This document shows, in pieces, positions 1 through 35,902 of a stretch of 35,902 bases of DNA. The DNA lies in NCBI GenBank assembly GCA_017457065.1, contig JAFTIE010000267.1, positions 1 through 35,902 on the forward strand, read 5' to 3'. Below the pieces are notes generated by a model. The model saw nothing but the letters and a program-made list of their open reading frames with translations. It did no database searches and was not told the origin of the DNA. Both the position numbers and the translations under genes were made by a program. This DNA is from Lentisphaeria bacterium. GTDB taxonomy: Bacteria > Verrucomicrobiota > Lentisphaeria > Victivallales > Victivallaceae. Numbering within the stretch: the stretch's first letter is position 1; the number at the start of each line of letters is the position of its first letter.

Positions 1-6
1 ACTCTG

Positions 7-99
7 GGGAAAAAAGCTCTCCGCCGCCGCTTTGCAAGGGAAAAAAGCTCTCCGCCGCCGCTTTGCAAGGGAAAAAAGCTCTCCGCCGCCGCTTTGCAA
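7..99. repeat. 31-bp tandem repeat, three copies
   Basis: Three head-to-tail copies of a 31-base unit (7-37, 38-68, 69-99) that appear identical. Each has an A6 run followed by GCTCTCCGCCGCCGC and TTTGCAAGGG. A fourth partial unit begins at 100 and decays after GGGAAAA. The array lies just beyond the terminator of the NagB/PIG-L operon and may continue left of the window. There are no spacers, so it is not a CRISPR array. Its function is unknown. Confidence 0.9.
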
Positions 100-113
100 G
101 GGAAAAGAGCCTG

Positions 114-160
114 AAAAAAAAGCGGAAAAAGAGCTTTTTTGTGGAAACTCTTTTTCCGCT
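114..160 (-). terminator. Rho-independent terminator of the NagB-like/PIG-L operon
   Basis: A perfect 13-base inverted repeat (121-133 and 148-160, arm AGCGGAAAAAGAG) encloses a 14-base loop. Read on the minus strand it is followed by a T run (complement of A114-A121). It sits about 27 bases after the stop codon of the deacetylase gene. Looser pairing extends the stem outward to about 111-171. Confidence 0.85.
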
Positions 161-186
161 TGCTTTTTCAGCCGTTTACAGTGGGG

Positions 187-948
187 TCACTTGACTCCCG
201 GACGGGCGATCTCGGCAAGAGGATCATAATCCTCAGCGCAGAAACCGCAGGGATTGTGACGGATCCAGCCTTCTGCAAAGGCGCAGAAGCCGGAAAGTTT
301 TCCCATGGCTTCGCAGCGGCTCTGCATATCGTCAAGATAGGCATCCAGTCCCTGAGAGGCGTCCAGCCACTCCTTCTGGGAGCGGTGGCAGTTCAGGAAG
401 GAACGCTTTTTCTCGACAACATTGGTGACATCCACAAAGACATCGGGGATCACAGGCTTGTTCAACTGATCCTTCAAACTCAGAGGCAGTGAGTGATAAA
501 CAGCCACTTCGTCGCTGAACATGGGTTCAGAGACATTGCGGAAATTCATCATGCCGCGGCAGAAGGCTGCTGAAGTCGCCAGACGCCCGGCATTCACATG
601 ATCCTCCATGTAGTCATAAGGACCGTGGGTCAGCACGATCTGGGGTTTTACCTTGCGGATCTCGGCAACCACCTTGGTCAGCTGCTCGGTATTGTAGAAA
701 ACCTCCAGGTCATTGGTGATGGATTCGTGGTAGACTGCCCCCATGAGTTTGGCGGAGTTCATGGCTTCTTCACGACGGATCCTGATCAGCTCTTCAGCTT
801 TGTAAACTTCGCTGCCCAGAGAACCGTTGGCGATGTTCATATAATGGATCTCATACCCCAGATCCTCTTTGAGCCGGGTCAGAGTTCCAGCCATCATGAA
901 TTCAATGTCATCAGGATGACAGGCGATGGCAAATGCAACTTTCTTCAT
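187..948 (-). CDS. PIG-L family (LmbE-like) zinc deacetylase
   Basis: The protein is about 253 residues and begins MKKVAFAIACHPDDIEF. H11-P-D-D14 is the classic metal-binding AHPDD motif of PIG-L/LmbE N-acetyl-sugar deacetylases. A later DYMEDHVNAGRL segment fits the second metal-ligand region. I prefer the ATG at 948 because the alternative TTG at 954 lies inside the stop of the upstream gene and GGAG precedes the ATG by about 12 bases. The gene is translationally coupled to the NagB-like gene. In many Bacteroidetes a NagB domain carries a C-terminal PIG-L domain in one polypeptide (established knowledge), so the pair probably acts on the same amino-sugar substrate. The exact substrate is unknown. 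No signal peptide is seen, so it is probably cytoplasmic. Confidence 0.85.
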   Translation of the reverse strand: MKKVAFAIACHPDDIEFMMAGTLTRLKEDLGYEIHYMNIANGSLGSEVYKAEELIRIRREEAMNSAKLMGAVYHESITNDLEVFYNTEQLTKVVAEIRKVKPQIVLTHGPYDYMEDHVNAGRLATSAAFCRGMMNFRNVSEPMFSDEVAVYHSLPLSLKDQLNKPVIPDVFVDVTNVVEKKRSFLNCHRSQKEWLDASQGLDAYLDDMQSRCEAMGKLSGFCAFAEGWIRHNPCGFCAEDYDPLAEIARPGVK

Positions 949-950
949 GA

Positions 951-1877
951 TCAATGCATCTCCACGTCGCAGACACCGAAACCGGGCCGGTAGAAGTTGA
1001 AGACCACATCATCATGCTGGGCAAGCAGTGACATGGGCACGGCGCTGTCAGCGATCTTCTGGGAGATCATGAAGGTGGTCAGACGCATACCGAAGGGGTT
1101 GTCATGGTGTCCGGGGTGCCAAATGGAGACACGGTCGCACATCCAGGTTTCCTGAGGTCCGACAGTGAAGGCACTTGAGGGAACATTCTGCACGGTACCG
1201 CCGCCGGAGGTGCGGGCGTTCTGGATCAGAGTGATGGGGTGCAGTTCCACATGACGGGTCCCCAGCTGACGGTACTCTTCGGGAGTGGGGGGATTGTCTT
1301 TGTATTTGCCTTCACGTTTCACAGGATCATTGAATGCCCAGTGCTTGGTTTCTCCCTGTCCGCCCTGCATGATGAGGCATTTTGCCTGCTTGTAGGTGTC
1401 GATGTACTCCTGGAGGTTTTCGGAGGGGAAGTGCATGTTTTCTTTAGGCATACGCAGTTCAGGACGGATGCGGTTGAAGCACAACTCCATATCAGCTTTG
1501 GCAAAACCCAGAGGGAAGTCGATCCCGGCAGCCTTGTCACCAAGAGCCCACTCATCCATGCCCCAGAAGTGGGCGTTTTTGAGGCTCAGTCCGGTGGCGT
1601 TGACGATCTGGGCGACCAGAGGCAGCTGCTCGGTGGGACCGATGGGACCGCAGATACCGCAGGGATTGTCGGGAGTTGCTTTTTTCCAGGCGTCGATGTA
1701 CTCAAGAGCCTCTGCACAGTAGAACTCCTGATAGGTGTCGAAGATATTGATCTTGAAACCGGGACGCTCAAAAGACTTCAGGTTGTCGATGTTGATTTTT
1801 GCCGCTTCGTCAAGGATCTCGCGGTCAAGAGTCGTGTAATCCCACCAATCGGGGGAAATCTTGGAAAGTGCGCGCAT
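951..1877 (-). CDS. NagB/RpiA-superfamily protein, glucosamine-6-phosphate deaminase-like
   Basis: This 308-residue protein is longer than the usual ~260-residue NagB. FWGMDEW (residues 104-110) matches the NagB region around its Asp72. [14 protein letters not shown] (172-185) aligns with the NagB active-site segment GxGxDGHIAFNEP. In that alignment the His is kept (H179) but the catalytic Asp141 equivalent is Thr177 and the following Gly is Lys. Aldo/keto isomerisation with deamination is therefore uncertain, and it may be a divergent sugar-phosphate isomerase or deaminase. The ATG at 1877 is preceded by a perfect AGGAGG. It is the first gene of an operon with the PIG-L deacetylase and has its own promoter upstream. 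Confidence 0.75.
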
Positions 1878-1955
1878 GGTAATACCTCCTGCTCTTTTTT
1901 TGTTGTTGGTGTTGCGGACAGCATTTTTTTACGTCAGCAGAGCTGTCCGGTACTT

Positions 1956-1984
1956 ACAGTACACCTTTTTTTGGCAAATGTCAA
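1956..1984 (-). promoter_or_regulatory. Sigma70-type promoter of the NagB-like operon
   Basis: On the minus strand TTGACA (1984-1979), a 17-base spacer ending in GGTG, then TACTGT (1961-1956). The leader to the ATG at 1877 is about 70 bases. It is divergent from the ftsA promoter in the same intergenic region. Confidence 0.7.
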
Positions 1985-2024
1985 GTCAGTTGATGTTTTT
2001 TTATGTCAAATTCCAAAGCGGCAG

Positions 2025-2053
2025 TTGACTTTTGAATAAAATACAGTTATATT
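2025..2053 (+). promoter_or_regulatory. Sigma70-type promoter of ftsA-ftsZ
   Basis: TTGACT (2025-2030), a 17-base spacer, then TATATT (2048-2053). This places transcription start near 2060, about 60 bases before the ftsA ATG. Confidence 0.75.
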
Positions 2054-2122
2054 TTGAACTATGCGGATCGTTCATCTTTTTTTTAACTGTGTTTTGGGAA
2101 ATACAACTGAGTCGGTAAATCT

Positions 2123-3376
2123 ATGGCAAAAGCTCCTGTAATCGTTTCAGCAATCGAGATCGGCACCTCTCAGATCAACATACTGGTCGGTGAAGTGACC
2201 GGTGACTCTGTCAGTGTTATCGGCCGGGGGAGCGCTCCCTCAGGCGATTCCGTGGTCAAAGGCGAAATCCGCAACATGGAGTCTGCTTCAAAAGCTCTTG
2301 AGCAGGCGTTGACTCAGGCTGATGACTCCTCGGGGAACCAGCTGCTCCGCAGCAAACTTGTGACCCTTCTTGTTTCAGGCAGCGGTGTCCTGTGCACCAG
2401 CGGCATCGGAACGGCTGCGGTCCGCAACGGCGTGGTCGGCGAAGAGGAAATGGATGAAGCGCGCTCCAATGCTCAGGTCATTGAACTTGCCTCTGACTGG
2501 CAGATCATCAATACCGACGATATCTACTGGCGCCTTGACGGCAGACTTGTGGGCAATCCCCTCAATCAGCGGGGACGCAAGCTGGAGGTCAAGGTATTGA
2601 TCGTACAGGGACATGTCCCCCGCCTTGATAACTTTGACAATCTGGTGAAGAACTCTGAACTGGAAAACGCCGGACTTTACCATGTTTATGCGCCTATCTG
2701 CGCCAAAGAAGGGATCATGACTGAACGGGAAGTCGATGACGGAGCTCTCCTCATCGACATCGGCGCCGGATGCACCGATTATCTCACTGCCCATGACGGC
2801 GGTGTCCTTGAAGCCGGAACACTCCAGCTGGGATTTGACCATGTCGCCAACGATCTTGCAATCGGATTGGGACTGACCTTCACCGCCTGCCGCAAACTTT
2901 TTGAGAACGGTACTTTGAAAAATGCCTTTGAGCAGAATTTGAACTCACTGCGCATAGAATCCCCCATGGGCGGCTCCCGTGAGATCCCCCTCTGCCAGTT
3001 TGAGACCATCATCGAGGCACGGCTGCGGGAGATCTTTGAAGAGGTCGCCCGCAAGATCCACATCCCGGGAGGACAGGCAAGCGGGATCCTTACCGGCGGC
3101 GGTGCTTTGTACTCCCCCGCTCTGGATATCTTTTCAAAGGTTTTCGGCATACCCTGCCGGGTGGGCAGTGTGGCAGATGCCTCCGGCTCTCTGACCAATC
3201 TGGACTCTCCCCGCTACAGCGCCGTCTGGGGGGCTCTCAAAGTGGGGGCGGACTATCAGCGCTCCTTTGCCGGCGGCAGAGATGGTGCGTTTCAGGGTTT
3301 TATCGACAGTATGAACAATATCTGGCTGTATCTGCCCCGGTGGATCGGTAAATTATGGAAAGCATTCAAGTTTTGA
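2123..3376 (+). CDS. ftsA: Cell division protein FtsA
   Basis: This 417-residue actin-fold ATPase tethers FtsZ to the membrane. The phosphate-1 loop is IEIGTSQINILVGE (about 11-24), the phosphate-2 loop is LLIDIGAGCTDYL (about 208-220), and the adenosine motif is TGGGALYSP (about 324-332). The last residues, IWLYLPRWIGKLWKAFKF, form a basic amphipathic helix, the usual FtsA membrane anchor. Length is normal for the family. No strong Shine-Dalgarno is visible before the ATG. ftsZ follows two bases after the stop, so the two are co-transcribed. No other dcw genes (ftsQ, murC, ddl) flank the pair here. Confidence 0.93.
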   Translation: MAKAPVIVSAIEIGTSQINILVGEVTGDSVSVIGRGSAPSGDSVVKGEIRNMESASKALEQALTQADDSSGNQLLRSKLVTLLVSGSGVLCTSGIGTAAVRNGVVGEEEMDEARSNAQVIELASDWQIINTDDIYWRLDGRLVGNPLNQRGRKLEVKVLIVQGHVPRLDNFDNLVKNSELENAGLYHVYAPICAKEGIMTEREVDDGALLIDIGAGCTDYLTAHDGGVLEAGTLQLGFDHVANDLAIGLGLTFTACRKLFENGTLKNAFEQNLNSLRIESPMGGSREIPLCQFETIIEARLREIFEEVARKIHIPGGQASGILTGGGALYSPALDIFSKVFGIPCRVGSVADASGSLTNLDSPRYSAVWGALKVGADYQRSFAGGRDGAFQGFIDSMNNIWLYLPRWIGKLWKAFKF

Positions 3377-3378
3377 CC

Positions 3379-4545
3379 ATGAAAAAATTGACTGTACTCG
3401 GAGTGGGGTCGGCAGGATGCCGGATCACCGGAATCCTCAATACGCTCCCCGGCGCTGAAAATCTCAGACTTCTGGGCTTTGACTGTGACGCTGAGGCTCT
3501 GAAAAATTCAGGTCTCCCAGAAGAAAATCTTATCCTTGCCGGTGTCAAATGGCGCGGCGGCAGAGGCTGTGGCGGCAAAGTCAACGACGGTAAGGCCGCC
3601 GCCGCCGTCGAAAGAGAGACCCTGGCAGGAGTTCTGGAAGGAACGCCTTTGCTGGTGGTCATCGCCGGTTTGGGCAGAGGTTTCGGCACCGGCTCCATGT
3701 CGGTGATACAAAGCGTCACCTCAAAGTTGAAGATACCTACTGTTTTTCTGCTCAACACACCCTTCCTTTTTGAAGGCGGCGGCAGAACGAAACTGGCTGA
3801 AAACACCATCAACTGCGATTTGCTCCCTCTGGCAGGGGCAGTTGTCGTTGTGCCCAATGATCTGCTTTTCTGCACCTTGAAATCATCAGTTCCTCATGAA
3901 GAGGCCTTTGCTCTTGCCGACAGAGTCATGGCTGAATCCGCCATGGCTCTGGCTGTGCCCCTCTGCTCCGGGAACCGGCTGGCGGCGGATTACGATACCT
4001 TGAGCGCTTTGCTCTGCAGGCAGCACGCCTTGTGCAGCATCGGGCACGCCTCTGTTGATCCGGAGGATCCGGAAAAAGAGCGCAAACTTGTTGAAAATCT
4101 TTTTGACTCTCCCATGCTGGGGGGCAGTTCAAAACTCAAAAAGGCAGATGCCGTCCTGATGATCCTCAACGGCGGCAGCGGACTTTCTCTGGGAGATGCC
4201 AGAGGGATTTTTGAAAATCTTCAGAAATATGTCTCCCCCGACTGCGAGGTCCTTATCGGTGCCGGTGCCGACAGCGCCTGGGGCAGGGAGATGCAGCTGG
4301 TGGTGCTGACCATCAAATTTGAGAAAAGTGAACCGGGACAATGCGCCGCCGGAAACGCCCCCGCCACCCGCAAGGGACGGAAAAAGCGTGCGGAAGGGGA
4401 AGAGGAATTCCAGCCCGATCTCTTTTCTGCCCAGACAAATGAGCTGGGCGTCATGGAGGGCACTCCCCCTGTGATCGTGGACGGAGTCAATTTGGATGTG
4501 CCCACATTTTTGCGCAAAAATATCCCCGTAGACCGCAGGAATTGA
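3379..4545 (+). CDS. ftsZ: Divergent FtsZ (tubulin-fold cell division GTPase)
   Basis: The protein is 388 residues from the ATG at 3379. An in-frame ATG at 3355 would overlap ftsA by 22 bases. The N-terminus MKKLTVLGVGSAGCRI resembles the first FtsZ nucleotide loop (usually VGGGG). The tubulin signature is altered: AGLGRGFGTGS (96-106) instead of AGMGGGTGTG. The T7 catalytic loop, normally NxDxxD, appears as AADYDT (202-207), so the Asn and second Asp seem lost. Residues 372-381, LDVPTFLRKN, are a textbook FtsZ C-terminal peptide that binds FtsA, after a charged linker. Position after ftsA and this tail make the identity firm, but GTPase competence is doubtful by eye. Confidence 0.88.
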   Translation: MKKLTVLGVGSAGCRITGILNTLPGAENLRLLGFDCDAEALKNSGLPEENLILAGVKWRGGRGCGGKVNDGKAAAAVERETLAGVLEGTPLLVVIAGLGRGFGTGSMSVIQSVTSKLKIPTVFLLNTPFLFEGGGRTKLAENTINCDLLPLAGAVVVVPNDLLFCTLKSSVPHEEAFALADRVMAESAMALAVPLCSGNRLAADYDTLSALLCRQHALCSIGHASVDPEDPEKERKLVENLFDSPMLGGSSKLKKADAVLMILNGGSGLSLGDARGIFENLQKYVSPDCEVLIGAGADSAWGREMQLVVLTIKFEKSEPGQCAAGNAPATRKGRKKRAEGEEEFQPDLFSAQTNELGVMEGTPPVIVDGVNLDVPTFLRKNIPVDRRN

Positions 4546-4563
4546 TCGTTGTTTTCCCGACTT

Positions 4564-4605
4564 GCCGCCTGATGTCCGGAACTTTCCGGCAAAGGGCGGT
4601 TTTTT
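4564..4605 (+). terminator. Rho-independent terminator after ftsZ
   Basis: The outer arms GCCGCC (4564-4569) and GGCGG (4595-4599) enclose an inner CCGGA/TCCGG hairpin and are followed by T6 (4600-4605). It ends at the stop codon of the convergent gene. Confidence 0.75.
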
Positions 4606-6817
4606 ATATTCCCTTGAATTTGAGGAAAATCCAGCTCCGGGGCGGCACAGTCACTTCGGTTCCTTTGGTGCGCAGATCACTGCCTTTGATGAGTTTGCCG
4701 TTGACCATCCCCTGCCATCGGGAGGGTGCCGCCTGGCAGAGCAGTGTGGAAGTGAGAGCTCCTGAGGAAAAATTTCCAATGGCAATCAGGGTGGTTCCGC
4801 CCCATTCCCACACCAGAAGTTTCAACGGCGCACAGGAACGGGGAAGATCAAGAAGAGTCCCCCCTGAAGAAACAACAGGCGGTATCTCAAGCACAGGCGC
4901 ACTGCTTTTAAGGGTCCAGTTGTGTTTTGCAAGAGCTTTTCTGCGGAAAAAAGATTCATTTTCCCGTATGGCGGAGGAACATCTGGCAATGGCGGCGCGA
5001 AAGGCGTAATCGGTTCCCGGAGGCAAGTCGATCCAAACACCTGAAAAGCCGCAGAAAAACAAATTGAAGAGATCAAATTTCAGCTCCTCCGGCGAAATAT
5101 GTTTGACAAGAGGGGTGATCCTGGCAGTAAGAGCGGTGCGCTGTGAGAAGGTTTTGCGGAATTTTTTGTACAATGCCGATGCTGCAAGAAAATTGATTGC
5201 AGGATCATATTTTTTGTCGTCAGGCAGTATCACTCCCGGTTGGAGTTCCAGAACAGCTTCCTGAGAGTGCACTTCAAAAGGCGTGGTCCAAACCTGATCC
5301 CGGGAGTAAAGGGGGATCAATGCAGGCCGGCGGGTAAAGCTGCGGCTGTCTACAGGTATATGGAGCCGTGCCCCTGCCCACAGGGCTCTCAGACGCGCCT
5401 GACGGAATTTTCGCAGATCCTTTGCATAGCGTGCGTTCAGGATGCCTTGTGAAAGATACATGATATCCCTTTGGGGCAGATGGGGGGCAAAGTCAGCAAA
5501 TTCCGTGCGGCAGAGGGTGCAGCAGCAGAAAATGGCACGCTGCTGTCCCAGAAAACTGTCGCATACAATGGTGTTGATGTTCCGTGTTCCGTATTGCAGG
5601 ATCTGCCTTCTCAGGGCGGGGATGAAGTGTTTTCCCCAGAAAGTCTCATCTCTGAGCGCTTCGTAATAGCAGTGTTTCTGCGCACGCACCGATGTCAGAT
5701 GCAGTTGATGACGCTGACTCATTTTCGCCGTCCGCAGCTGACGGGGCTGAAGTGTTGTACGGGGAGTGAACAATATATTAGCTCCGCTGCGGAGCATGGC
5801 ACTGTCAACTGCATAGCTGTTTTCATGGGGCGACATCCTGTCAAATGAGGAGAGGGCGATCTTGAAGTGCCTTGGGGGGACTGCTTCACTGTCTTTCACT
5901 GTCCTGATCCTGAAATAGACCTCTTCTCCCGATTGATCCTTTTTACTCAGAGAGACCGATCCTGACAGTACTTTGTCTGAAGCAGCCAGATCACTGCCAA
6001 GAAGCAGTAAAACGCGGGAGGAGTCAGAGTAGGAGGAGCCTTTTTTTAATGTGGTAACACTCATTTTTCTGACCTTCAGCGCAACATCTTTTATGGTAAC
6101 ATTGTGGGAGTGGCTGATCAGCCGTACTCCCCAGGGAAGGGTAACGTTCACTGAGTTGTCAGGGAGCAATTTGAACTCCTTCGGCAGCAGGATCTCCAAT
6201 TCGACAGGGGTTTTTTCCGGCAGAGTGAATACAGAAGGGAGCTGTGCCGTCTGTTCCGCTGCCGAAGGCGGCAGCTCCCTTGTCAGCTGCAGTTCTGAAA
6301 AGGTGACTTTGCCGGGGCCCAGAAGCGCAAGTGTGATCTGCAGTCCCCTGCTTCCCGCAGGAACCGTCAGAAGAAGTTCTTTCTCTGAAGGAGTTCCCGA
6401 AACAGTGAAAAAACGCTGTTGCACAGAGTTTCTGGCGCCTGTGCCGGTCATCCGGAGTCTGACCAGTGCTTTCTGAGGGGTATTGTTGACCATGACGGCT
6501 TTCAGACGGTAAAGCATTTTTCCGGAATCTTTCAGCACGAGAGAACGGTAAAGCATATTTACAGCATTAAGATCATCCGGATTTTCAAGGGTAGCATGCA
6601 GTCTGCCGTTGACAGCTGTGATGAAATTGTATCTGCCGGAGTGTTTCTTTTTAGGGAGCTTTCTGCCCCAGTTGATGAAACGCCAGTTGGGAAGACTCAC
6701 CTTTTTTTCTGAAGCAGGGACACTTCTCTGCCATTCAGGCAGCAGCGATGCCGGCGCTTCTCCTTTCAGAAGAAGTGCTGTCAGACAGAAAAAGAGTGTG
6801 ACGGCTTTTATTTGCAT
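4604..6817 (-). CDS. Large secreted protein of unknown family
   Basis: This 737-residue protein starts with a signal peptide (MQIKAVTLFFCLTALLLKGEA), so it is exported. The first third is rich in beta-type segments and looks like a carbohydrate-binding or Ig-like fold. The middle (about 330-640) has many aromatic and Cys residues, including an FCCCTLCRTEF cluster that could bind metal. The arrangement NTIVCDSFLGQQ, then a long alpha/beta stretch, then VWIDLPPGTDYAFRAA suggests a glycoside-hydrolase-like TIM barrel, but no catalytic signature is certain. The ATG overlaps the end of the EamA gene by 10 bases, so it is the last gene of that operon. I do not recognise the family. Confidence 0.7.
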   Translation of the reverse strand: MQIKAVTLFFCLTALLLKGEAPASLLPEWQRSVPASEKKVSLPNWRFINWGRKLPKKKHSGRYNFITAVNGRLHATLENPDDLNAVNMLYRSLVLKDSGKMLYRLKAVMVNNTPQKALVRLRMTGTGARNSVQQRFFTVSGTPSEKELLLTVPAGSRGLQITLALLGPGKVTFSELQLTRELPPSAAEQTAQLPSVFTLPEKTPVELEILLPKEFKLLPDNSVNVTLPWGVRLISHSHNVTIKDVALKVRKMSVTTLKKGSSYSDSSRVLLLLGSDLAASDKVLSGSVSLSKKDQSGEEVYFRIRTVKDSEAVPPRHFKIALSSFDRMSPHENSYAVDSAMLRSGANILFTPRTTLQPRQLRTAKMSQRHQLHLTSVRAQKHCYYEALRDETFWGKHFIPALRRQILQYGTRNINTIVCDSFLGQQRAIFCCCTLCRTEFADFAPHLPQRDIMYLSQGILNARYAKDLRKFRQARLRALWAGARLHIPVDSRSFTRRPALIPLYSRDQVWTTPFEVHSQEAVLELQPGVILPDDKKYDPAINFLAASALYKKFRKTFSQRTALTARITPLVKHISPEELKFDLFNLFFCGFSGVWIDLPPGTDYAFRAAIARCSSAIRENESFFRRKALAKHNWTLKSSAPVLEIPPVVSSGGTLLDLPRSCAPLKLLVWEWGGTTLIAIGNFSSGALTSTLLCQAAPSRWQGMVNGKLIKGSDLRTKGTEVTVPPRSWIFLKFKGI

Positions 6818-7689
6818 AAAGATAATATGGCAGTTCCTGCCAGTATGACGATAAGCGCCGCCCCTTTGGGGAGAAGCAGTTTTTCTCTGAATATGCCGCC
6901 GCCCACCGTAAAGGCAACGACAACGCTGGACCTGCGGAGCAGAGAAAGTATGGAAATCTGCCCGTCAGGGAGGCTCAAAGCATAAAAATAAAGGGCATCA
7001 GCGATAATCAGCAGCACCCCTGTAAAGACAATGCTCCAACGCCACTGGAATCCTGTTTTGACAGGAACGCTGAAGTGTTTGAAAAGCAGTGCTGCTCCCA
7101 GTACTGCCACCAGCATCCATGAAAAGTGAAACTGCAGTGTCGCAGGAGGGATGTGGTGTGTCGCACGGAGGACTTTATCAGACAATGCCGATGCCGCTCC
7201 AAGCAGTGTGCCGATCATCGTACAGCAGAATCCCCGGGAGTGCCACGAGAAATTTTCCTTTTTGCCGATCAATGTGAAAAGCAGACATCCCGAAAATATG
7301 AGCACGATCCCCAGCCATTGCCAGCGGACAGGCATTTCATGGAAGATCAGCATGGCGCCGATGAGACTCCACAGAGGAGCAGTGCTCCGCAGGGGAGCTG
7401 CGATGGAAACCGGCAACTCCCGCAAGCCGTAGTATACAAATGCCCAGCTGGCGGCGACCAGCACGGATTTCAGGAAGACCGGAAGCAGTACTTTTGCCGA
7501 CCAGTCAAGAGACACCGGGGCGAAAAATATCCGGATCCCCGTCAGGATCAGAAAAAAGACCGTCCCTGAAAGTGTCGCCAGAAACAGCACCGGCATGACG
7601 CTGTTTTCACGGACCGCGTGTTTTTTGCAAACATCGTATATGCCCAGTGTCAGCGCCGAGCCGAGGATCGGGAGTACCCAGTCTGCCAT
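6808..7689 (-). CDS. EamA/DMT-superfamily transporter
   Basis: The 293-residue protein has about ten hydrophobic helices in two halves, the EamA duplication pattern. The first half ends with PLRSTAPLWSLIGAMLIFHEMP, which is the typical EamA helix-4 region. The second half repeats this as ISILSLLRRSSVVVAFTVGGG followed by IFREKL. It is probably an inner-membrane exporter or importer of a small metabolite; the substrate cannot be inferred. The ATG is preceded by GGTAAGGGAAG, which contains the stop codon of the SGNH gene, so the two are coupled. Confidence 0.85.
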   Translation of the reverse strand: MADWVLPILGSALTLGIYDVCKKHAVRENSVMPVLFLATLSGTVFFLILTGIRIFFAPVSLDWSAKVLLPVFLKSVLVAASWAFVYYGLRELPVSIAAPLRSTAPLWSLIGAMLIFHEMPVRWQWLGIVLIFSGCLLFTLIGKKENFSWHSRGFCCTMIGTLLGAASALSDKVLRATHHIPPATLQFHFSWMLVAVLGAALLFKHFSVPVKTGFQWRWSIVFTGVLLIIADALYFYALSLPDGQISILSLLRRSSVVVAFTVGGGIFREKLLLPKGAALIVILAGTAILSLCK

Positions 7690-7695
7690 CTTCCC

Positions 7696-8889
7696 TTACC
7701 TTGAAAGCTGATATTTGAGCCAGCAGTAGAAGGTGTCGCCCATCTGATCGTAGCCTGCAGGGGCAGGATGGACACCGTTGGACTGACGGGTGGTTACACG
7801 CCGGTTGCCCTTGAATTCAGGACCGTTGACAGCCTCTTTGCGGGCAGGAAAGTTGTTTTCGCAATCCAGATTCACATTGGTGGGAATAAGGAACACCTTT
7901 TTGTCAGGATAGTTCGCAAACTTTTTCAGCATGGCGGCGTTGAGAGCATGCTGATTTTTCTTGTATTGCCAGCGGGTCTGTCCGTTTTTATAGTTGTTGC
8001 CGAAAGCATCCTGCGTGCGGGCACCGGGAGTGACAAGTCCCACGCCGATAACGGCGTTGGGGGCATCTTTGCGCAAGGCGGCAATGAGTTTATCGGCGTT
8101 TCCAAGGATATTGGCGATGACGGTGCTCTGGTTGGCATCGGTGGCGCCGAAAACATCGTTCACACCCAGCTGGATGGTGATGAAATCAGGCACTCTGCTC
8201 TGGTGGTTCTCTTTCAGATACTGTGCCAGACTGAACTTGCCCTTGAAAAGGAAGGGGCTGGCACGGTAGTAGGCGCGGGGCTTTTCTCCCGGGGCGACTT
8301 TCCGTGCCTGAGTCTTGGTCAGGAATGTTTTCCACGCCCAGCCGCCGTAGCCTTCGTGCTTGACGGTGGAATTGGTTCTGCCGGTAGTGCCCAGAAATTT
8401 GACCTGAGGATGACCGTTTTTGGTGAGCAGATCATATATTCTTTTGGGGTAAACACTGGCGGCGGTCAAACTGTCGCCCATGACCAGTATGGCAAAGTTT
8501 TTGCCCTTGCCTGTATTGGCAGGGGTGACGATAACTTTGGTTTTACCCACGGCTTCAACGCCGTTGTCTGAAAGGACGGTCAGTTCAAGATCGAAAGAGC
8601 CCTTTTCTCCGGCAGCTGGTGTGTAGCGCCAGCGTTTCTGATCGTTGCGCCCTTTGGCACACTTCACATCAAAGACGTAGTTGTCAGGATTGATGACGCA
8701 GACCACATTGTCAAAGTAGATACAGCTCTCAACGCCGGGAACGGCGTAAATGGCGGGAGGCAGCTGGAGTTTGACCCGGTTGGCGGGAGCTTTGACCGCC
8801 GGAACGGGGGCTTGGGGGACAGGGAGGGCAGAGGCACAGCACCCGGCAAAGAGGGGCAGCGCCACGAGGACAGCAGAGAAAATTTTCAT
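7696..8889 (-). CDS. SGNH/GDSL-type esterase lipoprotein
   Basis: I chose the ATG at 8889 (397 residues). It is followed by a lipoprotein signal peptide with lipobox LFAGC (Cys17) and preceded by AAGGA. The longer open frame to 9162 is out-of-frame overlap with the prepilin peptidase gene. SGNH blocks: VMGDSLTA with nucleophile Ser140, Gly in GYGGW (180-184), LGVNDVFG with Asn244, and NGVHP with His374. The usual Asp of the DxxH pair is Asn371, so the triad may use another acid. An N-terminal ~100-residue beta-rich domain precedes the catalytic part. Expected role: deacylation of a glycan at the cell surface. Confidence 0.85.
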   Translation of the reverse strand: MKIFSAVLVALPLFAGCCASALPVPQAPVPAVKAPANRVKLQLPPAIYAVPGVESCIYFDNVVCVINPDNYVFDVKCAKGRNDQKRWRYTPAAGEKGSFDLELTVLSDNGVEAVGKTKVIVTPANTGKGKNFAILVMGDSLTAASVYPKRIYDLLTKNGHPQVKFLGTTGRTNSTVKHEGYGGWAWKTFLTKTQARKVAPGEKPRAYYRASPFLFKGKFSLAQYLKENHQSRVPDFITIQLGVNDVFGATDANQSTVIANILGNADKLIAALRKDAPNAVIGVGLVTPGARTQDAFGNNYKNGQTRWQYKKNQHALNAAMLKKFANYPDKKVFLIPTNVNLDCENNFPARKEAVNGPEFKGNRRVTTRQSNGVHPAPAGYDQMGDTFYCWLKYQLSR

Positions 8890-8918
8890 AAATCGTGATT
8901 CCTTATGTTTAATGGAGT

Positions 8919-9797
8919 TTATTTTCCTGAAAACAGCAGATACCAGTGCCAGATCCAGTTCCCCGCCAGAGTCCAGATGACGGCGGCGGCACCGAGAAAA
9001 GGTCCGAAGGGGATGGTGCACCGTTTCAGAGCTCTTTTGCGGATGGAGGAGAGAATGATTCCGTAGACGGTTCCCGAAAGAGAACCTGCCAGCAATACAA
9101 AAAGTGCACCGGGAAACCCCAGCAGAGCACCGCTGGCGGCGATGAATTTCACATCTCCCCACCCCAGCACATCTTTGCCTGTGATTTTTTTTCCCGCAAT
9201 GGCAAAGATACTCAAAAACGCTCCAGGGATCAGCGCTGAGAAGAAGGCGTAAAGTCCCCCGGAAAGAGCCGTTGTCATGCCGCAGGCAGAGGGCATCAGC
9301 GCATGGAGCACGATACCGTAGAAGATGGCAGGCCAGGTCAGGGCATCAGGGATGATGCGGCACTTGGCATCGATCCATGAACAACTGACAGCAAGAAGTA
9401 TGCACCACCAGTAAAGAGGCAGTACCGACGGCACCTGCTGAGCAAAACCCGCTTTCAGCAGCACGGCGGTGAAAAGTGTCCCTGTGAGAGCTTCCACCAC
9501 CAGATAGCGGCATGAATAGGGGGTGTGACAGTGGCGGCATCTGCCCCTGAGAACCAGATAGCTGATAACAGGCAGATTGTCGTACCAGCGGATATCTGCG
9601 CCGCAGGTCGTACAGTGGCTGGGGGCGGTGACCACCGATTCCCCCCGGGGGATGCGCCAGATACAGACGTTGAGAAAACTCCCCAGACAGGCGCCCAGAG
9701 TAAAGACCGAAAACACGGCAAAGCCCCACGCCGCCGGATAACATAATCCGAGGCGCTGCCACCAGTCGTAAGAAGCCAGAGGGAGTTCTGTAAGCAT
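8919..9797 (-). CDS. Prepilin peptidase (A24 family, PilD/GspO-like)
   Basis: This 292-residue polytopic inner-membrane aspartyl protease cleaves and N-methylates type IV prepilins and pseudopilins. It keeps the zinc-binding tetrad in the cytoplasmic loop (Cys62, Cys65, Cys87, Cys90) and both catalytic Asp regions: WIDAKCRIIPD (Asp143 and Asp151) and GWGDVKF (Asp215). GSFLNVCIWRIPRGES is the usual N-terminal signature. AAGGA precedes the ATG. The likely client in this window is the pseudopilin at 18641-19399. It sits 12 bases after aroE in the same operon. Confidence 0.93.
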   Translation of the reverse strand: MLTELPLASYDWWQRLGLCYPAAWGFAVFSVFTLGACLGSFLNVCIWRIPRGESVVTAPSHCTTCGADIRWYDNLPVISYLVLRGRCRHCHTPYSCRYLVVEALTGTLFTAVLLKAGFAQQVPSVLPLYWWCILLAVSCSWIDAKCRIIPDALTWPAIFYGIVLHALMPSACGMTTALSGGLYAFFSALIPGAFLSIFAIAGKKITGKDVLGWGDVKFIAASGALLGFPGALFVLLAGSLSGTVYGIILSSIRKRALKRCTIPFGPFLGAAAVIWTLAGNWIWHWYLLFSGK

Positions 9798-9809
9798 CTT
9801 GCTGTTCCT

Positions 9810-10661
9810 TTACTCTGTTTGATTGTATCCGCGGCGCATGGCTTCGATGGAAGGTTTCAGCCCTGTCCAGATCTCAAAGGACGCCGCTCCCTGATAGATC
9901 AGCATCTCCTTGCCGTCGGCAGCGGGGAGTCCCAGTTCTTTTGCCCGTTTCAAGAGGGGCGTCGGACGGTATATGGCATCAAAGACCCGCAGGGCGGGAT
10001 TTCTTTTCAAAAGTTCAAGATCCATAGGAACGGGATCATCATCGTGGAGCCCCAGACTGGTGACTTGAAGCAGCAGATCCGCCTTTTCAATGGCAGCAGC
10101 CAATTTGCTTTCATCCGCCAGCGGGATGGCGAAAAAGTGTGTATCATGGCAGTAGCGGCGCACCTTTTCAGCCAGGGCTTCGGCTTTATCCGCACTGCGG
10201 TTGGCAATGACCACTGAAGCGCTTTTCTGCCACCCCAGTTCAAAGGCGATGGCAGTGGCTGCGCCTCCTGCCCCCAGCATGACCACATGGAGATCCTTCA
10301 GGGAGATTCTGAAATTCTCTCTGACGGCACCTGCGATACCGGCGCCATCGGTGGAAAATCCGTAAAGTCTGCCGTTGACGATTTTCAAAGTGTTGACACT
10401 CTGGCAAGCTGCTGCCTGAGGTGAAAGCTCATCCACGAAGGGAATGATGACCTGTTTGTGGGGGACTGTCAGATTAACGCCCTTGAGGTTTGCTCTTGCA
10501 AATCGGGCGAACTCCCCGATCTTTGCCGGGTCGACCCGGAGCTTACCGTAAGGACGTCCCAAACCCAAAGCTTCAAATGCGGCGTTCTGCATCTGCGGTG
10601 AACGGCTGTGCGCCACAGGATCGCCGATAACGAGATAATCAAAATGTTGATCCGGATTCAT
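9810..10661 (-). CDS. aroE: Shikimate dehydrogenase
   Basis: AroE reduces 3-dehydroshikimate with NADPH in aromatic amino-acid synthesis. From the ATG at 10661 it has 283 residues, a normal length. Seen motifs: GDPVAHSRSPQMQNAAF (substrate Ser pair), NLTVPHK (catalytic Lys), FSTDGAGI (catalytic Asp), LGAGGAATAIAF (dinucleotide loop) and NRSADKAE (NADP-type). A TTG start at 10700 would begin inside the terminator hairpin and is rejected; AGGGGA lies about 13 bases before the ATG. It is the first gene after that terminator. Confidence 0.94.
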   Translation of the reverse strand: MNPDQHFDYLVIGDPVAHSRSPQMQNAAFEALGLGRPYGKLRVDPAKIGEFARFARANLKGVNLTVPHKQVIIPFVDELSPQAAACQSVNTLKIVNGRLYGFSTDGAGIAGAVRENFRISLKDLHVVMLGAGGAATAIAFELGWQKSASVVIANRSADKAEALAEKVRRYCHDTHFFAIPLADESKLAAAIEKADLLLQVTSLGLHDDDPVPMDLELLKRNPALRVFDAIYRPTPLLKRAKELGLPAADGKEMLIYQGAASFEIWTGLKPSIEAMRRGYNQTE

Positions 10662-10686
10662 GAGATCTGCAAGTCCCCTGAAAATC

Positions 10687-10716
10687 AAAAAACGCCGCAA
10701 AAGATTCTGCGGCGTT
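10687..10716 (-). terminator. Terminator between khpB and aroE
   Basis: Perfect 9-base arms AACGCCGCA (10691-10699) and TGCGGCGTT (10708-10716) have an 8-base loop. The minus strand continues into T6 (complement of 10687-10692). It separates the rpmH-khpB operon from the aroE operon. Some readthrough is likely, as no strong separate aroE promoter is obvious. Confidence 0.88.
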
Positions 10717-10725
10717 GAGAAAAAG

Positions 10726-11325
10726 TTACTCCTGATCCTGTTTTTTCAGTGAGATCACCACCTGCCGCATGGCGCCTTCGCCTTCGGATTCAGTGCCCAC
10801 TTCGGGATCTTCCTTGAGTGCCAGATGGATGATCCGGCGGTCATGGGCGTTCATTTCGGGGAGCTTGATGGGATCTCCCCAGCGTTTCACCTCTTTGGCG
10901 GCGTCGAGAGCCTGACGCTCAAGCTGTTCTCTTGAGGAAAGGCGCTGTCCGTATTCATCACGGTCATTCCGTTCCCGGCGGCGGAATCCCCGTGCGGGAC
11001 GGCCGCCTTCAGTATCGTCGCCCTCATCGCTTTCTTTTCTGGGACCGCGCTCACCGTCAGCATATCCGTCGATATCCAGCAGTACCAGAGGGAACTCCTT
11101 GTCATCTTTGCTCACGATACGGTTGAGGACCAGCTGAAGACTTTCCAGAGTCTGTCCTCTGCGACCGATGATCCTGCCCACATCGTTGGAACTGATCTTG
11201 ACACCGATACGGTTGTTGGGTTTGCTTTCGAGACGGAATTCACCGTTGAGCCCCAGGAATCCAAACATGGTTGAAAGGGTATCAACGATCCGTTTTTTCT
11301 GTTCTTCAAAGTTAGCTTCCGACAT
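10726..11325 (-). CDS. khpB: KH-R3H RNA-binding protein KhpB (Jag/SpoIIIJ-associated)
   Basis: This 199-residue protein follows yidC as in most bacteria. The KH domain carries GRIIGRRGQTLESLQ, the GxxG RNA-binding loop. The R3H domain carries LPEMNAHDRRIIHLAL followed by SEGEGAMRQVVIS, with the R-x3-H-like core. The N-terminal Jag-N domain of Firmicutes versions is absent. A highly charged linker (about 90-130, rich in Arg, Asp and Glu) joins the two domains and is longer than usual. It is a cytoplasmic RNA binder linked to envelope growth control. The gene ends at a strong terminator. Confidence 0.9.
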   Translation of the reverse strand: MSEANFEEQKKRIVDTLSTMFGFLGLNGEFRLESKPNNRIGVKISSNDVGRIIGRRGQTLESLQLVLNRIVSKDDKEFPLVLLDIDGYADGERGPRKESDEGDDTEGGRPARGFRRRERNDRDEYGQRLSSREQLERQALDAAKEVKRWGDPIKLPEMNAHDRRIIHLALKEDPEVGTESEGEGAMRQVVISLKKQDQE

Positions 11326-11355
11326 GATTTGATACTTTCTGTATTGAAAAATATT

Positions 11356-13080
11356 TTATTGTTTGACCGGCTCAGTAGGCGCGGTCTGGTATGAGCCTCT
11401 CTTCTGGATGAGAGGCTGGATGATGCTGAACAAGTTGCTGACGCTCCAGTACAGAGTCAAGCCTGAGGGCAGATCGTAGAAGAGCAGCAGCATGACCACA
11501 GGCATCCACATCATCATCTTTTTCTGCATGGGGTCGCCGCCCATGGGAGTGATGTGCTGCTGGATGATCATGAGAATGGTCATGATGATGACAAGAGGAT
11601 TTACCGCCAGATCAAAGAAGTAAAGGGGGATGTGGCAGACGGTGTCCGGACCGGCAAGGTCGGGACTCCACCAGAAGGGGACCTGACGCAGCTCAACAGC
11701 ACCGTCGAGAGTGGTGTAGAGTGCGATAAAAACGGGCAGCTGGAGCAGCAGGGGGAGACATCCGCCGAAGGGGTTGACTCCTTCGGTGCGGTAAAGCTCC
11801 ATCATCTTGGCGTTCATCAGCTGGGGATTATCTTTGTACTGCTCTTTGAGTGCCTGCAGCTTGGGCTGGACCTGCTGCATTTTTTTCATGGAGGTATTGG
11901 CTTTGGCTGTGGCGGGGTAGAAGAGCAGTCTGACGATCAGAGTCAGCACGATGATGCTCCAGCCGTAGGAAAGTCCGAGACTGTGGATCTTGACCAGGAT
12001 CCACAGAAGAGCCCGTGCCAGATAGTCCAGAGGCCCCCAGGCAAGATGCATGACTCTTCCTGCGGAAGGGTTGAAAGCTTCAAGTTCAGAGATGATCTTG
12101 GGACCTGCATAGGCTTTGAAACTGAAATCTTTCCTCTCTTTGGCATTGAGGACAAAGGCGGGGATCTCAGCAGAACAGCCTGCGGCAGGAGTGCTTTCCT
12201 TACCATCGCTCAGAAAGATGCGTCTGGTTTTCAGGGGGAAGGTCTGAGTGCCCGAAAGCAGCAGACAGAAATATTTGTTGCTTACGCCTGCCCATTCGGC
12301 GAGAGTACCGTTGGCAGCGTTGATATCTTCCTCGTCATCATCGGCGGCGATATCTTTGAATTTGCCTTTGGCAGTCATGTAATCCAACCGGTGTGAGGGA
12401 GTGCGGACTGTGTCCCCTGAAACCTTTGCCCAGGTGCCCAGAATACCTCCGGTAAAACCGTAGCCGTTGAAGGTGCGGGGGGCATCGGATTCATTGATAA
12501 CAGAGAGCTTGCAGGCAATGTTGCGCCCGGTTTTCTCAAGGCTCCAGCTTTGTTCAAGGCGGACAATGCCGCCGTCGGGATATTGGATGCGGCGAATGAG
12601 CTGCAGAGCATTTTCCGCCTTTTTCTGCCGGACACTGATGACAACTGTTTTACCTTCAAAAGGCAGGGGGGAAAGGTTGGAAAAGGTAAGAGCATTGCTC
12701 AAGTGTTGTGAAAGCCGCACATGGGCTTTCCGGTCAGCTTTTTTGTAAGCGGGAACGATAAAATCGGTGACAGACCCTGAAACAGGGTCGATGATCAGTT
12801 TCAAATCGGGGTTGCCTACTTCCACAGCTTTCATGGGAGCAACACCGCTGATCCTGTTTTTTTTCTGAGGAGCGGCAATGTTTTTCTGAGCTTGGGAAAC
12901 GGGGGCTTTGCCTTTGGACACCGGGGCTGCGGTGGCAACGGGAAGAGCGTTGACGGGAGCAGTCGGCGGGGACGCAACGGGGACCTGGAACGACCCCATA
13001 TATTTGCATACGGGATCCCAGGCAAGCAGTATGGCAATGCCCACAACCAGCACAAAGAGCTGTGCTTTATCAAACTTCAT
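11356..13080 (-). CDS. yidC: Membrane protein insertase YidC
   Basis: This 574-residue protein has the Gram-negative layout: an N-terminal TM helix (about 8-25), a Pro/Ala-rich linker, a periplasmic beta-sandwich P1 domain to about 340, and then the conserved five-helix insertase core (LGLSYGWSIIVLTLIVRLLFYP, NPFGGCLPLLLQLPVFIALYTTL). The conserved Arg in the first core helix is present (IVRLLFYP). It inserts inner-membrane proteins alone or with SecYEG. Its ATG overlaps the yidD stop (ATGA), giving translational coupling. The C-terminal tail is short. Confidence 0.95.
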   Translation of the reverse strand: MKFDKAQLFVLVVGIAILLAWDPVCKYMGSFQVPVASPPTAPVNALPVATAAPVSKGKAPVSQAQKNIAAPQKKNRISGVAPMKAVEVGNPDLKLIIDPVSGSVTDFIVPAYKKADRKAHVRLSQHLSNALTFSNLSPLPFEGKTVVISVRQKKAENALQLIRRIQYPDGGIVRLEQSWSLEKTGRNIACKLSVINESDAPRTFNGYGFTGGILGTWAKVSGDTVRTPSHRLDYMTAKGKFKDIAADDDEEDINAANGTLAEWAGVSNKYFCLLLSGTQTFPLKTRRIFLSDGKESTPAAGCSAEIPAFVLNAKERKDFSFKAYAGPKIISELEAFNPSAGRVMHLAWGPLDYLARALLWILVKIHSLGLSYGWSIIVLTLIVRLLFYPATAKANTSMKKMQQVQPKLQALKEQYKDNPQLMNAKMMELYRTEGVNPFGGCLPLLLQLPVFIALYTTLDGAVELRQVPFWWSPDLAGPDTVCHIPLYFFDLAVNPLVIIMTILMIIQQHITPMGGDPMQKKMMMWMPVVMLLLFYDLPSGLTLYWSVSNLFSIIQPLIQKRGSYQTAPTEPVKQ

Positions 13081-13301
13081 TGTTTACTTTTTCCTGATTT
13101 GGGCGGCGGCACCGGGTCATATCCGCCTCTGCACCAAGGGTTGCAGCGCAGGACACGCCAGACCATCAGTACGAAGCCGCGCATGAATCCATGAATACGG
13201 AGTGCCTCAACGGCGTAATGGGAACAGCTCGGATAAAAACGGCAACACTCCGGGAGAAGCGGGGAGAGAGTTTTCTGATAAATTCTGATCAGAAAAATCA
13301 G
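13077..13301 (-). CDS. yidD: Membrane protein insertion efficiency factor YidD, start codon uncertain
   Basis: The conserved part is clear: RIYQKTLSPLLPECCRFYPSC, then SHYAVEALRIHG and RCNPWCRGGYDPVP. This is the full YidD family pattern with its Cys residues, about 74 residues. The odd point is the start. Between rnpA and this domain the frame has no ATG, GTG or TTG. The nearest candidates are ATC 13304, CTG 13301 and ATT 13298, the last touching the rnpA TGA. The open frame continues upstream inside rnpA without a good start. It may begin at a rare codon coupled to rnpA termination. The end overlaps yidC by four bases. Confidence 0.85.
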   Translation of the reverse strand: MIFLIRIYQKTLSPLLPECCRFYPSCSHYAVEALRIHGFMRGFVLMVWRVLRCNPWCRGGYDPVPPPKSGKSKQ

Positions 13302-13696
13302 GATCCCGGTCGGGAGAGAACAGTGTCTTCCTGTGTTTCCGGCTTCAGGACACCCGCAGATGCAAGGTGTTTCATCAGCTCTTCCATTACCTCCGGCAGA
13401 GCTGCCCCCTTTATCTTGCGGCGCGGGATCAGCACAACACAACAGGGCATGATCCGCCTGCTCAGCAGGCGGATACACTCCCACATCAACCGGCGGGCCC
13501 GGTTCCGTTCCACGGCGAGCAGACTGAATTTCCTGCTGCATATAACTCCGAACCTGGCAAATTTCCCTTCTCCCGGTGCAACAGAAACAGCCATAAGCAT
13601 TCCTGCACGGCGGAAGGGTGCACTTTTCAGGCGCTCAAACTCCGATTTGCGCTGCAGTTTGGAGCTTTTACGCAGATGTAAGCGTTGGAGCGCCAA
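13298..13696 (-). CDS. rnpA: Ribonuclease P protein component
   Basis: This 132-residue basic protein is the protein subunit of RNase P, which matures tRNA 5' ends. The family core SRKFSLLAVERNRARRLMWECIRLL matches the RNR motif region of RnpA. The N-terminus LHLRKSSKLQRKSEFERLKS fits the usual KxxDF start. No ATG exists near the right place. TTG at 13696 is preceded by AGGGAACGGATC and is the best start. It lies directly after rpmH, the almost universal order. Confidence 0.92.
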   Translation of the reverse strand: MALQRLHLRKSSKLQRKSEFERLKSAPFRRAGMLMAVSVAPGEGKFARFGVICSRKFSLLAVERNRARRLMWECIRLLSRRIMPCCVVLIPRRKIKGAALPEVMEELMKHLASAGVLKPETQEDTVLSRPGS

Positions 13697-13727
13697 GATC
13701 CGTTCCCTGAAATTGATATGGAATTGG

Positions 13728-13862
13728 TCAGGCGGTCAGTCTCTTCCGACCCTTCTGACGGCGGCGTTTGATGACCAGACGTCCGGCATGGGTAGCCATA
13801 CGGGCAAAGAAACCGATCCGGCGTTTACGGCGCCGATTGGAGGGCTGAAAAGTTCTTTTCAT
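13728..13862 (-). CDS. rpmH: 50S ribosomal protein L34
   Basis: This short gene of 44 codons plus stop encodes [20 protein letters not shown] and ends KGRKRLTA. The start, the Arg/Lys richness and the G-R-KRLTA tail are diagnostic of L34. AAGGAAA lies about 10 bases before the ATG. It is the first gene of the rpmH-rnpA-yidD-yidC-khpB operon and has its own promoter. Confidence 0.97.
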
Positions 13863-13956
13863 CTTCGTTTTTTCCTTATTTTTTTACTGATTATATGGTG
13901 TTCCGCCTGCTTTTTACTGACTGCGGAATGTGTACTTTGACACTTCACATTTTCAT

Positions 13957-13985
13957 AATATAGCACCATATTTTTGATTTTTCAA
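13957..13985 (-). promoter_or_regulatory. Promoter of the rpmH operon
   Basis: On the minus strand TTGAAA (13985-13980), a 17-base spacer, TATATT (13962-13957), about 95 bases before rpmH. A second possible -10 (TATAAT) lies nearer the gene without a good -35. No DnaA boxes are visible in 13863-14173, so I do not call an origin. Confidence 0.6.
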
Positions 13986-14105
13986 GGCGTTCTTTACAAA
14001 ACTCCCGGACAATAGCAGATTTTTTTGTCTTGTGCATTTTTTTTCAGGGAGAGCTGGGGGATGCTTTTTGCCGATGAAAACATACTGTTTTTATGATATT
14101 TCTGT

Positions 14106-14134
14106 TTGCAAAGTTTGCCGGAGAGGTGTATTGT
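14106..14134 (+). promoter_or_regulatory. Promoter of the secreted beta-helix gene
   Basis: TTGCAA (14106-14111), a 17-base spacer ending GGTG, TATTGT (14129-14134). The AGAGG ribosome site and ATG (14174) follow at suitable distance. This supports the start at 14174 rather than the upstream in-frame ATG at 14093. Confidence 0.6.
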
Positions 14135-14173
14135 AATAAAAGCAGTTGTTTGTTTTTCAACAGAGGTATATTT

Positions 14174-17100
14174 ATGCGGCTTTTTCTTTTTATTGTGCTC
14201 TTGGGAACGGTGTCGTTTCTTGATGGTGCCGAATACTTTGTCAGTCTCACAGGATCCGATGAAAATTCAGGACTTTCTGAAAAAACTCCCTTCAGAACCA
14301 TCCGTAAGGGGGCATTAAAACTTGTTCCGGGGGATACTCTTACCATATTGCCCGGTGAGTATCACGAAGAGGTCAGGATCAATTTCGCAGGAGATCTGAA
14401 ACGCCCCACTACGATCCGGGCGAAAATCAACGGGACAGTCCACATGAGGGGCGATGTACCTGCTCCGGCTTTCAAAAAGGTTCCGGGGAAAAGCAGTGTT
14501 TATATGTGTAAAGTTGCCGGACTTCCTGAGTATGTCCTTGAGAGAGATACGGTTCAGAAATACAAAAAAGTGACATCTCTTTCAGAATTGGAAATGAGTT
14601 CCGGGAGCAGCTTCTTTGATGAGAAAAGGAAACTTGTCTATATCAAGACCACCGACGGCAGATCTCCGGAATTTCACTGCATCACCTTTTCAGTTTTGAG
14701 AGGAGATGCCTTGAGGATCTCCGGGAACGATGTGAAAAATTTTCACGTCAGGGGCATCATGTTCAGCGGATACAACTCTGCAACGCCCAATGGGAATTAC
14801 AAATCCACCTTTGGCGGTGTTTATATGCGCCATCCCGTCAAAAGCTCTGTGAAAGAGTGTATCGTCTACCTTTGCGGCAGCGGCGTGACCTTCAATAAAT
14901 TTTCCGACTCCATCGTAGAGGATTGCATTTTCTTTGCCAACAGTACCGAATTCAACAACTCCGGCGGCAACCTTCTCTGCTATGGTCCCGGAAAAAACAC
15001 CATCCAGCGTAATATCATCACTTTCGCTTCAGATATGGCAGGGCAGCGCTTTTACAGCGGCAAATTCGACAACTGCCTTATTGAAAGCTGTTTTGCCTTT
15101 GATAACAAATACGGCGATATATGGATCAAACCACCGAGCGACAGCGCCCGGGTCAGAAAAAGCTATGTTTCCTCACTTATGCGTGCACGTCTCATTGAGG
15201 ACGGGATCTTCACCACCGGTGATACCTATTATCACGGCAAGGCAAAGCGGAGCATCTGCCGATCCCGGGATGGTAAATTCGATCCTGCCAAAGAGTTCGC
15301 TGATCCTGCTCATCTGGATTTCCGTCTGCTGAAAAACTCCCGTTTCCGCAAGGGCGGCGACCGGGGCGTCAAAGGATATGACCCCAAAGTGGTCTTTGAC
15401 GATGCTTCAAAGCTCCAGTCAGGCGGGACTTTGTATCTGACTTCCCCCCGGAAGACACCTCTTTCTTTGAGAAATTTGAAAAATATCATCATCCGTGGAC
15501 GGGGGCTTATGGCTGTGCCTCTGCATGGGGCTTTGAAGATCGAAAACTGCTCCAATGTGCGGCTGGAAAACTTGAATATGATGGGGCATGTCTCCTTTGC
15601 CGGAACATCTCAGCTTATTGTCAGACGGTGCGGATTTCTTAAAAAAGTCGCCTTCCCTGCCCAAACTCAGGTGCGCCACAATCTCTTTGCAGAAGATGTG
15701 ACAGGAGCCGATTCCGGATTCCTGAGAGGCAACATCTTCTGCAAATCCTATACCGGGCGCCCCGCCTTTTCCGGGTGGAACGCCTACGTTACAGGGACGA
15801 TCCCCGCTTTTGAAACAGCTTCGTGGAAAGCTCCTGCCCCCCTCTTCAACGACCTTGCCACCGGAGATCTGACCCTGAAGAACCACTATGCCTTCGCAGG
15901 AAAGTGCGCCGACGGATTCCCCAACGGACAGTACCGCTATGATACAGTGTGTCTCAGAGAAGGTTTGGCGCTTGAGAAGGGACGCATCACTTCAGGCAGC
16001 GCCGCCTTTTTCATCCGTTCCGGAACCGATACGGGAGCCACAGTAAAAATTACAGGCGCCAATCAGAAGTTCATCAAATCTGCCAAAGGTGCCGGGGAGT
16101 ACGCCGTTACCTTTACCGGACTGCGCCCGGGGCAGCGCTATACGGCGCTCTGCCTTGTCACCCCCTCTGCTGTGAAGCGTCTGACCAATGCACCCCGTGT
16201 TTCGGAGAAATCAGAAAAGTTCACCTGTACTTTTTCAACACCTGTCAAGGATTCTCCCCGGACCATTTATGTTTCCACCAAAGGCAGAAGCGTCAACGAC
16301 GGCAGCAGCTGGGGAAAGGCGCTTTCTGAAATCAACACCGCCATCAAAAAGGCGGGCCCCGGAGATACGGTGCTTATTGCCGGAGGTGTTTACAAAGAAC
16401 AGCTCCGTGTCTTCGCCACAGGAAGCAAAGGGAAGGTCCTGACCATCGCCGGTGCTCCCGGTGCGGCAGTCGTCATCGACGGCAACAAAAGTTTCCGGCG
16501 GGGCGCCCTTATCGACGGGAGAGAGTTTGTCAGGCTGGATAATATGACATTCCGGTGTTTTATGGGTTCCGGCGGTGATCCCCACGCTTCGGCGGTTATG
16601 GTTACGAACAGCTCCGACATCCACATTTCACGGATCTTCTGCGACAACCGCCACGGAACGCTCCAGCGGAGCTTTGTGGGCAGAGATGTGAAAAATATGA
16701 TCCTTGAAAACTCTGTTGCAATCACGCCTTTCGGCGGATATGAGTTCCACAGATGTCCCAACCTTGAGATCCGGCATTGTGTCTTTTTCAGAGGGAAGAC
16801 CCTTAACGGCAGGATCGGTACAGCTGTGGGGTATCCTGCTTCGGTCCACCACTGTATTTTTGTCGGTCAGGAGATCCAGAAGGTGAAAAATCCCACCTTC
16901 GGCGCTTCGGATATCGGCACCTTCAAGGAGTATGACAACGGATTTTTTGTCCGTGTTCCCAGACATGAAAAGCCCATTATCGGATTCGATAAACTCAATG
17001 GAAAGACTCTGCCCCTCAATGACGGCGGCGGCATTCTCAATAAAGAGTGGAAACGGCAGGGGAGATTCTACAATCAGACCCTGACCTACGACGATTTCTG

Positions 17101-17374
17101 CAAAGAACAGAACCGCAAACCAACGGCTGTTTTCGGAGATCCACGGATGAAGGCTTTGACCTTCTTTTACCGTTTTGACAGTTTGCAGCAGTGGTATGAG
17201 CATTTCGTACTGAATAAACTGGGGGATGCCGGTAAAGCCGCTTTCCGTGAAGCACGGGTGAAGGAGATGCAGCCCCAAAAGAATTTCCGCATCACAGACT
17301 ATATTGCCCGGAATCCTGAGTTCAGCAAAAGAAAAATCGGACTTGATCCCGATGCCTTCAAGGATTTCCGCTGA
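14174..17374 (+). CDS. Secreted right-handed beta-helix protein with two parallel helix domains
   Basis: This 1066-residue protein starts with a signal peptide (MRLFLFIVLLGTVSFLDGA). Mature residues open with YFVSLTGSDENSG and a TIRKGALKLVPGDTLTILPGEYHE stretch, the DUF1565/PL6-like start of many parallel beta-helix polysaccharide lyases. A second such start lies near residue 697 (IYVSTKGRSVNDGSSWG, then GPGDTVLIAGGVYKE). Between them, about 610-690, sits a fibronectin-III-like segment ending TFTGLRPGQRYTALCLV. Repeats of V-x-N-x-x-F type across both halves fit helix rungs. Likely role: binding or cleaving an acidic polysaccharide outside the inner membrane; catalytic residues cannot be fixed by eye. 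The 3' end overlaps the convergent gene by 17 bases. Confidence 0.8.
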   Translation: MRLFLFIVLLGTVSFLDGAEYFVSLTGSDENSGLSEKTPFRTIRKGALKLVPGDTLTILPGEYHEEVRINFAGDLKRPTTIRAKINGTVHMRGDVPAPAFKKVPGKSSVYMCKVAGLPEYVLERDTVQKYKKVTSLSELEMSSGSSFFDEKRKLVYIKTTDGRSPEFHCITFSVLRGDALRISGNDVKNFHVRGIMFSGYNSATPNGNYKSTFGGVYMRHPVKSSVKECIVYLCGSGVTFNKFSDSIVEDCIFFANSTEFNNSGGNLLCYGPGKNTIQRNIITFASDMAGQRFYSGKFDNCLIESCFAFDNKYGDIWIKPPSDSARVRKSYVSSLMRARLIEDGIFTTGDTYYHGKAKRSICRSRDGKFDPAKEFADPAHLDFRLLKNSRFRKGGDRGVKGYDPKVVFDDASKLQSGGTLYLTSPRKTPLSLRNLKNIIIRGRGLMAVPLHGALKIENCSNVRLENLNMMGHVSFAGTSQLIVRRCGFLKKVAFPAQTQVRHNLFAEDVTGADSGFLRGNIFCKSYTGRPAFSGWNAYVTGTIPAFETASWKAPAPLFNDLATGDLTLKNHYAFAGKCADGFPNGQYRYDTVCLREGLALEKGRITSGSAAFFIRSGTDTGATVKITGANQKFIKSAKGAGEYAVTFTGLRPGQRYTALCLVTPSAVKRLTNAPRVSEKSEKFTCTFSTPVKDSPRTIYVSTKGRSVNDGSSWGKALSEINTAIKKAGPGDTVLIAGGVYKEQLRVFATGSKGKVLTIAGAPGAAVVIDGNKSFRRGALIDGREFVRLDNMTFRCFMGSGGDPHASAVMVTNSSDIHISRIFCDNRHGTLQRSFVGRDVKNMILENSVAITPFGGYEFHRCPNLEIRHCVFFRGKTLNGRIGTAVGYPASVHHCIFVGQEIQKVKNPTFGASDIGTFKEYDNGFFVRVPRHEKPIIGFDKLNGKTLPLNDGGGILNKEWKRQGRFYNQTLTYDDFCKEQNRKPTAVFGDPRMKALTFFYRFDSLQQWYEHFVLNKLGDAGKAAFREARVKEMQPQKNFRITDYIARNPEFSKRKIGLDPDAFKDFR

Positions 17375-18644
17375 TCTCCCTGTCAGCAGCGGCAGCATTT
17401 TCAAGGAGGATTTCTCTGAGTTCAGCGGAAATTTTCCCCTTTGAACTTTTAAGCAGTTCCTCCACCGCGTTGCGGCAGCTCAGCTTTGAAAGAGAAGGGA
17501 GCTTCACAGCTGCGGTGTGTCCGTCGGCGTAAGCGACAATAAGTTTCGCCCTTTTTGGGGGAAGGCACCGGGGATGTTCCATGAGCACCGGAGTCAGGGC
17601 AGGAGATTTGATCTTTTTGAAGGGAACCCCAGGGAGCAGATACACATAACTGGTATTGCTTTTTTTCAGGAGCTCCCCGCGCTTTGCCGGAGCTCTCTTT
17701 TTGTCAGAAGGAGCGATGTAAACGGAAGGGTCAGGGATGTAATGCTGAAAGATTTCATTCAGATCCGGAGGCAGCTGCTCTTTGTGGTCAACCATGTACA
17801 TAAAAAGTCCCGTTGCCAGCTGTTTCAAATTGGTTGTACTGGTTCGTTTTGCTTTTTCAGGCGGCGCTTTGGGGACCAGACGGCGGGCGAGCTCTCCCAC
17901 AGGAGGCTTTGAAAGATAGAAGCGCAGCTCTTTTTGTTCTGTTTCCTGCCGGATGATGCGGAATTTCCCGGTTTTGTGCCACAGCAGAAAGGTCAATCCC
18001 CAGTTGAGCAACCGGAATCCTTTGGCGGGAGAGCGGGGATTATCAAAGAGGAACAGGGCTCCTGTCTGCAGCTCTTTTCCTCCGGCATTGACTCTTATGA
18101 TTTCCAGATGTTTTAATTCGGGGAACTCTTTCAGCAGCTTTTCAACACTTTTGTACGGCAGTTCTTTCAGACGGATCACTGCCGCAGCCGTAATGGTGTT
18201 GCTTTTGTAAAGATGTTTGAAAAGTTGTTTTTCTTTCTTGAGAAGCAAAGAAACCGTGCACTCTTTTGCCCAGAGCGCTGAAAGAAACTCTTCCTTTTCG
18301 TAACGGAGTCTGATGGTGTTGGGGTTGCTTTTGAAAGTGGAGCGAAGTTTTTCCAGACTTCCCTTGCCCTTGTGGATCACCATACCGTAGATTTTCAAAT
18401 CCTCCGATGCAAAAATAAGATAACGGTGTGCCAGATCCACAGGGGCAAGTTTCTTTTCCCGGATACCGGGGATCAGGTCGTGCAAAAGCTGAAAGCTTCC
18501 CGGGATCTGCAAAAGTTTTTCCCCGTCCACCAGTGCCGCTGCCCGGGCAAATCCGGGGACCCGGTCATACATGGGAGCAGGTGTTCCCCGCAGCTGAGTG
18601 CAGAGAAAAAAAGAAAGTGTACAGATCAAAACCACTCTTATCAT
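17358..18644 (-). CDS. Secreted protein with pseudopilin-type H-X9-DG-like C-terminal domain
   Basis: This 428-residue protein has a signal peptide ([20 protein letters not shown]) but no prepilin signature. The central part is unlike anything I recognise. The C-terminal third (about 275-400) reads [28 protein letters not shown] and ends [28 protein letters not shown]. This copies the body of DUF1559-type pseudopilins: the NLKQ helix and the terminal ADGH motif. Its ATG overlaps the pseudopilin stop (ATGA), so the two form an operon. It may be a partner of the pseudopilin on the outer face of the inner membrane. Confidence 0.65.
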
Positions 18645-19399
18645 CGGTCAGGAGAGACCCATGCCACTTTGTTTGCGTAACGGTCATACTCCCGCCAATC
18701 CCGTGTGACCACGTTGCCGTCGGCGTTGAGGTTCTGGATCTTCATGCCGTGGCGGAATGCGTCAATAAAAGTATTGGTTTTGTAGTCATACCCCGCAGCC
18801 AGCTTGAAGGGCCATGTATTGCTTGAAAAAGTACAAGCAGAGGGCTCCGGGCGGTAAGAATCCAGATTTACAATAAGCTTTGAAGGCGTTTTGATCGTTG
18901 ACAGCTTGCGCAGATGGTTGAGTTGCAGATTAATGATAATAGGGATGTTCACCGCATAGTAGTTGCTGCCGTAGCTGTAGAAGCAGCTGTTGTTGAAATA
19001 TTGTGCAGAACCGACGATGTAGGATTTGGTATTCATGACTGCAATACGGCGCATATCTGCCGGACAAAGCCAGATGCCGGGCTTGTTGAAGACATAGAGA
19101 TTTGGACCGGGATTGTTGACATAACCCAGTTTGTAAAAGAGGGAGACCTTTTCTTTAGTTGAAGGTGCCATATAGTCCTGAAAGTCGCTGGAATAAGATT
19201 GATTGGCAACGCCGATCTGTTTCAGATTGTTGATACAGCCGGAACTTCTGGCACGCTCCCGTGCCTGCTGCAGAGCGGGCAGCAGCAAAGCGGCAAGAAT
19301 AGCGATGATGGCGATGACAACAAGAAGCTCTATTAAGGTGAAGCTGTACAGCTTCACCTGCCCATGGGCAGGTGAAAAACCTTCTTCTTGGCCGTACAC
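18641..19399 (-). CDS. Type II secretion/type IV pseudopilin (DUF1559-like)
   Basis: This 252-residue frame opens at GTG 19399. Residues 20-45 are the class-III prepilin segment [16 protein letters not shown] with Glu24 at the +5 position, followed by [25 protein letters not shown], typical of Lentisphaerae and Planctomycetes pseudopilins. The body ends with [17 protein letters not shown]. Processing would be by the prepilin peptidase at 8919-9797. The start is problematic: the promoter and ribosome site point to an ATG at 19495, but an in-frame TGA at 19408-19406 separates it from this frame. GTG at 19399 has no good Shine-Dalgarno. The gene may be expressed poorly, by reinitiation, or be decaying. 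Confidence 0.75.
19337..19376. repeat. Two overlapping perfect palindromes inside the pseudopilin leader
   Basis: A 22-base perfect palindrome (19337-19358, centre CTGTACAG) overlaps a 24-base perfect palindrome (19353-19376, centre CCCATGGG). On the minus strand they encode [14 protein letters not shown], directly before the pilin FTLIELLV segment. Such structure in a coding region is not expected and resembles a REP- or MITE-like mobile repeat that keeps the frame open. Confidence 0.85.
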
Positions 19400-19405
19400 A
19401 CGATC

Positions 19406-19495
19406 TCAGCAGAGATTGGATCTTTTCACGAGAAGTTCGATGAGGGTAAAAGAAAATTTTGTCTGCCCGGGAGTGCTTGAGCTTTTTATATTCAT
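19406..19495 (-). pseudogene. Original pseudopilin N-terminus, cut off by an in-frame TGA
   Basis: From ATG 19495, AGGACCAGAAATA is a good ribosome site, and the frame reads MNIKSSSTPGQTKFSFTLIE, then LLVKRSNLC, then TGA (19408-19406). It is a complete type IV prepilin leader with its own FTLIELLV. It stays in frame with the downstream pseudopilin: the two FTLIELLV copies are 36 codons apart and use different codons. It looks like the ancestral start, displaced by an insertion that brought a second FTLIELLV. Confidence 0.65.
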
Positions 19496-19554
19496 TATTT
19501 CTGGTCCTGCAATTTATCGAAAGAGAAGAACAGCAAAGTGCGGTTCCTGTTTTT

Positions 19555-19583
19555 AAAATACACCTTTCTCCGGTCACTGTCAA
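19555..19583 (-). promoter_or_regulatory. Promoter of the pseudopilin operon
   Basis: On the minus strand a perfect TTGACA (19583-19578), a 17-base spacer ending GGTG, TATTTT (19560-19555). The transcript would begin near 19548 and includes the ATG at 19495. Confidence 0.75.
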
Positions 19584-19611
19584 GTTTTCGGAGAATGATT
19601 TTTCTGAAAAT

Positions 19612-19640
19612 TTGACTTTTTCCCGGGGAAGTTGTATATT
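19612..19640 (+). promoter_or_regulatory. Promoter of the MFS transporter gene
   Basis: TTGACT (19612-19617), a 17-base spacer, TATATT (19635-19640), about 40 bases before the ATG at 19681. It is divergent from the pseudopilin promoter. Confidence 0.75.
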
Positions 19641-19680
19641 TTGCAGATAAACTGCGAACAAATCAAAAACATATAAAATC

Positions 19681-20943
19681 ATGGAAACGCCTTCTCTTTC
19701 TCCCGGTTCCGGGATCAACTGGAAATTCAATCTTTTTGTCATCTGGCTTTCTCAATTTCTTGCCATGGTGGGATTCGGCAGCTGTATGCCTTTCATTCCG
19801 CTGCTGCTCAAGGAAAATCTGCACATTGATGATGCCAATTTGCGGGGGGTGTATGTTTCGATCTATTACCTTGCCGCCATGGTGAGTTTGTGTATTGCCA
19901 CGGCGGTGTGGGGGATGCTTGCCGACCGTTTCGGACGTAAACTGATGCTGCTCCGTGCAAGTTATGCGGCGGCTCTGTTTTATCCGCTGCTGGCGTTGGC
20001 GCCCAATTTCTGGGTACTGGCGACGATCCGGTTTGTCTGTTCTTTTTTTTCCGGAACGGTCAATCCGGCGCAGACGCTTCTTATTTCCACCACTCCCCCG
20101 GAAAAGCACGGATTTGTCCTGGGCGTCCTGAGTACGGCGACCTCCAGCGGCAATATGCTGGGATATCTTCTTGGTGGAGTGATCGTCCACTATTACGGAT
20201 ACACAGCTGCCTTTTTTACCTGCGGCGGGATCTATCTTGCCAGTGCCCTGCTGGTGCAGTTTTTTGCCAAAGACGACTTCAGTGTAAAGCTTGCGAAAAA
20301 GCAGCGTCAGAAGAGTCCTTACAAGTTCCGGGAGGTGGCGACTCCGGCGGTACTCTGGCTTTTGAGTTTGTTTCTCTGTTTCGGAGTTGCCAACCGTCTG
20401 GTACAGCCTTATATGGCGCTTCTGGTGGAAAAGGTCCACGGTTTTGAGGGAGCGGCATTTTACACAGGTATCGTCAGTGCCGCGGCTTCTCTCGGAGGAT
20501 TTTTTTCCGGACTCTGCATCGGATGGTTGTGTGACCGCATGGTGCCCCGGAAATTGCTTTTGCCCATATTGATTTCCGGAGCGGCATTCACGGGGGCGAT
20601 GGTGCTGGCAAACAATGTGGAAATGCTGATCGTCACCCGTTTTCTTTCCTCTTTTGCGGTGAGTGCCATTCAGCCGGTGCTGCAGCTCATGTTGACCAAA
20701 ATCACCCGTCCTGAGCTGCGGGGGACCTATTTCGGATGGTCAGGCAGCATCAACACAGCTGGTGGTATCATCTGTTCATTTCTGGGTGGCGGCGTGATCT
20801 GGCTTTCCGGAGTCAGAGGGATCTACATCACTTCGGCATTGCTTCTTGCTCTGATGATTCCCCTGATGCTCCCTGCGATCCTTGCCATGCGTAAGGAATA
20901 CACAGTTGCCCCTGATGCAACGGCAAAAGATCTGAAAAAGTGA
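19681..20943 (+). CDS. Major facilitator superfamily exporter
   Basis: The 420-residue protein has about twelve hydrophobic helices split by a basic central loop (KLAKKQRQKSPYKF, about 206-219). Motif A, GMLADRFGRKLMLL, lies between helices 2 and 3, and a degenerate copy, GWLCDRMVPRKLLLP, between helices 8 and 9. This matches drug:H+ antiporters of the DHA1 type. The substrate is unknown. The weak start region (only an AT-rich stretch before the ATG) suggests modest translation. It has its own promoter and no co-transcribed partner. Confidence 0.9.
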   Translation: METPSLSPGSGINWKFNLFVIWLSQFLAMVGFGSCMPFIPLLLKENLHIDDANLRGVYVSIYYLAAMVSLCIATAVWGMLADRFGRKLMLLRASYAAALFYPLLALAPNFWVLATIRFVCSFFSGTVNPAQTLLISTTPPEKHGFVLGVLSTATSSGNMLGYLLGGVIVHYYGYTAAFFTCGGIYLASALLVQFFAKDDFSVKLAKKQRQKSPYKFREVATPAVLWLLSLFLCFGVANRLVQPYMALLVEKVHGFEGAAFYTGIVSAAASLGGFFSGLCIGWLCDRMVPRKLLLPILISGAAFTGAMVLANNVEMLIVTRFLSSFAVSAIQPVLQLMLTKITRPELRGTYFGWSGSINTAGGIICSFLGGGVIWLSGVRGIYITSALLLALMIPLMLPAILAMRKEYTVAPDATAKDLKK

Positions 20944-20983
20944 CAAAAAAGAGGAAAAATTGCAAAAAAAGTTTGATTTTCCC

Positions 20984-21012
20984 TTGACAAAATGTAAAAA
21001 GCGGTGTATTTT
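20984..21012 (+). promoter_or_regulatory. Promoter of tRNA-His
   Basis: Perfect TTGACA (20984-20989), a 17-base spacer ending GGTG, TATTTT (21007-21012). The expected start is a few bases before the tRNA. Confidence 0.8.
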
Positions 21013-21024
21013 ATAGAACATGAT

Positions 21025-21102
21025 GGTGGTTGTGGCGCAGTTGGTTAGCGCGTCTGGTTGTGGCCCAGAAGGTCGCCGGTTCAAGTCCGGTCTACCACCC
21101 CA
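21025..21102 (+). tRNA. tRNA-His (anticodon GTG)
   Basis: The cloverleaf folds by eye. The gene-encoded G-1 is at 21025. Acceptor GTGGTTG (21026-21032) pairs with CTACCAC (21092-21098), with a T6-T67 mismatch. The D arm is GCGC/GCGC. The anticodon stem TCTGG/CCAGA holds loop TTGTGGC, anticodon GTG. The T arm is GCCGG-TTCAAGT-CCGGT. Discriminator C73 and an encoded CCA end at 21102. The extra G-1 with C73 is the hallmark of tRNA-His. Promoter and terminator flank it as a single-gene unit. Confidence 0.96.
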
Positions 21103-21115
21103 TTTCAAATTCTCC

Positions 21116-21147
21116 GTCCGGGTCATATAACTGATTCGGACTTTTTT
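21116..21147 (+). terminator. Terminator of tRNA-His
   Basis: A ten-pair hairpin (21116-21141, arms starting GTCCG and ending CGGAC, two G-T pairs, loop TATAAC) is followed by T6 (21142-21147). Confidence 0.85.
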
Positions 21148-21811
21148 ATTGCCTGCGTAAAAGCCCTTGTACCAAAGAGATTTGCAACTTTTTCATCCCG
21201 TTATAGAAGCCCTGTGGAGAATGGTAATCCTCTGCCAGAGAACGCAAAAATCGCATAAAATCCCCCGAAATTCTCCGCTATAGGAGGTCGCCAGCCCTCC
21301 AACAGAGAAAAAATTCTCTATAATACACACGGCGTAAAATGGCGACCTCCTGCCGCTGGAGAAAAATGACGACCTCTTACCTCAAAAACAGAGGACACAA
21401 GTTTGTACTGATGTTGTCAGGGTGTCAAATAAAATTACTTCCACTATACAATTTCGACTTAATGCCGACCGTTGAAATAACCCCCAAACCCTACTTATGT
21501 ACTCTGCCAAGGGATTTTTACGCTCAAACTGAAATTTCAACAAGGCACAAAAGAGCAACTAATCCAATTCCCTTTTTTTCAAATAACGCTGTTTCCCCAC
21601 AAAAAATAATTGCGATAGACCTTCTCGCTCAAATCAACAAGTCAGGCAAGAAAGATTTATGCTAAATGCCCTGTTCAGGGTAAATGAGAGTTGAACAAAT
21701 GTTACCGTTCAACAGGCTTTTGCGGGTCTGATTGGGCAACGCAGTTGTTCTGTGAGTCTTCTCATAGATTTTATATGTGCGATCGCTTCTGATACAAAAA
21801 TCCGTTCAGCA
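21148..21811. other. Non-coding stretch between tRNA-His and the island
   Basis: About 660 bases with no convincing gene. Open frames here lack ribosome sites. It holds the inverted repeat at 21282-21351, a small hairpin AGAGAA-A4-TTCTCT (about 21304-21319), a 7-base stem GTTGAAC/GTTCAAC (21690-21713) that may end transcripts of the minus-strand pair, and an AT-rich tract (about 21400-21660) without clear signals. It may be a scar of past integration events beside the tRNA. Confidence 0.5.
21282..21351. repeat. 12-bp inverted repeat with a third degenerate copy
   Basis: AGGAGGTCGCCA (21282-21293) and its exact complement TGGCGACCTCCT (21340-21351) lie 46 bases apart. A degraded direct copy, TGACGACCTCTTAC, follows at 21366-21379. 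Role unknown; it could be a recombination or protein-binding site. Confidence 0.75.
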
Positions 21812-22444
21812 TCACTGACGTAAAAATGTTTTTTTATTGCTGATGTATTTGTGAGAAATCGGCAGCCGTCTGTTTTGATGTCTTTCCCGGGAACTGAACT
21901 CACGCATAAGAAATTCGTGCAGGTCTATTTCATTCTGTACGGATGTATCTTCTTTTTCCTGTTTCAGTCTGATCACTGCAACCGGATACTGCCAGAAATA
22001 AAAAAAGGGAGTGGAAACCCGGTCTATTTTTTTTAATTTTGACAAGTGATCTATCGCATTTTCAATAAGTGGATTGTCCCGGAGATCAAATTTTATCCAA
22101 CCGGGATTTTTCTCTAAAAATTTCAGCAATTCGTGTGCATTGTGTTGACTGCATCGCCCGGCAAGAAGCATATCCAATTCACGCAGGGAATAACGGTGTT
22201 TCACCCATTGATGGCGTTTTTTACAACGGTGTTTCCATGAACGTTGATCGGGCCAAGGTTCTGCCTCCCGTTCATAGGAAAAATCAGAATAGTAAAAAAG
22301 AGCGTGTTTATTGCGTTTACTCCGGATAAATGTGAGATGTTCTTCATCGCAGGCCAAAGTCATTTCCCGATGAAATCCGGCTTTTCTTCTCCGATCAGAA
22401 GAAACAAATTCATATCGATAATATTTTTTCGGCTGCTTTAACAT
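21812..22444 (-). CDS. Unknown protein, paralogue of its upstream neighbour (HQW family)
   Basis: This 210-residue basic protein begins 3 bases after the 73-residue gene. Residues 20-80 repeat the neighbour's pattern: K-[AS]-G-x3-E-M-x-L, FIRSKRN (39-45), then SWKHRCKKRHQW (69-80). The rest is unique: a Leu/Lys-rich middle (LRELDMLLAG, LLKFLEKNPGWIKFDL) and a charged C-terminus. There is no signal peptide or TM helix. The many Arg, Lys and aromatic residues suggest nucleic-acid binding. I do not recognise the family. Another frame (21709-21903) also reads protein-like beyond codon ~180, so a frameshift near the 3' end is possible. Confidence 0.6.
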   Translation of the reverse strand: MLKQPKKYYRYEFVSSDRRRKAGFHREMTLACDEEHLTFIRSKRNKHALFYYSDFSYEREAEPWPDQRSWKHRCKKRHQWVKHRYSLRELDMLLAGRCSQHNAHELLKFLEKNPGWIKFDLRDNPLIENAIDHLSKLKKIDRVSTPFFYFWQYPVAVIRLKQEKEDTSVQNEIDLHEFLMREFSSRERHQNRRLPISHKYISNKKTFLRQ

Positions 22445-22447
22445 CTG

Positions 22448-22669
22448 TCACTTGCCCCATTGATGTTTTTTTCTTGTTCGATCTTTCCAGGAGATATGCT
22501 TTTTTTCTGCCGGAATGATTATCCATTGCTCTTTGACGGTGAAGTTTTTCATGGCGTAAAAATTGCGTTTGCTCCGCACAAAAGAGGTAAACTCCGGATC
22601 GACAGACAAACGCATTTCTTTATCCAGACCGGACTTTTGAGTTTGTTGAACTCCGTGATAATAAGCCAT
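22448..22669 (-). CDS. Small unknown protein (HQW family), first of a divergent pair
   Basis: This 73-residue protein starts at an ATG with a perfect AGGAGG. It keeps K12-S-G-x3-E-M-x-L, FVRSKRN (30-36) and SWKDRTRKKHQW (60-71), which match the N-terminal part of the 210-residue neighbour, so one arose by duplication. It contains a short FTVKEQWIIIP strand. It is divergent from the WYL regulator gene and shares its promoter region. Function unknown; a small DNA- or RNA-binding role is possible from its charge. Confidence 0.65.
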   Translation of the reverse strand: MAYYHGVQQTQKSGLDKEMRLSVDPEFTSFVRSKRNFYAMKNFTVKEQWIIIPAEKKHISWKDRTRKKHQWGK

Positions 22670-22691
22670 TTTGCCTCCTGTAATATTGTTT

Positions 22692-22744
22692 TATATAAAA
22701 AATACATTACATGGGTGGACAAATTCTGTCTGGCGTGTTATATT
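22692..22744. promoter_or_regulatory. Divergent promoters with candidate WYL operator
   Basis: Plus strand: TGGACA (22716-22721), N17, TATATT (22739-22744) for the regulator. Minus strand: TTGTCC (22722-22717) and TATATA (22697-22692), spacing 19 (or 17 to TTTATA), for the HQW pair. The imperfect palindrome 22714-22734 (GGTGGACA...TGTCTGGC) covers both -35 boxes. The minus-strand block 22723-22701 matches 24516-24538 in 20 of 23 bases. Confidence 0.65.
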
Positions 22745-22777
22745 ACATTAAAATAAATCAGAAAAACAGAGGTTTTT

Positions 22778-23797
22778 ATGGCAAGTGATGTAACTAAAAT
22801 GACCCGGCTGGTGAAAATCGTTTCGCTATTGCGGCAGAATGTTTATCCCAATCATAAAACTGTGGAAAAAGCGTTGCGTTCTCTGGATGCGGCGGGAGTT
22901 TACAATGTTTCGCAAAAGACCATTCAGCGGGATGTGCAATACTTGCGGGATATGTACGCTGCCCCCATCGCCTTTGACAATGGCAGACGGGGCTATTATC
23001 TGACTGATCCGGAGTGGAAGTTTGAAGTCCCCAATCTGGAAGCTGACGAAATGCGGGCGGTAACGCTCGGCGCACGCCTTGCCGAAACAATTATGCCGGA
23101 ACCAGTGGCAAGCGAGATACAAAGTGCCGCTGATGCGCTATTGTGCGAAAATCCGACTGGACTGGATGTCAATGCTTCATTGATCGCTCTGGTTGCCAAA
23201 GGAGCAAGAATTCCAGTCAAGCCGGAGATCTTTCAGGAGGTTTTCACCGCCTGGCAATCCCGTCGCGGCTTATCGGTCAAATACTGCAAAGGGATGACGG
23301 GGAGAGAAACACGCTATATTCTTGAACCCCATGTCCTCTCTTTTTATGATGGCTTATGGTATGTGAAAGCGATCATCGTTTCGGAAAACGGCGAGACTCT
23401 GCCGGAGCGGACCATCCGCACTCTTGCCCTGAACCGTTTTCAATTTGCGGCGATTTATCCGGGGAAATTTACCCTTGATATGCGTCTGGTGCAGGAGGTC
23501 AACGAAGGAAACTTGTTCAACTTCCCGGTTGTGGAAGAAGTTGTCTTACGCTTTATCGATTATGCTATTCCTTACTCCAGGGAAAATTACGAATCAGAAC
23601 TCATCGAAGAGCAAGCGGACGGCAGTTTATTGGTAACGATTTACGATGTGCCGGACTTCAAGATCATAAATCTTGTTCTGAACGAAGGCGGTGCGGTACA
23701 AGTTGTCAGTCCGGCAGAACTGGCGGATAAAGTCGTGGAGAAAGCGGAACGGGTGATGAAAATGAATAGATTCAAGGAGAACAAAAATAATGCCTAA
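22778..23797 (+). CDS. WYL-domain transcriptional regulator (HTH-WYL-WCX)
   Basis: This 339-residue protein has an N-terminal winged helix (about 8-78) with recognition helix SQKTIQRDVQYLRDMY (45-60) and wing GRRGYYL. The WYL domain (about 150-245) shows LEPHVLSFYDGLWYVKAII and ERTIRTLALNRF, the ligand-sensing core. A WCX-type C-terminal domain follows (VVLRFIDYAIPYSREN onward). This is the architecture of BrxR/CapW-like repressors that control anti-phage loci (established knowledge). It probably represses its own promoter and the shared block next to it. Its end overlaps the next gene by 8 bases, so it heads an operon. Confidence 0.9.
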   Translation: MASDVTKMTRLVKIVSLLRQNVYPNHKTVEKALRSLDAAGVYNVSQKTIQRDVQYLRDMYAAPIAFDNGRRGYYLTDPEWKFEVPNLEADEMRAVTLGARLAETIMPEPVASEIQSAADALLCENPTGLDVNASLIALVAKGARIPVKPEIFQEVFTAWQSRRGLSVKYCKGMTGRETRYILEPHVLSFYDGLWYVKAIIVSENGETLPERTIRTLALNRFQFAAIYPGKFTLDMRLVQEVNEGNLFNFPVVEEVVLRFIDYAIPYSRENYESELIEEQADGSLLVTIYDVPDFKIINLVLNEGGAVQVVSPAELADKVVEKAERVMKMNRFKENKNNA

Positions 23798-24455
23798 AAT
23801 CGAAAGTAAAAACACTGATCTTGCATGCTTAAAAAAACATATTTCAAAAGCAATCCTTCGTGCAAATAAAATTGATGTCACCCAACTTACAGACCTCAAG
23901 TTTAAAAAAACAATGCGATGGCCTTATCCTCAAAATGGAACTTGCAATTTTATTGAATTTATCAATCAACTTTTCACGACAGTTGCATCAATAAAAGCCA
24001 TTGAATATTTGAAGGCAGAAAATGATAATTGGGTAATGAATCTTGGTACTACTTCTGGTCGTGATTTGACAGTTATTAAAAACAAACAGAATATTATTGC
24101 CGAGATTTTTGCCGTTACTGATCCAGATAGTAATGAAAAACTTAAAAATGAAATTTTATCTCTTACCTCTTTATCAAAAGAAGAAAAAGCAGATAAACGT
24201 TTTGCTTTTTTTATTTTATCCGAAGATAAATTCCCCAAAGAAGAGCAAGATGTAATCCATTGGACTACTTATAGTCCAAAAACTTCTGCGAAAGATAAGA
24301 TTGCTATTAAATTCAAAGAGAAATCATTCTCTTGCAGTAGCAAAGTAAGGCATTTGGCAACATGGTCTGCATTGTGCGGCGATGATGCAACAGAAATAAA
24401 TGTTGTTTGTTGGTCATCAGAAGATTGCTTATCTGAATTTATTCTTGACAAATAA
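23790..24455 (+). CDS. Unknown protein with PD-(D/E)XK-like core (paralogue of 27972-28790)
   Basis: The 221-residue protein starts inside the regulator's last codons with AAGGAG upstream. Residues 90-122 read GRDLTVI...IIAEIFAV...NEKLKNE, and 137-149 read RFAFFILSEDKFP. The second protein at 27972-28790 repeats this: GVDLS, CEIFTA, NNNKI, RFIFFCSPEKF. Asp92 and Glu105 could be metal ligands of a restriction-endonuclease fold, but the Lys of ExK is Phe107, so activity is doubtful. The gene is visibly more AT- and Lys-rich than its neighbours, suggesting recent transfer. No signal peptide. Function is inferred only. Confidence 0.6.
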   Translation: MPKIESKNTDLACLKKHISKAILRANKIDVTQLTDLKFKKTMRWPYPQNGTCNFIEFINQLFTTVASIKAIEYLKAENDNWVMNLGTTSGRDLTVIKNKQNIIAEIFAVTDPDSNEKLKNEILSLTSLSKEEKADKRFAFFILSEDKFPKEEQDVIHWTTYSPKTSAKDKIAIKFKEKSFSCSSKVRHLATWSALCGDDATEINVVCWSSEDCLSEFILDK

Positions 24456-24504
24456 CATAATAAAACCAACATTTTTTCTGTGTCCATCGGGCGTTTTTGA
24501 CTCC

Positions 24505-24545
24505 GGTGGACACTTTTTGTCCACCAATGAACTGTATTGTATATA
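24505..24545 (+). promoter_or_regulatory. Promoter with candidate WYL operator before the 127-residue gene
   Basis: A palindrome at 24505-24525 (GGTGGAC...GTCCACC, 7-base arms) overlaps the -35 TTGTCC (24517-24522). N17 and TATATA (24540-24545) follow. TTTGTCCACC and the downstream ATG..TGTATT block repeat the divergent promoter at 22701-22723. A repressor bound here would block RNA polymerase. Confidence 0.65.
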
Positions 24546-24572
24546 CCAGACAAACACGAAGGAGGTTTTACA

Positions 24573-24956
24573 ATGCAGTATTTGTACTTTTGGTGCAACT
24601 ATCAAACCGGCGTTATTGCCGAAGTTGCGGAGTTCGCCAGTTATATCCGCACTCATGCGGATGAATTGGGTGTCCCTGCTGAAGTGCAAGACGGATTTGA
24701 GCAATATTCCCGGTTTGAAAGTCTGCTTTTCTACTCATTTATTTACCGCAATGCTCCTCTTGCACGCATCAAATTGAAAGAAAAAGAACTCATTGTGAGA
24801 TTCTGCAATGTCGATGATACCCAACTGCTCAATGTTGTGGAACGCTTCGGCAGAGAACGGCAATTTGCTCCTGATTTCAGAATCTATATTACCAATTATC
24901 ATACCTTGTTGCGCCGCATTTGCCGCTGGCAGGATTTTCCGGGAGTTGCAAGATGA
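24573..24956 (+). CDS. Unknown 127-residue protein
   Basis: I chose the ATG at 24573 because AAGGAGG lies 8 bases upstream; the frame also opens at a TTG (24537). The protein MQYLYFWCNYQTGVIAEVAE continues as a soluble alpha/beta protein with YSRFESLLFYSFIYRN and IYITNYHTLLRRICRW. There are no recognised motifs. It is the first gene after its own operator-promoter and is tightly linked to the next gene (ATGA overlap). Function unknown. Confidence 0.65.
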   Translation: MQYLYFWCNYQTGVIAEVAEFASYIRTHADELGVPAEVQDGFEQYSRFESLLFYSFIYRNAPLARIKLKEKELIVRFCNVDDTQLLNVVERFGRERQFAPDFRIYITNYHTLLRRICRWQDFPGVAR

Positions 24957-25156
24957 ATTTACTTTTGAAAAATATTTGTTATTATTTCGTTGCAATACTG
25001 TTTCTGCTCTTTCAAGGCATCTGCATGATCTTTGCCGGGATTTACCACCTGTGGCAGCTCTTGCGCTATCAGGTTCAATGTTTGCGTTATCCGCCGCCAC
25101 CGGGCGGAATGTACGGCAATATGGCAAGGAAATATAAAAACAAATCGGGAGAATAA
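24953..25156 (+). CDS. Small membrane protein
   Basis: This 67-residue protein overlaps its upstream neighbour by ATGA and ends 2 bases before the next gene. MNLLLKNICYYFVAILFLLF with the following GICMIFAGIYHLWQLL gives one long or two short TM helices. A PPPPGG turn and a basic tail (MARKYKNKSGE) follow. The translational coupling supports it as real. It might anchor a neighbour to the inner membrane, or act as a small effector. Confidence 0.65.
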   Translation: MNLLLKNICYYFVAILFLLFQGICMIFAGIYHLWQLLRYQVQCLRYPPPPGGMYGNMARKYKNKSGE

Positions 25157-25158
25157 AA

Positions 25159-26130
25159 ATGTTTATTGAAAAAATGCAGTATGACCAGGACAAATTTTAT
25201 ATCAACTGTTTTAAGAATTTGAAAAACAACCTGAAAAACAATCCTGAAAAAGCCGAAAAAGATATTGCGGTGAACGGCCTGTGGATGTTTCGCAATGCAG
25301 TTAATAATGGAGACTTTGCGACAGCTCACGAACTGCTTGATCTCGGAGTTTTTACCAAATATGACTGCAAGCATAATCCAGAACACGCATTGGAGTACGC
25401 CTGGCACAACTCTTACAGCACTCCGGAAGAACACGCCGCATTTGTACAGGAAATGAGTGCACTGGAAAGTTATATGAAGTTTGATTGTCATTGGGACGCT
25501 ATGCTCGGATTTGCAGTCGCTCTCAAAGAAAAAGAACTGGCTTGGAAATATGCCCGTAAAGGCGGCAGAATCCGTCAGTGGGGAAAAGATGGAGAAAAAT
25601 GGACTTTCCATCAGCTTCTTATGCAGACTGACTGGGAAGATGTACGCAACTCCTACCGGGCAGTTTGTACTTTTGACGATTGGAAACTGGAATATGAGTT
25701 GATGTTGGCAGAAATCATTTACGATACAATGAAACAGTTGACTCCGTCAAGCGAAGATGATCATGGCAACGAGTACCAGATTGAATACAATGACCCTGAA
25801 GCATCAATTTGGTTCCGGCCGATTTTTTCATACGGCAGGCTCTATATGGATGTCTCTTTTTACGGTCAATGTGCCAATCCATATATGGGACCGGTTTGTT
25901 TGGGACCATCCTGGGAGCGTTTTATTGCGATGAAAGTCGATTCGGATTATGCTGGAATGTTTCAAATTGGCGAACTTGTCGGTCCGGCGCTGTGTGGTTA
26001 TGCCTCTGAATTTTTCGGTTTCGGGCCATCGCAGATCCGCGATAAAAAAATGCGTCGCAGTTTTGCCGCCAAACTCGGACATCTTTACAGAAAATATCCC
26101 CGCCAAAAGAAAGAACAGGACAACAAATAA
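25159..26130 (+). CDS. Unknown 323-residue protein, ankyrin-like N-terminal half
   Basis: GGGAGA precedes the ATG. Residues about 38-75 (LWMFRNAVNNGDFATAHELLDLG) look like an ankyrin-type helix pair, and AMLGFAVALKEKELAWKYARKGG (about 115-137) could be another. The C-terminal half is rich in aromatic residues and Gly (FRPIFSYGRLYMDVSFYG, CANPYMGPVCLGPSWERF) and ends in a basic tail. No catalytic signature is seen. It is probably cytoplasmic and in the operon between the membrane protein and the phosphatase. Confidence 0.6.
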   Translation: MFIEKMQYDQDKFYINCFKNLKNNLKNNPEKAEKDIAVNGLWMFRNAVNNGDFATAHELLDLGVFTKYDCKHNPEHALEYAWHNSYSTPEEHAAFVQEMSALESYMKFDCHWDAMLGFAVALKEKELAWKYARKGGRIRQWGKDGEKWTFHQLLMQTDWEDVRNSYRAVCTFDDWKLEYELMLAEIIYDTMKQLTPSSEDDHGNEYQIEYNDPEASIWFRPIFSYGRLYMDVSFYGQCANPYMGPVCLGPSWERFIAMKVDSDYAGMFQIGELVGPALCGYASEFFGFGPSQIRDKKMRRSFAAKLGHLYRKYPRQKKEQDNK

Positions 26131-26154
26131 AATTGTTCAATATGGAGATCTCTT

Positions 26155-27177
26155 ATGCAAATTTATGTTAAAGCACGCTCATTTTTTGAAGCCCGTCAGG
26201 GAACAACGCAGGAAAGAGAACTTTTCCGGTACAACCGGATCATATCCATCAACAATGTGAGTTTTCCGGCAGAACCACCGCCTTTTTCGGAGAAATTTCT
26301 GGATGCGGAGAATCTGCTTATCCTTTATTTTGATGATGTGGATGAAGGTTTTCCCAATGCCATGACCCCGAAACAGGCACGCGAGATCGTGAATTTTGTC
26401 CGGCTCGAAGATAACCGTCCAATCATTGTGCATTGTACGGCAGGGATCTCCCGCAGTGGTGCGGTCGGCGAAGTGCTGAACTGGTATTTCAACCGTTATC
26501 TGGAAGATAATCCGCCAGTTTACCGGCTGAATGAAATAATGAATCGTGACATTGTTCCCAACAGTCATGTACGAAGATTGCTGCTCGCCGAATTGCAGCG
26601 CAATCACGAAAAACTGCGTGGTATGGTCAAAACTATTCGGATGCGTTATTTGAAAAAACGATTGAAATATCTTCTTTCGGGAGCGTGTGCCGAAAAAATT
26701 TATTCCGATCATCCGCAACTTGAAGCATGGTTCAAAAAATTTAATTGCGTTTCTTTTTCCGAAAAAGTTATTTGTGGAAATCCGGAAGTGACAAAACTTG
26801 CCAAAGACAAATTTCTTCACAGCCGGTGCGGTGTGACCAGTTATAATGGCAAAGTGCTGGTCACCGATCTCAAAGGTGACGGCAAAATGTTTGAAATATT
26901 TGATAAAATGCTGCAAATGGCAACACCGGAAACTTATGCGGTCAAAGAAGAAAATCATCAGGATTTTTTCACTCCGTTCAAAGAATATTTCAAATCACGA
27001 ATTTACGATCACAGCAAAATGTTTCTGCGTCTTTTTGAAAATGATCCCCGTCAGGCGGCGATTATGCTTCTTGTAAATACTCAATTTGACTTTGTTAATA
27101 TGTTCAGCAAGCACGCTATTTGGCATCACGCTCAAAAATTTGACTATCTTTATGAACAATTTCAGCAACAGCAATGA
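26155..27177 (+). CDS. Protein tyrosine/dual-specificity phosphatase fold with an extra C-terminal domain
   Basis: The protein is 340 residues. Residues 93-101 are HCTAGISRS, the HCx5R(S/T) active site of Cys-dependent phosphatases (Cys94 nucleophile, Arg100). Upstream YFDDVDEG (about 57-64) can supply the general acid Asp. The phosphatase domain ends near 160. The C-terminal ~180 residues are unknown, basic and helical, with RYLKKRLKYLLSG and a YNGKVLVTDLKGDGKMFEIF segment. GGAGATC precedes the ATG. A phosphatase in a WYL-controlled island suggests reversal of a phosphorylation signal or removal of a phosphate from a nucleic acid; this is inference. Confidence 0.85.
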   Translation: MQIYVKARSFFEARQGTTQERELFRYNRIISINNVSFPAEPPPFSEKFLDAENLLILYFDDVDEGFPNAMTPKQAREIVNFVRLEDNRPIIVHCTAGISRSGAVGEVLNWYFNRYLEDNPPVYRLNEIMNRDIVPNSHVRRLLLAELQRNHEKLRGMVKTIRMRYLKKRLKYLLSGACAEKIYSDHPQLEAWFKKFNCVSFSEKVICGNPEVTKLAKDKFLHSRCGVTSYNGKVLVTDLKGDGKMFEIFDKMLQMATPETYAVKEENHQDFFTPFKEYFKSRIYDHSKMFLRLFENDPRQAAIMLLVNTQFDFVNMFSKHAIWHHAQKFDYLYEQFQQQQ

Positions 27178-27188
27178 AAGGATATTCT

Positions 27189-27914
27189 ATGATCTCTACC
27201 GGATTTTCAGCTCTTGACAAGTGCATCGGCGGCTTGAAAAAAGGAAAACTCTATACTCTTGCCGGATTCAATTTCACCCCGCCGTGGATCGTGGAACATT
27301 TCGCTATCAATATGATCGCCAATTCCCGCAGTTACGGCGTGGTTCATGCCAATTATCTTCCACAAAGTGCCGGGAACTTTTTTGGCTGTGAAATATTTTT
27401 TTCGGTTGGCGAAAACAATGATTTTCCAAAAATCCCGTCTGTTAATGATAAAGAATTCCGCTTTCTCCCATTGCCGGCAGCAAAAAATGAAAATATTGAC
27501 AAAATTTGCGGCAGATTTTCTGTGTTTCATAAAATGCACCCTTTTGATATTGCTGTTTTTGATATTCGGCACATTGATCTGCCGAAAAGGAAATTCCCCT
27601 CTACCAGCGGCAAAAGAGCCAACCATATCACCGGGATTTTTCAAAAACTGGCGGATGTTCATAATATCCCCATTATTCTGCTGGATGAATTCTCTAACTT
27701 TGATTTGGAGGAAAATGCTCCTGCTATTCAACTCAAACCGACTGCATACAGCAATGCTTTGCAGAAAAATGTCGAAAATCTGATCGTTATTTCCCGGAAG
27801 GCATTTCAGGATACACAGTTTGATCTGGCAGTTTTTCAGCAAGGAAAAAGTGTGGCAGAGTTTGAAGTTTGTTCTCATGTTGAATCCGATATTTCTTCTG
27901 GGAAAAATAAATAA
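27189..27914 (+). CDS. RecA/DnaB-fold protein that has lost its Walker A motif
   Basis: From the ATG at 27189 (AAAGGA upstream; another ATG at 27174 overlaps the phosphatase stop) the protein is 241 residues. ISTGFSALDKCIGGLKKGKLYTLAG is the start of a DnaB-type helicase core or KaiC-like ATPase. Where GxxxxGKT should follow there is FNFTPPW, so ATP binding at that loop is gone. FDIAVFDIRHIDL fits a Walker B strand, and KLADVHNIPIILLDEFS fits the DnaB strand after it. It may act as a non-hydrolysing partner or decoy of the replicative helicase. This is inferred from sequence resemblance only. Confidence 0.7.
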   Translation: MISTGFSALDKCIGGLKKGKLYTLAGFNFTPPWIVEHFAINMIANSRSYGVVHANYLPQSAGNFFGCEIFFSVGENNDFPKIPSVNDKEFRFLPLPAAKNENIDKICGRFSVFHKMHPFDIAVFDIRHIDLPKRKFPSTSGKRANHITGIFQKLADVHNIPIILLDEFSNFDLEENAPAIQLKPTAYSNALQKNVENLIVISRKAFQDTQFDLAVFQQGKSVAEFEVCSHVESDISSGKNK

Positions 27915-27919
27915 TGCGG

Positions 27920-27948
27920 TTGCAAAAACAATAACTGTAAAGTATAGT
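27920..27948 (+). promoter_or_regulatory. Internal promoter before the second PD-(D/E)XK-like gene
   Basis: TTGCAA (27920-27925), a 17-base spacer, TATAGT (27943-27948). It fills the only gap of more than 50 bases in the second half of the island. No copy of the GTGGAC operator is seen here. Confidence 0.55.
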
Positions 27949-27971
27949 AAAAAAACGAAAGGAACAGTAAA

Positions 27972-28790
27972 ATGAAGACCGTCAGCAACCAGACCGAGTT
28001 GAGAAATCTTGTTTGTACAATCTTGGATTCTGCGGATAAAACCCGTGAGAAATTGCAGAATATGAGTACAGAGGATTTCCTTTTTAACGGGAAATTCGGT
28101 TCTCTGGGAACCAAATGGGATAATCCTGCACAAGACGATGATTTGGGCGAACAGATCCAGCAAAGCATGACTATGCTGATGACTTGTTATGCCATTGATT
28201 GGTTTTATTTTCAGCTTGTAAATTTCAAAAACACTTCCCGAGAGGGATCTTTTGCAATCAATGATGGCGATAAAAACGGTGTGGATTTGTCCTTTAAGGG
28301 AAAGGGTGATTTATTTACTTTGACAGATCCTTTTACCGGCGGAGAAACGCTTAAACGGGACCATGTAAAATATATACAGGCCCAAAAAGCACTTTGCGAA
28401 ATTTTCACGGCAAAAAATCCGTATAACAACAACAAAATATTTCACGATTTACGGGTGCTTTCTGAAAGAACTGCTAAAGAAAACCTCTGTATGCGTTTTA
28501 TTTTCTTTTGCTCTCCTGAAAAATTCAGCGACACCAGACTTAAATGCAAACCGGAAAATATTGAAATTATCAAGATCGACAAAACGCAGGAGACCAGTTA
28601 CGGCAAACATGTATACCAACGTGTAAACGGCGAGATCAAACTTGTCAGCGGCGGACACGATCCCATTCAATCAGAGATTATTAGAGTTATATATAAAATT
28701 GCTGACTTCGAACACCGGGCGCATATTATCCATATTACGCCGGAATCTTTGCTGATGTGGGCAAAGGGAGTTGCAGAAGACTGGAAATAA
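27972..28790 (+). CDS. Second PD-(D/E)XK-like protein of the island
   Basis: The 272-residue protein has AAAGGAACAGTAAA before the ATG. GVDLSFKGKG (103-112), QKALCEIFTAKNPYNNNKI (138-156) and MRFIFFCSPEKF (174-185) match the protein at 23790-24455 in order. Asp105 and Glu143 would be the metal ligands; the ExK Lys is again Phe (Phe145). A longer insert separates the two motifs. N- and C-terminal helical parts differ. No signal peptide. Either a catalytically unusual nuclease or a DNA-binding relic of that fold; no known family can be named with certainty. Confidence 0.6.
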   Translation: MKTVSNQTELRNLVCTILDSADKTREKLQNMSTEDFLFNGKFGSLGTKWDNPAQDDDLGEQIQQSMTMLMTCYAIDWFYFQLVNFKNTSREGSFAINDGDKNGVDLSFKGKGDLFTLTDPFTGGETLKRDHVKYIQAQKALCEIFTAKNPYNNNKIFHDLRVLSERTAKENLCMRFIFFCSPEKFSDTRLKCKPENIEIIKIDKTQETSYGKHVYQRVNGEIKLVSGGHDPIQSEIIRVIYKIADFEHRAHIIHITPESLLMWAKGVAEDWK

Positions 28791-28794
28791 ACCA

Positions 28795-29724
28795 ATGGCA
28801 TACCCGATTGAAGAAAAATTAGTGATTGCAGTTGCATCCAGTGCACTCTTTGCATTGGATGAAGCTGATACCGTATTCCGTCAAAAGGGCGTGCGCGCCT
28901 ATCGGGAGTATCAGCGGGAACACGAAAACGATGTGCTGTCTCCGGGGATAGCGTTTCCCTTTGTGCGGAGATTTCTGGAACTCAATACCGTTTTTCCGGA
29001 ACGCCAGCCCGCAGAAGTTGTCCTGCTATCCCGTAACGATTCGGATACCGGAATGCGGGTTTTCAACTCCATCGAACACTACAAACTCGGCATTATCCGG
29101 GCGGCATTTACCAGAGGGAATTCGCCGTTCCGGTATATTCCTGCCTACAATGTTTCGCTTTTCCTTTCGGGCAATGAGTTTGATGTAACAGAAGCACTTA
29201 ACAATGGTTTCCCGGCAGGATTGGTGCTGCCGAGTGCCGCCAATGACAATGCAAATGATGCCGAATTGCGCGTGGCATTTGACTTTGACGGCGTGATCGC
29301 CGATGACAGTGCAGAAAAGATTTTCCAAACCGAAGGCATCAAAGCGTTTTACGATTCCGAAACTGCCAATGCCCAGACCGCCATTTCGCCCGGACCATTG
29401 GGAGACCTCTTCCGCAAGCTGGGAAACTTGCGTAATTTGGAAGATGAACGCGAAGAAAGTGATCCGGAATACAAGCGTTTTCTTAAAACCTCCATTGTTA
29501 CCGCCCGCAGTGCCCCGGCACACCGCAGGGTGATCCACACCTTGCGCAGCTGGAACATCACCGTTGATGAAACCCATTTCCTCGGCGGCATGGATAAAGG
29601 CAGGATCTTGGAAACATTGAAGCCCCATATTTTCTTTGACGATCAGCAGCATCCGCATCTGGATGCCGCACAGAAGTTTACGCCGTCAGTACATATACCT
29701 TTCGGCGTGGCAGCAAAGAAGTGA
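28795..29724 (+). CDS. Cytosolic 5'-nucleotidase I-type HAD phosphatase
   Basis: The 309-residue protein (ATG 28795, 4 bases after the previous stop) matches the NT5C1/PF06189 5'-nucleotidase family. LRVAFDFDGVIADDSAEKIF (about 158-177) is the HAD motif 1, TSIVTARSAPAHRRVIHTLRSW is motif 2, and FLGGMDKGRILETLKPHIFFDDQ holds motifs 3 and 4. The family hydrolyses nucleoside 5'-monophosphates (established for NT5C1A). The weak ribosome site implies coupling to the upstream gene. The directly following mraY releases UMP, so removing UMP is an attractive role here (inference). Confidence 0.85.
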   Translation: MAYPIEEKLVIAVASSALFALDEADTVFRQKGVRAYREYQREHENDVLSPGIAFPFVRRFLELNTVFPERQPAEVVLLSRNDSDTGMRVFNSIEHYKLGIIRAAFTRGNSPFRYIPAYNVSLFLSGNEFDVTEALNNGFPAGLVLPSAANDNANDAELRVAFDFDGVIADDSAEKIFQTEGIKAFYDSETANAQTAISPGPLGDLFRKLGNLRNLEDEREESDPEYKRFLKTSIVTARSAPAHRRVIHTLRSWNITVDETHFLGGMDKGRILETLKPHIFFDDQQHPHLDAAQKFTPSVHIPFGVAAKK

Positions 29725-29728
29725 AATT

Positions 29729-30886
29729 ATGCTCTATTATCTGCATAACTTCAGTGAACTTTTCGGTCCGTTTCGGCTGTTTGAGTACATCTCATTTCGG
29801 GCGGGCGGAGCGTTTTTTACGGCATTTCTCTTAACCGTGTTTGCCATACCGCCACTCTTACCCTTTTATCAAAAGCATTGTATTCAGAAATCTGCCCGCA
29901 CCGATGACGGCAAAAAGCCGTACAAACCTTTGATGGGCGGCGTGATCATTATCAGTTCCGTGGTGATTTCAGCCCTGCTATGGGGGATGATCGCCGACCG
30001 CAAACTGATTGTTTTCATTTTGGCAACACTGGCATTGGCAATGTTGGGATTTGTGGATGATTTCATCAAACTCAAATACCTGCGCGAGGAACGGGACGGA
30101 GTAAAACGCAACACCAAGGTCATAGTACAGGCAATTATTTCAGTAATTGCGATTTACGCACTTTACAAAACGCACGGGACGGTTACTATGAAAATATTTC
30201 TGCCCTGCTTCAAACAGGCGTTTCAGTTTGTTCCGGGGAGTGAAAGTATCGTTGTTATGACACCGTTTTCCAGTGATGCATGGTTCTGTTTGCCGTTGGT
30301 CATTATGCCATTATGCTTGATTTTTATGCTCTTACTTAATTTCGGAGTGCTGTTTTGTGCCAGCAATGGAGTGAATCTCACCGATGGAAAAGATGGCTTG
30401 GCTTCAGGATGTATGATTTTTGCGGCGTTGGCATTTGCCGTGATTTCGTATCTCTCCGGACATAAAATTTTTGCAGAATATTTGAATATACCCTTTGTGC
30501 CGGGGGCGGGCGAAGTGGGGATTTATGCGTGTGCCATTGCCGGAGCGTGTATGGGATTTCTGTGGCACAATTGTGAACCGGCAAGTTTGATCATGGGCGA
30601 CACCGGCAGTCTGGCACTTGGCGGGGCATTGTCGCTGATTGCCATTATGCTGGGTCAGCAAATACTGCTGTTTATCATTGGGGGAATATTCATTATAGAA
30701 CTTGCCTCATCATTTATCCAGCAGAAATATTACCGATTGACCGGCGGAAAAAGACTATTTTTAATGGCTCCGCTGCATCATCATTACGAGAAAAAAGGTG
30801 TTCCGGACAGCAGAATAACCATCCGGTTCTGGATCATCGCCATCCTTTTTGCGCTGATCGGTCTTGCCACCTTGAAAATACGGTAA
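29729..30886 (+). CDS. mraY: Phospho-N-acetylmuramoyl-pentapeptide-transferase
   Basis: MraY moves phospho-MurNAc-pentapeptide from UDP to undecaprenyl phosphate, giving lipid I and UMP. From the ATG at 29729 (4 bases after the nucleotidase) it has 385 residues and about ten TM helices. The catalytic parts are present: GFVDDFIKLKY (Asp-Asp, about 108-118), NLTDGKDGLASG (216-227), IMGDTGSLALGG (about 290-301) and APLHHHYEKKG (about 347-357). The usual Leu of NLTDGLDG is Lys here. Its place in an accessory island, away from other murein genes, is odd and suggests either an extra copy or a displaced core gene. Confidence 0.92.
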   Translation: MLYYLHNFSELFGPFRLFEYISFRAGGAFFTAFLLTVFAIPPLLPFYQKHCIQKSARTDDGKKPYKPLMGGVIIISSVVISALLWGMIADRKLIVFILATLALAMLGFVDDFIKLKYLREERDGVKRNTKVIVQAIISVIAIYALYKTHGTVTMKIFLPCFKQAFQFVPGSESIVVMTPFSSDAWFCLPLVIMPLCLIFMLLLNFGVLFCASNGVNLTDGKDGLASGCMIFAALAFAVISYLSGHKIFAEYLNIPFVPGAGEVGIYACAIAGACMGFLWHNCEPASLIMGDTGSLALGGALSLIAIMLGQQILLFIIGGIFIIELASSFIQQKYYRLTGGKRLFLMAPLHHHYEKKGVPDSRITIRFWIIAILFALIGLATLKIR

Positions 30887-30887
30887 T

Positions 30888-30919
30888 AAAAAAGGCGACA
30901 CCGTTTTACCGATGCCGCC
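30888..30919 (-). terminator. Terminator of the recombinase operon
   Basis: Ten-pair hairpin at 30894-30919 (arms GGCG...CGCC with two G-T pairs, six-base loop). On the minus strand it is followed by T6 (30893-30888). It may also slow plus-strand transcription leaving mraY. It marks the probable edge of the prophage-type module. Confidence 0.8.
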
Positions 30920-30942
30920 ACCAAGAAAGGACAAAGGAATTG

Positions 30943-31317
30943 TTAGAGCAGTTCCTTTTCCTGCTTACTCCAAACCATGGGAAAGCTTCTCCGCAAAGTC
31001 TGCATTGAAATATCTGCTTCTCCAGTGATGAGCTTATGAATGATTGTCGGGGAAAGCAAAGTCAAGCGTATTGCCTTTGCTACTACTCCGGGATCAATGC
31101 CGATGGCTTTTGCCAGTTCCTTGATGTTGGGATATGCCCCTTCGTCAATCAGCTCCTGCCAATGAAAACCTCTGGCAAGATTCAACAGCAACGGCGAGCC
31201 GCACCCGGTCAATCTTGCCACATCTTTTGCAACGATCCGCTTGCGACCACCTTGGGTTTTGATGGACACGGGAATACTCACCCGGATGTTTCCGTTTTTA
31301 AGAATTTCACTCTTCAT
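30943..31317 (-). CDS. KorB/ParB-like HTH protein next to the recombinase
   Basis: This 124-residue protein overlaps the recombinase gene by 11 bases, with GAGGAA as ribosome site. NIKELAKAIGIDPGVVAKAIRLTLLSPTI followed by HKLITGEADISM is a ParB/KorB-type helix-turn-helix (about 64-101). It ends PMVWSKQEKELL. Small proteins of this kind commonly follow DUF2924 and a serine recombinase in phage-like elements. It probably binds DNA at the element's ends or controls integration. Confidence 0.75.
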   Translation of the reverse strand: MKSEILKNGNIRVSIPVSIKTQGGRKRIVAKDVARLTGCGSPLLLNLARGFHWQELIDEGAYPNIKELAKAIGIDPGVVAKAIRLTLLSPTIIHKLITGEADISMQTLRRSFPMVWSKQEKELL

Positions 31318-32590
31318 CTTCTGTAAATTCCTCTATTATACTTTTCATTCCGTCACTTTTGATATCAAGGTCGATGTGGTCTTCGTGAAGCGTGACCTTA
31401 TCGAGAATCAACTGTGAAAGGCGCGTAAACTCTGCCGGGGTGATCTCTTGCCAGAAGTTTTCTCTGAACATATCCGAAATTATCCGTTGCGGCAATTCAG
31501 TCTTTTCTGCCAATTCGGTGAGAATGTCGTGGGAATGGAAAACTCTGCCGAGCTGCTCCTGGACGAGCGACTCAACCATTCCTGCCGGAACTTTTTTGAT
31601 GGGACAATCGCTCAATCCGGTTGATTTCTCGTGCTTTTCGCAGAGGTAGTAATAATATGTTACCCCCTTCTTCTTTGCATAAGAAGGCATCATCGGACAG
31701 CCGCAATGTCCGCATCTGATAATTCCCCGGAGAGGAATATCCCGGCGAGTACGTTTGGATGGGTCTTTTATCGGATTGTTGGCTGCCAGAATTTCTCTGG
31801 TGCGTTCCCAAGTTTCCGAATCAATAATGGCTTCATGTTCTGCTTCATAAATTGTGGAACCCTTGTAATTGATTTCCCCAATATAGGTGTGATTATTGAG
31901 TATCCGATAAACCGCCGCCGTTGCCCAGGGTTTGTTAGTCTTTGTTTTGAAATTTTCGGCGTTTAATTCAGCCGCAATCACCTTTGGTGATTGAATTTCA
32001 ATATACCGCTGAAAAATCCTCCGGACAAGATTCGCTTCTTCGGGGATCACAACAAGTTTTTTATTAACTGATTTGTACCCTAAAACAACGCAGCCACCAG
32101 TATACATCCCCTTCCGTTTTGACGCGAAAAGTTTATCTTTGGTTCGTTCGGAGATAATTTCCCGCTCATATTGGGCAAATGTCATCAAAATATTCAGCAT
32201 CATCCTGCCGGATGAGCTTGCGGTATTTATTTCCTGTGTTACGGAAACGAACTGAACGCCATATTCATCAAACTTTTTTATCAGTTCTGAAAAATCGCAA
32301 ATGGATCGGGACAGTCGATCAATTTTATAAACAACGATTATATCCACCAAACCATCTTCGCAATCCTTCATAAGCTGCTGAAGTCCCGGACGCCGGGTAT
32401 TCCCCCCGGAATAGCCGTAATCATCATATCTTGTCGGAAGACAAACCCAGCCGTTTGCTCTCTGACTTGCGATGTAGCTTTCCCCTGCTTCCCGTTGTGC
32501 ATCTATTGAGTTAAACTCCTGCATTTCCGCGTCTTCCACGGATTTTCTGCAGTAGACTATGCATCGCTTTTTGGGTTGTTTTTCTGTCAT
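31307..32590 (-). CDS. Large serine recombinase (site-specific integrase)
   Basis: The 427-residue protein starts at ATG 32590, in TAATG with the DUF2924 stop, with GGGGTG upstream. The resolvase domain has YCRKSVED with the catalytic Ser, YKIDRLSRS with the catalytic Arg pair, and QYEREIISERT at the start of the long helix. The recombinase domain spans about 165-260. A zinc ribbon follows (CGHCGCPM...CEKH...C). The C-terminal part is short on coiled coil. It integrates or excises the element. It lies at the left end of the phage genes, so one att site is expected nearby; none could be fixed by eye. Confidence 0.93.
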   Translation of the reverse strand: MTEKQPKKRCIVYCRKSVEDAEMQEFNSIDAQREAGESYIASQRANGWVCLPTRYDDYGYSGGNTRRPGLQQLMKDCEDGLVDIIVVYKIDRLSRSICDFSELIKKFDEYGVQFVSVTQEINTASSSGRMMLNILMTFAQYEREIISERTKDKLFASKRKGMYTGGCVVLGYKSVNKKLVVIPEEANLVRRIFQRYIEIQSPKVIAAELNAENFKTKTNKPWATAAVYRILNNHTYIGEINYKGSTIYEAEHEAIIDSETWERTREILAANNPIKDPSKRTRRDIPLRGIIRCGHCGCPMMPSYAKKKGVTYYYYLCEKHEKSTGLSDCPIKKVPAGMVESLVQEQLGRVFHSHDILTELAEKTELPQRIISDMFRENFWQEITPAEFTRLSQLILDKVTLHEDHIDLDIKSDGMKSIIEEFTEDEE

Positions 32591-33018
32591 TATTTCACCC
32601 CGAAAAATACCTTTCCGTTCCAACGGGTACCAGTGATGGCACGGGCCACTGCCGAAAGAGACGTGTAAATCTCTCCGGAAAATTCAAACCTGTTCTTGCC
32701 CAGCACGGTAACCTCATATTTTTTACCTTTCCAAATGCGTTCATACTTTGCACCGGCAACCTTGCTGATTCCATCATTCGGCTTCCGGACAAGATTTGCC
32801 AGCGGATCATGCCGAATGAGATTTCTCAAAAAATCCCGGTCCTCAATGGGAACTCCATCGGAGTAACTTTCCTGAAGTCGATAAATGATTCTGTTGCGAA
32901 TTGTCACAATACTGGTTTGTCCGGGAGGGAAACCGTAAAGTTCCTCGAATTTTGCATTGAGTTCCGGAACGCCCATATCGTAGACATCGGCAATTTCTCT
33001 GCTCATAGATTTATCCAT
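32590..33018 (-). CDS. DUF2924 family protein
   Basis: From ATG 33018 (AAGGAG upstream; a TTG at 33027 is less likely) it has 142 residues. ELNAKFEELYGFPPGQTS, a YRLQES helix, KYERIWKGKKYEVTVLG and the C-terminal LSAVARAITGTRWNGKVFFG are the DUF2924 signature. Members sit beside serine recombinases in phage-like elements. The tail resembles a SAWADEE/RAMA-like DNA-binding module. Likely role: an accessory DNA binder for recombination. Confidence 0.85.
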   Translation of the reverse strand: MDKSMSREIADVYDMGVPELNAKFEELYGFPPGQTSIVTIRNRIIYRLQESYSDGVPIEDRDFLRNLIRHDPLANLVRKPNDGISKVAGAKYERIWKGKKYEVTVLGKNRFEFSGEIYTSLSAVARAITGTRWNGKVFFGVK

Positions 33019-33023
33019 AATAT

Positions 33024-33158
33024 TCAACTCCTTCTGTTATGCCCGTAATATTCATCACTTGCTTCGTTCTGTTCTCCGGCTTTGATTCTTCGGAGAATTG
33101 CTGCGACAAGATCCATTAACTGCCGCATATGCTCCGGATAATTTTTTGCTGTAATCAT
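33024..33158 (-). CDS. 44-residue microprotein, tandem paralogue 1
   Basis: The ATG at 33158 is preceded by AAGGTG. The protein begins MITAKNYPEHMRQLMDLVAA and continues ILRRIKAGEQ, ending YYGHNRRS. Its stop overlaps the DUF2924 ribosome site. Residues 8-26 match the neighbour at 33213-33320 (PE-x2-RQ-x2-DL-[VI]-AAILRRI). One amphipathic helix. Function unknown. Confidence 0.7.
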   Translation of the reverse strand: MITAKNYPEHMRQLMDLVAAILRRIKAGEQNEASDEYYGHNRRS

Positions 33159-33212
33159 AAATCACCTTTCTGTTTTGTTGTAACAGCTTCAGACTGCGCT
33201 ATATATAAAGCA

Positions 33213-33320
33213 TCACGCTGGCGAATTATCCAGTTGCTTTTCTCTGATTCTCCGCAAAATAGCGGCGATAAGATCAACTGCTTGCCGAATATTCTCTGGA
33301 ATGACCTTGTTTTCATCCAT
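33213..33320 (-). CDS. 35-residue microprotein, tandem paralogue 2
   Basis: The ATG at 33320 has AGGAG upstream and overlaps the last codons of the terminase gene by 8 bases. It reads MDENKVIPENIRQAVDLIAA, then ILRRIREKQL. The conserved helix is the same as in the 44-residue neighbour, so they are a duplication. The gap 33159-33212 holds no other gene. Confidence 0.7.
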   Translation of the reverse strand: MDENKVIPENIRQAVDLIAAILRRIREKQLDNSPA

Positions 33321-35652
33321 TTTTGCTCCTTCTGATATCTGAAAGTTTCATCTTGCCGCTGGTGGTGGGTTGCGGTCTTTCCCCGATGCGGCGGTCGGAA
33401 AGACGGATCATGGGTTTGCGAGCAGTTTTCACCGGCAGAGTTTCCGGGAGAGCTGCTCCGAGCATGGAGGCACAGACGGCACATCCGGCGATACAGTCAA
33501 GCCAGTGGTTGTCGGTTCGGTCGGGTTTGAGTTTCCATTCGTCCACGGTTCTGCCGCGACCTTGGGTCTTGACTTTGTATTCGGCGGTAAGGTGTTCTGC
33601 CAGGAGTTGATGTACTCCGGGAATTCTGCCATAGAGTGAAAGATTGCCCTTGTCGCCGAGTTCCACCGCAAGCCGGGTGTGGATGAAGCTCTTCCAAAAG
33701 TTTGTATCGTAGATGACGTGACGGATCGCCCGTTTTCCTGCCACATTGGGAACCATCCAGTTGAAGCCCAGCCGGTCACCCGGTTGCTTGCGATACTCCG
33801 TCATCGGTTTACTGCTTGCACCGACATACCGACCGTGGGACGGCATTATAATACCGGCGTGTGTACTTTGACGGCAGAACTGATATACAATATCTGTACT
33901 CTGTCCCCAGTTGGCATCTACCAATGCACGTTCAATTTTCAACACAGCCCCGTCTTCGCGCTCCCATTCTCTGCCGAGATATTCATCGGTAAGTTTGGTC
34001 AATGCGGCGTACAAACCGCCCTCAAAGCCAGCCTTGGGGAACGTGCTTTGAATTGTTGGATTTGCATCAGCAAGTGAAAACTGTCTGCGGTGCTGGTCGG
34101 GCCAAGAGCCGTAATCAATAACAGCCCCGGTGAAGTCCTCCCCCCACGCAACCACAGTGTAAAAGAGCAACGCTTTCTGAACGTCGATGAACATTGTCAG
34201 ACGGTCACAGGAAAGCGGAACACGATACCGGGCAATGCCGTTGACCTTGCCGCAGATCTCATCAACAGAAAGAAGTGTGTCATCGGACAAATCTTCCGGA
34301 AGCGGATCATTCTGATATTCGGCCTGGAAAGCGGCTTCGTCCTGCAGTTTGAGGTTCATAGCGTGTTGCAATGCAGAAACCTCATCATGATTATATCGGG
34401 CATCCCAACTGACGACTGCTCCCTCATCCATGGCTTCCCGGTTTGCCAGATAAAAATCGGTTGCTGCTTGGAAGTTTCCATCTGTCCGCAGGGCTTCTGC
34501 ACGGATTTCGGCGTATTCGTCCCATAGCTTCATGTTCTTCGGGAACTCATATACCATCTTTGTTTTCTCGCCGTTCCAGTCGGGGTGTGTATTCCGGTTC
34601 AAAATAATATCTGCCATATCTCCGGGACGGATAATGGTACAAGGCATAATTCCGGAGATCTTCTGCCCCGGTCCGGCAAGACCAAGAATGTCACCAGCAA
34701 GCACTCGCACCCGTTTCCGCGTCTGCTCAAGCGAACCAGCAGATTCCGAAGTCTGTGGATCATCAATGATCACAAGTGTTGGACGCACACTTCTGCCGTC
34801 TGACCGTTTGTATTTCATGCCGCGGACTCGACCGGTTATTCCTGCTACCCGGACGATAATTCCGGATGCCTTGCTGTCTTTGATCGTGGGCAGAACAATT
34901 TCATTGGAAGTCCATGTGATACGGGTTCGCTCTCCGTTGCAGTGTTGACCGGCACATCTATTGGCGATGCCGTCCAACTGCTCAATGGGGTAACAAACTT
35001 CAGGGAAGTCGGCTGCGAGATTTTCGTTGACTTCCAGTTCTGTCTTAATGGAGTCCAGCATTTCCAAAGCCGCCGACTCCGTTGCCCCGATCAGCGTGAC
35101 AAACTCCCGGTGTCCGTAAAGCATCGACCAGATTGCCGCCGTTTCAGCGAGTGTCGATTTACCACTGCCACGGGGCATAGCCAAAGCGAACAATCCACCG
35201 GAAAGAACAGCGGTTTCAATTTTTTCAATGGCTTTCAGATGATCAGGTGACCAGCCGAGGCTGTAGGTTTCCGGGAAATAACATTCACAAAAGAGCTGAA
35301 AGTTTCGCTCGCAGGATTTCTTACGTTCCGGGTTTACAACTTCCGGCAATGGGGAAATGTCACGGCCCGCAGCGGAGATGGCGGCGTTGCGCTGACGCTC
35401 GGCTTCTTTCCGTTCTTCATAGCTCCGGGCTGTTGAAACAAATTCTTCCGGAACGGTGTGCTTCTCATCGAAAAGCCACGCGATGTATTTTATAAGGTTG
35501 ATATTTCTGGTGTTTTCAGTAGCAGCAATGCGAAATCCCACCCGGTTGAATTGGCGGTAAAGCCGTGCCTGTGCCAAAACAAATCCCTGGGCGGTGGAGT
35601 TCAGCAGACGGGCTACATCAATTACCCGCATATTAGTTGGAGTCAGCGGCAT
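33313..35652 (-). CDS. Phage terminase large subunit with an N-terminal DNA-binding-like domain
   Basis: The 779-residue protein uses ATG 35652 (AGGAG spacing 6; ATG 35658 is too close to it). Walker A is LAMPRGSGKST (about 157-167), Walker B LVIIDDPQTS (about 292-301). The nuclease domain has FIDVQKA (about 487) and VDANWGQST (about 575) as Asp ligands. It packages phage DNA into heads. The first ~65 residues resemble the 68-residue protein encoded just upstream (NINLIKYIAWLF against TINLIEYAAWLV). Phage structural genes are expected beyond the right edge. Confidence 0.9.
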   Translation of the reverse strand: MPLTPTNMRVIDVARLLNSTAQGFVLAQARLYRQFNRVGFRIAATENTRNINLIKYIAWLFDEKHTVPEEFVSTARSYEERKEAERQRNAAISAAGRDISPLPEVVNPERKKSCERNFQLFCECYFPETYSLGWSPDHLKAIEKIETAVLSGGLFALAMPRGSGKSTLAETAAIWSMLYGHREFVTLIGATESAALEMLDSIKTELEVNENLAADFPEVCYPIEQLDGIANRCAGQHCNGERTRITWTSNEIVLPTIKDSKASGIIVRVAGITGRVRGMKYKRSDGRSVRPTLVIIDDPQTSESAGSLEQTRKRVRVLAGDILGLAGPGQKISGIMPCTIIRPGDMADIILNRNTHPDWNGEKTKMVYEFPKNMKLWDEYAEIRAEALRTDGNFQAATDFYLANREAMDEGAVVSWDARYNHDEVSALQHAMNLKLQDEAAFQAEYQNDPLPEDLSDDTLLSVDEICGKVNGIARYRVPLSCDRLTMFIDVQKALLFYTVVAWGEDFTGAVIDYGSWPDQHRRQFSLADANPTIQSTFPKAGFEGGLYAALTKLTDEYLGREWEREDGAVLKIERALVDANWGQSTDIVYQFCRQSTHAGIIMPSHGRYVGASSKPMTEYRKQPGDRLGFNWMVPNVAGKRAIRHVIYDTNFWKSFIHTRLAVELGDKGNLSLYGRIPGVHQLLAEHLTAEYKVKTQGRGRTVDEWKLKPDRTDNHWLDCIAGCAVCASMLGAALPETLPVKTARKPMIRLSDRRIGERPQPTTSGKMKLSDIRRSKNG

Positions 35653-35839
35653 CTTCATCTCCTTTCACGAGCCAAGCGGCATACTCAATCAGATTGATCG
35701 TGCCATCTTCATTCTGCGGCGCACCTGCCGCGATATCTTCAGCAATGCTCTCTTCGGTAATCAGCCGGGAGCCTGCCTGTTTGAGGATTCTCACGAGCAT
35801 TTCTATCGGTAATGCGGTGAGTTTCAACGAATTATCCAT
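35633..35839 (-). CDS. Small TerS-like HTH protein before the terminase
   Basis: This 68-residue acidic protein has AGAGGAAAATAT before its ATG and overlaps the terminase start. LPIEMLVRILKQAGSRLITEESIAEDI could be a helix-turn-helix, and GTINLIEYAAWLVKG (46-60) matches residues 51-63 of the terminase. Its place directly before terL fits a small-terminase-like DNA recogniser, but this is inferred. Bases 35840-35902 hold only its leader. Confidence 0.65.
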   Translation of the reverse strand: MDNSLKLTALPIEMLVRILKQAGSRLITEESIAEDIAAGAPQNEDGTINLIEYAAWLVKGDEDAADSN

Positions 35840-35902
35840 ATATTTTCCTCTATTTTCAAAAGTTGACTGGATATTGATCCGATTGCATGGTTATATATGC
35901 AC

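What the first reader, a model, noticed from the sequence alone, without database searches (positions are those of the whole stretch)
28795..30886. 5'-nucleotidase coupled to an accessory MraY
The genes are 4 bases apart. MraY releases UMP and is reversible; a nucleotidase that destroys UMP would push lipid I synthesis forward. A second MraY could also replace one blocked by a phage lysis protein or by a nucleoside antibiotic. Either would be a new accessory murein module. The Lys in NLTDGKDG, where Leu is usual, may change inhibitor binding.
Basis: inference. Interest (0 to 1): 0.7.

Follow-up and report, generated by a model that had tools for sequence, protein, structure and literature searches.

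The report
Mobile second MraY with altered drug pocket
Besides its own essential cell-wall enzyme MraY, this bacterium carries a second, foreign MraY at the end of a mobile gene cluster; two residues that hold antibiotics in the enzyme are changed, so it may be a spare that takes over when the normal enzyme is blocked, while the nucleotidase gene beside it is probably an independent passenger.

Summary
A PF06189 5'-nucleotidase (28795-29724) is followed after 4 nt by a full mraY (29729-30886), and the genome has another mraY. The pair recurs in one congener, G012, with both mraY genes on one contig. Between the two species MraY2 is 91% and the nucleotidase 97% identical, while the native MraYs are 59%: the block moved horizontally and is under purifying selection. 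The coupling story fails. Of 17 nucleotidase loci, 15 have no mraY beside them, a third island MraY2 (SIG94) lacks the nucleotidase, and five relatives have an MraY2-type enzyme as their only detected MraY. The highlighted Lys occurs in every MraY of the order. MraY2 does change two other inhibitor contacts (Aquifex numbering): Phe262, which stacks on uracil, is Ile, and Thr75 is Leu; catalytic residues are kept. The pair ends a modular, WYL-headed island with two operator-like palindromes found nowhere else in the genome; the nucleotidase matches a PADLOC phage-defence candidate (PDC-S08). Best reading: MraY2 is an accessory, target-bypass MraY and the nucleotidase is separate, defence-like cargo. 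Enzyme activity, inhibitor tolerance and the selecting agent are inferred.

The parts
22714..22734 (+). Operator-like imperfect palindrome GGTGGACA-N5-TGTCTGGC overlapping the promoter-like site of the WYL gene
   Evidence: 3 mismatches to the perfect site; the shared pattern is found nowhere else in the 3.5 Mb genome
22778..23797 (+). WYL-WCX transcriptional regulator heading the island
   Evidence: Pfam WYL and WCX over cut-off; 75% identical homologue heads the G032 island
23790..24455 (+). Unknown cargo protein overlapping the WYL gene by 8 nt
   Evidence: no family match
24505..24525 (+). Perfect palindrome GGTGGACA-CTTTT-TGTCCACC, second operator-like site, 48 nt before the next cargo gene
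   Evidence: a 3-mismatch relative lies about 44 nt before the homologous cargo block in G032
24573..24956 (+). Small unknown cargo protein, also in G032 and (27% identity) SIG94
25159..26130 (+). Unknown cargo protein, 56% identical homologue in G032
26155..27177 (+). Cargo protein resembling dual-specificity phosphatases
   Evidence: Pfam DSPc 2.5e-6, below the curated cut-off; 97% identical piece in G114
27174..27914 (+). Cargo protein weakly like DnaB/RecA-type ATPases; shared with G012 (70%) and G114 (93%)
27972..28790 (+). Unknown cargo protein; shared with G032 and G114, absent at this place in G012
28795..29724 (+). 5'-nucleotidase (NT5), PF06189; PADLOC phage-defence candidate PDC-S08
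   Evidence: dN/dS about 0.03 against G012
29729..30886 (+). Accessory MraY (MraY2), 385 aa; catalytic residues intact; F262I, T75L, T73K (Aquifex numbering)
   Evidence: dN/dS about 0.06 against G012
30894..30919 (-). Terminator-like hairpin between mraY2 and the convergent prophage gene
   Evidence: T run on the minus strand; DNA homology with G012 ends at 30893

Best explanation
MraY2 is a complete, horizontally acquired second MraY. It is the last cargo gene of a modular island headed by a WYL-family regulator and is probably expressed when that regulator releases its operators. It makes lipid I when the native MraY is blocked, most likely by a nucleoside-type inhibitor, because the uracil-stacking Phe and a neighbouring Thr that such inhibitors contact are replaced by Ile and Leu while the catalytic residues are kept. 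The 5'-nucleotidase next to it is a separate cargo gene, perhaps a nucleotide-depleting phage-defence enzyme, that shares the transcript but not the pathway. Shown: two MraYs in the genome, recent horizontal transfer, purifying selection, MraY2-type enzymes as the only detected MraY in five relatives, the residue changes, and operator-like palindromes unique in the genome. Inferred: enzymatic activity, regulation, inhibitor tolerance, the selecting agent and the nucleotidase's role.
For: Two MraYs in G000, in G012 on one 122-kb contig and in SIG94. MraY2 is closest to MraYs that are the only detected copy in G120, G121, G081, G088 and G090. The island copies form one clade (100/99) nested with those and far from the native MraYs of the genus. 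MraY2 dN/dS 0.051/0.848 against native 0.34/3.02 for the same two species. F262 is Phe in 43 of 43 MraYs outside the clade and in 78 of 78 mostly alphaproteobacterial MraYs, but Ile in all three island copies; T75 is Thr, Ser or Cys outside the clade and Leu within it. F262 stacks on the uracil of nucleoside inhibitors and T75 lines the uridine-adjacent pocket (PMC6606608); F262A is one of the two mutations that most disturbed muraymycin D2 binding (as reported in PMC11117252). Two palindromes unique in the genome bracket the regulator gene, and one recurs in G032. NT5 matches PDC-S08 at 5.5e-132.
Against: The same pocket binds the natural substrate UDP-MurNAc-pentapeptide, so the substitutions may reflect substrate or lineage drift: sole-copy relatives carry Tyr or Ile at 262 and Leu at 75. 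No binding, activity or expression data. None of the other cargo genes is a known resistance gene. PDC-S08 is only a guilt-by-embedding candidate and was evenly split between phage-resistant and susceptible P. aeruginosa strains (PMC10855318).
Confidence: 0.42

Rival explanations
1. Passenger xenolog. A mraY from a neighbouring lineage was swept into a gene-exchange hotspot and travels with it. It is functional but has no special role, merely adding dosage or occasionally replacing the native gene.
For: Island gene content is highly modular. MraY2-type is a plain housekeeping enzyme in g34 and g48, which lie in different families, consistent with past replacement events.
Against: Retained with dN/dS about 0.06 as a second copy in three genomes, each time as the last gene of related cargo; island copies share 21 positions found in no other MraY of the set, including T73K.
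Confidence: 0.28
2. MraY2 is a spare target against a phage lysis protein that blocks MraY, as protein E of phiX174 does, and belongs to a defence island.
For: Island setting with a WYL regulator and a defence-candidate nucleotidase. Extra or foreign copies of a lysis-protein target rescue cells: shown for the flippase MurJ (PMC10229422). The E-contact region on TM9 differs (E. coli E287 is Gln, F288 is Ile or Val, V291 is Phe), and there is a 26-residue insert before TM5.
Against: The native G000 MraY also lacks Phe288, and the E287Q change and the insert are shared with native f4-type MraYs, so nothing here is special to the island copy. No phage with an MraY-targeting lysis protein is known for this host.
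Confidence: 0.13
3. One reading: the nucleotidase destroys UMP released by MraY2 and pulls the reversible lipid I reaction forward.
For: The genes are 4 nt apart and travel as one DNA block in two species. MraY releases UMP (PMC5039524) and both proteins face the cytoplasm by family knowledge.
Against: mraY lies beside the nucleotidase in 2 of 17 loci; MraY2 occurs without it in SIG94 and in five sole-copy genomes, two of which lack PF06189 altogether. Homologues are lone plasmid genes in unrelated bacteria.
Confidence: 0.07
4. MraY2 uses a different UDP-sugar or lipid carrier and makes an island-specific glycan, so the pocket changes reflect substrate and not inhibitors.
For: The changes sit where the uracil of the substrate binds (PMC6606608).
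Against: Equivalog-level TIGR00445 score and intact HHH motif; the same type is the only MraY detected in five genomes; no glycosyltransferase or flippase gene was found in the island.
Confidence: 0.06

Closest known systems
MraY, phospho-MurNAc-pentapeptide transferase (TIGR00445)
   Same: Full-length equivalog-level match; catalytic Asp, Asn, Lys and His residues present; the same type is the only detected MraY in five relatives
   Different: Second copy on a mobile island; F262I, T75L and T73K; shortened cytoplasmic loop; insert before TM5 that it shares with f4-type native MraYs
Acquired target-replacement enzymes (for example mupirocin-insensitive MupA, PBP2a; from general knowledge)
   Same: Horizontally acquired second copy of an essential, inhibitor-targeted enzyme beside the native one
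   Different: Inhibitor insensitivity not shown; the setting is a WYL-headed cargo island, not a resistance transposon or biosynthetic cluster
PADLOC PDC-S08 / Pfam PF06189 5'-nucleotidase
   Same: NT5 matches both over its full length
   Different: Here followed by mraY; most homologues stand alone; defence activity unproven
WYL-regulated defence islands (BrxR- and CapW-type regulators; from general knowledge)
   Same: WYL regulator at the head, palindromic operator-like sites, mobile and modular cargo
   Different: No recognised defence system apart from the NT5 candidate; an essential murein gene as cargo

Membership tests
MraY (TIGR00445) | Equivalog model score over the curated cut-off | tested here: met
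   292.5 bits against 192.05
MraY (TIGR00445) | Catalytic DD, Lys, NxxDG, MGD and HHH residues | tested here: met
   alignment columns
MraY (TIGR00445) | Lipid I synthesis from UDP-MurNAc-pentapeptide | not testable with these tools
   indirect only: close relatives of MraY2 are the sole detected MraY in five draft genomes
PF06189 5'-nucleotidase | Full-length profile match | tested here: met
   residues 1-307 on profile 1-301 of 302, 411 bits
PDC-S08 phage-defence candidate | PADLOC model match | tested here: met
   E 5.5e-132, residues 1-308
PDC-S08 phage-defence candidate | Protection from phage | not testable with these tools
   candidate class only; even split in one P. aeruginosa panel (PMC10855318)
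   2 of 8 MraY2-type loci and 2 of 17 nucleotidase loci
Target-replacement enzyme | Horizontally acquired second copy beside the native gene | tested here: met
Target-replacement enzyme | Lower inhibitor sensitivity than the native enzyme | not testable with these tools
   predicted only, from F262I and T75L
WYL-regulated defence island | WYL regulator with operator palindromes | tested here: inconclusive
   regulator family met; palindromes unique in the genome, binding not shown
WYL-regulated defence island | Recognised defence genes among the cargo | tested here: inconclusive
   only NT5 (candidate) and the WYL protein match PADLOC clearly

The most novel reading that the evidence does not exclude
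A mobile, repressor-controlled defence island that carries an inhibitor-insensitive or lysis-protein-insensitive MraY as a plug-in replacement for a blocked essential cell-wall step (target-bypass immunity), which in some lineages has displaced the native enzyme.
Probability: 0.2. Interest if true: 0.8.

Novelty: new variant of a known kind. Interest (0 to 1): 0.5.

Why it matters
[quoted passage not shown] I found no paper in the held open-access library that describes a mobile second MraY. A natural MraY without the uracil-stacking Phe would show how the target can change its inhibitor pocket and still work, and genomes that appear to live on this enzyme type alone make the question directly testable.

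Tried and rejected
Phage origin of mraY2: no relative in viral contigs by patterns from MraY2, NT5 or two neighbour proteins (this method with a single query finds close relatives only). The 16 phage records with MraY matches are all under 60% identical and several look like host DNA, judged from annotation and not tested. Mis-binning: rejected because G012 carries both mraY genes on one contig. Special Lys in NLTDGKDG: rejected. Degenerate paralog: the long stem of the first tree (1.63) suggested it, but sole-copy relatives then joined the clade and the stem fell to 1.01. Structure predictions of two cargo proteins were poor (pLDDT 39 and 61) and the fold search gave nothing, so the HNH-like reading of the gene before NT5 or mraY2 in G012, SIG94 and G114 rests on a residue pattern seen by eye. 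Literature searches for a second mraY or for PDC-S08 function gave nothing decisive.

Full report
Observation. The nucleotidase runs 28795-29724 and mraY 29729-30886, 4 nt apart, on the + strand. The nucleotidase is a full-length PF06189 protein and the second gene a TIGR00445-level MraY. The window is a whole contig (C247) of a 3.5 Mb, 272-contig draft genome, about 90% complete.

A second mraY exists. G000 has another MraY on contig C41 (363 aa, 43% identical). It is not in a dcw cluster, but in this order mraY has no conserved neighbourhood. In the congener G012 the island copy and the native copy lie about 35 kb apart on one contig, so mis-binning does not explain the two copies. SIG94, a Lentisphaerae draft genome of the same order, also has two.

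Horizontal movement. Between G000 and G012 the homologous block begins exactly at the nucleotidase ATG and ends 7 nt after the mraY stop (86% DNA identity), while the gene just upstream differs. Island MraY: 91% protein identity, dN 0.051, dS 0.85. Native MraY of the same two species: 59%, dN 0.34, dS 3.0. Nucleotidase: dN 0.018, dS 0.70. G114, in another genus of the family, shares 95% DNA identity with the window over 1.3 kb of the upstream cargo. Both genes are under strong purifying selection.

Phylogeny of MraY2. In a 51-sequence tree the three island MraYs form a clade (100/99). They are nested with the MraYs of G120 and G121 (another genus of the same family) and of G081, G088 and G090 (another family), and sister to other f4-type MraYs. 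In those five genomes, 82-94% complete, no other MraY was found; the remaining PF00953 hits are WecA-like or fused proteins, classified by size and match span only. So this enzyme type is very probably a working MraY. The residues treated as catalytic are all kept.

Inhibitor pocket. But the island copies have Ile where 43 of 43 MraYs outside the clade, and 78 of 78 mostly alphaproteobacterial ones, have Phe (Aquifex F262). They have Leu at T75 (Thr, Ser or Cys outside the clade) and Lys at T73. F262 stacks on the uracil of nucleoside inhibitors and T75 lines the uridine-adjacent pocket (PMC6606608). F262A is, with D193N, the mutation that most disturbed muraymycin D2 binding (PMC11117252, citing earlier work). 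Position numbers were transferred through conserved motifs, not by structure. Tyr or Ile at 262 and Leu at 75 also occur in the sole-copy relatives, so a lineage or substrate effect is possible.

No coupling with the nucleotidase. Of 17 nucleotidase loci, only those of G000 and G012 have mraY beside them. In an 18th, G114, the contig ends inside the nucleotidase, so its next gene is unknown; the G015 contig ends 118 nt after the gene, with no mraY start directly after it. SIG94 has the island mraY without the nucleotidase. PF06189 is absent from 14 control genomes. Homologues sit alone on plasmids of unrelated bacteria. The protein matches PADLOC PDC-S08 at E 5.5e-132, a computational phage-defence candidate that was evenly split between resistant and susceptible strains in one P. 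aeruginosa panel (PMC10855318).

The island. A WYL-WCX regulator heads the set. Unknown proteins, a phosphatase-like protein and a weakly DnaB-like protein follow; in relatives the cargo is reshuffled (G012, G032, G114, SIG94). Two palindromic sites, GGTGGACA-N5-TGTCCACC (24505-24525, perfect) and a 3-mismatch copy over the promoter-like site of the WYL gene (22714-22734), are the only places in the genome that match the pattern, which I wrote after seeing them. A related site precedes the homologous block of G032. This suggests autoregulation plus control of the block that ends with the nucleotidase and mraY2; binding is not shown. A hairpin at 30894-30919 separates mraY2 from the convergent prophage genes.

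Conclusion. The pair is real and mobile, but the interesting unit is MraY2, not the pair. Most likely MraY2 is an accessory, possibly inhibitor-tolerant MraY used as a bypass. A nucleoside-type inhibitor is the favoured agent because the changed residues lie in that pocket; phage lysis proteins come second. A passenger xenolog is the strongest rival. None of this has been tested biochemically.

Noticed in passing
window 30943-35902 (- strand): Prophage segment convergent with mraY2: HTH protein, large serine recombinase, DUF2924 protein and GpA-type terminase large subunit; the contig ends just beyond it.
   Followed up: partly
window 22714-22734 and 24505-24525: Two GGTGGACA-N5-TGTC palindromes, unique in the genome, probable operators of the WYL regulator.
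   Followed up: yes
window 21026-21102: tRNA-His at the point where G+C drops from about 0.51 to 0.41, the likely left edge of the island.
   Followed up: no
window 2123-4545: Overlapping ftsA-like and divergent ftsZ-like genes with no mur gene near them.
   Followed up: no
L200, L201, L202, L203, L204: Genera g34 and g48, in different families, have the MraY2-type enzyme as their only detected MraY: a possible xenologous replacement of an essential gene.
   Followed up: partly
L207:1-3317 (G114): Cargo block 95% identical in DNA to the window although from another genus, showing very recent exchange.
   Followed up: partly
L044:1459-1977, L064:2285-2815, L207:2025-2594: Cargo protein with an HNH-like residue pattern (YTG, DH, NDAKNDL) that no library recognises; it occupies the slot before the nucleotidase or before mraY2.
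   Followed up: partly
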